Shown here piece after piece: positions 1 through 64,000 of a stretch of 64,000 nt of DNA. Location: NCBI GenBank assembly GCA_963995505.1, contig OZ023193.1, forward strand, positions 4,610,521-4,674,520, in the 5' to 3' direction. The notes under the pieces are model-generated. The model was not told the DNA's origin and made no database searches. It was given only the letters and a program-made list of their open reading frames with translations. The position numbers and the translations under genes were made by a program. Origin of the DNA: Hypericum androsaemum (taxonomy: Eukaryota; Streptophyta; Magnoliopsida; Malpighiales; Hypericaceae). Position 1 is the first letter of the stretch; each line of letters starts with the position of its first letter.

Positions 1-1
1 A

Positions 2-2437
2 GACCTGCGCTCGGGATATCATCAATTAAAGATTAGAGATGGAGATGTGCATTTGACAGCATTTCGCACTAGATATGGACATTACGAGTTCCTGGTGATG
101 CCCTTTGGATTGACGAATGCACCGGCGATATTCATGGATTTGATGAATCGGACCTTCCGACCGTACTTGGATAAATGTGTGGTGGTATTTATTGATGACA
201 TCCTAGTGTATTCGCCAAGTAAGGAGGAACATGAGGAGCATTTAAGGATGGTCCTACAAATATTACGGAAGGGACAATTATACGCCAAGTTGAAGAAGTG
301 TGAATTCTGGCTCGAAAAAGTTGCCTTCCTTGGACACGTTATATCTAAAGAAGGAGTATCAGTAGACCCCAGCAAGATTGAGACGGTTGTAGGATGGCAG
401 CCACCAAGTACCGTGTCAGAAGTGCGCAGTTTCTTGGGTTTGGCAGGCTACTACCGACGCTTTGTGGAAGGATTCTCCAAGATAGCCATGCCATTAACCC
501 GGTTAACCCAAAAGGGAGTAAAGTTTATATGGAGCGAAGAGTGCAAGCAAAGCTTTCAGGAACTGAAAAAGAGATTGGTAACAGCCCCCATACTGGCACA
601 GCCCAGTGAAGGGAAAGATTATGTTGTCTACAGTGATGCATCAAGAAATGGGTTGGGTTGCGTACTTATGCAGGAGGATAAAGTGATCGCTTATGCATCA
701 AGAAAACTTAAGCCTTACGAAAGGAACTACCCTACTCATGACCTGGAGCTAGCAGTAGTGGTTCACGCGCTAAAAGTATGGAGACATTATCTATATGGGG
801 TTCGCTGTGAGATGTACACGGATCACAAAAGCCTCAAATATATCTTCACACAGAAGGAACTGAATATGAGGCAACGAAGGTGGCTAGAATTGATTAAAGA
901 TTATGATATTGGGATTCACTACCACCCAGGAAAGGCTAATGTAGTAGCGGACGCTCTAAGCAGGAAAGACCAAGTTGGGAACGAGCTTACAACACAAGAA
1001 GGATTGTTACGACAGTTGAAAAGTCTGGGGCTTGAAGACTCTAAATACACGGTCGGCTTAGTGGCAAGCATGGAGCTAGAGCCTACATTGCGAACCCAAT
1101 TAGGTAAGGGACAACGCAGTGATGCAACCCTCACAGCTCTCAGACGGCAGGTTGAACGAGGGGAGCTAGCAGACTTCCACATTGGGGCTGATGACTACCT
1201 ATACTACCAGAACAGAATATGTGTGCCAGCAGCCAAGGAACTGAAGAATAAAGTACTAGAAGAGGCCCATACTGCCCGCTATGCAGGACATCCGGGAGGG
1301 ACCAAAATGTATCAGGATCTTAAACTTGATTTTTGGTGGTCTGGCATGAAGAAAGAGATAGCCGACTTTGTAGCCAGCTGTATGGTATGTCAACTAGTTA
1401 AGGCAGAACACCAGAGACCAGCCGGCCCCCTACAGCCATTAAAGATTCCGGAGTGGAAGTGGGAGAAGATTATAATGGATTTTGTGACGGGACTTCCGAG
1501 GAACCTTCAAGGCAAAGATGCAGTATGGGTAGTAGTAGACCGCCTCACCAAGACAGCTCACTTCTTAGCATATAAGACAGGTATGTCTATCGAGCAAATG
1601 GCAGAACTGTACATAAGGGAGATAGTGAGGCTGCACGGAGTTCCGGTGAGCATCACTTCAGATAGAGACACCAGATTCTTGTCCAAGTTTTGGAGCAGCA
1701 TACAGAAGTCATTGGGGACAAAATTACAATTCAGCACAGCATTCCACCCGCAGACAGATGGACAATCTGAACGGACCATACAGACTCTAGAAGATTTGCT
1801 GAGGGCTTGTGTGTTAGATTTCGGAGGGAACTGGGAGGGACATCTGCCATTAGTAGAATTCGCCTATAATAATAGCTTCCAGGCGAGTATAGGAATGGCT
1901 CCATACGAGGCACTGTATGGCAGGAAGTGCAGGTCGCCCATCAGCTGGAATGAGATAGGAGAGAAGAAAATTCTTGGACCGGATATGTTCAGGGAGTTGA
2001 CTGAAAAGGTACCAATAATACGAAGTCGAATCCAAGCGGCTCAGGATCGACAGAAAAAGTTTGCAGACCAGCACCGGAGGGAAGTAGAATTTGAAGTTGG
2101 AGATCACGTGTTCTTGAAGGTATCACCTACCAAGGGGATTCGAAGGTTTGGAGTTAAGGGGAAACTGAGTCCGCGATATATTGGACCATTTGATGTGATC
2201 CAATGGATAGGGGAGTTAGCTTACCAGTTGGCCTTACCTCCGAGCTTAGCTGGAGTACATGATGTATTCCATGTATCTATGTTACGGAAATATATCCCAA
2301 GGGAAGGACAAGTAGTACAAGATGTTCCAACGGAGATCCGTTCGGACGTAAGCTATGAAGAGGTACCTCTGAGAATTGTTGATACTAAACTTCAACAGCT
2401 TCGCAAGAGGACGATCGAATATGTCAAAGTACAATAG
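2..2437 (+). CDS. Ty3/gypsy Pol polyprotein, 5'-partial (RT, RNase H, integrase)
   Basis: The reading frame is already open at base 2 with the RT motif [11 protein letters not shown]. It continues through the RT catalytic FIDDILVYS and the RNase H motif [10 protein letters not shown]. The integrase zinc finger (H-x-H with CMVCQ) follows, then an integrase core with D in IIMDFVTG, D in TSDRDTRF and E in [11 protein letters not shown]. The C-terminal part has the usual integrase C-domain wording ([13 protein letters not shown]) and [12 protein letters not shown]. Translation stops at TAG 2435-2437, inside what should be a chromodomain. The same frame then continues with chromodomain-like residues (EATWEL, EKYPHIFE) to a natural stop at 2573-2575, next to the polypurine tract. 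The TAG therefore looks like a single TGG to TAG nonsense change. The protein would copy and integrate the element's RNA as cDNA. Confidence 0.93.
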
Positions 2438-2570
2438 AGTAATCACACGGAGAGGGAAGCCACCTGGGAGTTGAGCTCGGAAATGAAGGAGAAGTACCCT
2501 CACATCTTTGAAGACACACGTAAGTTCACAAGTAAGTTTGAGGACAAACTTCATTTTAAGGGGGGAAGAA

Positions 2571-3825
2571 TGTAAGAATTGAGAAACTAAAGTGATAATC
2601 TCCTAAAGTTAAAGAGAGCAAAACATAATTTGCCACAAAGCCTAGCTGTGCTAGGGTTTTTAGCCCGAAAACTATGTTAAATAGGCCCCTAGGCCGTCCA
2701 TTTTACCACAGAAATAATAGCCACGAAATTCTTCTCTCTGTGAAGGTGAGGAGCGAAATCGGACTCGGGAGGAGGGGCTAGGAGACGACGAGGTCTTCCG
2801 AGAATCACCGTACGAGAGGGGTAAGCTCCTGACCCTATTTTTCTTATTGGAATAGAGTAACTTCCGCCCAAAGTCACGTGTTCTGTCTTCCAAAAAGGTG
2901 AAGAGGATGAACTTACTGAGTCTCGGGAGGATCGTGGGAGGGTTAAGAACCTAGGAGCAACGTCAGGTAAGTGAAAGTCTTAGATCGAGGATTTTAGGAT
3001 TCTGAACACATATGGCTAAATTTAGGTTTCTGATTTAATCTGATTGATCTCGGTCCGGATCTAAAATTTTGTGATGCATGGGAAACCGATTTGATCCTGT
3101 TTTGTGTACGAATTTGATAAGTTGAGTATGTATACGCTTATGGATCTGACCTCGTCTGTTTATTTATGATTCTGTACAGATTTGAGTATAAGTTTCGATG
3201 TGAATATGTGAATATGTGAATATGCTGGTCATGTTCTGTTCAGTCATGCGAGATTATTTCTGTACCTTTTGGGCCCTATAGTTCGTACGCATCGCTTTAA
3301 AGGGGTACCGGGTAACCCTAGGTGCGTGTGATCAAATGGATAGGGAGTGCAGAAATTATCTGGTCTCGTGGGGATACCCTTCTGTCTTTTGGGCCCATAC
3401 GCGGGAACGGAGGGGTACTTTCTGGGCCCCCGAGAATCCCGTCATGAATATGTTCGACTCCGGAGTCTATGTGTGTTAGTCGGTTAAGGGACCTTCTGTG
3501 ATTATGCTCGTATATTTAATTTTGTTGTGAATATATTTGTACTTGTTCCACTTACTGAGTTAATCAACTCATGTTAGTCGTATGTGTTTCAGATGGTTCA
3601 GCTAAGGTTCGGGATCGGGAGTAAAGGGTTCGGCTTGCATGCATCATCACTGCTTTCTTGAAAAATAAGGGCGGTTGTTTTTCCGACTGCGAGTTTTTGG
3701 ATTTGATGACAATTGTTCATTTTCCTATTTACTAAAAAGTTGGATTTTTATTTGTAATAAAGCCTGATGCCTAGCGGGGTGTTTTAATCCTCGGGCATTG
3801 TCACTTCTATTTTTTAGTCGTGACA
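2571..3825 (+). repeat. 3' LTR of the gypsy element
   Basis: The LTR is bounded by TGTAAGAATT directly after a G-rich polypurine tract and by GTGACA at 3825, so both TG...CA ends and the short inverted TGT/ACA are present. It is 1,255 bp long. It holds no ORF worth calling. The sequence switches abruptly to copia gag on the other strand after 3825, which fixes the right boundary. The partner LTR is outside the window, so age cannot be estimated. Confidence 0.85.
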
Positions 3826-5087
3826 CTATAGGTGTTCCTAGCATTCCTTTCACCCTTCATCACCACCACAGCATCCTTCTCCACCTCCATTAGTCCGCCT
3901 ACAACATTATAGTTGTACCCACTATAATCCAAGGCTCCTAACGAGATCAAATTCCTCTCCAACTTCGGAACATGCCTAACCCCACACAATTTTCTCTCAA
4001 CACCATCCCACATCTTGATTTGGATATCACCTATGCCAGCAATTCTGCAAGTAGAACCATCACCCATAGTCACCATACCTGAATCAACGAACTAGTAGGT
4101 GTCGAACCACCCTCTCTTGGGCGTCATGTGGAAAGAGCAAGCGCTATCCAAAATCCAGGAATCAGAATGCTTTGGACTTGACAAAACAGAAAGAAGATCA
4201 CCATCTGACCCGTCCGAATGTGAGGTCACATTCACGGAACCTGATCCTTTTTTCTCGCAATTCCGAGTTCTTTTTGGACAATCTTTCTTCACGTGCCCTT
4301 TTTCTCCGCACTCAAAGTAATTTTTCTTGAACCTCCTTGACCACGACTTGGATCCCTTCCTGTCTTTTGCCCCACTACGATCACCATGGCTACCCCTCAC
4401 AACTAGCCCTTCCGCTTGTTCATCACCAATTTTCCTTGACCACGACTTGGATCCCTTCCTGTCTTTTGCCCCACTACGATCACCATGGCTACCCCTCACA
4501 ACTAGCCCTTCCGCTTGTTCATCACCAATTTTCCTTCTTTGATGAAACCCTAGCAGTGCACTTGTGATATCTTCCAACACCAGGGACTCCTTCTCCCAAG
4601 TTAGAGTTGTAACCAAATTTTCATAGGAGCGAGGTAAAGAATTCAGCAGCAACAATGCCTTGTCTTCTTCCTCTAACTTCACATCAACCTTTCTCAAGTC
4701 GCTCACAAGTTGACTGAAACCATTAATGTGTTGGCTCAAATCCGAGCCCTCCTTCATCTTGAGCCTGTACAATCTTTGCTTAAGATAAAGCTTGTTCGAC
4801 AAAGACTCAGACATATACCTTGCCTCCAATTTCTTCCATACCTCAGTTGGTGACTCCTCATCCATGATGAGATACATCACATCATCCGCCAAGCACAAGC
4901 GAATTGTCGCCACCGCCTTGGCCCCCATCTCCTTCCACTCTTGCTCCTCCATCTTCTCGGGCTTCTTCTCCGAGAGCGTGATGACTATCCCTTGTTGCAC
5001 GAGGAGATCCTTGACACGCCTTTACCATAACCCAAAATTCGAAGAACCATCGAACTTCACAAGAGTAAACTTCGCGCCGTCCGTCAT
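3826..5087 (-). pseudogene. Copia Gag and protease start, with two in-frame stops
   Basis: The natural start is ATG 5087-5085 (MTDGAKFTLVKFDG). A TAA at 22 codons and a TAG at 4094-4092 interrupt one otherwise continuous frame. The UBN2-type gag region (DVMYLIMDEESPTEVWKKLE, LYLKQRLYRLKM, LLNSLPRSYENLVTTL) leads into a CCHC zinc knuckle (CGEKGHVKKDC). The protease start WILDSACSFHM follows, where the catalytic DSG is DSA. After the TAG the frame continues with the region before the integrase (GVRHVPKLERNLISLGALD) until the gypsy element cuts in at 3826. A 99-bp in-frame duplication precedes the zinc knuckle. The gene belongs to the copia gag-pol family and is clearly non-functional here. Confidence 0.88.
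4334..4536 (-). repeat. 99-bp tandem duplication inside copia gag
   Basis: Two adjacent, apparently identical 99-bp units begin at 4334 and 4433. Each encodes the same 33 residues (starting RKIGDEQAEGL on the minus strand), so the duplication preserves frame. Identity between the units suggests that it is recent relative to the stop codons, or kept in a copied lineage. Confidence 0.9.
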
Positions 5088-5114
5088 CCTCCAACCCAAG
5101 CTCTTGATACCAAT

Positions 5115-5404
5115 TGTTAGGAATTCAGCAACTAGAGAACAAGATCGCACAAAGAACACGGAATAAGAGAATTACGTGGTTCGGCCTAATGCCTACATCC
5201 ACGGGGAGAAAGGAGAACTTTTATTGATGGATCCGAGTCACAAAGCTATACAAAACCTTAGGGTAACATGTCTTTATATAGAGGCAAACCCTTGTACATC
5301 AAGTAAGCTATCTAGGTCAAATTAGGAGTCCAAAAGCTAGTCCAAATAGAATAGGAAACAAGTCCACAAATCATTTTCTCTTTAATTTCTCGACATCTCC
5401 AACA
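5115..5404 (-). repeat. 5' LTR of the interrupted copia element
   Basis: On the minus strand the LTR begins TGTTGGAGATGTCG and ends TTCCTAACA, followed by two bases and the primer-binding site. A TATA box (CTATATAAAG on the minus strand, near 5282-5272) lies about 120 bp inside, as expected for the U3/R promoter. Length is 290 bp. Confidence 0.82.
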
Positions 5405-5982
5405 GACACTTTTCAGATCTTACAACACTCTTTTTTTCTTTCTTTCTGAAAACGATTTCGAAGGTAGTGTTTTGTCGAAGGTGGTAAAGTTTTCTGCAAG
5501 TTGTGCCGCCTGAACTTGTATCAAGTGGAGAAGACAATGTTAATTAATTAACTTGTTACCATAATCTAAGCATAATTTCCAATTCAACTTTTTTTTAACA
5601 TTGTAAAATTATCTAATAGTTAATTTTCTAAGTTGCATATATTGGAAATCAATGTCACTTCCCGAGTTGCATATATTGAACATTAATGTCTCATTTGCTC
5701 TACTTGATGACATAATTAAATAATAATATGACTAATAATGTGAATAATAATATGACTAAGTATGACTAATATAGCTATTTAGTAAAGTTTGATAGAGAAT
5801 TTATATAGATCAAATTATCAATATAAAGAAGTAGAGAATTGAGATTTGATTGTGTAAATTTTGAAGAATGGAAGGGAGTATTTATAGTGTTTTTAAATAA
5901 ATTTGATTTTATAAAAAACCAAAACAAGTAAAACCGTGGGCCCCATCCCACCCGAGAAGAAATTTGACACCTTGGCCGACTA

Positions 5983-6361
5983 GGGAGCGAATTTGGTCCT
6001 GGAAGGCCAAATCTAACCAGGACCGTCTTGGACGATTCAATGGTTGATTTAGTTATGATTCAATGGTTCACTTAATTATGATTCAATGGTCTACCTAGTT
6101 ATGATTCAATGGTCCATTTTTTCCCGTCCCGAATAAATCGGGGTCCGTCCCAGTTACGATTCAATAGTTTACTCAGTTACGATTCAATGGTTTACTCAGT
6201 TACGATTCAATGGTTTACCCAGTTATGATTCAATGGTTGTGGACTTTTTTTATTTTGCACCCCCGTATTTTTGCATTTTTGCAAAATAGTCCCCGCGTGT
6301 CCTTCAATAAAAATCCTCCAGCACCGTGCTGGATTTGGCCTCCAGGACCAAATCCGGTCCC
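5983..6361. mobile_element. MULE-type MITE with 9-bp target duplication, copy 1
   Basis: The ends are inverted copies: GGGAGCGAATTTGGTCCTGG at the left and the complement of GGGACCGGATTTGGTCCTGG at the right, about 30 bp of near match. The flanks are GGCCGACTA (5974-5982) and GGCCGACTG (6362-6370), a 9-bp target duplication with one mismatch, which points to the Mutator superfamily. Inside are six or seven degenerate ~22-bp repeats around TTACGATTCAATGGTTTACT. There is no coding capacity. A related copy is at 52573-52958. Confidence 0.75.
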
Positions 6362-7363
6362 GGCCGACTGACGCTAACCATCATGATTCCCGGAGATGGG
6401 ACTTAACAGGGCACAAGAAACGAGACGGGGGCATTGAAATTTCAATTTTCGTGTTTTCGCCATTCAATTTTTTTTACATGTTACGGTCGAATCGAATTCA
6501 AATAGAATTAGCAAGTTTGAAAAATTTTAGAAATCTTGAACCGTATTCAGTTCATTGTTAGATAAATTAGAATCGAATTGAATCGAATTGCGAATCGAGT
6601 TCTAACAATAATCAGATCTAGGTATAAACTAGGAACTTTAATTTTAAATTTTACGAATGTAAAAACTTAATTAATTATGAATATCTCTCAGAGAAAATAG
6701 GCGTAGGTTGACTTTTTTAATTATGTACGGTTTCCTACCGAAGTTGACTTTCCATGATTTCATTAAGCTCCTTTCGAAATGATTTCATTAAGCTCCTGCG
6801 GATACAACGTGCAGGTATAAAAATTACAATAATTAGATCTGTAAAAATTTAATAAAATATAAGAGAAAGAAATAAGGATCTTGTGAAACTTGCCATGCAT
6901 TTAAGAACTATTAAAATTTGAAGCATGAAATATATTAAGTCATAACTCTTAAAAAAATATATGAAATCATATTTATTGTATAGGATACTCTCGTATTCAT
7001 ACTCAAATACTATCAAACTTTATTAGGATATAGTTTTTCAAATGATATACGATACATACGTATTGTTCCGATTTGATATTTCATTCAAGAAGTCAATTAT
7101 CTCATCAATTGGACAAGTTAATTAATTAATAAGAATAATGTGGAATGGGCAGAGCGTTGACTCAATTGCGAAAATAATGTGGAATGGGCAGAGCGTTAAC
7201 TCAATTGCGGTACAGGCGGTTCTTGTCACCATTCACCAAATCCTAGTTTCTTTCGCTTTAGTTTGTCTTTCTTATTGCAGGTGTAAGGATGGCAATTATA
7301 CTTGGATTTTGAAGTTATATCTGAAATCAGATTCGAAAGATTCAAGATCGGTTGCTTTTGATA

Positions 7364-7691
7364 GGGTCTAGACTAGTAGTGGATGTGGATTGGGTCCGGA
7401 GTGAAGTGAACATTCCAGGCTGTTTCGACTGAAGGACCAATAATGACATGCCCTGATTCTAACAATGGCATCCCGCGATTACGACACTGGCATTCTCAGT
7501 TATTGATAATGGCTTGCATGTTACGACAATGACATGCCCAGTTATCGATAATGGTATGTCGGTGATCCCCTGCCGCACGCACGGACTTTTTTACTTTTGT
7601 CCCTGTATTTTAACTTTTTGCAAAAAAGCCCCCGCGTGTCTTTCATTCCAAACGATTCGGAATGGACCCAATCCAAACTCGGTCTAGACCC
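7364..7691. mobile_element. Diverged TIR element related to the MULE-type MITE
   Basis: Both ends carry GGGTCTAGAC and then GGATTGGGTCC in inverted orientation, giving a 328-bp element. The right half shares its layout with the 5983 and 52573 elements (ACTTTTTTAC..., then CCCCGCGTGTCTTTCA). The core has its own short repeats around GGCATGCCCAGTTATCGATAATGG-like wording. I see no clean target duplication, so the exact ends are less certain. Confidence 0.55.
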
Positions 7692-8593
7692 AAATCTTTA
7701 TTTTTTTTAAATAAGAACATGAATATGTATCTATATATCTTATCCAAATTTTTAAGAGGTATATATATATATTAACGCAAGCGGCACCGAGACGAGATCT
7801 TGTCAACTACTGTCCAAGATGTATTCTCGTGGTCATTAAATATCTTGGTTATTATTTCTCAAAAAAAATATCTTGGTTATTAACCAGTAAACTTTGAATC
7901 CGTTGAATATGTAACCATTAAAAACATTGGTGAAGTTACTGCCTCTTAAAAGACTATATATGTTGTAGGTTATTTCTATTTTAAGTTGTTGTTTCTATTT
8001 CAAGTGGTTGATATTTAGTGATTATGTGATGTTGGTTCTCGCTTATATAATTTATTTACATAAGGTTTAGATGGACGAAAGTAGTTCCAACCGTCTTTCT
8101 TATCGAAGACTCTAGTAATCAGTCTCATGTCAGCTGCAGTTCAGTCTACACTTTTTTTTGGTCTGGATTCAGTCTACACTTTGATGGAGCTTACTTGTTT
8201 AATTTCTGAATCTAAGTGGGACAGCTGCAGAAATATACAGGGAGAGATTATGAAGTGTCTGCAGAATGTAGAATATTTTGTCATGTCTGCATTTTCAGTT
8301 CAGAAAACGAATCCGACAGAACCAAGAAACAGGTAGGCACCAGAAATCAATTGCCAAAAAGAGCACCAAAAGACAATCAAGAAGCACATTCAGGGTCACT
8401 CTGCAAATTTAGAGGGAAGGAGGTACAATACTCTTGCTCATTCAAAGTATATATATATACACTACAGGTATATGTAATGTATATAGGGTCAACGGCTGTA
8501 AATTTGATGCGGTTAAGCAGTAAATTTCAGAAACATAAAGCAGTAACAACAAGCAGTTGAACTCATCAGAAAACCTTATAGATGGAACTTGTC

Positions 8594-10385
8594 TTAAGCT
8601 TGCCTCCCTATGTATCTTCGATTTTTGATGTCATCTTGTCTGCCTAACGGGACTGGAGGATAAAGATCGCAGCTTAGACTATACGAAGGATTGGAACCGG
8701 TGGCGCTATTTGTATCACCACCACAGAGCTCCACTGATCTTGTGTGAAGCTGATCATCCATCAGATGCCTGTGCATTTTGTGTGTAGAGTACCAGCTAGC
8801 TTTCTGCTGCTTCGCCTTGATCGACTCTGTGGGATTCATGTAGCTCGGTTTCCTGTTATAGTTCTCTTCCGCTGCTTTGTCCGTGGACAGCGTGTTGCCT
8901 GATAATGGAATTGGGGAGGCAGAGGAGGATGAGGTCGAGGCAGAGCTTTCGTCAGGGAAGGTTTCAGAACTCGGGCCAGAATATGATTGCAGCACATCGC
9001 TGGCAGCAGGAGGTCTTGCAACTACCTTGGCGGTGGCACCGTTCTTTCTTACTTTCACTGCATCGTGCTTGGCCGTATCCGAGTAGAATGCAGCAGTGCT
9101 ATCTTCACTCTTCCTCAAAAATGTAGTCTCTGACGAAATTTTATTCAGTTGGGAATTAATCGTGTTTCCAGGGCTGTTCTCCCATGGCTTGTTAGCCATC
9201 CACCTATCTAGCCAAGTCCAACTAGCGGTGCTGCTATCCGGCCTTTGATGCTTCAAAGGCGGGGGAGCGGCCTTGTTCGTCCTTCTCAAAGGGCTCGGGC
9301 ATGCTCTTGCGCGCTGCAAGTAACCAACGAGACTAAGCTGAGCAGTATGAAATACAAGCTGCACACTTCCAAGATTTTGCTAATGACAGTTGCATGAAGC
9401 TGAAGAACTTAAGGTTAATTACCTGTTGAGACAGTGCATAAGCAAGTGCTCTCTCCCTTTTCATCGCTCCTTCTCGCCTCATCTGCATCTTTGCTCTTGC
9501 TTCATCCGCAGTTCCTGGACTATCACACCAGCCTTGCTGAAATTTCCATGGCAAAACAAGTAACCAAATCATCAGACTTGAAGTCGCACGCAGGAGACAC
9601 ATATAACAGCTTCACGTACCTCAACCTGCTCTGAAGGATCCGTGGAGTCGCAGTACTCATCCGACATATTCTGCCCTTCGGGAGACATCCTCGCGGTTCG
9701 AGCTCTAACTCGAGCTTGAACCCTGACAAGAGCTTGCATACACCTCAGCGTCACAGCGGCTTGCTTCCTCACCTGCTGGCCGCGGAATATTGCTTGAATC
9801 CTCACCACTGCTCTCAAGGCCCGAAACGCCCTTCTCGCCTGCGAAGAATCACGAAAACCCGGAAAGCCATTAACTTGACACAGCTATTTTGTAAAGACAG
9901 CATCTTTGGCCTCCTAATCATAACTAACCATCAACCAAGTTCACTATTTTCTCAATATAAAGCATAAACCCTTTACCAGAAGGCCACGAAAGGCTGCCTG
10001 GATCCGAATGGCAGCCCACTCCTGCCTGATCATCCGGAAGTCTCTTGGCATAGCCCTCGCGAGGGTGGCTATTGCCGCGGCAAAGGAGTCGTCCCCTATG
10101 GACGAAGAGTCCCACGAACGCTCCAACCCCGCCCCACACACCCCCTTCGATCTGGAGTTAGGTACCCCATCGGACGAGCTCCTCCACAGCTTCCACTTCT
10201 TCTTGTTGCTCCCAACTCTGTTCTCCTCGCTCTGTTTCCCCCAAACACCAAAACAAAAAAAATCAATACAATGAACGAAAAGACTTTGAATTTTTCGGTT
10301 AAAAGGATCTCACTTGGTCAGTGATCGTTAAAGGTGGCTTCTTGATGCTGATCAGTGACTTTAGCCACTTCCCTGAACCACCCAT
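8594..10385 (-). CDS. IQ-domain (IQD) calmodulin-binding protein, five exons
   Basis: Coding exons in order on the minus strand: 10385-10314, 10231-9977, 9838-9620, 9536-9423 and 9313-8594. All have GT-AG borders and all introns are phase 0, giving 459 aa. The start [16 protein letters not shown] is the classic IQD N-terminus. The IQ67 region (residues about 95-162) contains [30 protein letters not shown] and [16 protein letters not shown], with the family's conserved intron inside the first IQ motif. Downstream are WLDRWM (about 254-259) and a YMNPTES motif (about 378-384) typical of the C-terminal DUF4005 region. IQD proteins bind calmodulin and scaffold microtubule or plasma-membrane complexes; the Lys/Arg-rich ends suggest microtubule or nuclear contact, which is inference. 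The gene looks intact. Confidence 0.93.
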
Positions 10386-11394
10386 TTCCCTTCTCCTCTG
10401 AAGCTCTCAGTCGTTAGATGACAAAAGGAAGATCCGGTTGATTTCGGGAATTGGGATTCTGTGGAATTAGATTATGGGTTGGGAATTGGTAGATATGGGG
10501 ATATTGGGAAGAGGGAGAGGTTTGAAATTTGAAAACTTGAACCAAGGGGGAAATGTCTCAACGGTCTTTTCCTGTCTTGTCCTTTTCGGGTTCTTGGGCC
10601 TTTTTTGCTCTTTTTTATTCATAGTCTGTTGTTCTAAAAAAAATAGTCGAGCAATCTTACGTCATATTTATCAGCGACTGACTGTTTTAATAATGTATTT
10701 TTATTTTTAAAATTTGAAATCAAAATGAATATCTTTTTAAGAAAATACAAATATATTATCACTTAGACTAAGGTGAATAAACTTTGAACTTGGATTTCTT
10801 CTTGATGAAATAATTTTGAACATGGTTTTGTTTATAAACAAATCATTATGACATTAATTCAGCCAATAAGTCAGATGATTCGGACATTTTTTGGCGTGAC
10901 ACACTTTGAGACGCTCTCCTAGTATTAAAATGTGTGCGTGGGTGGGGATTGAAGATTCACTAAGGTGTTCAACAATCTATGTCGTGTTGTGCTAATTAAC
11001 CGTGGAAAAGGGATTTCAGTTAGCTGAGGAGTGATTTGAAATTGAAAGTAGATCTATTTTGACTTTATGATCCTCTTCTCTCCCTCGGAAAAAATCGGAC
11101 AATCTCGTAGTAAAATATTTGAATTCACTACGTTAATTTTTAGAAATTTAAAAAATACAATAGGAAAAATAATTATTTATATATTTTTTGGAAATAATTA
11201 TTTATATCTCACCCGATAATGTTTATTTTGTCGGGCTGGATCCTTGATGCAAAATTTGGGCCCTGAACCATCATCATAGCCAGGCCCATTTACTCACATC
11301 ATAGCTCTCTGCCCCCTCTCTCTCTCTCTCGGACAAGCATAAACCAATTCAAGACAATAACCCCCTTCGAACCATCATCAAGGAAGAAGCATCA
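10386..11394. other. Intergenic interval between divergent IQD and small acidic protein genes
   Basis: The left part should hold the IQD promoter and 5' UTR (minus) and the right part the promoter of the 11395 gene (plus). A CT-rich stretch (about 11310-11331) lies in the probable 5' UTR of the latter. I see no coding region or repeat structure. Confidence 0.5.
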
Positions 11395-11868
11395 ATGGCA
11401 GAATTCAAGACCAACCCATCAGGTAATATCAGATTATCTATCCTTGTTTGTGTTTTTCCTGGATGAAGGATGAAGCTTCACTTGTAAAGTTTGTGTCTTT
11501 TCTCGGATCCATAACTAAAGGTTGAACCTTTCACCTGTTCGAACAATAAAGTACCAATCTTTAGATCAATTTTGTTAGTCTGGCCAGTGAATTTTCATGT
11601 CTGATGGGTTGAAATAAAATTATCCCTTTTGTTTGGTTCAGGAAATGAAACTAATGAAGCGGCAACCGTGAGAGAGAGGGGCAAGGAGGAGGAGCTAGGA
11701 GGAGTGCAAATTGGGAGGCACCATAAGGAGACACACGGGACTAGTGATGACATCGATGAAAGCACCCCGGCGGACGAGGTCAAAGCGCCGGGCGTGCTTC
11801 ATCGGATGAAGGAGGAGGTAGAGGCTGTTGTTGAGGCCATTCTTCCAAAGAAAGACAGCTCTCAATAG
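11395..11868 (+). CDS. Small acidic protein of unknown function, two exons
   Basis: Exon 1 is 11395-11422 (ATG with MAEFKTNPS) and exon 2 is 11642-11868. The intron is GT-AG in phase 1, and the product is 84 aa. The protein is hydrophilic and charged, with many Glu, Asp and Lys, and has no signal peptide or membrane segment. Its C-terminus has a predicted amphipathic helix, KAPGVLHRMKEEVEAVVEAI, which resembles a motif in small uncharacterised plant proteins, although I cannot name a family. The CT-rich leader upstream and the clean splice sites support a real gene. It lies alone between the IQD gene and the left end of the MULE, whose insertion begins about 520 bp downstream of the stop. Confidence 0.7.
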
Positions 11869-12385
11869 TCATCTCCCTGATTGTATGTGTCATGGCTGGA
11901 AGTGGAAGGTTTCTTTTCTTTATTAGGTGTCCTAAACCCTTTGTTTCTTGAATGTGGATGTTTGGTTTTGTTTGCTCTTTGAATGTGATTAGAAGTAGTG
12001 TTGACTTTACTGCTAAAAATGGGAGGTTGCTCCTTTTGGAAAGAGAGCTTAGTCTCATTCAACTGCTACTGATATTGCCTTTTTTGGCTTATTGAACTCT
12101 TAATAATCTTTGTTGGTTTATTAAACTCTTCTTTCCCTGGCTTCTAGTCCAGATGGTTACTATATTTAGCTTGCAATGTATTACTGTTTCTTTGTTCTTT
12201 AGATAGTTGAAAATCTTGAGCTCCATATGAGGGAATTTATTTTCCTCTCATTTGTTTGGCAAAGTAATATTTACCTACTTTAACCAAATATTGATTGGAC
12301 AAAATGCAAAGTACAAGTTGGTGGAGGATGTGTTATATGCAAAAGACTGAGAATGAATAAGCATGTTTTCTTGGGGTGATCTCTT

Positions 12386-12650
12386 GGTTTTTTTTCCTAA
12401 GAGGGGTTGATTTCCCTGACAAACCCTTGAATGGGGTTCTCGGGGAATATTATCCCTGTCTGGGGTCGAGCACAAAAACGCTGAAAATTGAGCGTTTTTG
12501 TGCGCAAGAAAACGCTCGAAACTGAGCGTTTTTAGTGAAAAGCCGACAAAAATCCGACACGCTCTGTCGCAAGAGAATCTATGCCTCGGCTCGTCCCTCG
12601 GCTCGGCTTCTTCCAAAAAATGTTCTGTTTTCAGCGTTTTTGTGCTATTT
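12386..12650 (+). repeat. Left terminal inverted repeat of the MULE
   Basis: About 265 bp aligned almost base for base with the reverse complement of 31705-31972. It contains two strong hairpins: GCACAAAAACGCT pairs with AGCGTTTTTGTGC (12470-12503), followed by GAAAACGCTCG...GAGCGTTTTT. Several differences from the right end are C/T or G/A, as expected from decay of methylated cytosines. Confidence 0.9.
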
Positions 12651-13584
12651 TTTTTCCACTCAGAATTAATTCTCACCCACCGTGTACCCATGCATCATAA
12701 AGGAAAGTCAATATTCTCACCCACCGTCTGTCTACCTTCTTCTTCTTCCCCCTCGTGAAAAAAAAAATTTATCCTCCACTCTCCATTTTTCTCTTTTTAA
12801 AACCTAACCACCGGATACCCGAGCAAGCCGGACCCCGACCACCGCACCGGAGACCCGAAGAAGCCCGATCCCCAACCACCGCAGACTCGTACCTTTCGGT
12901 TTGATTAAATTAGAAACGCCCAATTTTATGATGATGTTGATTGCATGTCGAAAATGAGTAACATGGAGAGTGGAGGAGAATTTTTTTTGGGTTTAGGAAT
13001 CTCATACCAAGAGTGTCGAAAGTGAAGCCAAGAGTGTCGATGTTGATTGCATGTCAAAAATTGTAAAATTTAGCTTCGATCTTGATTTTTCGATTTACTA
13101 AAAACGCTCCATTTTGGGCGTTTTCTGTTTCTTTTTTTATTTCACATTTTCGATTTCGATTTTTAGCTCTGATTGGTTGGTTATTGTTTTAGCTTCGATT
13201 GATTTGTTATAAAGCCAAGAGTGTCGATCTCGGTTTAACTTTGATTGGATGTTTTGTTGATTGCATGTCAAAAATTGTAAAATTTAGCTACGATCTCGAG
13301 TGCATGTGCATTTTTAGATTCACCCCATTTTGGGCGTTTTTTGTTTCTTATTGTTTACCGCTGCGTTTTTTATTTTACATTTTACATTTTCGAGTTCGAT
13401 ATTGTTTTTTAGCTCCGATTGGTTGGTTATTGTTTTAGCTTTTAATTGTAATAAAGCCAAGAGTGTCGATCTCAGTTTAGCTTCGATTGGATATTTTGTG
13501 GTCGATTCTGGGTGTTTTCGAACATTAGTTATATTTTTGCATGCATTGCTCACGAGAATGATGATCTTGTTGCTTTTGTAACAG
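12651..13584. other. Presumed promoter and leader of the PMD gene, with degenerate repeats
   Basis: A GC-rich patch at about 12800-12895 may be a 5' UTR exon. From 13005 to 13500 a degenerate unit around AAGCCAAGAGTGTCGATCTC followed by TTTAGCTTCGATTGG recurs three or four times, with TTGCATGTCAAAAATTGTAA shared by two of them. The palindromic AAAACGCTCC...GGGCGTTTT motif appears at about 13099-13125. A CAG at 13582-13584 just before the ATG could be the acceptor of a leader intron. Confidence 0.5.
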
Positions 13585-15516
13585 ATGGAGCCCCGTCCAC
13601 GTTCTTCTGATTTCATAGGACACACCGGAACAACACAATGTACTGAACTCCTAAAATTTTATAATGTTCATCGTGCAAGGGCTATATGGCTTAACGAGGT
13701 TCGTGATATAATAACCTTTGTTGTAAAAAACTTGTGAAATTTAATTATATGTTTGATTAAAGAGGGATTGCATGAACTAGCTATTGGAAAACCAAACAGT
13801 TGAATGATATTAAACATAGTACATGTCACAAGAAAATAAATGGAACGGTGGACTTTTGTACTTAAAATTATGGTTCTTGGAACCACGTCTACTGATTTCG
13901 GTAAGCAAATCAAAGGAAGGTATTACCGGATTCATCAATTTAGGTACTGTAAGATGAAATGAGATACATATATATGTAAAATAAGTTATGGAAGTTAGAA
14001 TTAGTAATAACTTCTTATTTTCGGACAGAAACTTGAAATAAAAAGAATGCAACGAGGAAAAAAATTCAAAGAGGATAAAGAAGGATAAATAGAAGAAATG
14101 AATGTGAGACAACCCAGCCACTAAAAATTCGACCGATTAAGGCATGCAGCTAGTTCAATGCAATCCGTCTTTAATAACTTGTGAAATTTGTAAAATTTAA
14201 ATATATGTTTGATTAACTTGTGAAATTTTGTGTAGGTTAAAAAACAACGTGGAGAGGAGGTCAATGAAGAATTAGACGAACCAATAAGAATTCGTCGTCG
14301 AGAATACAAACCAAAGGATATTAAGAACGAGAAATTTCTAAGTTATATGGAAAACTCGTGTTTTCGGCATGTTTGGCATATTGGATTTATAGAGCACCTG
14401 GATAATTGTTTGGTAACTGCATTGGTGGAAAGATGGCGCCCTGAGACGCACATCTTTCATTTGCCTGTTGGTGAAATGACCATCACACTTCAAGATGTGT
14501 CAATTTTGTTGGGGCTGCCAGTTGACGGTAATCCAGTGACTGGATTGCAGACCCCTAAAGATTGGGGAGAGTTGTGTTTGGTTCTTTTTGGTAAAAATCC
14601 TACTACTTATCAGAGAGGTAGCACGGGTAACACAATAAGTTTTAATTGGTTGCTTTCTGAATTCAATCCATCCAATCTAAGTGAAGACGCACCAGAAGAG
14701 ATGATAAATCAATATATTAGAGCCAACATATTGTTGTTGATGGGATCCCTACTCTTTTGCGAGAAGAATGATGGCTTTATTCACACTTGCTGGTTGCCAT
14801 TTCTTGAGGATCTGGACTCGATTGATACATATAGCTGGGGTAGCGCATGTTTGTCCTTTTTGTACAGACAGTTTTGCATTTCTACCAACCCGAAAAGTGG
14901 TGAAATCGCCGGAGCAGTTTACCTGCTTTGTATGTGGGCTTGGGAACGGATCCATCCATATTGTCCCGTTGTTGCAAAGGAACGAAAACAAGAATATGGA
15001 GAAACTGTAGGCATCAGGTTGGAATTTTTAATGTGCTTAATTGAAATATGTCTTTGTTATATTATCCAATTTTTCTTGACAACTATTTTCCTAATGCAGG
15101 TGGACTGCACGCATTAATATGAAAAGATCTTTTAAGAAGACTATGCCTGATATGCGACGCGTGCTGGAAGAGCTTTCCCCCTCGGACGTATGTCATCTTA
15201 CATTTGCTATTGTATATCATTTTAAAAGAAAACGCATGCTCGTCATTTATTATATCCTCGTTCAAGTCATTTTTTATTGTAGATTGTTTGGCGACCTTAT
15301 GAACCACCATTGCACGATTCCCCGAGCTTCGATGAGACAACTGTACAATTGTGGCAAGCCCGAGTGCCATTAATTTGTTTTCATGATGTAGAGTGGTACT
15401 ACCCAGATCGAGTTTTAAGACAATTTGGGATAGTGCAACATGGCGAATACAATATCTGTGGACTGCTCCTGACGACACATCCCAGCCACAAACATCAGTA
15501 TTCATCGCCTTTTTAA
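13585..15516 (+). CDS. Plant mobile domain (PMD) protein of the MULE, chimeric 3' end
   Basis: Exons are 13585-13698, 14236-15017, 15100-15187 and 15283-15516 (GT-AG; phases 0, 2, 0), giving an open frame of 405 aa. Recognisable PMD wording includes HVWHIGFIEHLDNCLVTALV, ERWRPETHIFHLPVGEM, TITLQDVSILLGLPVDG, RWTARINMKRSFK and WYYPDRVLRQFGI. PMD proteins occur both in transposons and as host genes acting in silencing and genome stability; their biochemical activity is not settled. After residue 379 or so (base ~15438) the frame enters sequence that is the antisense of the transposase gene. The last ~26 residues are therefore not PMD and the natural C-terminus is lost. The frame is nevertheless free of stops. 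Intron 1 contains a small inverted-repeat insertion. Confidence 0.82.
13759..14172. mobile_element. Small TIR insertion in PMD intron 1
   Basis: The ends form an inverted repeat of about 25 bp: AAAGAGGGATTGCATGAACT at the left and the complement of AAAGACGGATTGCATTGAAC at the right. The 414-bp core is AT-rich without coding capacity. The flanking intron itself has short duplications (CTTGTGAAATTT...GTTTGATTAA), so the target duplication is unclear. Confidence 0.55.
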
Positions 15517-17056
15517 TGCCAGGGTGACGATCTGAAATAATACATATTCCAGAAGGATTTGTCACATGATTCTTAATTTGAAGCAGAAACCATGGCCAAC
15601 TATCAGTATTTTCACTCTCAACAAGTGCAAATGCTATCGGAATTATAGTATTATTTCCATCTATTGCAGTTGCAATTAAAAGAATCTGCTTGTATTTTTC
15701 GTATAGGAAAGTCCCATCAATTAGCAAAACAGGAATGCATTTTTTGAAAGCATCGATGCATGGCTTGAAGGCCCAGAACACTCGCTTAAAAATTCTTGTT
15801 CCTGGTGGCACAAGAATATTGGTGCCAGTGTAGCAATACTGATATTCCCACTCCACTACTGTTCCTGGATTTGCCGCCTGACATGCAACAAACCATTTGG
15901 GCAACATGTTGTACGATTCTTTCCAACCCCCCCATATCATGGCAATTGCCTTCTGCTTCCCAGCCCAAGCTTTTTTATAAGAGGGTTTAAACTTCAGACG
16001 GTCTTGAATCTCAGTAATAATAGAAATAATTGGAATAGTTGGTTGATGTTCCACCCGACATCGTATGCACCGAGCAATAAATTTGGAGTCCAGTTGTCTA
16101 TGGTCTTCAGACGCTCTTTCACCAACACAAGTGTGAGGATATCGGTATTTGGCAACTCCCCACAAACCCCTTCTAATAGATGCCCGAAAATACCAATTAC
16201 AACCTCCTTCTGCATGAAAACACCTAACAACCCAACAATTCTTTTTTCACTCCTCGACAAAATAGTCACAGTTAACTTTCATGGAGTATCTCTTCACATC
16301 CCGTATCACGGCTTCTTTTGTCGCCCAAATCATATCCTCGTTCAAATCAGCATCTCTTTCTACTGATTGGTTGTTGACGACCCAACCTTCATCATACGCA
16401 ACCAATGTCTCACGTACGTCTTCGCCATCACCATCTAAATTTTCCTCATCTTCATCATCAGTTGAATCAAAATTTGGCTCATCTTCATCGTCAGTTGAAT
16501 CATTTTCATGACGTTGTACCAGATTTTCAAATTCCGAGTCATGTACATGATGTACATTATAATGAGGCTCAGGTTCATCCCCAGGAACAGAATTTATATC
16601 GAAATCATTCACTCTTGAAGTTCCAGCTCCACCCGAATTGTATTGCATAGTACTCATAAACTCAGAATCATAAGTACTATTTACAATCAATTGATCATCC
16701 CCAAAATATTCATTTTGCGGTATAGCAGTTGCTCCTTTCTCAACATAAAGTTGTAGATATTTTAAACTAGGAAAATAATTCATACTACTAATCATGGTTT
16801 CCACATCAGCATCATCACAAACATCCATACACGTAAACTGAATAGGTGGTCCTATAAAAACTGGCAATCTAAACAAAAGCCTGCTTATATATTCATTTTC
16901 ACCAAATCCAATCTTACGCCTAATTGCTCCACAAAGTACGTTATAATCAACTGAATGTTCAAATCTGATAACTTTATTCCTTCCCCTGATATAATCCATA
17001 CTTTCGGGACCGTTACAATAATTACCATCATATCTCAACAAGAATTCTGCTACCAT
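15440..17056 (-). pseudogene. MuDR-type transposase (mudrA-like), C-terminally truncated, one in-frame stop
   Basis: Start MVAEFLLRYDG at 17056. The N-terminal region is followed by an acidic segment (STDDEDE repeats), then a MuDR N-terminal zinc-ribbon-like module (CFHAEGGCNWYFRAS, then HTC). The transposase core has IDGTFLYEKYKQ with the first catalytic Asp and ISDRHPGIKKAM with the second; HRYCIRHVA follows. At ~15440 the homology ends because the sequence becomes the antisense of the PMD gene, so the third catalytic acidic residue and the SWIM zinc finger are missing. One TGA at 16249-16247 interrupts the frame. An intact protein would bind the TIRs and cut the element out. This copy cannot be active. 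The convergent layout with PMD suggests a deletion removed both 3' ends. Confidence 0.88.
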
Positions 17057-17160
17057 CTTATGCTTGCACTACAAAAAAATAATCTTAAATCAGTATAATA
17101 AATCACCTACGCAAGTTATAACAAATTTATAAATGAGACTGAAATTTAAAGCCAAGCATG

Positions 17161-18740
17161 TAAGAAAAAATTAAAATTACCTGTTCTCTTGTTGAAATTA
17201 CAAATTGAATAGTAACTGAATAACTTTTTTTTTGGTAGAAGGCTAACTAACTATGAAGTCTCGTAATTTATAAGAAAAATTGTGCAAGAAAATGCTGAAA
17301 TTTGGGCATTTTTAGGGCTTGAATAAGCTGAGATTTGGGCATTTTTAGAGCAAGAAAACACGACCCCCTCTCGGGCTAGTTGTAGTAGTATACTTTTCAG
17401 AAAGTGAAATATTAGTCTTCGAATCAATAAAGCTAAGACTATTCAAGTGTCACGAGTATACTGTACGAACAAGACTACTCACATATAGTGAAAATAAGAT
17501 AATAACAGTATCCAAAAATCTAGTCCTACCTATCATGATTGATACAAATGAATATAGCTCATGCTGTAATAGGCGGTTTCAGTTCCAAAAATCCAGTCCT
17601 ACCTATCATGATTCATTAATAATTAACTACTCAGTAATATCCAGTAATTAATAATTTTAGAGATATGATTTGGGATATAGCAAAACTATATAGGATTTAA
17701 TAAATCTTGGACGTTGAAATCATTAATGAATGTACCCTAACATGCCTGGCATTTTCAGATATATGATTTGAAATCATTAATAATTAACCTAAAAATGCTA
17801 GGTTTTCAGCATTTTTTGAACAAGAAAATAATTATTCTTCTTAAACCTTTTTTGGTTATTCACTGTGCCCTAACATGCCTCTGAGCATAGGTGCAGTATA
17901 CTTTTTCGAAAGTGAAAGCTATGACTACTCAAGTATTACCACGACACTATATGAATAAGACTACTTTTTTGGTTGTTCACTATGCCCTAACATGCCATTA
18001 CGAATTGCTCCACAAAGTTACGAATTGCTCCACAAAGTTGTTCACTATGCCCTAAGAAAAAATTAAAATTACCCGTTCTCTTGTTGAAATTACGAATTGA
18101 ATAGTAACTGAATAACTTTTTTTTTGGTAGAAGGCTAACTAACTATGAAGTCTCGTAATTTATAAGAAAAATTGTGCAAGAAAACGCTGAAATTTGGGCA
18201 TTTTTAGGGCTTGAACAAGCTGAGATTTGGGCATTTTTAGAGCAGGAAAACACGACCCCCTCTCGGACTAGTTGTAGTAGTATACTTTTCGGAAAGTAAA
18301 ATATTAGTCTTCGAATCAATAAAGCTAAGACTATTCAAGTGTCACGAGTATACTGTACGAACAAGACTACTCACATATAGTAAAAACAAGATAATAACAG
18401 TATCCAAAAATCCAGTCCTACCTATCATGATTCATTAATAATTAACTACTGAGTAATATCCAGTAATTAATAATTTTAGAGATATGATTTGGGATATAGC
18501 AAAACTATATAGGATTTAATAAATCTTGGACGTTGAAATCATTAATGAATGTACCCTAACATGCCTGGCATTTTCAGATATACGATTTGAAATCATTAAT
18601 AATTAACCTAAAAACGCTATGTTTTCAGCGTTTTTTGAACAAGAAAATAATTATTCTTCTTAGACCTTTTTTGGTTATTCACTGTGCCCTAACATGCCTC
18701 TGAGCATAGGTGCAGTATACTTTTCCGAAAGTGAAAGCTA
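17161..18740. repeat. Direct repeat of ~690-760 bp upstream of mudrA
   Basis: Copy 1 is 17161-17921 and copy 2 is 18053-18740. Both start TAAGAAAAAATTAAAATTAC and end at CGAAAGTGAAAGCTA. Copy 1 has an additional internal duplication of about 75 bp around TCCTACCTATCATGATT. Each copy carries the AAAACGCTGAAATTTGGGCG-type motif; in copy 1 the CpGs have decayed (AATGCTG...GGCATT). A 20-bp tandem pair, TTACGAATTGCTCCACAAAG, sits between the copies at about 17999-18038. No coding sequence. Confidence 0.8.
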
Positions 18741-19093
18741 AGACTTTCTTAGTGTATTGTGTTATGTTATTTGAAGATGGATGCCAGTATTTTTTATTTC
18801 AGATTATATGGTTGTTATTTTCTTAAAGATAGCGTATAAAAATTAAAATTTAAAAAAATACATTGTTGCCAGTTACATAGTCGGAAAAATACAACACCAC
18901 AAAATGTAGACAAAAATACATAAAATTTTATAAAATCACATCAATCTCATACGGTTACACAGTTGAACCAGGTGCAAACACTGTCACCACATTATTAATG
19001 GTTATGTTACCGCAGAAGACATTCTGCCGTAATTGATTCCAAACAGCAAACTGTTGAAAAAGATAGCAATAAATATTTGTTAGATATATGCAC

Positions 19094-20677
19094 TGATGAG
19101 TGTGAAAACACTCTATCATCTATGTATATTTTCCGTTGTTTCTAGTGTTGTTGTGTGTTATTTATCATTGTATTTGTATATATCGTACTTTGAACGTTTT
19201 AGTATAGTTATTATGATTTTCATTAGTTTCGTTCATTTTTATTTCAAGGAGGCTTTGTGGTGATGCGGGGAGGATATTGGTGTACTTTGGAGCACGTCAA
19301 CGATGATCGGATCAGCCTTGAAGAATGGTGCACGATCGGGAAGGCGACGACATTGGGTAAACTGACCTTGAGCAACTTAAATGCCGCTAACTTTCTCATC
19401 CGAAGTCTAAGAGGCAAGCAAGGTGGCTCTGGAAAGAAGACATCCGGAGCTACAACTTTGTCTTTATAGTCTTTTTCAAATTCGAAGTCTAAGAGGGTCA
19501 AAAATGCACATGAAGTAAAGCTTTAAATCTGAGGACTCGCCTGACCGAAATCGGCCAAAATTCCGGGACCATTCCAGAATTTACCATGATATTTTCTTGG
19601 CTGCCATCCCACCACCTTTTGGCTGGAATTCCACTACCTAATTCCCCATACTCCACTACCTTCCTTTGTCTCCCACTACTTCCCTTTGTCCCCCACTACT
19701 TCCACTTTCCCACATATTCCTCCACTACACCATTCTCTCCACCATTAATCATTCACTCTTCCTTCCTCCAACCAATTGGGTGGCTGCTCTCCCTCCTTCC
19801 AACCAAAAACGTGACTGCCAACCTTGGAGAGGAGGAGAGGAAAAACGTGGCCATCCTTTGAAGAAGCAAGGAGAGGAAGTGTAGAAGAGCTTGGAAGGAA
19901 CTTGAAGAAGGAGCTAGGAGGGATCTCATGAAGAACCATTGAGCTTTCCTAAACTCTTCCTTTATTTTCATGTTTCATTCACTTTGTTCAATGGATGATT
20001 TGTGTTGTTTGTTGAACATGAGTGAGTAGTTCATTTGTGGGTTAGGTGCTTTGATGGCATCTACCTAGCCAATAGTTTTGTGGGGTTAATATGTTAAGGT
20101 TTATGAACTAGTTAATGTATTTAATGCTTAATCTTGATTGATCACCTTGATTATGAACTAAGTTGATGCTAATCGCCGGGAGGGGTTAGGATTAACGGAC
20201 CATTTAACTAGTTAACTAGTTGCCTATTGAAGAGGGATCTCTTTAGGTGGTTAGTTGTCCAAAGGATGATGTTGATAATCGGTAGTTAGTTGGATTAGTT
20301 GGCTAATTAGTTGCGGGAGTGAGGTTGGTTCACCTAAGCCTAATTAACTATCGATTTAGACTAATCGGTTGCGGGAGCATTGATTAGTTGCTTAAGGAAC
20401 ATCCTGACCATAACACGAACTTAATAAACCCCATATGCCATTTGGTTATTTAGGTTGTCATTGGTACCAAGCTCACTCTTGTTTTAAGTGTTTTAACCTT
20501 CTCCTTGCTTAGTTGTAATTTTATTTCAAGTAGCATAGAGTGTTTGGAATTGACAACTCCATTCCTTATAGTCCTAAACTAGTGGTTGAGTCGCATTTGT
20601 GGCCTAGCTTAGTCCTCGTGGGACGACAATCCCGTACTTACTCTTTATTGCAAGAAGGGTGAAAATCCTTCCTTTCA
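19094..20677 (+). repeat. 5' LTR of the Athila-like element
   Basis: 1,584 bp, TGATGAGTG...CCTTTCA, with 5-bp target duplication TGCAC immediately to the left. A conserved block near 19257-19469 (starting GTGGTGATGCGGGGAGGATA) is open in one frame. It recurs in all three LTR copies and is not a gene. Confidence 0.92.
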
Positions 20678-20712
20678 ATTGTGGCCTAGCTTAGTCCTCG
20701 TGAGTACCAAGG

Positions 20713-22905
20713 CCGAGAATCCAAGCTAACAATTTTGAGATCAAGCCGGCCGTGATAAACATGCTCAAATCTTCGGTTCAATTCTATGGGTTGCCGAATG
20801 AAGACCCAAATGACCATATTGGTAACTTCCTGGAGATAGCCGACACAGTCAAGTTCGACGGAGCTACCGATGATGCCGTAAAGCTTAGATTGTTTCCATT
20901 TACTTTGAAGGACCAAGCCAAGATATGGTACAAGCAATTGGTCGATACAGATATCACCACGTGAGAGGAGTTAGCCAATGCCTTCCTTGAAAAGTTTTTC
21001 CCCTACGTAAAGACAAATAGGCTCAGGAAGGAGATCAACAACTTTCAACAATTTGAAAATGAGACCTTGAGTGAAGCTTGGGAAAGATTCAAGGGACTAC
21101 AAAGGAGTTGCCCACATCACAATTTGACAGAGGAGTCTCTACTCCACACCTTCTACTTTAGCCTTGGATCATCTATAAGGGGCACGGTTGATGCCGCCGC
21201 AAATGGATCATTCTTGAGAAAGGAGAAAGATGAAGCCTACCACATCTTGCAGCAGTTGGCAATTACAAACATGCTTATGGCTAATGAGAGAGCTAGGCAA
21301 CCAAGAAAGGAGCAAGTAGAAGTGATTGATGTTGACATTGCCTCCTCAATTCAAGCTCAATTGGCTTTATTAGCAAAGCAAGTGAAGGAACTAAGCTTGA
21401 ACAAAAGCAATGTGGCGGGTGTGCAAACAAGTTGTGAAGTTTGTAGCAATGTTGGCCATGACATGAATGAGTGTGCCATGTTGGGCTCTTCTATGGAGCA
21501 AGTAAATTTCGTGGGTGGCCAAGGGCAAGGAGCAAATAGGATGGGAAACAACCCATATTCCTCAACTTACAATCCTGGTTGGAGAAATCACCCGAACTTC
21601 TCTTGGAGAAGTACCGGAGGAAGTAGTGGAGAGAACATGGCAATTGTTCCGGATAAGGGACTTCCTCTTCGCAATACACAACAAGGACCTCCTCCGGGTT
21701 TCCAACCACATGCGTTCTTGACAGATAGAATGGGTGCTATTGAGGAGAGGTTTGAAAAGATAGAAAAATTTATGCAAGACGTTGGAGGGGTGGTTAGCCA
21801 ACAAGGCCAAATTTTGGCCGCCATACAACAACAAGCATCAAGGCAAGATAGCTTTGAACAAATCCTCAAAGGTCAAGCAACCGCCATGCATAATATAGAG
21901 AGGCAACTTGGGCAAATAGCAAGTGCAAGTGCCCACAGAGCGTCCGGCTCTCTTCCTAGCTCCACAGAAGTGAATCCTCGAGGAAATGTGTGTGCAATTT
22001 CTTTGAGGAGTGGTAAGGAAATAGCTTCTCAAGAGGCAACCCGGAAGAACTATGATGATCCTGTGGAAGCCAATGAGGAGGAGAAAGAAGTGGAGGCAAA
22101 GGGAGAGAGAAGTCCACCGGTTGAGATTGCTGAAGAAGAAGTCTACGTGCCACCACCACCTAAAGCCCCTCGACTACCATTCCCTCAAAGAGTGAAGAAG
22201 AAGAATATGATGGATGACAAGTTTATTGGCTTCATGGAGAAGATGAAAAATATCCAGATCAGTGTTTCTTTTCTTAAGATGTTGGATCAATTGCCGCAAT
22301 ACTCGAAATTTCTCAAGGAACTCATCACTAAAAAGAGGAAGTGGGAGGACGGGAAGATGGTGGCTCTAACGGCTAAGTGTAGCTCGCTCATCTCCAAAGA
22401 TCTCTTGACAAAGTTAAAAGATCCAGGGAGTTTTACTATTCCTGGTTTTGTTGGTGATGTTGAGTTTCCCAAGTGCTTATGTGATTTAGGCGCTAGCATT
22501 AACTTGATGCCTTTGTCTATTATGAGGAGACTTGGTTTATGTGAGGTGAAACCAACTTCTATGCGTCTCCAATTGGCGGACCAAACCATGAAGAAGCCAT
22601 TCGGGATTGTGGAGGATGTTTTGTTGAAGATTGATAAGTTTATCTTCCCCGTGGACTTTGTGGTGTTGGATTTCGAAGAGGACAAGAGCTGTCCACTAAT
22701 TCTTGGCCGACCATTTCTCAACACGGCACGTGCCTTGGTGGACGTGCATGAAGGAAGATTGATCCTCCGAATAGGGGAGGAGAAACTAGAATTTAAGATG
22801 TCCAATGGAATGCGCCACCCTCTTGATGAAGGCGTATGCAAGAAGATTGATATGGTTGAAGATTGTGTCCTCAAGTTGGGCAAGATTGATATGGTTGAAG
22901 ATTGA
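20713..22905 (+). pseudogene. Athila-like Gag plus aspartic protease, one nonsense codon
   Basis: The frame is open from about 20713 (PRIQANNFEIKPAVINML), lacking the natural start. Gag motifs include QFYGLPNEDPNDHIGNFLE, DAVKLRLFPFTLKDQAKIWY and ELANAFLEKFFPY. A TGA at 20962-20964 replaces the Trp expected before EELANAF. A short Cys/His cluster (CEVCSNVGHDMNEC) acts as a zinc knuckle. The retroviral-type protease follows, with CDLGASINLMPLSI and ILGRPFLNTARALVD. A 23-bp duplication (GATTGATATGGTTGAAGATTG) near 22846-22904 shifts the frame and ends this reading. Confidence 0.85.
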
Positions 22906-23422
22906 AGGTAGACTGGAGAAAAAGATTAAGGGAGAACAAGAAGAGGATGACTTGGAAGAGTTCGTGGGAGAAACTTATAAAAAAGGTCGCCATGAGAATT
23001 TGGAGCTTGATTTGAAGTATCCTACTCCACATTCCATCATTAAGGCTCCAAGCTTGGAGTTGAAAGAGCTACCCTCTCATTTACGATATGCATTCTTGAA
23101 GGAGGAAGCCAAGCAGGAAGTGGAAAGGCTTAAGAAGGAGAAGACCAAAAGATCACATGATGCCCACATCGTGAAGAAAGAGTTCAAGAAAGGTGATCAA
23201 GTGCTACTCTATAACTCCCGTTTGAAACTTTTTCCGGGAAAACATAAGTCCAAGTGGAGTGGACCTTTCAAGGTGGTAAAGGTTTTTCCATTTGGAACCC
23301 TCAAGTTGGAAAGAATTAATGGAGTATTCAAGGTGAATGGCCAAAGGTGCAAGACGTACCTTGGTGATAATATGGAACGGCAAGCGGAAGTGCACTCCGT
23401 CACTTCACCCTCCTATGCATGA
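22906..23422 (+). pseudogene. Pol remnant: RT start joined to integrase C-terminus
   Basis: In the frame that continues after the duplication there is the segment just before the RT (SLELKELPSHLRYAFL). It is followed at once by an integrase C-terminal domain (RSHDAHIVKKEFKKGDQVLLYNS, GPFKVVKVFPFGTLKLE, FKVNGQRCKTYLG), ending at 23420-23422. The whole RT, RNase H and integrase core, normally about 3 kb, has been deleted between them. The element therefore depends on proteins from other copies. Confidence 0.82.
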
Positions 23423-23966
23423 ACTAGGGGAGTAAAGTCAAGCTAACGACTATAACTTAGCATGTGTTTTGTATTGTCTTTATATTGTCATTTGTCTATA
23501 TGTGTTTTTCTTATTACGTTTGTTCTTATTGTAGTATAATTTTGATGTCCTAGCTCCATGTTTATGGGATCTCCCGCATTTTGAAGGTGATTTGGGCGGT
23601 TGGATGATCGACAAGACGCTTGGGGGCGTAGCCCCCGCCGTGGCCAAACTGGGATCGACCTGCCAGGTCAGGTCGCGGGGGTCTAGGGGGCAGCGCCACC
23701 TAGCGGGGGTTGAAGGGGGCATGTCCTTGGCGTACGCCAGAAAAGTTACAGGGGCTTTTAACGTCGGGAGGTTGGCGGACGCCATGTCCTTGGCGTACGC
23801 CAGGTTTGCCCAGCCAACATAAAACTCAAATCGAAATCCCCTCTTCCTTCCCAAAAACAAATCACCTCCACCACCACTCCTCCTCAACTCTTCCTCCCCA
23901 AAAATAACAAGAACCTAAGCTCCACCTCCACCATACCATTCTATACCTTGGATCATATGCGGCAAG

Positions 23967-25656
23967 TAAAAGGAAGGATTTTTACCCCTCTTGCAATAAA
24001 GAGTAAGTACGGGATTGTCGTCCCACGAGGACTAAGCTAGGCCACAAATGCGACTCAACCACTAGTTTAGGACTATAAGGAATGGAGTTGTAAATTCCAA
24101 ACACAATATGCTACTTGAAATAAAATTACAACTAAGCAAGGAGAAGGGTAAAACACTTAAAATAAGAGTGAGCTTGGTACCAATGACAACCTAAATAACC
24201 AAATGACATATGGGGTTTATTAAGTTCGTGTTATGGTCCGGGTGTTCCTTAAGCAACTAATCAACGCTCCCGCGACCGATTAGTCTAAATTGATAGTTAA
24301 TTAGGCTTAGGTGAACCAACCGCGTTTCCGCGACTAATTAGCCAACTAATCTAACTAACTACCAATTATCAACATCATCCTTTGGACAACTAACCACCTA
24401 AAGAGATCCCTCTTCAATAGGCAACTAGTTAACTAGTTAAATGGTCCGTTAATCCTAACCCCTCCCGGTGATTAGCATTAACTTAGTTCATAATCAAGGT
24501 GATCAAGCAAGATTAAGTATTAAATACATTAACTAGTTCATAAACCTTAACATATTAACCCCACAAAACCATTGGCTAAGTAGGTGCCATCAAGGCACCA
24601 AACTCACAAATCTACTACTCACTCATATTCATCATCCAACACAAATCATCCATTGAACAATGAGAATGAAACATGAACAAAAAGATAGAGTTTAGGAAAA
24701 GCTCAATGATGTCTTCAAGAGCTCCCTCCTAGCTCCTTCTTGGCCACGTTTTTCCTCTATGTTCCTCCAAGGATGGCCACGTTTTTCCTCCTCTCTTCTA
24801 AGGGTTGGCAGCCACGGATTTTCTTCTTCTCCTCAAGCTCTCCAATGGTGATGAGCAGCCACGTTTCTCTTGCTCTCCTCTTCAATGGTGAGCCACGTTT
24901 TTGGTCCAAGGGAGAGAGGTTGGCAGCCACGTTTTTTGCTTGGGAGGAAGAGGAAGAGGCAGCCACGGATTTGTTCTTTTTTAGAGGGAGGAAGAGTGAA
25001 TGAATGAATTGGGGAAATGGAGTAGTGGTCAAAGTATGGAGAAGTGGAGTGGGAGATAGTGGGAGACAAAGTAAATTAGTGGAGTATGGGGAGTTTGTTA
25101 GTAGAATTCCAGCCAAAAGGTGGTGGGATGGCAGCCAAGAAAACGTCCTGGCAAATTCCGGAATGGTTCCAGAATTTTAGCCGATTTCGGTCAGGCGAGT
25201 CCTCAGATTTAGAGCTTGACTTCATGCGCCTTTTTGGCCCTCTTAGACTTAGAATTTGAAGATGACCATAAAAACAAAGTTGTAGCTCCGGATATCTTAT
25301 TTCCAGAACCGCCTCACTCGTCTCTATTGGACTTCATATGCAAAAGTTATCTTCATTTAAGTCTCTCAAGGTCAGTTTGCCCAATGTCGTCACCTTCCCG
25401 ATCGTGCACCATTCTTCAAGGCTGATCCGATCGTCGTTGACGCGCTCCAAAGTAGACCAATATCCTCCCCGCATCACCACAAAGCCTCCCTGAAATAAAC
25501 AAAAACAAAACTTAATGAAAATCACAATACTTACACTACAACGTTCAAAGAACAATAAATAACGATACGACGATATAAAACACACAAAAATACTAGAAAC
25601 AATAGAAAATCAACACTAAAACATACATAGATGATAAAGTGTTTTGACACTCATCA
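23967..25656 (-). repeat. Solo LTR of the same family, reverse orientation, own target duplication
   Basis: The reverse complement matches the flanking element's LTRs end to end (begins TGATGAGTG at 25656, ends at 23967). It is flanked by the perfect 5-bp duplication GCAAG (23962-23966 and 25657-25661). It has no internal region, so it is the product of LTR-LTR recombination after an independent insertion. Length is about 1,690 bp; its sequence differs visibly from the other two LTRs by small indels. Confidence 0.9.
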
Positions 25657-25661
25657 GCAAG

Positions 25662-27605
25662 CAGAGGTGTTGGACAAGTACTCTCATTTCCTCCACCCAG
25701 CGGAGAGACAATCTTGGAAGCTACACCAAGATGAAAGACCAAGGTCGGTGGAGGGAGGTAACAATGAAGGAGAGACCGTTCAAGATGAAGGAGGTGACGA
25801 CGTGGAACCATCTCGTGTGACAGGTGGAGCGAAGTCCTTGAGGTAATGCACACCATGAATGCCCGAACCACACTAATGGAGCGGGAACTTCAACATCAAG
25901 GCTACTACATCGAGCAAATGGTGAAGCGATCCGGATACAACATCCCACCACCACCACCATATCCAACTCAAGATTAAAGGGAGTTTCCTAGCACTTTGTT
26001 TTTCCTTAGTTATTTTCTTATCTTCATGATGTTTTCCGTTTGCTTTATGTCTTTGTGATGTCTTGTTCTTCATGTTTGACTATTGTTCATGTTTGGTTCT
26101 TATTGCATTTGTTAGTATAGTTCAATTGTTTAAGATGTATGTGTGCTCCCTACACCTTGAGGACAAGGTGTTCTTCAAGTGTGGGGGTGTGGTTCCACTT
26201 AGGAATCCTTTGTGTGTTTAGATTTAGTTTGTCTTGATTAGGCAATGATTTGGCATGAATTTTCAAAATTTGACCCCCTTCAAAATTCTTTAACTTGTGT
26301 TAGAAGCTTACCACACACCTAGTTAGGAAATGGACTCGAGCACAAGGCCTAAGAACTTGTAGAAACCTCACCCTCGGTTGTTTAGACTCGTGGTCTCACT
26401 TTGTAGATTAGACTAGAGGGTTGATGAGTGACCTTGTGAGGAACTTTGAGCCGAAGGAGGAGACAACCGTCTTCATTTATTCATGAGGTGCCTACATGAG
26501 TTCGGTTGATCGAGGTATCCTACTAGTACTCGACATGGTCTTGGTTGTGTGGCGTTAGTGAATGACGGGGGCTAATCCTTTGAAATTGAGCCTATAGCTT
26601 TAGAGCCAAGAACCTTTATATCCATTGCTTTAACCCATTGAGCCGAGCCATTCATTGATCATACTATATGTATACCAACTTTAAGCCTTACATCCACCAT
26701 CCTCCCGACCTTTGGTCATCCGATCCGAGGACGCATAAGTTTATACTTTTTGGGAAATGATATATATTGGGTTTAGTTGGTAGCTTAGTGTTCTTATGGG
26801 TTAATTCATTAGGAATTTGGGTAATTGAGAGGCCATACAAAGAAGCCGAGTTCTTGCCTAGAAAATGCCAAGTTTGTGTTTGTAGAAAGAAAGAAAAGAA
26901 AAAAAAAGAAAAAAAAAGATGAAAAAGAACAGAAAAAAAAGAAGAAAAGAAAAGAAAAGAAAGAAAAGTGAATGTTGAATAAGGCATTAATAATTGGCAT
27001 AACTCGTGATACACGGTCTTAGGAAATGGGTGAATTTTGGGAGTGTGCTTTAGCGATTTATGGTGAAGATGTTTAGAATAGACGAGTGACTAGAGTACTT
27101 TTGCAACATGTCCTCGGATTGGGTGGTTTAACTACTATCCATACATATTTCCTCACCCTTACCTTAGCCCCATTATAACCCGATTGAAAGCCCCCGGTTC
27201 ACGAGCAACCACACGACTTTGAGAAACTGTTGAGTAGGATGTAGGATATTTTGAAAGACATCGATCACGTATGCGAGAGATAGGAAGTTGGCTACTTACA
27301 AATCGTGAGCTAAACATTTTCGAACCTCTGAGTGGTTAACCTTCTAGTGTCTTTTACATAGTGATAACACTTGGTTAAACCATCGAGTGGTGAGGTGTCT
27401 ACCGGTTCTTACTCTTTGTGTTTGGGTTGATGAACTAACTAGGTAGTGGGGTGGACTTTTGATGTGAGTTTGAGATTTTGAGGGGAGTCAATTTGTGAAT
27501 TTATCATGCCGTGTCTTGTCCTTATTATGTTTTCTTTCTTTTGTGATGTGATTGTGTTTGTATGAGCATTGCTTGAGGACAAGCAATGATTCAAGTGTGG
27601 GGGTG
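25662..27605 (+). other. 3' untranslated region of the Athila-like element
   Basis: Up to about 25975 there is a degenerate coding remnant ending YYIEQMVKRSGYNIPPPPPYPTQD, probably the 3' end of the second ORF of this family. The rest is non-coding. It has an A-rich tract (26880-26970). CAAGTGTGGGGGTGT occurs twice, at about 26176-26190 and directly before the 3' LTR (27592-27605). The second is the polypurine tract; the first is an extra copy. Confidence 0.7.
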
Positions 27606-29194
27606 TGATGAGTGTGAAAACACTCTATCATCTATGTATGTTTTAGTGTTTATTTTCCGTTGTTTCTAGTGTTGTTGTGTGTTATTTATCATTGTATTTG
27701 TATATATCGTACTTTGAACGTTTTAGTATAGTTATTGTGATTTTCATTAGTTTTGTTTATTTTTATTTCAAAGAGGCTTTGTGGTGATGCGGGGAGGATA
27801 TTGGTGTACTTTGGAGCGCGTCAACGACGATCGGATCAGCCTTGAAGAATGGTGCACGATCAGGAAGGCGACGACATTGGGTAAACTGACCTCGAGCGAC
27901 TTAAATGCCAATAACTTTCTCATCCGAAGTAGAATGGAGGCAATCAAGGTGGCGCTGGAAATAAGACATCTGGAGCTACAACTTTATCTTTATAGTCTTC
28001 TTCAAATTCGAAGTCTAAGAGGGTCAAAAATGCACATGAAGTAAAGCTTTAAATCTGAGGACTCGCCTGACCAAAATCGGCCAAAATTCTGGGCCCATTC
28101 CGGAATTTACCATGACATTTTCTTGGCTGCCATCCCACCATCTTTTGACTGGAATTCCACTACCTAATTTTCCATACTCCACTACCTTCCTTTGTCTCCC
28201 ACTACTTCCCTTTGTCCCCCACTACTTCCACTTTCCCACATATTCCTCCACTACACCATTCTCTCCACCATTAATCATTCACTCTTCCTTCCTCCAACCA
28301 ATTGGGTGGCTGCTCTCCCTCCTTCCAACCAAAAACGTGACTGCCAACCTTGGAGAGGAGGAGAGGAAAAACGTGGCCATCCTTTGAAGAAGCAAGGAGA
28401 GGAAGTGTAGAAGAGCTTGGAAGGAACTTGAAGAAGAAGCTAGGAGGGATCTCATGAAGAACCATTGAGCTTTCCTAAACTCTTCCTTTATTTTCATGTT
28501 TCATTCACTTTGTTCAATGGATGATTTGTGTTGTTTGTTGAACATGAGTGAGTAGTTTATTTGTGGGTTAGGTGCTTTGATGGCATCTACCTAGCCAATG
28601 GTTTTGTGGGGTTAATATGTTAAGGTTTATGAACTAGTTAATGTATTTAATGCTTAATCTTGATTGATCACCTTGATTATGAACTAAGTTGATGCTAATC
28701 GCCGGGAGGGGTTAGGATTAACGGACCATTTAACTAGTTAACTAGTTGCCTATTGAAGAGGGATCTCTTTAGGTGGTTAGTTGTCCAAAGGATGATGTTG
28801 ATAATTGGTAGTTAGTTGGATTAGTTGGCTAATTAGTCGCGGGAGTGCGGTTGGTTCACCTAAGCCTAATTAACTATCGATTTAGACTAATCGGTCGCGG
28901 GAGCATTGATTAGTTGCTTAAGGAACATCCGGACCATAACACGAACTCAATAAACTCCACATGCCATTTGGTTATTTAGTTGTCATTGGCACCAAGCCCA
29001 CTCTTTCCTTTATTGTGTAAATCTTCTCGTTATTTAGTCGTTGTAGTAACTAATTCGTATTTGGAATTGACACCTCCATTTCTTTTAGTCCTAAACTAGT
29101 GGTAAAGTCGAATTTGCAGCCTAGCTTAGTCCTTGTGGGACGACAATCCCGTACTTACTCTTTATTGCAAGAAGGGTGAAAATCTTTCCTTTCA
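27606..29194 (+). repeat. 3' LTR of the Athila-like element
   Basis: 1,589 bp, TGATGAGTG...CCTTTCA, preceded by a G-rich polypurine tract and followed by the target duplication TGCAC. It differs from the 5' LTR by scattered substitutions and small indels, notably around 27930-28010, so the insertion is not very recent. Confidence 0.92.
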
Positions 29195-30020
29195 TGCACC
29201 AATAATAATAATGTCATGTAACATTTCATTGCTAAATGGATATACTCACATTTGATAATATTATTGCACATCCAGCACCGATAACAAAATTTCCCTCTGT
29301 GAAGACACGATGATGTATGCTAGCAGGCAGAGTACCGGTTGGGTCCTTAAAAAATGAAATCAATTAAAGTAATCAAAGACAATTTAATTATGGGGATATA
29401 TTTAAAATTATTATCTTTATACCTTTAGAACTACCATGGCATCACCTAAACCATTAGGAGTGAAAGTCTCGACCATCGCAACCATCTACAATAATTACAA
29501 AATATGCATGTTAATAAATGTTGAATATGAAAAATAATCGAATACATTAATCTATAACAAGTTTGCTGTACCTGCGAAATTCTATGCACATCTCTGGTGT
29601 GTTTAGCCTCATCAATAGTGGTCATAAAATTATGTCTATCCACCAAACCTAATAATTTTCATACAGACAGATAAAAAAAATTATAGAAAATGTTGCGCAT
29701 CATACCTTGAGCCATTATATAGGAACATCCGTTGTCCACGGATCTGTTTCAAAAATGTCATCAGAGATTGGGTTGGTGAATTCTCTATAAATGGCCTGCT
29801 GAGTTGTCAGTTCAGGATGCGAGCTAACGCCGTCACGACGATTAGCTAACGCCCTACGTGTAGCATTTTGGTAGTGGCCAGCAGGACCGGCAATCCTACT
29901 GGTTCGAGGTTGAGGAGGAGGAGGAGGAGGAGGAAGAGATTGTGTTAGGGACAATGAATAATACGATTCATCGTCGCTATCCAATTGTAAATAATCTTCC
30001 CAATTATTTAATGGATCCAT

Positions 30021-30314
30021 TTTTTGGAGTAAATTTTTTTTTACAAAAGATGGGTAATTTGGAAAAGCTCGCAAGTGTGATAGAAAATTGTTGTATACAA
30101 TGTATATATATAGAGTTCTTAGGTTAGGGGTAGGCCTGAAAATGCTGAAATTCTAGCGTTTTTTGTATCAAGCAAAATCGTAACCGACTTTATCATTCTA
30201 GCATTCTTGGTATCAAGCAAAATCATAGCCACGCTGAATAAGGCCAATCTGGTCTATATATATGTCTCAAAATTATCATTCCTTCACACCTTCAAACCTT
30301 CAAAATTTTACAAA
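30021..30314. promoter_or_regulatory. Shared promoter interval of the divergent OB-fold pair
   Basis: Only 294 bp separate the two start codons, so the promoters must overlap. The interval contains a TATATATAT run (about 30099-30110). The element-wide hairpin motif is present as AAAATGCTGAAATTCTAGCG plus TTTTTTG (30136-30162). A partial second copy (TTCTAGCATTCTTGGTATCA) follows at about 30197-30216. A second TATATATAT lies near 30255. Confidence 0.55.
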
Positions 30315-31147
30315 ATGAATCCATCACAAAATTGGGAAGAACACCTAGACATGGGGAGCGACGAAGAATCTTACTCTCCGTTGTCACTATCTCAGCTTCC
30401 TCCTCAACGTCAAGGTGTTGATTACAAAAAACTCTATGGCCCACATTTTGATATGAAACAATGTATTGAAGATCGACGTCTAGAGCTTCAAGGCAAATCG
30501 AAAGATTACAAAAAAAATCTCCCAAAACGTTATCTACCTATTGTCCCAAAGCGTAGTGACAAAATTTTCAAAAAAGATCTGTGGACATCAGCTGTTCACT
30601 TTGTTAAGGCTCAAGGTAGCACATGCTATTAGCTAAATTGGCTTATTACATCTTTATTGTGGTAATATTTACTTTTTTATTTTAGGTATGCTAATTGGAA
30701 ATACCTTTATTGGAGTTCCTATTGAGGAGTTCAATAAGAAGCCCAGTGGTAGTATAATTTCACAGGTAATATTTTACAAAAATTTTATTTCTCTATGATA
30801 TCTCATAATAATTAGCCACCATACTTTGTAATGTAGATGGTTTTGTATGTGGAAAGTTTCGTTCCTAAGGGCGTTGCGATTTTAGTGGACCCTACTGGCA
30901 GTCTTTTCGGTATCATACGTGACTCCACAGATACTATCGCCGATGGGTGTGTGTTGGTTCTAAAAAATGTAAGATATTTTATCATTATCATATGATACCA
31001 TATGTTTAGAATTTTTTTTGACTTACTAATGTGTTATTTTATTAGGTTGAAGTGGATGATACTAGGGATGGCAAAAATTTTCTTAAGGCTACTAATGAGA
31101 ACGTGGTCAAAGTGTTCAAGAAAAATGGCGAAACTTCATCAACTTGA
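30315..31147 (+). CDS. OB-fold protein gene B of the MULE (HROB-like), four exons
   Basis: Exons are 30315-30615, 30686-30765, 30837-30968 and 31046-31147, all GT-AG. Intron phases are 1, 0, 0 and the frame is intact, giving 204 aa. The N-terminus MNPSQNWEEHLDMGSDEESY is homologous to gene A. The C-terminal half reads VESFVPKGVAILVDPTGSLFGII, DGCVLVLKNVEV and NENVVKVF. These match the beta-strand pattern of the DUF4539 OB-fold domain found in the recombination factor HROB. A single-strand DNA or protein-binding role in transposition is inference only. No transposase or protease motif is present. The gene looks intact although the transposase is dead. Confidence 0.72.
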
Positions 31148-31704
31148 CAATATAATCTCTATATGTATTCAAATATGTGATTTGATATTGTTTACATGTA
31201 ATGTATTGCTTTAATGCTCCTTGAGATTGTTGTAATATATTGTGTTGTGTTATTTGAGACTAGAGTTTTTAAAATTCTGCAACCATTTTAATTATTCCTT
31301 ATGCCAAGTGAGTTTTTAATATATCGTGTTGTCTTATTTTAATTCTCGCCAAAATTTGGCCCAAAACACCACACAATAAGGCATTTTTCTTTAACCCACA
31401 ATAAACCAAAATTTTTAAAATTTCTGCAGTAGGTTCTCAATTTTTTGCCAAGCTGCACCCATTATTATAGATTTTAATTACTCAATAACACATACTACCC
31501 TATATACTATACATGTAAAAGTTAAAAAATTTATGAAATCTGAGATTTAATGAGTCAAAAATTTGAGATTAAAATTTAGGATGTAAAAAATTATTAAAAA
31601 ACTATTATTACAAATTAAATTAGGAAGTATCGTTTGGCCTCAAATTTAATTAGAATGTAAAAAAATAAGTAAGTCAGTTAAAAAAAGGCAGAGTTATTAC
31701 GTAA
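31148..31704. other. AT-rich subterminal region of the MULE
   Basis: Non-coding DNA between the stop of OB-fold gene B and the right TIR. It should contain the gene's 3' UTR. Nothing else is recognisable. Confidence 0.5.
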
Positions 31705-31972
31705 AAAAATTAGCACAAAAACGCTGAAAACTGAGCATTTTTTGGAAGAAGCCGAGCCGAGGGACGAGCCGAGGCGTAGATTCTCTTGCGACAGAGCGTG
31801 TCGGATTTTCGTCGGCTTTTCACTAAAAATGCTCAGTTTCGAGCGTTTTTTTGCGCACAAAAACGCTCAATTTTCAGCGTTTTTGTGCTCGACCCCAGAC
31901 AGGAATAACATTCCCCGAGAACCCCATTCAGGGGTTTGTCAGGGAAATCAACCCCTCTTAGGAAAAAAAATC
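31705..31972 (-). repeat. Right terminal inverted repeat of the MULE
   Basis: Reverse-complement partner of 12386-12650, ending at the 9-bp target duplication TGATCTCTT (31973-31981). It keeps the same paired AAAACGCT/AGCGTTTT hairpins near 31714-31739, 31826-31850 and 31858-31887. Confidence 0.9.
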
Positions 31973-31981
31973 TGATCTCTT

Positions 31982-33611
31982 TCTCACATGCTTTGCAAGG
32001 ACCAGAGATGTCCTAACTGGAGAGCAGTGAATGCTCATAGTACAAGATCAGTGAATGATCAAATCACTCCAATCAATGACTCTTCAAAGGCCTCCCTCTT
32101 TCATAAAATAAACTTGCTGGAAACATAAAGAGAGTGCATGCCTGGATTTTTGTGCGTGCCTGATATTTTATGCACAGGTCCTGTTAATAAGAAAGACCTT
32201 TCTATTGTGTTTTTTAAAACCCGGGTATTCAAATTCAAGCACTGTCGAATTTTATTAGAGAGTGGTTCTCTTAATGATATATTTTTTATATGTAAAACTT
32301 GAACCTGAGACCTACGAGGATTAAGTTCATTATCATTAGACCAATTAACATTGGTATTGCAAGATATTGTTATTTCAAATATATTACCAATTTGAACTAT
32401 CCCAGCCACTGTTATTTAGCTAGTGTTTCATGTAAACTTTTTTCCCCATTGAATGTGCAATTCTGCAGAATTAAGGTACAAAAGGACCACTACACTAGAA
32501 CTCCTTAATTTTCATCTTTCTACTATGGTCCAACTGCATGGCTGAAATTGAAAAGAAGGTTTAAGCTTATATGTTTCCCACCTGCCAACCTGTGAAAGGT
32601 TGACCCTTTTGTACAATATTTAAATCTATTAACTAACTCATTAGAGATTTCCCTGGCAGCACTGCATCTCTCAGAGATCTGATTCTCTTTTCTTGTTTTT
32701 ATGTGATGCATTTGGATGTTGCTACCCAATTTCCTTATTCCTTGTTTGGTAATGAAACTATGACCAGAAGGAAAATGGTCAGAGGACTAGCCTGGCTCTC
32801 TAGCCTTTTAAAGTTGGAGATTTCTTTGTGTTATTAACATCACAGATTCACTGGCTACTTGCAGATTTTCCAGGCACACCCGAAACAGGGAGCTGTTATT
32901 TGTTAAAATTGGACCACTTCATAAAGAAAATCAAGGTAATGATTCTGAGTTTGGACTGACTTGAAAGAGAAATCCTGAAGGGTAGGGAACTATTTGGCTT
33001 GTTGTGAAAGTTGAAGTCCTAAATAAAAGATTTCATGGATGATATAAGGTACTTTTTTTTAAACTGTCAAATGTTTTATTACGTATGAATGTTACAGTCT
33101 ACAGCCGGTGTTGAGGTCTCCTGGGGCACGGGAGTGCAGTCACGGACTTCATTAAAACCATATCGCCGTAAAATTCTGTGTAATAAACGACTGTTGGGAA
33201 AAGGGATAGCTGTCCGAGGCCCATTCGGTTACTTGTAATTCAAAACCCTGTGGATGATAAGGTACTTGTACTAACAAGTGTTATGTACTAGTTGACAAGA
33301 TCCCAGAATCACTTGCTTGTGAAGCAATCAATATATTCTCCTCTCCAACTACCAGATAGACCAGACCCTCTAAGACAAGATAACCTTTGTAGATTCTCAG
33401 GCTTTTTATGATTTTTAAAAATATTTTTCTAGGGAAAGAGGAATGACTTTGGTGGCCACTTTATTTCCAAACCTCTCCACATTATATATGTCTTAGGAAT
33501 ACAGACATGGCCACCTAACCTCTGTAGGTTGACACAAATCTTCTACCTCTGTCTATCTTACTGATTCTCATTCAATAGATTTCATCAGTAGTTGGTTTAG
33601 GTTTAGAAGTG
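31982..33611. other. Intergenic DNA right of the MULE
   Basis: Apart from the retrocopy at 33053-33251 no gene or structured repeat is visible. The last few hundred bases should hold the EPFL promoter; a TTATATATG stretch at about 33482-33490 is a weak TATA candidate. Confidence 0.45.
33053..33251 (-). pseudogene. Short processed retrocopy of an unidentified transcript
   Basis: On the minus strand a ~190-bp sequence ends with AATAAAACATTTGACAGTTT and then eight A residues, which looks like a polyadenylated mRNA end. It is bracketed by GGATGATATAAGGTAC (33037-33052) and GGATGATAAGGTAC (33252-33265), a target duplication with a 2-base indel. Together these are signs of LINE-type retroposition. 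One frame reads GPRTAIPFPNSRLLHRILRR then YGFNEVRDCTPVPQE to a stop shortly before the poly(A). I do not recognise the protein; the 5' end is truncated. Confidence 0.6.
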
Positions 33612-34552
33612 ATGGAGGCAAGAATCTGTTGTTTAGTAGTGCTGATGCTGCAAATGGTATGCTTGGTTTCTGCAACGAGCAGAGATCTTGCAGCTAATGA
33701 TGATGTTGGAGGAGTTAATCTTCCAGGTTAGTCACTTGACCACTTCTTCCATTTGAATTTTTAGATGCTTCAAGTCCAATAGTTTGTAATGATTATACCT
33801 ATAATTATTTTCTGCCTGTTGTTCCTAAGTTCAATATCTTGTCATGAGGTTGACAAGAATTACCTGTCTCTAGCATCCTCTCTCCCAAATTACCAAGTTC
33901 AATATTTTTCTGCCTGTTTTTAGACTTTTTCATGAACAAAAAGTTGAAGGGATGCAAATTTTCTTGAGGAATTCTTGAGTTAAACCTCATCAATGAGGAA
34001 AATATTATTAGAAGAATCACACGAATATCAGTAGTACATTCTCTTTTGAGCTGAACTCACCTAATTACATATTCTCATGCAAACAACATAACCAATCCAT
34101 GCCCTCCAAAATTGTTTATGCTTCTCACAAATTTAGTTTCCATCCTAAACTTAACATGCTTAATCAATTCACAGGGACAGAACCCTTATTTACAGAGGCT
34201 CATTTTGGCTCCCACCTAAGCTCAAGCCAGGTACTTGCCACTCAATTTGGTGCAATACCAAACCAAAAATGTTCTAACAATAATTATGCTCAATGTCCTC
34301 TCTCTCTCGCTCTCTCGCTCTCTCTCTCTCGCCACCTTGAAGGGAGGAACAGCAGCAAATCTAAGAGGGTTGGAGGGAATAGGTTCCAGCCCACCAAGCT
34401 GTGAGGACAAGTGCTATGGCTGCAGCCCATGTCAGGCAATTCAAGTGCCCACCACCACCAGAAAAGCCCAAGCCCACTTGAGCATTAACTATGCTAATTA
34501 CGAGCCCGAGCGGTGGAAATGCAAGTGCGGCCCTTTCTTTTATAGCCCATGA
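33612..34552 (+). CDS. EPIDERMAL PATTERNING FACTOR-like (EPFL) secreted peptide precursor
   Basis: Exons are 33612-33726, 34175-34230 and 34343-34552 (GT-AG; phases 1 and 0), giving 126 aa. A hydrophobic signal peptide (CCLVVLMLQMVCLVSATS) is followed by a pro-region. The C-terminal mature peptide starts near GIGSSPPSCEDKCYGC and ends WKCKCGPFFYSP. It has six cysteines in the C-x3-C-x2-C-x2-C...C-x-C arrangement and the AIQVPT motif. EPFL peptides are apoplastic ligands of ERECTA-family receptor kinases controlling stomatal patterning, stem or organ growth. The AIQVPT wording and loop suggest the EPFL1/2/3 side of the family, which is my inference. Intron 2 ends in a long CT-rich tract (34298-34330) next to the acceptor AAG. 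Confidence 0.9.
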
Positions 34553-35286
34553 AACATTGCCTATTTTTTTAAACTTGACTCGAATGTCGATTTATGAATG
34601 AAAAAAATAATATTGAAAGAGTTATTCATAAATAGAAATCAACATTGTTTTGACTTCAATATGAGAAGTTAACCAACAAAAATTGGATCTACAATTTTAT
34701 ATTTTTGGCGGAAAGGTATATACTTGCTATTGTCGAAGTCCACGAGGCATTTATAATATTATTATATTTAATGTGGAGTACTAATACAAAGATTAGAAAG
34801 ATTAACTTTTATAGTTAAGATAAAATAGTCTTCTAATTTAACATTACTCAACTCTTAATTAATATTGCCAAGACAACTTAGGCTCTCAACAATAAAAACA
34901 GACAGCAATGCAAAATAAGGAACCTAGATTGTATGATCCATACTTTATTAATCAAGAAAAGAAGAGAGATTTTATATGAATAGAATTTGTACTTTTCTAA
35001 TATCTAAATATAATTCGGAACTACAACTTAAAATCCATATTCCATCCTTTGCGACATGAGACATTGAGACATACTTCGAAGTTCCAAAACATAAATAGTC
35101 GGTTCAATGAGATCGAATAATTTACTACGATCATAAATCCATAATCCATCTTTTGCGGTTTTTTGATCGTTTTTCGCTTCTACCCGTACCATTCTATGGA
35201 CTACAGATTCGTTTTCATCTTCTGTCTGAGGGTATCTTAATATAGGATTTGCACTGACCTTTCAAAAAAAATCAAATATCCTTTTC
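34553..35286. other. AT-rich intergenic DNA downstream of EPFL
   Basis: No gene, tRNA or clear repeat is visible. It should contain the EPFL 3' UTR. Confidence 0.45.
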
Positions 35287-35395
35287 TAGGGGTGAGCATT
35301 CGGTATATACCGATCCTGAATACCGAAAAATACCGAATACAGAATAACAAAAAAACTCGATACCGATCCCGAACCGAAATAATTTCGGTATATAC

Positions 35396-35685
35396 TATTA
35401 CGAAAATATGGACTTTACTATATATGAGCAAAGCCCAACTAAGCAAGCCCACGAAGGAATAGAGCACCACCCCTGAATATTCCTTTGTTCCTTTTGTAAA
35501 TAGATGGACACTTGTATATATATTAGCTTTATTGGTAACTGTAGAGATACAAGTGAATATACAAGCTGAGAAATGGATATTTTTCCTCTCACGACCATTT
35601 TCCCTAGTTCTTATCCAAATTAATTTCCATCTTCTCCTTTGATTTATCTTCTCCTTCGATCTACCTTCTTCTTCCAAAATTAACA
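35396..35685 (+). repeat. 5' LTR of the young copia element
   Basis: 290 bp, identical by reading to 40553-40842. It is followed directly by the primer-binding site complementary to initiator-Met tRNA. Confidence 0.95.
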
Positions 35686-35772
35686 TGGTATCAGAGCTTT
35701 ACATCTAGCTCTTATTTTCTTCCCTCTTCAAGCTCCGTCCTCCTAACCTAAGTGGGACGAATTTTTGCCACC

Positions 35773-38700
35773 ATGGATCAACAAGCTACTGGAGAAGTTC
35801 CGTCTGGGTCTGCAACGCCTGGATCTGCAATGCCCAGACTATCTAATGTGACACAGAACCAAGTTTTAGAGGTACAAGTTTCTCCTCTTTACCTTCATCC
35901 AAGTGAAAACCCTGCTATTGCTCTTGTGTCTCCACTCTTGGAAGGTAGTGGTAATTTCCATGCTTGGAGTAGAGATATGAGGTTTGCACTTAGATCTAAG
36001 AACAAGCTAGGATTTATTGATGGCACTACTGTGATGCCTGCTCTTGATGATCCTCAATATGCTAATTGGGAACGATGTAACACCATGATAGTGAGTTGGA
36101 TTTTGAGATCCGTTGAACCCGAGATTCACCAGAGTTTATTGTATTTTGAGAATGTATCTGATGTCTGGAAGGACCTTTGTGATCGATTTGGGAGAGGAGA
36201 TGCTGTTCGAATTGCAGGTATCCAACGAGAAATTCACTCTCTAAGTCAAGGTGCTCGTACTGTCAATGCTTATTTCACTCATTTTAGGAATTTGTGGGAT
36301 CAACTGACCCAATTTCGCCCCATTCCTCGTTGCAAGTGTAACCCTCTTGTTGATTGCAACAATTGTGAACTATATCGAGTGGTTACTCAATATAGAGAAA
36401 ATGACCAGATCATTGTGTTCCTACAAGGGTTGAGTGATAGCTATGCGGCCACCAGGCAACAAATCCTTTTGATGGATCCAATGCCTCCGATCAGTAGGGT
36501 GCTCTATCTGGTACAACAGCAAGAGAGGCAGATTTCCCTTGACTCTTCATGCACTATGCATACTTCTCCTATATCATATGCTGCTAACAATATTTCTTCT
36601 ATAGAAAATGCAGCTGATGGGTCCAATTTTGTTGGACAAGTCTCTGGTTATAGAAGGCATTGGGATAATACCAAGAAACCTCAGTGCACTTTCTGCAATG
36701 GTGTTGGTCACACCATTGATAAGTGTTTCAAGAAACACGGATATCCTCCGAACTGGAGATTCAGGACCCAGAATCAATCTAACTCTGTTCAACCTGGCCA
36801 AGTTAGTGGCTATCAGAATGTCAATCGATATCAGCATTCTGTTGCTCCCCGGGCGCACGCAGTGGAATCTCGAAACTTGGCTGATGAACTAAGTCGCTTG
36901 TGTTTGTCTGCAGATCAATACAATGGTCTGCTCTCTATAGTGCAGAATGCTGCTCCTTCTAACAGTGTTCATGTGCCTTCTCCCGTTGCAAACATTGCAT
37001 CTGCAACAGCCCTTTTGTCTGATTCTCAATCATCTTCATTTCCTAATCATTTCATGCCTATGGCAGGTAATCACATTTCTCATTTTTCTTTGTCCTCTCA
37101 GTCTAATCTTCGTGGTAAGTGGATACTAGATTCAGGTGCTACAGATCATATCACTAGTTCTCTTGATTCATTTCTCACCTTTTCTCCTCTGTCTCATGTT
37201 CATATTGGATTGCCAAATGGACACTTCGCACCAGCTACACACATAGGAAGAGTCCAGTTGAATTCACAACTATTACTTGTTGATGTTCTTTATGTTCCTT
37301 CTTTTAGTTTCAACTTAATTTCCATTAGTAAGCTGCTTAGAACCCGAGCATTATCATTGCATTTTAAAGCTGCTTCATGTCTTATACAGGACCCTCACAC
37401 TTTGAGAATGATTGGTAATGCCAAGGAAGAAAATGGGCTATACGTTATCGAAGCTGAGCATCCAGCGACATCTCTCCTTGGTCCACACCCTTCAGCAAAT
37501 ACACTTCATCTTATACGTAACCAATTTGATCTTTGGCATACCCGTTTAGGACACCTTCCAGCAGCTAAGTTACAGGTTCTGCAGCATGTTTATCCTTCCA
37601 TTTCCTCCAAATTGGATTCTCACTGTGAGATCTGTCATATGTCTAGACATCGTAGATTACCTTTCCCTAATAGCTCTTCTATAGCTATCAGTTCTTTTGA
37701 CTTAATACATGTTGATGTATGGGGCAAGTTTCACTTACCTTCCTATGATGGTTTCCAATTCTTCTTGACAGTACTAGATGACTTTACTAGAACTACTTGG
37801 GTGTTTTTGATGAAATCTAAGGCTGAAGTAGCTCAATATCTGAATTCTTTTCATGAATATGTTTTGACACAATTTAACAAGCGCATTAAGACAATTCGTA
37901 CAGATCAAGGTACCGAGTTCATTTTGAAATAATTTTTCCAACAAAAGGGCATCATACATGAACGTAGTTGCATATATACTCCCCAACAAAATGGTAGAGT
38001 AGAAAGAAAACATCAGCATTTGTTAAATGTAGCTCGAGCATTGCTAATTCATTCGCATTTACCCCTAATATTCTGGAGTGATTGTGTACTCCATGCTACA
38101 TATTTGATCAATAGAACACCATCATCTGTTTTGAACAATAAAATGCCATTTGAAGTTTTATACAACAAACCACCCAAGTTAGGACACTTACGGGTCTTTG
38201 GTTGCTTGTGTTATGCATCTACAATAGCACAATGTCGAACAAAGTTTGATCCAAGATCAAAGCAATATGTCTTTCTAGGCATACCTTTTGGGGTAAAAGG
38301 ATACAAACTCTATGATTTACAAAGTCATAGAGTTGTACTGTCAAGAGATGTGGTCTTCCATGAAGACATTTTTCCTTTCCAGAACAGTCACCTATATGAC
38401 CCATCCATTTACATACCTTATGATCCTAGTTCAATCTCTTTACCACTCACAACTCCCTTGACTGAGGACATTACAGAGCCATTCCACACTTCTCCACATC
38501 CTGTAGATACTTCTATCTCTCCTACACAGTCCCCTCCTACAGACAATTCTGCAATTTCCTCTTCCCAGCCTAGTTCTGCAGATATATCAGTCCTCCCTGT
38601 TACATTAGCCGACCAGCCAGTTAGAGACATTGATAATGAGATGATTACTGCTTCGGATGCTCAGCTTCGACCCTCTAGGGTCAAAAGGGTCCCGAAACAT

Positions 38701-40545
38701 ATTGAAGATTACATATGTAATCTAATACCCGGGCTTGCCAATCATCCTCCAAGTACTGACAGGTCTTCTCCTTACCCTCTATCCTCTTATTTTTCTTTAA
38801 CTCATTTATCTGCATCTCATAAAGCATTTAGTATCTCATTACTTAGAACATATGAGCCTACCACATATAGTGATGCTTCTGGCCATGAACACTGGATCCA
38901 AGCTATGGATAATGAATTGAAGGCATTGGAGGACAATAACACATGGGACTTAGTTCGATTACCCAAAGGAAAGAAATCCATTGGCTGCAAATGGGTTTAC
39001 AAGGTGAAATACAATGCGGATGGTTCCATTGAAAGACATAAAGCTCGCCTTGTTGCTAAGGGATACACACAAGCATTTGGAATTGATTTCCTAGATACTT
39101 TTTCTCCCGTGGCAAAGCTTACGACAGTCAGATTGCTACTAGCACTAGCAGTTAGCAAGAATTGGCAACTCATTCAACTTGATGTTAACAATGCATTCTT
39201 AAATGGTGAGCTAGAAGAAGAAGTTTATATGCGGATGCCACCAGGATTATCCGTTTCCGCTACTGATAAAGGGAAAGTCTGCCGTCTCAAGAAGTCATTA
39301 TACGGTTTAAAGCAAGCTAGCAGGCAATGGTTTGCCAAATTAACAAATGCTTTGTTGCAGGCAGGCTTTATCCAATCCAAATCTGATTATTCTTTATTTA
39401 CGAAATCTACTGATGAATACTACATTGCAGTACTGGTATATGTTGATGATATTGTGCTCACAGGAAATAATCCATCTGCCATCAACAACATCAAGTCTTA
39501 CTTGCATAATCAGTTCAAGCTTAAGGATCTTGGTCCTCTTAAATACTTCTTAGGATTGGAAGTAGCTCGACGAGCAGATTGTTTGCATCTTAGTCAGAAG
39601 AAATATACCTTACAACTCTTGACAGATACTGGCTACATGGAATGCAAACCAGTGGCTACACCTATGGATTATAATGTTCGCTTAAAGCTCACTGATGGAG
39701 TTCCTCTTTCACACACCCCTAGAGCTGCTGCGGCTGCTGCTTCTTTTGATCATTCTGCTACACCTGAAGATCCATATGATCATTCGGTTACCTCTTCTGA
39801 TGAATTATTCTTTGCAGATCATGATGAAGATGATAACTCCTTATCTCCTGAATGTCCAGCAACATCTTCAACCTACCGCCAGCTAGTTGGACGATTACTT
39901 TATCTTACAAATACGAGACCTGACATCAGTTTTTCTGTCCAGCAGTTGAGCCAATTCATGTCTGCTCCCACTGATCTTCATCTTCAAGCAGCCTATAGAG
40001 TTCTACGATATCTCAAAGGGCATCCAGGTTTTGGCCTCTCTTTTCCAGTTGACTCTGACTTGAAGCTTAAGGCTTATTGTGATAGTGATTGGGCTACATG
40101 TCGTGACACTCGCCGATCAATCACTGGTTACACGGTGTTCTTTGGTTCTGCACTTGTCTCATGGAAATCAAAGAAGCAGAGCACTGTATCATTGTCTTCA
40201 TCAGAGGCGGAATATCGAGCCTTATCTTCTGTTACCAAGGAATTACAATGGCTGAAATATCTCCTTGATGATCTTCAAATTCCATCTCAAGGGCCAAGTT
40301 TGGTGTTCTGTGACAATCAATCTGCTATCTATATTGCGGAAAATCCGGTCTTCCACGAACGTACGAAACATATAGAAATTGATTGCCATTTTGTTCGCGA
40401 GAAGATTCAGACTAGATTGCTCAAACTGTTTCATGTCCGAAGTGAAGTCCAACCAGCCGATTTGTTGACCAAGTCCCTGCTCAATCATCGCCATTACTTC
40501 TTGTTATCCAAGCTAGGAATGTGTGATATACACCTTCCTGCTTGA
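35773..40545 (+). CDS. Copia Gag-Pol polyprotein with one premature TAA
   Basis: The start is ATG 35773 in a strong context (GCCACCATGG). One frame of 1,590 codons covers gag (HAWSRDMRFALRSKNKLGFI), a CCHC knuckle (CTFCNGVGHTIDKC, from residue 305) and protease WILDSGATDHI (Asp about 453). The pre-integrase LWHTRLGHLP, integrase (DLIHVDVWGKF, LDDFTRTTWVF, TIRTDQGTEF, TPQQNGRVERKH) and RT (KWVYKVKYNADGS, YVDDIVLTG at about 1,223-1,231) follow. RNase H (YCDSDWATCRDTRRSITGY, SSSEAEYRAL, CDNQSAIYIAENP) ends the protein. The only defect is TAA at 37930-37932 (codon 720), in the integrase between its second and third catalytic residues. The frame resumes at once. Unless read through, this copy makes only Gag, protease and a partial integrase. 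Confidence 0.94.
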
Positions 40546-40552
40546 GGGGGCG

Positions 40553-40842
40553 TATTACGAAAATATGGACTTTACTATATATGAGCAAAGCCCAACTAAG
40601 CAAGCCCACGAAGGAATAGAGCACCACCCCTGAATATTCCTTTGTTCCTTTTGTAAATAGATGGACACTTGTATATATATTAGCTTTATTGGTAACTGTA
40701 GAGATACAAGTGAATATACAAGCTGAGAAATGGATATTTTTCCTCTCACGACCATTTTCCCTAGTTCTTATCCAAATTAATTTCCATCTTCTCCTTTGAT
40801 TTATCTTCTCCTTCGATCTACCTTCTTCTTCCAAAATTAACA
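40553..40842 (+). repeat. 3' LTR of the young copia element
   Basis: 290 bp, identical by reading to the 5' LTR; preceded by the polypurine tract and followed by target duplication TATAC. Confidence 0.95.
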
Positions 40843-41663
40843 TATACCGAATACCAAATTAAAATTTCGGTATTATACCGAAAATACCAAATTTCCCATA
40901 AAAAATTGAATCGAGAGCAACACCAAAGCCAAATTACAGTTGATGAACACCAAACACCCATCTACCAAACTGAATCATAGGCAGAAACTAGGACACTAAA
41001 GCCAAATTAGTAGTAAGAGATAACAACCCAAAAGATTTTAGATTTAACAAACTCTAATTTGAAAAACCCCCAAATTGGAAACCCTAATTTATTTAGAATA
41101 GATACTGAGACTTTGGAGAGAGGTGGGGGCGTCCACGTCGGTGGTAGTGGCGGCGTTGGGTGGTGGGGGCATCCACGTCGGTGGTGGCGGTCACCTCGGG
41201 TGGTGGTGGTGGTCGATGTGAGAGATCCAAATCTCTGGAGTCTTTTTTGGAGAGAGATTAAGAGAAGAGAGAGATTAAGAGGAGAGAGACGAGAGCCACG
41301 AAAGTGGTTTTAGAATGAATGGGAAAGTAGTTTATATAATAGGTAAAATTTCAGTTTAGTACTTCGGTATTTATCGATATTTTGGTATTATTTCGGTATA
41401 TACCAAAATTATACCGAATACCGAATTTCACTGAAATTTCTCAAAATTCGATACCGAATTAAATCTCGAATACTGAAATACCGATCCCGAAATCCCGAAT
41501 ACCAAAAAAATATCAAAAATCCCGAATATCGAATACTGTTTGCACACCCTGTCAAAGACAAACGGAAAAGGCTTTTCTTCTTCCCTCCCTCCCTCCTCGC
41601 AGCTTCTAACTACCAATCAGTTGCAAGTTCACAACTTCCAATTCCTTGCTTCTCTCTCCTTCA

Positions 41664-43622
41664 ATGGCTTCATCCTACGTAAGTCCTTCTCCTTTCCTCT
41701 CTCTTTAGAGTTCGATCTCTCTTGGTGTTCACCTTTTCTGGAATATCCCTTCTTTGGCGGGTGTGGGTGGGGTTCGGGTTGGGTCTCGCCAGATCCCGAT
41801 CCGACCAATACGCACCGTTTAGGCGCTGTTTGGATGCCAATCGTTAATGGGTCTATCCCAAAATCTGAACTTTATTAGGAACTTAGATTGGGTCTAGGGA
41901 GTAGCTGTACGGAGCAGTTAGCCCGTTGATTTGGGGGTTGATCTGATGAGATGGAAGGGCAAGAATGTGGCATTGTGATGCCGGGGTAGTGGATGGATTC
42001 GGCGTTTTGGGTTCGGGTTTGTGATTCGATTGTTTCGTGCAATGGTGAGTGGTTTACGTAATGGTTTGGTTTTGTGTTGGACAGGATTCGTGCCCTTCGC
42101 TTAAGAACATCCTTCTGTTGGACTCCGAAGGGAAGCGTGTGGCTGTTAAGTACTACTCCGATGATTGGCCTACCAATAACTCCAAGTTAGCGTTCGAGAA
42201 GACCTTGTTTGCCAAGACCATGAAGTCAAATGCTCGCACTGAAGGTTTGTGGCGTGCATTCCCTTGTCTCCTCTAGATTAAGGCTTGGTGTTGCTCAAAG
42301 GAAACAATAGATTGAGGTCTGGTATTACGTATGATCTACTATGCCAAGTTGTTCATTTCTGTTAGCGTGATTGTATCAATCGCAAAGCAAAGTTGTTGCA
42401 CCTCTCGGCTGAAGAATAAGAATGCTAGCAGACTTGGCTAGATTTTTCTTGAGTGGTAGTATTTGGATACCTCTTTGTGGGAGGCTTTTTGATAGCTGGA
42501 AGTCTGGAACTGTTCCTGTAAAAATCGAGCTCGGAAATTTGCCTGTTCCTTTTTAAGTTCAGATGAATCTGGTATATCCAGGTATTGTATGCCCTTTGAT
42601 TCATTTCCTTATTGGATGCAGCTGAGATCACAATGTTTGACAGCAACATCGTGATCTACAAATTTGTCCAGGATCTCCACTTCTTCGTGACAGGTGGTGA
42701 AGATGAGAATGAACTTGTCTTAGCCGCGGTTCTACAAGGTTTCTTTGATTCTGTTTCCCTTCTTTTAAGGTATTGTGGTCGTAATCCTGTCCTTTGACAG
42801 TGCCGTAGCTGGTTCTTATTACTAAAGTAATGGCTTGTCCATGTCTTCCTTGTAGGGGTAATGTGGACAAAAGGGAGGCTCTTGAGAACTTGGATCTGAT
42901 TTTCTTGTGCCTTGATGAGATTGTTGAGAGAGGGTATGTCATCACTTTGAAAATACACAACTTTTAGGCAGTTAAGCATGGTTTTTAAAGACGCAGTCCG
43001 ATCGGTTGGATCGTGAATCGGACACAAGAGCGGGTCTTTTTAGGCTTTTGACCGGGGTCTATACTAACCGGACCAAATCTGGTCAGACCGGTCGATTTTG
43101 AGGTCCACCCTGACCGGTCGAACCTGGTTAGTACAAAAATGGGCGAAATTAATTTTTTTGGTAGTTTTCGAGGAAAAAAAAGTTGATTTGACAAGTTTAT
43201 AGAGTAATAAATAAATAAATAAGTAGATTTATAGAGTGGAGAGATAAAAAATTAAGTCTACTTTTTTTATGGAAAATAAGTCTATTTTAACCTACATAGC
43301 GCGTTCAAGCTGCCTTTGCAGATGCCATTTACCGCGTTCCCTACAATGTAGATGTACAGTTCTGGTATGCCATTCAAGATGCCGTTATAGATGCCATTGA
43401 AGATATAAATGCCATTGAAGATCCCATTGAAGATTCCTTATATGTCCTTCTAAATCAAGATAAAATTAAAGTGGCCATTAAATTTGCCATTAAATATACC
43501 ATTGACCTTCCCGTTGTCGATCTCTTTGAAGACATTGTAGATTTCTGGTATTTCATTAAAAATGCCAGTGGAGAGATAAAAAATTAAGTCTACTTTTTTT
43601 ATGGAAAATAAGTCTATTTTAA

Positions 43623-43677
<55 letters not shown>

Positions 43678-44594
43678 TATTTAAAATATAAAAATATATG
43701 TTTGGTCTGATCGGTGATCCGACCGGCCGACTCAGAAAATGGTAGAAATTTCGGGTCGTAACTCCGGGCCGGGTTTTAAAACCATGCAGTTAAGCCAATT
43801 TTCTTTTCCCGAATTGGTGATTAGGCATTGGGTATGGTAAGAAACTAGACGGAATATGGAAGTAGTCATCAGATGAGCCGCAAGTTTGATAGCTTAAATG
43901 TTTCTGACACCATGGGCATAATACCGTGCAGACTGCGGAGAAAATGAATTTTCCACATTAAGCATGCAACAGACTTTTTTGCACATGACATGTTCCTGTG
44001 TATTGTTGTTTCTGTAGGCAAGTGAGTAACATCATGGGTTGTAGAGTTTTCGCAAGTTTTCATTGATCCCCGTCATGGTTGAATATCAATCAATATCCAG
44101 CTAGAGCCTCTGATTGTAGGAGAGATAACCACTTGTGTTTTCTACACGAGTCAGAAGCAAGTTTATTTTTCTCTTTGCTTGGAGTATGTAGCCAGCCAGT
44201 ATCATGCTCCAAAACCGCTGGCTCTCGTCGCTTTTTGGTTCATTTGGGGTGCTCAATAGATCTTATGCTGCTCTTTTCTTTCGCAGCATGATTCTTGAAA
44301 CGGATGCCAACATCATCGCCGGAAAGGTGGCCGTGCACAGCATGGATCCCAGTGCTCCTTTATCTGAGCAGGTTAGTTCTTTTTTCCCTGATCATACCTG
44401 GTTCACCAAAACGGGAGACGTTTCCACTTAAAACCCGCTTGGTTCTACGTATATGCTCTTCTTTCGCAATCTTTTTACTTCATTTCATTGTACCACAAGC
44501 CCGTGACTTCCAATGCTCCTCTCTTCTCCTGCAGACGATTGGTCAAGCATTGGCCACCGCCCGCGAACATCTGACAAGAACCCTTTTCCAATGA
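41664..44594 (+). CDS. Coatomer subunit zeta (zeta-COP), six exons
   Basis: Exons are 41664-41678 (only 15 nt, MASSY), 42085-42244, 42622-42769, 42856-42933, 44287-44371 and 44535-44594. All have GT-AG borders and the product is 181 aa. Diagnostic wording: [91 protein letters not shown] and [13 protein letters not shown]. Zeta-COP is the small longin-fold subunit of the COPI F-subcomplex, which coats Golgi-to-ER and intra-Golgi vesicles. The length matches the family (about 177-182 aa). Intron 4 is long because it hosts a transposon insertion (42977-43796). The coding frame is intact. Confidence 0.95.
42977..43796. mobile_element. hAT-like insertion in COPZ intron 4
   Basis: Ends are the inverted pair CATGGTTTTTAAAG and TTTTAAAACCATG. 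They are flanked by the perfect 8-bp duplication CAGTTAAG (42969-42976 and 43797-43804), the hAT signature. Internally a block beginning AAATTAAGTCTACTTTTTTT is present twice (about 43248 and 43580), bracketing a repetitive open stretch. A (TA)n microsatellite covers 43625-43673. Subterminal regions carry inverted GACCGG/CCGGTC words. There is no transposase. Confidence 0.8.
43625..43673. repeat. (TA)n microsatellite
   Basis: About 24 uninterrupted TA units inside the hAT-like insertion in COPZ intron 4; likely length-polymorphic. Confidence 0.95.
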
Positions 44595-46312
44595 GTGTCC
44601 TTCTGCAGCAGCAGAGATGGGAAATTCTTTCTGTCAATCTTTTCCTATATTCTTTTGTCCCAGCGATTTGCTCATCGAATCCCTATTAACAGATGACAAT
44701 TTTTGTGTGTACGAATGTTAGTTGTTTCTCTACCAATGTCTCTTTAACCGTATTCCTCGAGGGTTGGCTGATAATGAAAGGCTTTTGGTTTCTGCAATTC
44801 TATGATGTTCATCGGCCAAAGTCTGTACGAGCTTTGATTTAGCCAACCTAATATGATACGGTTGTGCGAGTAACAACGAGTCACGTAATCGACTCGTTCT
44901 GATACCATGTTAAAAAACTCTTAAGACGTGGATTAAAAGACAACATACATCAATGCTCAAAGGCTTTAAATTCCTACCATATTCACCATCTTTTTGCACG
45001 GTCGAATGTTGTTGTCCCACACTTAGAAAACAAAAGTAACAACTGGCATATCTGTCAGACGAAAAGCAATTAGTAAAAGATTGTTCTAATTCGATTTGGA
45101 ACCTAACTAACAACCGACATGCCGCTCATACGAGAAAGTCAATTAAGGAATGATTGTTTTAATTTGCTTCGAAATATAGGAACATTGTCATTACTTTTGG
45201 AAAAAAATATTAACAACTGACATGGAAATCTTTGGTTGAAACAACACCACATATTATGATTTTAATCGGTTTAAAATTCTGTTATATTGTATAATATATT
45301 GAATTTGTCTCCTATTTGGTATGTATTGGAATACTTTAACTTTTGCTTGGATTGTCAATAGTAGTATAGGCAAAAATTTAGGTTTGAGGCAAAACTTTGT
45401 CTATGATCTATGTATGTCATGTATCTCCTCCACATATTATAGCGATAATCACCTTGGTCATGTGGATATAAGTCCTTCGATCGAACTACGTATATCGTGT
45501 GTCATCTATTCTTCCTATCTCTATTATTATTTGTTGCGAGTATTCTAAACATTTGTGTTTATGTTGCTGCTTCTAACTTCATATAGGATAAGGAAACCAA
45601 CAATTCAATAATTTCCGAGGAGGAACCCCACACATTGCCCCCATAATTAATTATACGACTACTAGTGAATAAATCGGTCACCATCTTAATAAATTTATTT
45701 TTTTCCAATTTGGAGAACATCAAAAGTCGTGATCAACTAATATGGCTAAGCAAAGTACAAGTTCCATTTATGGAAGTGTGGCTCTCGTTTTTAATAAAGC
45801 AATCACAAATTCAACGAATGTACGCAACTAAAACAGCGTCACATGCCATTATCAATAATCACGGAAGGGGTAACTTAGTTAACGGATCATATGTTATCGG
45901 GTTTTGGATTACAACTTTACGAATGAAGCAGATATTATTAAATTTTAAATATGGATTAAAACACGAGCAAATCAGTATGACTTTAAAGTTTCGAATTTGA
46001 GTTATTTATAATTTTGTTATAATTCAAAGCTCTACTCGACTCGAAATAGACTATTATCACTTAAGGAGTGTCCGAATACGAACCAGGAGGAACGAGTAGC
46101 ATGACAACACGTAACCTAAATCTCTCTCCCTATAAGTAGTTATTACTTAACATAGTTAAATATTGTGAGGTACTTGAAAATTAGAGTTCCGTGTTGCACA
46201 TGTTGTTTTGTTGCATAAGAAACATGCACATATATTAAACAACACTGTTACTTGATAGGAACACTGTTACTTGATAGGAACACTGTTACCATCTTGTATT
46301 GAAATATTTATC
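44595..46312. other. Intergenic DNA after COPZ
   Basis: The first ~230 bp should be the COPZ 3' UTR. At 44899-44915 the minus strand reads TTAACATGGTATCAGAA, the junction of a copia LTR end and its primer-binding site, so a decayed LTR fragment may extend rightward from there. A 22-bp unit (AACACTGTTACTTGATAGG) is repeated about three times at 46240-46292. No gene is seen. Confidence 0.5.
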
Positions 46313-47094
46313 TGTTGCAATAAATTATGGTTGAACGTCAGAAACGATCTTTAGAACGGGTCCGGAGTGGTCGTCCCAAGAGCGATTCGAACGAAAGAGA
46401 GAAAAGATGAAATAGGGGGTGAGAGAGGAGAAAAAAGAGAGTGGGGAGGAGAGATTTTTATTGATAGAGAAAGGAGAAAAACATGAAAAACATAAAAGAT
46501 AAAATCTACGAAGCTACATAAGATAAAAGCTACGATAAAAACTATGAAGCTAAAGGTTTGATGTGTTATTTTGTGGGTGTCTTCATGCCTATACCTAGCT
46601 CTCCTTATATAGATAAAGCTTGCCCCAGCCCCATAGAAAAACCCTAGGCCGTTTTCAACTAGGAAAACTTAACATAGCCTCGGCCTAATAAGGAAAACTT
46701 AAACTACTCGAAACTTTCAACCCATATTTGATCCTTTTCTATGCTGAATTTAGAAAAGTCATAAATAACAAAGTTATAGATTTCTGTCTTCTCCTTCTGT
46801 GACATTTGGAATCGTATCAATCCAATACTTGAGGAGAAAGTTACGGCATTTTTACCAAAATAGGTTCAGCAGATCCGCGGCCTAATAAGGAAAAAACTTA
46901 CTCCCGAAAATTCTGACCCAAGTCTGACCTCCTTCTGCGCAGAATTTGGAGAAGTCACAAACTAGAAAGTTCTAGATCTGTGTTTTATCTTTTTGTATCT
47001 TTTTTCGTATCAATCGGATACACGAGTAGGAAGATACTGCTATTTTACTGAGATATGGTCAAATAAATCTGAGAATTAATTTTCCGCTCCAACA
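46313..47094 (-). repeat. 3' LTR (minus orientation) of the non-autonomous element
   Basis: 782 bp, plus-strand ends TGTTGCAATAAATT and CGCTCCAACA; near-identical to 49203-49985 with scattered substitutions. Confidence 0.9.
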
Positions 47095-47269
47095 ATGCCC
47101 CCCACACGTCAATGTTTTGACGCTAGGAAAAGCGTTGACGTGTATCCGTCCTTGAACACGCAGAAAATTAACTCCACTCAAAAAATAGCCGGCTAAGGCA
47201 AGACCGTAAATATGTGGAGAATGTACCATCAAACCGGTCGAGACCTAGCTGTTGTAGGCGTGCAGTTGA

Positions 47270-48661
47270 TCACTCATCTCGAGATATCCATGTGCTCACG
47301 GCCTTCTCGCAAAAACTTGATTTAGGCCTACATGGTTGGGTGGGAGCTCTATGTCCTTCATTATAACGACCATACAATTGTTGTTGAAGGTCTTTGAGCT
47401 TTTTCCTTTGCTTTTGGATTTTTCGCTCCAACCTTCTTCGTTGAATCTTTGTGAGAGTCGGTCGATGAGACTCCAGACACTTGCCCCCCGAGTGTGGATT
47501 TGGCTTTCTTGGCATCTCCTTTCGCATAGGCTTTGTATGATAACTTGGAGACCTTGTAGTCCGATCACTCCTTGTGGGTCGTGTCTCACATGGTTGTTTC
47601 TCGGACTGCGAAAGTTCTTCCTTAGGCACCCAAACCTTAAAGGGTTTCTTTTTTTGGAGAACTCCTTGCTCGATTGCCAATTGAGTGACCATGTCTCTCT
47701 TAACCCACGCGTACTCAGGCGCCCTTTTTTTGTTGCTGGCCGATTTTGACCATGTGACTTGAGGACATTCCCTGTAATTTGAAACCTTTGATGGCCGAGG
47801 TTGAGCTGGCCCATTAGGTTGTTGCTTCACCGTACTCTTGCTTGGTTGAGGAGGAGTTGAACACTTGACTTTATCATCCTTCACCTTCTTTGGCATGAGC
47901 AAGTCTTGCCTTTTGGCCGGGATAATTTCGGCCGATGTAGGAGCTTCGACTACAATGTTGCAGCACTCTTCATGCCCCCCGGGTGAGATTGAATTCTGAC
48001 TGTAGACTTGGCCCCATGTGTCTTTCCGTTGAGTTGGGACAAAATTGGGCAAGCGAAGGTGGCTCACTACTCGTGGACCAAAGTGTGACCAGGATCTCCG
48101 CAATAGGTGATTCGGCGGAGGCCCTAAAATTCCCTTTGCTGGTGAAGGCCCAAAGATTCTCTTAGCCGGCGGAGGCCCTAGAATGCCTTTTGTATTTGAT
48201 ACAGCACTTAGGGTTGTCTCAGTTGCCAATGAGACTTGTGTCGGGCATGGCTCTTCCTTTTCCTCAAATGTGGGCCTTGTAGGCTCGATGGCCGTGGTGT
48301 CGGCCAACTGTGGACTAGTTGTTTGATCGACCTCTTCAATAAGGGAAAAAGAAGAACGTGTATACCCGGCCGATTCATGTACAACTGCCTCAATACTTGT
48401 CTCAGAATTGTGAGATTCAAAAACTATTTGGTCTTCAACTTCGCATACGCCACTTGATACTTCCTCAGTTGTTGATGTAGTCCTTGAATTCTCATTCTTG
48501 AAGGGCTTGTATCTTATTGCTCGAAGTTCAGCTCTTAAATCCTCATTACGTTTCATATATTCCTCCAAAAATTTTCTAAATTGCATGCAGAATGCTAGGT
48601 GTTCAACACGCTCTCTCTCATAATTATCATTGCTCCCCATAAATCCCTCATAACTTATCAT
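47270..48661 (-). CDS. Unknown 463-aa protein of a non-autonomous retrotransposon
   Basis: A single uninterrupted ORF fills the interior of the element, starting MISYEGFMGSNDNYERERVE. The N-terminal ~70 residues look like a charged helix (HLAFCMQFRKFLEEYMKRNE). The middle is Thr/Ser/Glu-rich with three GILGPPPAKR-like repeats. The C-terminal third is very basic and ends in a probable coiled coil (RRRLERKIQKQRKKLKDLQQ). There is no CCHC knuckle, protease or RT motif. Position and basic tail suggest a Gag-like packaging role, which is inference. The intact frame suggests recent mobility or selection in the element. I do not recognise a named family. Confidence 0.75.
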   Translation of the reverse strand: MISYEGFMGSNDNYERERVEHLAFCMQFRKFLEEYMKRNEDLRAELRAIRYKPFKNENSRTTSTTEEVSSGVCEVEDQIVFESHNSETSIEAVVHESAGYTRSSFSLIEEVDQTTSPQLADTTAIEPTRPTFEEKEEPCPTQVSLATETTLSAVSNTKGILGPPPAKRIFGPSPAKGILGPPPNHLLRRSWSHFGPRVVSHLRLPNFVPTQRKDTWGQVYSQNSISPGGHEECCNIVVEAPTSAEIIPAKRQDLLMPKKVKDDKVKCSTPPQPSKSTVKQQPNGPAQPRPSKVSNYRECPQVTWSKSASNKKRAPEYAWVKRDMVTQLAIEQGVLQKKKPFKVWVPKEELSQSEKQPCETRPTRSDRTTRSPSYHTKPMRKEMPRKPNPHSGGKCLESHRPTLTKIQRRRLERKIQKQRKKLKDLQQQLYGRYNEGHRAPTQPCRPKSSFCEKAVSTWISRDE

Positions 48662-49202
48662 GATTTGAAAAGATAAACCAAAAATTCGTAATCAGCCTAC
48701 AGAATGACCAATCTTTGGTATTTTAGTTGTATCTTTTCCGTCCAAACTCTGATTAAAGCGATTTTGATATCCTTGGAAAGATAACAGATAGATCTTCAAT
48801 GTTTCCTGAAATAACCGTCTCCTAATTCGGCCGCGAAAAAGACAAAACGCCTTCCAAAGCCGACTAGACTTTCAATCATACAGATCAATCGATCTTTAAT
48901 ATTTTGGTCTTATCTTCCTGGTACGAACTCCGATTGCGGCGTTCTTAGTATCCACAGAAAGAGGAAACAATGATCTTCAATTTTAGTGAAGAAAGCTTCT
49001 TCAGATTCGGCTCCAAAAAGGACCGGAACACCCTCCCAAGTCGGGTGACCTTGCTGGACATCCTCTTTCAGCACAACTTTTTACCAGTTTCATCCCTTTT
49101 GAGGAAGGACTCAAAACCGTATGTGAAAACTCATGTGTTGGGATGCAACAATCACTCTTCTTAGACGCCCTCCTTAGTCCCACCGAGCGTGCCAAAAATA
49201 AT

Positions 49203-49985
49203 TTGCAATAAATTATGGTAAAACGTCAGAAACGATCTTTAGAACGGGTCCGGAGTGGTCGTCCCAAGAGCGATTCGAACAAAAGGGAGAAAAGATGAAA
49301 TAGGGGGTGAGAGAGGAGAAAAAAGAGAGTGGGGAGGAGAGATTTTTATTGATAGAGAAAGGAGAAAAACATGAAAAACATGAAAGACAAAATCTACGAA
49401 GCTACATAAGATAAAAACTACGATAAAAGCTATGAAGCTAAAGGTTTGATGTGTTATTTTGTGGGTGTCTTCATGCCTGTACCTAGCTCTCCTTATATAG
49501 ATAAAGCTCACCCTAGCCCCATAGAAAAACCCTAGGCCGTTTTCAACTAGGAAAACTTAACATAGCCTCGGCCTAATAAGGAAAACTTAAACTACTCGAA
49601 ACTTCCAACCCATATTTGATCCATTTCTATGCTGAATTTGGAAAAGTCATAAATAACAAAGTTATATATTTCTGTCTTCTCCTTCTGTGACATTTAGAAT
49701 CGTATCAATCCAATACTTGAGGAGAAAGTTACGGCATTTTTACCAAAATAGGTTCAGCAGATCCGCGGCCTAATAAGGAAAAAACTTACTCCCGAAAATT
49801 CCGACCCAAGTCTGACCTCCTTCTGCACGGAATTTGGAGAAGTCACAAACTAGAAAGTTCTAGATCTGTGTTTTATCTTTTTGTATCTTTTTGAATCGTA
49901 TCAATCGGATACACGAGTAGGAAGATACAGCTACTTTACTGAGATATGGTCAAATAAATTCGAGAATTAATTTTCCGCTCCAACA
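49203..49985 (-). repeat. 5' LTR (minus orientation) of the non-autonomous element
   Basis: 783 bp. On the minus strand it begins TGTTGGAGCGG at 49985 and ends TTTATTGCAA at 49203, then the leader. Target duplication TTATC abuts its outer end. Confidence 0.9.
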
Positions 49986-50103
49986 TTATCGATTAATTTA
50001 TATTCGAATCGGATAAAAAAATTTATACTAAGCGCATTTTTCGAAACATCTCGGTACATGCATGAATTTCTGGGACGCACGCACTTAGTCGAAGTAACAT
50101 GAA

Positions 50104-50500
50104 GTAAACTTAACTTGGAATGCAATAATAAAAGCATGTCCTTAAACTTAACTTGGAATGCAATAATAAAAGCATGTCCTTCTATGTTTCAGGACATCTG
50201 GGTACTCAAGTGTCAGATTCTTCTCAGTGATTGTTGGCTTCGTAAATAGACCGGTCGTTAATGTTTTTCGTTTATATCATTATCCTAATTTATTGGGCTA
50301 ACAAATCTAAAATTAAGTCGGATAAAAATTTGAAAAATAGCAAAAAATTTTGATGAGTATTTAACCCTGGTACATTTTAAATGTCTTGAACTCGGGACGT
50401 GATGAATATAGAACAATGCCCTCATTAGTTGATATAAGTACTAATGGTTATTAATGTTGTAAATGATATAAGTACTAATGGTTATTAATGTTGTAAATGC
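50104..50500. repeat. Two short tandem duplications
   Basis: A ~43-bp unit (AAACTTAACTTGGAATGCAA and onward to GCATGTCCTT) is present twice at about 50105-50181. A ~36-bp unit (TATAAGTACTAATGGTTATT and onward to GTTGTAAATG) is present twice at about 50430-50500. The copies are nearly identical, so both are recent slippage or repair events. Confidence 0.85.
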
Positions 50501-50675
50501 AAGATATTCCAGGACAAATGAATTGTTGATCTGTATTTATTGGTCACGACTGGATTGACAAATTGGGATTCAAATTCAGTGGAAACATGGGTAATCCCCA
50601 CTGAAAGGGACAGGGGCAATATTGGAAATATAATAATTAAAATAATTAAAAAATATATCAGCAATAAATACAAGT

Positions 50676-51012
50676 ATGGGAATATTGGTTTCCATTTTCT
50701 CGGATATTAGTTTTCATCTTCTATGCTATTGGTTTCATTCTACTATGATATTGGTTTCATTCTACTATGATATTGGTTTCCATCTTCTATGTTATTGGTT
50801 TCATTCTACTATGACATTGGTTTCATCCTACTATGAAATTGGTTTCATTCCACCGTGATATTGGTTTTCATCTTCTCCAATATTGGTATCCCATTATAAG
50901 TGAAAATATATACCATTTGAATGTATTGGTTTCATTCTTCTCGAATATTGGTATCATCGTTCTAGGATATTGGTATCATTCTACTTTAATATTGGTATCA
51001 TTCATCTATGAT
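50676..51012. repeat. 22-bp minisatellite
   Basis: About fifteen degenerate copies of a 22-bp unit, TATTGGTTTCATTCTACTAT plus GA. Because 22 is not a multiple of three, all frames read pseudo-repetitive peptides; these are not genes. Confidence 0.9.
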
Positions 51013-51252
51013 TTTTTGCTAGAATTTTAAGCACTAAGTTCAAACAACAACCAAACACCAACATAAAGTCCCAATCTTTAAATACAAAAGCATCAGAACC
51101 ACATGAAATCGACCAATCTAGCAATAAACAAAGTCGAAATGGGTCATTTTTTTCGGACCAAATAATCAACGAAAAAGCTGGTGAAAAAAACCCGAAAAAA
51201 GGACTAAATAAAAGAGGAAATTCAAGAAAAAACCCAATTAAAAAGGGGGACG

Positions 51253-51335
51253 GGGAGGAGCAGGGAGGTTTCGGGATCGGGGGGGGAGGGGGGGGGGGGG
51301 GGGGGGTTCGGGATCGGGATTGGGGGGGAAAAAAG
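51253..51335. repeat. Poly-G tract with G-quadruplex potential
   Basis: Runs of 8 and 19 G residues (51279-51286 and 51288-51306) are embedded in further GGGG clusters. Such DNA is slippery for replication and sequencing, so the exact G count is unsafe. The tract sits at the junction to organelle-like sequence. Confidence 0.9.
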
Positions 51336-51354
51336 AAGGGGAAAGGAAAAAGAA

Positions 51355-52430
51355 AAGAGCGGACCTTTCCCTAGTACGAGAGGACTGGGATTTGGTGTTT
51401 CTCATATTTTACTGCGGGTGCCCGGAATTCATGGAATCTCTGGTCTTTCATACCCACCTGGAAAGCATAGCTACTTGGACTCCTGCGCTTGGAAAGGGCG
51501 TCTCCACCGCTTGTGCGGGCCCCCGTCAACCCCCTTTTTATAGCAAAGTTCGCTTGACATGCCGCGAATCCTCTTGAAAGAGAGGTTCTCATCGAATTAA
51601 ATTGATGTCCTTAAGGATGTCATTAAAGATGCTCTTCATTTTTATTTAATACAGAAGTTTTTGCAACTCATAATGAGAATTTTCGATTTGGGAGGTCAGC
51701 AGACCTATGAAACGCTTAAATTTTATGTGATTTTGTTAAAAAATATATACTTATTTACTTAGAACATTCATCTTCGGATTCCATTATTCTAATTAGATTC
51801 TTACTTTGAGTTGTTGGTTAAGACAACGTTGAAGACTTTGTAGATTTATAAGGATTCAGAAAAAACTGGATCTCCGCCTAAGAAATGAAATAGTTAATGT
51901 TGGGGCCATTATTCCCCAGTAGCTCAGCGGCTGGCTTTATATTGGAAATTCGAAGCCGCGGACAGCTAATGCCTTCCACTTATTGTACTCTTCTTTTTAT
52001 CGTTGGGGCCTCAACATCGACCCTCTCTTACTTAAAACATAGTAATCAAAAAAGTGGGAAACGCAGGTAGAGGGCTGGTCCTTTCCTTATCCCGAGCGAG
52101 AGTCTCTGAATGCATCTTCATGTATAAAGCCCGCTGACCCGAACTGAATTAGAAAGATTCTTCCCAAACCTATTTCCTTTTGACGGGAGAGGAGCTGGGC
52201 CACCTCGAATGGCGTGAGCTGCATGTATAAAACAAAATGACGGCCGATCATTTTCTATTCAATACGGGTAGGAGAAGACCCCGACTCAAGTCATTCTGCT
52301 TCTCACTGACGAACGACTCCAAAAAGCTCTTGATTGATCAATGCGACTGATCCTCGTACCTCCGCCAGCTCGGGCTTACTGGTCCTTGTAAATAGCACTG
52401 GAGTGATCTAGTAATATGTTGAGGGTATTT
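51355..52430. other. Organelle-derived insertion (NUMT/NUPT mosaic) with rRNA fragments
   Basis: CCTAGTACGAGAGGACTGGG near 51371 is the sarcin-ricin region of large-subunit rRNA. ACCGCTTGTGCGGGCCCCCG (about 51508-51527) is the antisense of the universal small-subunit rRNA 900 region. CTTGACATGCCGCGAATCCT followed by CTTGAAAGAGAGG (51552-51585) is plastid-type 16S rRNA in sense. The rest (to ~52430) has the even base composition of plant mitochondrial spacer DNA, which is inference. rRNA pieces in opposite directions show a rearranged mosaic; none is a functional rRNA gene. Confidence 0.65.
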
Positions 52431-52572
52431 TCGAGTTTTTATCCAAACATACTCATTAGGGTTCCATCAGATCTGTAAAAAAAGAATTTGATCAAATCTA
52501 AAGGCCCATATTTAGTCCATACCATGGGGATGATTTTTATGTAGTCCCCCCTGAATCCAAACCCGACAAATT

Positions 52573-52958
52573 GGGAGCGGATTTGGTCTTCAAAGACCAA
52601 ATCCAACTAGGACCGTCCTGGACGATTTAATAGTTTACTTAGTTATGATTTAATGGTCTATCCAGTTACGATTTAATAGTTTACCTAGTTATGATTCAAT
52701 GGTCGGTTTTTTCCTGTCCCAGATAAATCGAGACCGTCCCAGTTATCCAGTTACGATTCAATGGTTTACTCAGTTATTATTCAATTATTTACTCAGTTAC
52801 GATTCAATAGTTTACCCAATTACGATTCAATGGTTGTGGGCTTTTTTTTATTTTGCCCTCCGTATTTCTGCATTTTTCCAAAATAGTCTCCGCGTGTCCT
52901 TCAATAAAAATCCTCCAGCACCCTGCTGGATTTGGCCTCCAGGACCAAATCCGGTCCC
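52573..52958. mobile_element. MULE-type MITE, copy 2
   Basis: Left end GGGAGCGGATTTGGTCTTCA, right end the complement of GGGACCGGATTTGGTCCTGG; 386 bp. The flanks GACAAATT (52565-52572) and ACAAAATT (52959-52966) fit a decayed ~8-9 bp target duplication. The interior carries the same ~22-bp ACGATTCAATGGTTTACTCA repeats as the copy at 5983-6361. Confidence 0.72.
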
Positions 52959-54110
52959 ACAAAATTGACTAGTAGATGCACCGAATAAGGTTTTTTTCTA
53001 AACGAGAAGTCTCCAATCTCTATTACTCAAACATTAGTCCAAGTAGAACACGGACAATGAGACAAATTAATTTATTTCAAGTTATCTAGACAAACATCTA
53101 AACATGACGAGATAAAATAGATGCACCAAGTGACAATTAAGTAGAACATATTGGTTTTGGTTAACCATCGAATCAAGCATGATCTGTTAAAATTGTTATA
53201 CTTAAAATTCGACTATTTGAATACGTTTTATATTATTTGCAAATTTTATTGAGTCTAAATATTTGATCATCGGGAACTTTCCTCATTGGTTAACATCTAC
53301 CCAAAAATTTCTCAAAAGAAAATTGAAAATTGAATAAAATAAATAGAATGAGTACTATTGAATTTTTTATATATTGAATATAAAGCTAAGATATCCAATG
53401 ATGTGTTAGTCTTAGTTAACTTATATAAAAATTATGTTAGTATCTTCATAATTAATACAACACTTTAAAAAAAATTATTAATCGATTATCGGCCATTTTA
53501 CCTGGTGACAGAAGGCGTCATTGCGTTGAAGAATTGACGGAGGCCCAGAGTTCAATCTGTGGTGTAATCATTTTCTAAAAACTTACCTTTAAAAAAATTG
53601 TTACTAGACTTCCACACTTATAAACATGCACACCACAGTTGCAACTAGCGATGTATTAATCTCAACACCCTCAACTCGAAATAAATTAATTGGATCAAAA
53701 TTTGTACGGATTATGAATTTGGTGTTAACAAGTGATAACACGTGTTGTGCAAACAATAACATGTCACGAGATAGACACACTCTAATACCATAATAGAATT
53801 CTCATACTCAACATAAAATTTTAAACTAATTAATCAATAAATTTTCAACACGCATAAACAAACCCATCACATTCGCAAATCACGAGAACATCTCAATAGA
53901 TCCACTATTGCTTATTGATTGAATAAACACTGGTAATTTTTTGAAAGATAAATTTTATACCATGTCAAAATTTAAACCATGGACCTCTATGAAATTATCA
54001 ACGTCTCGTGCCATTAGACCAATAGATCTTTGGCGTGTAAACCCTCGTACTTATGTCAGTCCTTGTCCGGTCATCTATAATACATACAGCGACACCTTGC
54101 CGTACATCAA
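52959..54110. other. AT-rich intergenic DNA
   Basis: No gene, RNA gene or structured repeat is recognisable here. Confidence 0.45.
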
Positions 54111-54124
54111 TCACACACCTGGTC

Positions 54125-55257
54125 TTTTTTTGGGATAATTACTATCATGCCCCTGGTGTTTGGCATATTCGCCTCTCACCCCCTGTCTTTTGAAAATAGA
54201 TTAAAAACTCCTCATAGTTTGGCAAAATTATACTTTTAGGCCTCTCGCTGACGTCATCAGATATTTTTTCATTTTTTAATCATAGAATTGACAAAAATAC
54301 CCTTGAAAAAAAAGAGACTTACCTTTAACATCTTCTTCCATCTTCAACCAAACCCAGAAACCTCCTCCACCAAATCTCCTCCTCTCCTCTTCCATTTCAA
54401 AAAGTCACAAACCTCCTCCTCCACCAAACCCAGAAACCTCCTCTACCAAATCTCCTCCTCTCATCCTCCATTTCAAAAACCCACAAATCTCCTCCTCCGC
54501 CAAACCCTGTAACCTCCTCCACCAAATCTCCTCCTCTCCTCCTCCATTTCAAAAACTCACAAATCTCCTCCTCCACCAACCCTGAAACCTCCTCCACCAA
54601 ACCCACAAAAAAGGTTTGAGATTTTCAACTTCCTTCCACGAAAATGTAGCCTTTTGAGGTTTATTAGCTAAAGGAAGAAAATAATCTACCAACAAAAAAG
54701 AACATGGAAAATTAGAAATAATATCCTTCTTCTTTGTCTCTCTCTCCCCCCACGAAACCAGAGAGAAGGAGCAATATAAATATAACTTTATAACAGAAAA
54801 AGGACAAGCCTTTTCAGGAGGAGTGGCATTTTCCGAGATGGGTTTTAGGAAATAAAATAAATTTGGCAAGAAAAATTTGTGGGTCTAGGAGGAGATTTGG
54901 TAGAGTTTGAGGATGATGTGAGCCGTGGGTTGAAGATGAGATTTGATTAATTTGTGGGTTGGATTTTTTTTGTTCTTGGTGTTCTTTTTTTTTTCTTGGT
55001 GTTCTTGATTTAGGTTGAAGTTGATTCTTGGTGTTCATACTGAGATTTAGAGGATGAAGAAGGTAGATTTTTTTTAATATTTTTTCTAAGGGTATTTTTT
55101 TTCATTTCTATGACAAAAAAATAACCAGGGGCTTGAGAGTATAATTCTGTCAAATTAGGGGGAGTTTTTAATCGATTTTCAAACGACAGGGAAGTGAGAA
55201 GCGAATATGTCAAACACCTGGGGTCTGACAATAATTTTCTCTTTTCTTTTTGATGAT
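54125..55257. mobile_element. Inverted-repeat element with ~110-bp TIRs
   Basis: Left TIR 54134-54243 and right TIR about 55130-55240 pair over ~110 bp (shared words GGTGTTTGGCATATTCGC, GATTAAAAACTCC, AATTATACT). The flanks TCACACACCTGGTC (54111-54124) and TCACACACCCTGGTC (55258-55272) look like a 14-15 bp duplication. That is longer than usual for a TIR transposon and may mark a different insertion mode or nested events. The core contains a 75-bp minisatellite and no transposase. Confidence 0.65.
54351..54606. repeat. ~75-bp minisatellite, CTCC-rich
   Basis: Units start at about 54351, 54425 and 54502 (AAACCC...AACCTCCTCCACC, then CTCCTCCTC and CATTTCAAAAA), with a partial fourth. The open frames across it simply read the repeat. 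Confidence 0.85.
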
Positions 55258-55272
55258 TCACACACCCTGGTC

Positions 55273-56990
55273 AATACCGACTTTTGGTCGCGTCTTTGAA
55301 TTTTTATTATTATTTTGCTCCTCCAACTAAATGATTAATTGCCAATTCTCGTCCATCAATTAACAAATATATTTTTGCAGGCATGTAATTAACAATTATA
55401 CGTATTTATATACGTTGGAATTCCACAAACCAGCGGACTACAGAGTCAACAATTCTGGTTTATTCTCTGGTTGTATCAGACCATGTCAGTTTGGAATCAT
55501 CGAATTCTGAACTTGCCGGCCAAGTCTGGCTCAGTACGAAGATCAGGGCACTATTTGTCTTTTGGATTCACCATGTTCCAAATTGACATTTGGAATTCCA
55601 TATTTGCAGCACAGATATTATCAGGTTTTATTTAAAGTGAGTTTTTTAATATTTTTTTTTATTCGTTGATTTGAATCCAAAATATTTTTAAGCGAATCTA
55701 ACTCTCTTAACACTTAGAATAACTATAATTCGTACTTGAACCAACTGTAATCGGTTTGATCAGAATTGTAATGATTATGTATATGAATGTGGTGTACGAT
55801 TAATATATTTTTATTTATAAAAGGTGTATGATTAATTTGGTGTTTAAAATATGTCACATCTAGTTGGCCAGCTGATTCTTCATTCGTGGGAGGGAGTGGC
55901 GGACCATCATGCAAATTGCACACCCACTATCTTAATTAATTATATATTATCAGATCCCTGACAAATCCATTCCAATATTACATAATTTAACCTTATAGTA
56001 TTGTGCATAATCTAACAAGCATGTTGTCCTTTCTTAATTATCGGGGTGGGCTTCGTTATTTTTAAATTATAAAATTATTAAAACTTGACTTTGGGTTATC
56101 TACACATGACAATTATTATTATTTTCATTTTTAGGAACAACGTTTAATTTAGAATAAAACATATTGAATTACACGTAGTATTTTTTTTCGGAGATTGTAT
56201 AATTCACATGTATCAAATTCGAAACTTGCAACCTTTAAGGACATCAATTTTTTGGTGCAATGAATTACGCTCACCTGCCTTAAATCTGGTCAGCGTAATT
56301 ACGATATGTCATCCAATACCCATATTAAACGCCTAATATTAAATATATATATACCCATTTCCTCGCGAAGGAGGACTTTATTAACGAAGAAATCAGTAAT
56401 TACCAGAATTTAAGTACTGCCGCGTAGGACGAAACGGGCCCCACGCGGTTCCACTGCCAGGTCATATGAAACTTGCAAAATGTACAAGAGTTCACACTTA
56501 ATTTAAAGCTTTAAACACTTCTGTTTATTTATGGATGGTAAATCTTTCGGTTTTAATGCCAAACTTTTTCCAAAAATATAATCTCCTGCGCCAACTAAAT
56601 ACATTGTTTTAATATCATCTGTTATTTGGACAATTTATTACAGTAGTTGTTAAATATTTGGTCGGACAGTTTTCTCACATTTTACCCAACTTTATATCAG
56701 AGTGATATCAAAACAACTCTTTTTTCTATTGACAATTTTTCCTACTGAATTTTTCGGTGATAGGATTCTTAGTGAGATTATCGACTGCAACTCTTTCTTG
56801 TACTATTGTACGGGAGAGTCAGCGCTCACTTACGAAGAAGAGCATCGGTGTACATATTACTATATACTACTATATATTACGATATTAATAAAGAAAATTC
56901 TTATAAAAAATTATTTATCTAATTCGAACGTGAATTTGTCGTCTCTATTCGTGTTCGGATAACCTGTAATATAAAAAAAAACACAGATTC
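55273..56990. other. AT-rich intergenic DNA upstream of the ALA gene
   Basis: No coding region or clear transposon is visible. The right end should include distal promoter elements of the ALA gene. Confidence 0.45.
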
Positions 56991-57155
56991 TTGGAATTTG
57001 ATTACCGATTCCTTGAAAGAGAGAGAAACATATAAGATAGAGAGGGAGAGAGAGGACTTAAACCCCCTCCTCCCTTCCTTCCCTCCTTCTTTCCCTCTTT
57101 CTTGTTCTTTTTTTTTTCCTTCCAGTTTCTCTCTCTCTTTGAAAACCAATAGAAA

Positions 57156-57157
<2 letters not shown>

Positions 57158-57204
<47 letters not shown>
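57158..57204. repeat. (CT)n microsatellite in the probable ALA 5' UTR
   Basis: About 23 CT units, within a longer CT/GA-rich leader (57010-57204). CT tracts near transcription starts are common in plant promoters. A probable leader intron follows, from donor CAAG/GTTTCCCC at about 57321 to acceptor GATTCAG at about 57664. Confidence 0.9.
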
Positions 57205-57205
<1 letters not shown>

Positions 57206-57748
57206 ATTGGTTTCTCTGTCTTTGATCCCTGGCCAAGGCCAGCTCCTTGACCAAATCTCCATTAGCCAAAAGGGTCCTCGTTGGTTCTGGCCGAAGATCC
57301 CCGAGGCTCCTCATCTCAAGGTTTCCCCTTTGCTTTGTTTATTGGTTTCCCTTTGTTTTTTTTTTGTCGCTTTTGGTTGGAAAAATATGGTGCTTAACGA
57401 TGTTGGTCCTTGTAGTTTTAGCTGCACATTGGTAAAGTTTCTTTCTTTAATGATAAAGTTGGTGTCTTTTTGTCTCGCATTGTGGCGTTAATGATAAAGT
57501 TGTTTGTGGTTCTTTGCTCTTTTCTTGAATTGGGTATTGAGAATTAGCTCGTAGAGGGAAGAATGATAGAGATTTATGATATTTATTCGATGTTCTAATG
57601 CCTGGTCATTCTTGTATCATATTTTCCATCAAGTTGGTGATCCTTACCTTGTTGGTTGATTCAGGTGGTGGGGGGAATGGTCGATCAGGCTCGCTCAACG
57701 TGTATATGAGCACTAACGTATAAGGGCTTCTCAGCGGATTCTTGTAAG

Positions 57749-60700
57749 ATGACACGAGGTAGGATAAGGGCGAGGCTCAGGCGTGCCCATCTTCACCCTT
57801 TCTCGTGCATAAGGCCACATGCCGATGAGGACCAGGAGCCACATTCCTTGCAAGGTCCTGGGTTCTCGAGAATTGTTTACTGCAATGAACCTCTAGTGCA
57901 CAAGAAGCCTTTGAAATATTGTTCGAATTACATTTCCACCACCAAGTACAATGCGCTCACGTTTGTGCCAAAAGCGCTGTTTGAGCAGTTCCGTAGAGTT
58001 GCCAATATCTACTTCCTTTTGGCTGCCATTCTTTCTCTGACACCCGTGGCTCCATTCTCTGCTGTGAGCATGATTTTCCCTTTAGCCTTTGTCGTTGGTG
58101 TTAGTATGGCGAAGGAAGCGTTAGAAGATTGGCGGAGGTTCATACAGGATATGAAGGTCAATAACCGTAAAGTTCTTGTTCATAGAGGAGATGGTGTTTT
58201 TGAATACAAGCCATGGCAGAGTGTTCGGGTTGGTGACGTGGTAAAAGTGGAGAAGGATCAGTTTTTCCCAGCTGATTTGCTTGTGTTGTCATCAAGCTAT
58301 GAAGACGGGATCTGTTACGTGGAGACGATGAACTTAGATGGGGAGACAAACCTAAAGATAAAGAGATCCTTGGAGGTGACCTTGCCTTTGGACAGCGATG
58401 AGTCATTCTGGAATTTCACTGGAACCCTTAAATGTGAAGACCCAAATCCCAGTCTTTACACCTTTGTCGGTAATCTTGAGTATGATCGTCAAGTTTTTCC
58501 GCTTGACCCTAGTCAAATTCTGCTTCGAGATTCAAAACTTAGGAATACAGCCTTCGTCTATGGGGTTGTCATATTCAGTGGCTTTGACAGCAAAGTGATG
58601 CAGAACTCAACCAAGTCCCCCTCGAAAAGGAGCAAAATTGAGAAAAAGATGGACAAGATCATATATCTCTTGTTCGGGGTACTGTTGCTGATTTCATTTA
58701 TTAGTTCAATTGGTTTTGCTGTGGAGATAAAGTATGACATGGCAAAGTGGTGGTATATGGCTCCCTGGAAGCCAGAAACATTGTATGATCCCAGTAAACC
58801 TCTTAGCTCGGGGCTAGCACATCTTATCACTGCTCTCATTCTCTATGGGTATCTCATACCCATCTCTCTCTATGTCTCGATTGAAGTCGTCAAGGTCTGC
58901 CAAGCAGGTTTCATTGACCAAGACATATTAATGTATGACGAAGAAACTGGAAATACTGCTCAGGCTCGGACGTCAAACTTAAATGAGGAACTGGGTCAAG
59001 TTGACACGATCCTGTCTGATAAAACTGGCACATTGACCTGCAATCAGATGGACTTCTTGAAGTGTTCTATTGCTGGTACTTCCTATGGTACACGTTCGAG
59101 CGAGGTTGAAATTGCTGCAGCTAAGCAGATGGCGATGGATGTCGAAGAGCAAGTAACACCAACTGGCTCCACTACCAAAAGGGGTGGACAGGGTTCTTGG
59201 AACAATGCAACTGAAGCTGCAGAGGAGATCGAACTGGAGACTGTCGTCACTTCCAGAGGTGATAGAGATCCCAAGCCAGCAATAAAGGGGTTTAGCTTTG
59301 AGGATGATCGACTCATGGGTGGAAATTGGTTAAATGAGCCCAGCTCAGATGTTATTTTGATGTTCTTTCGGATATTGGCTGTATGTCAATCTGCAGTTCC
59401 TGAACTGAATGAAGCAACTGGAAATATTACTTATGAAGCAGAATCTCCAGATGAAGGTGCCTTTCTGGTTGCAGCAAGGGAGTTTGGTTTTGAGTTCACT
59501 AAAAGGACACAGTCAAGCGTGGTTATCTGTGAAAGATACCCAAACCCAGGACAAGTGGTTGAAAGGTTGGGAGATGAAATGGAAAGTTATTTTATGATTC
59601 CGGGTACTTTGTGTTCTTTCCTGTGACTTCCATACAGTTCGTAATCGTACCTTGGTGATTTTGCAGAGAGTACAAAATACTCAATTTGCTGGAATTTACT
59701 AGCAAGAGGAAGAGGATGTCTGTGATTGTGCAGGATCCGGAGGAGCAGATTTTTCTATTTTGCAAAGGTGCTGACAGGTGAGGTTTGGATTAGTGTCTGT
59801 TGCATTCACGGGCTATAGCATGTAACCGTTAATCGTCCATATAGTCACCATCATTAAGTCTGGCTAGTTATTTTTTTTTCTTCTCACGGCTTACAGAATG
59901 GTTCTTGATGAGTTTTGTAACAACGTGTACCAATCCTTGAATCATGCAGCATTATTTTTGACCGGCTGTCTAAGAATGGAAGAGCTCTTGAGGAACCTAC
60001 ATCTAGACACTTGAATGAATACGGAGATAATGGGTTGCGCACTTTAGCACTTTCTTATAAGAAGCTCGACAAGTCCGAGTACAATGCATGGAACAGTGAG
60101 TTTGTCAAAGCTAAAACTTCAATCGGTTCTGATAGAGAGGCAATGCTCGAGCAAGTATCAGATATGATGGAAAAGGATTTGATTCTTGTTGGTGCTACAG
60201 CTGTGGAGGACAAACTGCAGAAAGGGGTGAGGATAAGTGTAGTCTTAAGACCAAAGTTTCCTCTTTGTTGATTTTAAGTCATAACCACTTTTTCCTCTTT
60301 GTAGGTGCCCCAGTGCATAGATAAGCTTGCACAAGCTGGTCTGAAGTTATGGGTTCTGACAGGGGACAAGGTGGAAACTGCAATTAATATTGGGTCGGTA
60401 CCTTGCGGATTCTTGCGTAGGCTCTTATTTTTGCATGTGATCTTGGTCGAACTCTAATAGGTCTTCTTTCTGCGATACAGATTTTCCTGCAGTTTGCTTC
60501 GCCAGGGCATGAAGCAGATTCATATAACAGCAACTAACACCGAATCGGAGACGAAGCAGGTATATATTACATGGAAATAGCTAGGAACTTATGTGAAATT
60601 AATTCCTTTTCATTGTAGATTTTGTTGTCTTTTGTTCCTAAACAGTCGGTCAAAGAGAACATTTTGCTGCAAATTACCAACGCGGTTCAGATGATCAAGC

Positions 60701-62675
60701 TAGAAAAGGATCCACATGCCGCGTTTGCACTAATCATTGACGGGAAAACTCTATCATATGCTCTAGAGGAGGACATGAAGCATCAGTTCTTGGCATTAGG
60801 AGTTGCTTGTGCTTCGGTACTCTGCTGTCGTGTCTCTCCCAAACAGAAGGCACTGGTATGGACCTTACTATTGCCACATTTTTTGGGCACTTGTACAAGT
60901 TGGCTTTGGTACTTGAAATGTCGAACCAGTCAATGATTCATTTATCATTTAATTTTATCCTACCCCGAAGGATCTGTAAAGCACTCAACGCTGCAGGTAA
61001 CCAGGTTAGTGAAACAAGGTACAGGAAAAACCACATTAGCTATAGGAGATGGTGCGAATGACGTAGGAATGATTCAAGAAGCTGATATTGGCGTTGGCAT
61101 CAGTGGGGTGGAAGGTATGCAGGTTGGTAAATCTATCCGAATCTGACTGTATGAACCTTGTTAACGTTGTCCTTGCTTAATATTTCAATTCTTAGGTAGA
61201 ATCCAACGATGTCTAGGAAAATGCTTTATAAATTTGGCACACCTCTTTTATGCACCTGAACTCTTATCGATATACAAATGACTGTGCTCAAGTTGTTGGA
61301 AGACATAATTGCCCTGTATGTTCTCGCATTTTCTTCCCATGCGAGGTCATGAGTAAAACAAATACAACATAATATACCGGTCCTCGTGCATGCTGCTTAA
61401 ACGCAGTAAAAACTTACAGAACTGCAATTTCCTTGACAGGCTGTAATGGCTAGTGACTTCTCTATCTCCCAATTTCGGTTTCTGGAAAGACTTCTTGTTG
61501 TTCATGGGCACTGGTGCTACAAGAGGATTGCTCAGATGGTAATAATCAAGGCTCCCTACCTCTTACTTGATATATGTGATTGTTATGCTTGCTTTCGCCA
61601 ACTTCTACACGCACATACGCGAGAGGCACTATGCACTATTACGTCAGCTAGTTCGTACAGAATAAGTGTCTAACTGATCCTCTCTTTTTGTTTACAGATC
61701 TGCTATTTCTTCTACAAGAATATAGCATTTGGCCTCACCTTATTTTACTTTGAGGCTTTCACGGGGTTCTCTGGGCAATCAGTTTACGATGACTGGTATA
61801 TGCTCTTGTTCAACGTCGTTCTAACCTCACTGCCCGTTATTTCTCTCGGGGTGTTTGAGCAGGACGTGTCGTCTGACGTCTGCTTGCAGGTCAGTCTGAC
61901 TAGCTATGTTTATTTTCGCTCTGGTGATTGATATTTGTCACTACTTTTCTCCTTGAAGGACACTGAATGTCCTTGTTGTCTGTTTGATATCTAGTTCCCG
62001 GCATTATACCAACAAGGGCCCAAGAATCTGTTCTTCGACTGGTACAGAATAATTGGGTGGATTTGCAATGGTCTATTTTGCTCCCTTATCATTTTCTTCC
62101 TAAGCATAGCCATCTTCTATGACCAAGCATTCCGTTCGGGTGGCCAAACTGCCGACATGTCCGCCGTTGGCACGACTATGTTCTCTTGCATCATATGTGC
62201 TGTCAACTTACAGATTTCCCTTATAATGAGCCACTTCACTTGGATACAACACTTCTTCGTCTGGGGCAGCATTGTCGCATGGTTCATGTTTCTCTTGGTT
62301 TACGGGATGATCTCGCCGCTCTACTCTGGAAATGCCTACCAAATCCTGGTGGAAGCTCTCGGTCCAGCTCCTCTGTATTGGCTATCCATCATCTTGGTGT
62401 CAATCACATGCAACATGCCTTACCTTGCTCACATCTCATTCCAAAGATGCATCAACCCATTGGACCATCACATCATCCAAGAAATCAAGTACTACAAGAA
62501 GGACGTCGAGGATCAACGGATGTGGCGACGAGAGCGGTCCAAGGCGAGGCAAGAGACCAAGATTGGATTCTCAGCAAGGGTGGATGCTAAGATCAGGCAG
62601 CTCAAAGGGAGGCTGCATAAAAAGCATTCTTCTTTACCTTGGAATAGCAACATTAGTGCTCCCTCTCCATCATGA
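57749..62675 (+). CDS. P4-type phospholipid-transporting ATPase, ALA4-7 type, ten exons
   Basis: Exons: 57749-59565, 59667-59777, 59950-60226, 60305-60393, 60481-60559, 60646-60855, 60997-61122, 61440-61538, 61698-61889, 61995-62675; GT-AG throughout, 1,226 aa. The start [20 protein letters not shown] fits the ALA4-7 group. Actuator motif DGETNLK, P4 motif [13 protein letters not shown], phosphorylation site [12 protein letters not shown] (Asp at 424), nucleotide-binding FCKGADS and KLWVLTGDK, and hinge [21 protein letters not shown] are all present. Ten membrane spans are expected, six in exons 8-10. The enzyme flips phospholipids toward the cytosolic leaflet, usually with an ALIS (CDC50) beta subunit. 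One long first exon followed by nine short introns is intact. The intron phases I derived keep every motif in frame. Confidence 0.95.
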
Positions 62676-64000
62676 AACTCCTTCTTGCCTTTTACCTTTT
62701 CTTAGGCGGTCTTTTTTCCCTATACATTGTCCTACATTATTCTTTGTCCAGTTAGAATGGGGTTTGGTTCAGGTCCCATCCATTTTGAAGGAGGTATGGA
62801 GGCATATGTGTATATAGAACTACTACAATAGTGTTATGGAAAAAACTGAATATAGCTTTTTTTTTGTATACCTCTCGTCTGTCGAGAACGATCGAGCCCT
62901 ATTTCTCCTAATATATTTTTTCCATCCACAAGATTTGAACTCGACATTTTCTTTAGAAATCTATGTCTCTTACCACTTGTGATATCGGTTGCTTACTTGC
63001 ATGTCATTTTTATTCTTCTTTTATCTTCTATTTGTATTGTGCTTCGTTTTATCAAAGGAACATATAGGCCTGGCCATGATTACGGTTACGTTTACAGAAA
63101 TGACGGTTCCATGGTTCCAAAAATATGGAACCAGAATTAGAACGTTCTTACAAGGTTTAGACATGATTTACGGAACCATCATTTACAGCTGAGCTGGTGG
63201 TCCAGTTTTTTTTTAATAAAAAAATTCATGGTTTAATTCCAAAATAATCAAAATCTAATTTGGTTCCATGGTTAAGATAGTTCTCTAAAAATCAGAACCA
63301 TAACTAGAACCTTTCTATAAGGTTCCGCGACAGTTCAAGAAATCCTGATCACGGTTCAAGTTACCGGTCTCAAGACCGCTGGTTGGATAGTTCTATTTGA
63401 AGCGTGTTCAGGCCAAGGAGGAACATATAGAGAGATTCTGGCACTAATTTTCTTTTATACCAAACAAAAGAAATTGATGGAACAAAAAATGCCTTAACAA
63501 TATTCTAAAAATTGATCTTCAAAGTCAAGGCCAAGTGTTTTGAGCCTCGGACATAACTTCTTCCCATTAATCATATCCCACAAGATTGTTTGGTGGTTCC
63601 ATGACTTAAGCTTTAGTTGATTTATATGAAAGAAAAGATAATACAAAAGTAACTTGTAAGGAGATAACCCTTCTTCTTGAATTCCCTTGTTTGGAAGAGG
63701 GATAATAATTAACAATTACTTCCAATTAGAGTGGCCATCTCAGAGAGTGTGTGTGATAAATACTTAAATAGAATAACCATTACTAAACAATAAAAACACA
63801 AGAATTGCCGATATGAACAGCTTTCTTCCCAAATGCGCCAATTACTGAACAATTATTCAAAGTCGAAAATTCTATTTTTGTGGTGATTTTGTAGACGAGG
63901 AAATAATAAGAGAATTGTATAATAATTCTAACACAAATCTAATTTAATATATTCAACCAACGGAGACTTGGATATTCTCTAAAAATAGATATAGCATATC
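62676..64000. other. 3' flank of the ALA gene
   Basis: The first 200 bp or so should be 3' UTR. The remainder is AT-rich apart from the small repeat at 63068-63419. No further gene is recognisable to the window end. Confidence 0.5.
63068..63419. mobile_element. Small GGTTCC-rich MITE-like insertion
   Basis: The segment is full of inverted GGTTCC/GGAACC words (for example GGTTCCAAAAATATGGAACC). It is flanked by GGAACATATAG on both sides (63057-63067 and 63420-63430). The ends GCCTGGCC and the complement of TCCTTGGCC are a weak inverted pair. The duplication is longer than the 8 bp of hAT elements, so the class is uncertain. Confidence 0.5.

Follow-up and report, generated by a model that had tools for sequence, protein, structure and literature searches.

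Several plant clades of Mutator-like elements (MULEs), among them MUDR, MUDRAVI2, MDR, MULE-Monocots and MULE-Solanaceae_1, carry a PMD gene that adjoins the transposase gene or lies antisense to it (PMC6446971), so that a PMD gene in a MULE, already described (PMC6446971, PMC5418596), cannot be counted as a novelty. The DNA analysed here, referred to as the window, is a stretch of 64,000 nt from Hypericum androsaemum (assembly GCA_963995505.1, contig OZ023193.1, 4,610,521 to 4,674,520 of the forward strand). A first-pass annotation had described a MULE in it whose gene arrangement could be matched to no described class; the PMD gene beside the transposase is known (PMC6446971), and the part of that claim that stands is a pair of HROB-like genes, which is the new part and has no counterpart in the portions of the literature searched. 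The region is a decayed copy belonging to a Mutator-like DNA transposon family whose members are large, at about 12 kb.

Positions 12386-31972 are confirmed as a single MULE. Terminal inverted repeats (TIRs) of 269 bp, 96% identical over 267-268 bp, lie at 12386..12654 (forward) and 31704..31972 (reverse), and the element is flanked by a 9-bp target site duplication (TSD), TGATCTCTT, perfect at 12377..12385 and 31973..31981; long TIRs and a 9-bp TSD are both marks of a MULE. The earlier delimitation of one element by these repeats, 19.6 kb apart, was exact in its coordinates. A TIR search of the 385-Mb genome, with 40 of 537 candidate places scored, returned 40 near-full-length matches (93-100%) as well as 22 short 31-bp matches inside near-full-length places. 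With a tolerance of 4 bp in the placement of the element ends, 16 of 19 two-ended copies showed a 9-bp TSD with no more than one mismatch, compared with 36 of 2000 random position pairs under equal scoring. The 19 include the window copy and exclude four fetched copies (L016, L018, L023 and L028) that do not have both ends in full. We consider the element limits, gene order and family membership to be nearly certain.

Four genes lie between the TIRs, in the order PMD (forward), mudrA (reverse), OB1 (reverse) and OB2 (forward). The PMD gene (PF10536, 1.6e-70) consists of exon 1 with the ATG at 13585..13698 (a gene model; the exon is common to L009, L010, L012 and L014), exon 2 at 14236..15017, which carries the PF10536 match, exon 3 at 15100..15187 (gene model), and exon 4 at 15283..15439, ended by a deletion junction. 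The mudrA gene (15440..17056, reverse) matches the MULE transposase domain PF10551 (2.7e-19), has lost its 3′ part, ending where the Pfam domain ends, and contains one in-frame stop at about 16247. The junction, at 15435..15439 with a 5-bp microhomology GCAAC, marks the loss of 2.55 kb of internal sequence that is present in a colinear copy (C11) elsewhere in the genome; this deletion took the 3′ ends of both genes and with them the SWIM zinc finger region of mudrA. OB2 has four exons on the forward strand (30315-30615, 30686-30765, 30837-30968 and 31046-31147, the end of exon 3 set by hand) and an open frame of 204 aa. Both OB2 (9.4e-9) and OB1 exons 2-5 (5.2e-20) match the OB-fold domain of the HROB family, PF15072, above the cut-off. 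The PMD, mudrA and OB-fold genes of the first-pass annotation are thus all present, with the qualification that OB1 and OB2 are paralogues of one family. Its description of the element as complete did not hold: PMD and mudrA are both cut at 15435-15440 and lack their 3′ parts, mudrA has the stop codon, so that the transposase is not intact, and OB1 has a frameshift close to the end of exon 1. We therefore rejected the window copy as a complete or autonomous element.

The last intron of OB1 is occupied by an LTR retrotransposon (19094..29194, forward; LTRs 94% alike; 5-bp TSD TGCAC at 19089-19093 and 29195-29199), inside which is nested a solo LTR of a related retroelement (23967..25656, reverse; apparent TSD GCAAG, read by eye). 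OB1 is split by this insertion, exons 1-4 lying at 30020-29250 (30020-29706, 29648-29572, 29485-29423 and 29345-29250, reverse) and exon 5 with the stop codon at 19050-18955 (18955..19050, reverse, colinear with the C11 copy), all ends being counted by hand. Given ends 19.6 kb apart with foreign DNA in between, two unrelated insertions might be imagined whose ends resemble one element by chance. The odds of this are vanishingly small, as the TSD is perfect over 9 bp, OB1 exons flank the retrotransposon on both sides, and the colinear C11 copy, ~97% identical, has no retrotransposon; separate insertions are ruled out on these grounds. The same retrotransposon-free copy agrees with the earlier proposal that the split gene joins both halves, and confirms that the halves of the window element belong together.

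The C11 copy, of 12,136 bp, has the same TIRs, a TSD of its own (CATTTCTCA) and the four genes in the same order, which bears out the proposed search for copies with these TIRs and all genes. It is without the 2.55-kb deletion and carries its own frameshifts; its OB1 starts with isoleucine at the position of the window's start methionine, and the C-terminus of its mudrA is in two separate pieces without a Pfam match, PF04434 reaching E 0.02, below the cut-off, when the frame change is bridged with X. A tandem duplication of ~0.9 kb of non-coding DNA between mudrA and OB1 (17161..18702) is common to the window and C11 copies. In the C11 copy there are 10 occurrences of the short motif AACGCT/AGCGTT, against 3.6 expected and a maximum of 9 in 300 simulations.

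At six further loci the gene matches show all four genes in that order and with matching orientation; the TIR check covered those fetched copies that belong to the subfamily of the window element. The occurrence of all four genes in one order at several loci upholds the suggestion that a lineage with an accessory set particular to it is represented here. The full arrangement is found at 8 of 18 close mudrA places, and an OB match within 15 kb at 15 of the 18, which is not a census, as the C9 copy (L010), with mudrA present and the OB pair absent, is missing among the close mudrA matches listed. The corresponding number is 1 of 132 for more distant mudrA places, and this sets the family apart from its sister MULE family in this genome, whose mudrA is about 65% and whose PMD is about 49% identical; the sister family resembles it in the opposite strands of PMD and mudrA, in high copy number and in many open frames. 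Some close relatives have an OB2 match alone or no OB match, indicating that the OB pair is not strictly required. PMD and transposase lie within the same TIRs in convergent orientation, as in PMD-bearing MULEs, in the window, C9 and C11 copies. These counts come from 150 of 624 mudrA, 146 of 480 PMD, 150 of 747 OB2 and 91 of 91 OB1 candidates scored, with matches merged into loci by hand (105 OB1 rows into 48; the shown rows of 180 OB2 matches into 62) and with a subset of 51 low-identity PMD rows entered, one of them placed by its end coordinate rather than its start. The genome also holds deletion derivatives, with overlaps of 4-10 bp at their junctions by BLAST coordinates (the window junction alone was checked base by base), and many short copies; no fully intact copy was found among those whose DNA was read.

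Genic plant HROB (human MCM8IP/C17orf53) shares with the OB genes an acidic N-terminus, GPAG and DPW segments and the OB-fold. The alignment of Hibiscus HROB to OB1 runs from the acidic N-terminus across the OB-fold, and upstream of the fold OB1 is colinear with genic HROB over the WE..L.L, GPAG, TTQ and DPW segments, the match being weak for OB2. The C-terminal tail of genic HROB is missing from both, each ending soon after the OB-fold. The likely host HROB gene, at C15 (PF15072, 2.8e-16; 901 bases read, flanks outside), is identical to OB1 at 79 of 163 residues (48%), and three sampled introns are common to the two at the same position and phase; the far diverged OB2 is identical at 51 of 162. 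The identity and the common introns suggest that the OB pair was probably captured from this plant's HROB. It appears highly probable that OB1 and OB2 descend from HROB, taken up together with its introns and since grown into two diverged genes, and the direction would have been from host to transposon. Unlike genic HROB, the OB genes are multi-copy, lie within TIRs in the checked copies, are tail-less and form a diverged pair, divergently transcribed in the window subfamily and the nearest sister subfamily. A search of 5.8 billion proteins gave 52 candidates for OB2, none at E 0.01, and two homologues for OB1, both genic-looking HROB; protein searches found no relative of the pair outside this genome, and viral contigs yielded no homologues. 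Among solved structures, Hibiscus HROB had no match at E 1, and four matches to OB1 at E 0.19-0.79 were taken as chance.

With L009 as reference, OB1 omega was 0.10-0.19 against 12 copies of the main sister subfamily, grouped by eye, and 0.29-0.44 against the other 8 copies, with a median of 0.23 over 60 non-independent comparisons. Between L009 and the 12 sister copies, amino-acid identity was 96-98% in exon 1 of OB1 (acidic N-terminus, GPAG) and in OB exons 3-4. For OB2 the median was 0.35 (36 comparisons, mostly of exon 1, which most sister copies span without the OB-fold exons). Bootstraps were reported for ten pairs (seven OB1, three OB2), and the decayed pair L030-L053 gave 0.76, interval 0.44-1.44. 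The dS values (about 0.3) exceeded intron divergence (about 0.14 in the one pair measured), which may bias omega downwards; scaled to introns instead, OB1 gave about 0.25 for that pair. These values show purifying selection on OB1 between subfamilies and, for OB2, mainly on exon 1.

Pieces of genes are often captured by MULEs, and the OB pair might be passive Pack-MULE cargo of this kind, a fragment of a host gene that happened to be picked up and is in decay, as the broken OB1 of the window might suggest. Within the subfamily of the window element, between window and C11 copy, OB1 has few changes, mostly non-synonymous (dN 0.023, dS 0.007), a pattern expected of decaying copies that lends no support to selection. 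Passive cargo is nevertheless very improbable, and largely refuted, because omega is well below 1 between subfamilies, the paralogue pair has been kept, and both genes recur in the same places at many loci in several subfamilies.

HROB/MCM8IP has RPA1 and MCM8-9 as binding partners, and gene conversion depends on it above all where tracts are long (PMC7290032); in the human protein the OB-fold and the segment preceding it bind MCM8-9, and the OB-fold is needed for MCM8-9 activation (PMC11055865). OB1 exon 1 would correspond to that preceding segment. In the mechanism we propose, the transposase would excise the element and leave a gap at the donor site, where OB1, perhaps with OB2, would act on the repair machinery of the host, RPA and MCM8-9; long-tract homology-directed synthesis would be favoured and the donor copy restored, turning cut-and-paste into copying. 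Interrupted repair closed by end-joining could then give the internally deleted derivatives seen, much as deletion derivatives of maize MuDR have been ascribed to interrupted homology-directed repair (PMC10288884). The microhomology at deletions also fits ordinary end-joining without help from the element. That the pair steers gap repair towards copying is put forward tentatively, at somewhat less than even odds; the stronger form, in which HROB was captured, doubled into two specialised proteins and selected to drive long-tract repair at excision sites as element-encoded copying, is more doubtful still. The explanation as a whole, a decayed MULE family with an HROB-derived pair and a putative repair role, is moderately favoured.

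Without the C-terminal tail, OB1 and OB2 could inhibit rather than help: as short decoys they would bind to MCM8-9 or RPA, fail to activate them and damp host homologous repair or damage signalling. End-joining would then seal the excision gap, and transposition would be tolerated by the cell. This reading is rather unlikely. The strong divergence of OB2 would suit such decoys, as would the finding that raised HROB disturbs replication in cell culture (PMC11675949), but the identity kept in OB1 exon 1 and exons 3-4 looks like retained activity, and end-joining would cost donor copies. A role in another step, unlinked to MCM8-9, such as anti-silencing (as for VANC of VANDAL) or the handling of single-stranded intermediates, seems similarly improbable. 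Anti-silencing accessory genes do exist in MULEs, VANC21 being one (PMC8616336), and such a role has been proposed for PMD (PMC5418596). The known relatives of OB1, however, are a homologous-recombination factor and include no silencing factors, and its best-kept parts are OB exons 3-4 and exon 1, the latter being the putative counterpart of the segment that, with the OB-fold, binds MCM8-9 in human HROB (PMC11055865).

How cut-and-paste elements gain copies is an old question, usually answered by gap repair from a second copy. The experimental evidence for that answer is called far from conclusive in a paper on PIF/Pong/Harbinger elements (PMC10288884). A MULE family bearing a conserved derivative of HROB, the host factor on which long-tract conversion depends, would give the question a direct test, and would be an instance of a captured repair gene that a transposon keeps at work and does not carry as debris. 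Among the PF15072 matches listed in this genome (150 of 298 candidates scored), 25 of 40 have an OB2 match within 15 kb, which suggests that some PF15072 genes in plant annotations should be treated as transposon genes.

Among the known systems closest to the family are the PMD-bearing MuDR-type MULEs, which share the 9-bp TSD where given, mostly long TIRs, a mudrA-like transposase and a PMD gene often on the opposite strand; it differs in the OB pair, as the clade descriptions consulted in PMC6446971 include no HROB-like gene, the unspecified 'unknown ORF' of MULE-Solanaceae_1 (PMC6446971) being one that could be anything. The transposase of the window family has 45 database relatives, which align with part of the query and reach no more than 59% identity. 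Maize MuDR (mudrA and mudrB) is similar in that a helper gene adjoins the transposase and internally deleted derivatives occur, and we know of no link between mudrB and HROB. In the literature mudrB is described as a helper whose biochemical role is not known (PMC6446971, PMC9168764). VANDAL21 with VANC, and Pack-MULEs, likewise carry non-transposase genes, some of which serve the element; what sets the window family apart from them is a captured DNA-repair factor that lies beside the transposase and is under selection.

The element lies in the window, which covers G000:C14:4610521-4674520 in a genome of 385 Mb and 29 contigs; its PMD genes, introns and retroelements suggest a flowering plant. 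The limits given to the element by the first-pass annotation proved exact, with TIRs at 12386-12654 and 31704-31972 that are 96% alike and a 9-bp TSD, TGATCTCTT, present at 12377-12385 and 31973-31981. From left to right it contains a PMD gene on the plus strand (PF10536, 1.6e-70), mudrA on the minus strand (PF10551, 2.7e-19), and two HROB-like genes, OB1 (minus; PF15072 for exons 2-5, 5.2e-20) and, right-most, OB2 (plus; PF15072, 9.4e-9), the latter with a frame open throughout (204 aa). A tandem duplication of ~0.9 kb of non-coding DNA (17161-18702), also found in a copy on contig C11, separates mudrA from the last exon of OB1, which is in turn separated from OB1 exons 4 to 1 by an LTR retrotransposon (19094-29194; 5-bp TSD TGCAC) with a solo LTR nested inside. 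The MULE had also been described as complete, which does not hold for the window copy: compared with the C11 copy, 2.55 kb that held the 3′ ends of the convergent PMD and mudrA genes is missing, the two genes collide at 15435-15440, and GCAAC is common to both break points. Further damage consists of an in-frame stop in mudrA (~16247) and a shifted reading frame where OB1 exon 1 ends. Elsewhere in the window, open frames downstream of the element (57749-62675) resemble by eye a phospholipid-transporting P4-type ATPase gene, and a tandem pair of long open frames at 35752-40545 has, also by eye, the look of a copia-type retrotransposon.

A search of the genome with the left TIR gave 40 near-full-length matches at 93-100% (40 scored of 537 candidate places). 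The copy sought elsewhere, with the same TIRs and all four genes, was found on C11 at 7632082-7644215 (L012 and L013), where PMD, mudrA, OB1 and OB2 stand in unchanged order within 12,136 bp end to end, flanked by the TSD CATTTCTCA. This copy lacks the retrotransposon and is 96-97% identical to the window in colinear parts; it is also damaged, with frame changes in mudrA and OB2, and has isoleucine where the window OB1 has its starting methionine. Across the C11 copy as a whole the TIR motif AACGCT/AGCGTT was counted 10 times versus 3.6 expected, in some cases within the ~0.9-kb tandem duplication. Deletion derivatives include a C9 copy with PMD and mudrA but no OB gene, a C8 copy with OB2, OB1 and PMD but no mudrA, and a second C11 copy at 3.17 Mb with the end of OB2 and PMD, while 13 compared copies of 0.9-1.1 kb are made up of element ends; deletion junctions among the copies overlap by 4-10 bp in BLAST coordinates. 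A short non-autonomous copy (L011, C5:14493253-14499770) is filled by what appears by eye to be a copia retrotransposon, and its TSD, TGCTAATTC, is intact. Of 19 two-ended copies, 16 (all except L009, L026 and L027) have a 9-bp TSD differing at no more than one position, compared to 36 of 2000 random position pairs.

The genome-wide places of the four proteins were then compared by distance, scoring an OB match within 15 kb. Among 150 of 624 mudrA candidates scored, such a match accompanied 15 of the 18 places with at least 80% identity, compared to 1 of 132 more distant places (62-70%), where it lay at 12-13 kb; ~0.9% per mudrA place is expected by chance. PMD gave the same picture, with an OB match near 20 of 25 close places and none of the 51 distant places entered (146 of 480 candidates scored). 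The OB genes thus belong to this MULE lineage. Among the candidates scored, all four genes occur in a single order and relative orientation at eight of the 18 close mudrA places (the window, C5:19.12, C3:3.99, C11:7.64, C7:10.97, C4:7.53, C2:8.29 and C17:11.68 Mb); the remaining ten comprise two with both OB genes and no PMD listed, three with PMD and an OB2 match, two with an OB2 match only, two with PMD only and one with nothing. The divergent OB1-OB2 pair, on opposite strands 1-2 kb apart, recurs at no fewer than 25 OB1 loci. In a second tier of loci (L057, L058) the two genes stand tail to tail, and at C14:5.93 Mb (L059) a mudrA frame open for 576 aa is accompanied by an open OB2 in the same orientation, with OB1 absent from the 3 kb read there; these varied arrangements indicate that the gene set was kept but shuffled. 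A sister MULE family (e.g., C2:18400797-18406629) has PMD and mudrA on opposite strands, with open PMD frames of ~268-332 aa and mudrA frames often of 585 aa without stops; its copies are probably near-identical and recently active, since many matches tie in identity and score, and an OB match lies near 1 of the 132 mudrA places scored for it.

Selection on the OB genes was estimated exon by exon from codon comparisons (Nei-Gojobori), setting three window-subfamily copies against 20 others. Median omega (dN/dS) was 0.23 for OB1 (60 comparisons, not independent) and 0.35 for OB2 (36 comparisons, in which most sister copies contributed exon 1 only and few, in part, the OB-fold). With copy L009 as reference, OB1 omega was 0.10-0.19 against 12 copies placed together as the main sister subfamily, while the other eight gave 0.29-0.44. 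Of ten pairs with bootstrap intervals, nine stayed below 1 and one, formed by decayed copies, spanned 0.44-1.44. The window subfamily itself shows few changes, and in OB1 those separating the window copy from the C11 copy are mostly non-synonymous (dN 0.023, dS 0.007), as decaying copies would show. Between L009 and the 12 sister copies, amino-acid identity is 96-98% in OB1 exons 1, 3 and 4, 82% in exon 2 and 79% in exon 5 (92% overall), and 80% in OB2, mainly over exon 1; for comparison, among the candidates scored, identity is 80-93% in the mudrA core that was searched at close places other than the window and C11 copies, and mostly 60-71% at close PMD places outside the subfamily. Introns are 86% identical in one pair, and with these as neutral yardstick the OB1 ratio for that pair goes up to ~0.25 but remains far below 1.

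Database relatives of OB1 were two genic-looking HROB proteins, one of them P0002 of Hibiscus sabdariffa, whose alignment with OB1 starts at an acidic N-terminus, takes in GPAG and DPW segments and reaches into the OB-fold. Searching the genome with P0002 gave 13 matches, 11 at known OB loci and two at C15:15439299-15440082. This C15 sequence (L061, 901 bases) has four exons and three introns whose positions and phases are those of OB1 (after ..CAA-G, ..Q and ..K), its next exon end agrees as well, and it is identical to OB1 at 79 of 163 positions and to OB2 at 51 of 162; the third intron is gone from OB2. The simplest reading of these sequences is that HROB was taken up as genomic DNA and then duplicated, or captured twice. 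A further HROB-like OB exon, nearer OB2 by eye, lies at G000:C6:8716500-8717400 (L060), with no PMD or mudrA among the matches listed nearby.

According to PMC7290032, human HROB/MCM8IP uses acidic N-terminal motifs to bind RPA1, also binds the MCM8-9 helicase, which it stimulates, and when lost affects long-tract gene conversion especially; passages of PMC11055865 state that MCM8-9 activation needs the HROB OB-fold, which contacts MCM9, and that a segment upstream contacts MCM8, a contact predicted for plants. OB1 keeps the RPA1- and MCM8-9-related parts of plant HROB, and we infer that its exon 1 may be the counterpart of the MCM8-binding segment. An excised 12-kb element would leave a gap refillable solely by long-tract synthesis, and an element providing its own HROB could favour refilling. 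The main rival to this proposal starts from the tail: genic HROB (P0002) continues in a long C-terminal tail past the point where OB1 and OB2 stop, and the OB proteins might instead be inhibitors, acting as tail-less decoys, which we consider less likely. Deletion derivatives of maize MuDR have been attributed to interrupted homology-directed repair in the relevant part of PMC10288884, citing Hsia and Schnable 1996.

Our literature search for transposons carrying OB-fold or HROB genes turned up nothing relevant among the papers listed; an unnamed earlier record may exist in Repbase or in gene annotations of other plants. The text of a 2026 review of plant gene capture contains no 'OB-fold' (PMC13317346). 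The PMD gene has precedents: a section of PMC6446971 tabulates PMD genes in MULEs, often antisense, for several plant clades, and part of PMC5418596 had earlier proposed that MULEs captured PMD-C genes, which might counteract silencing.
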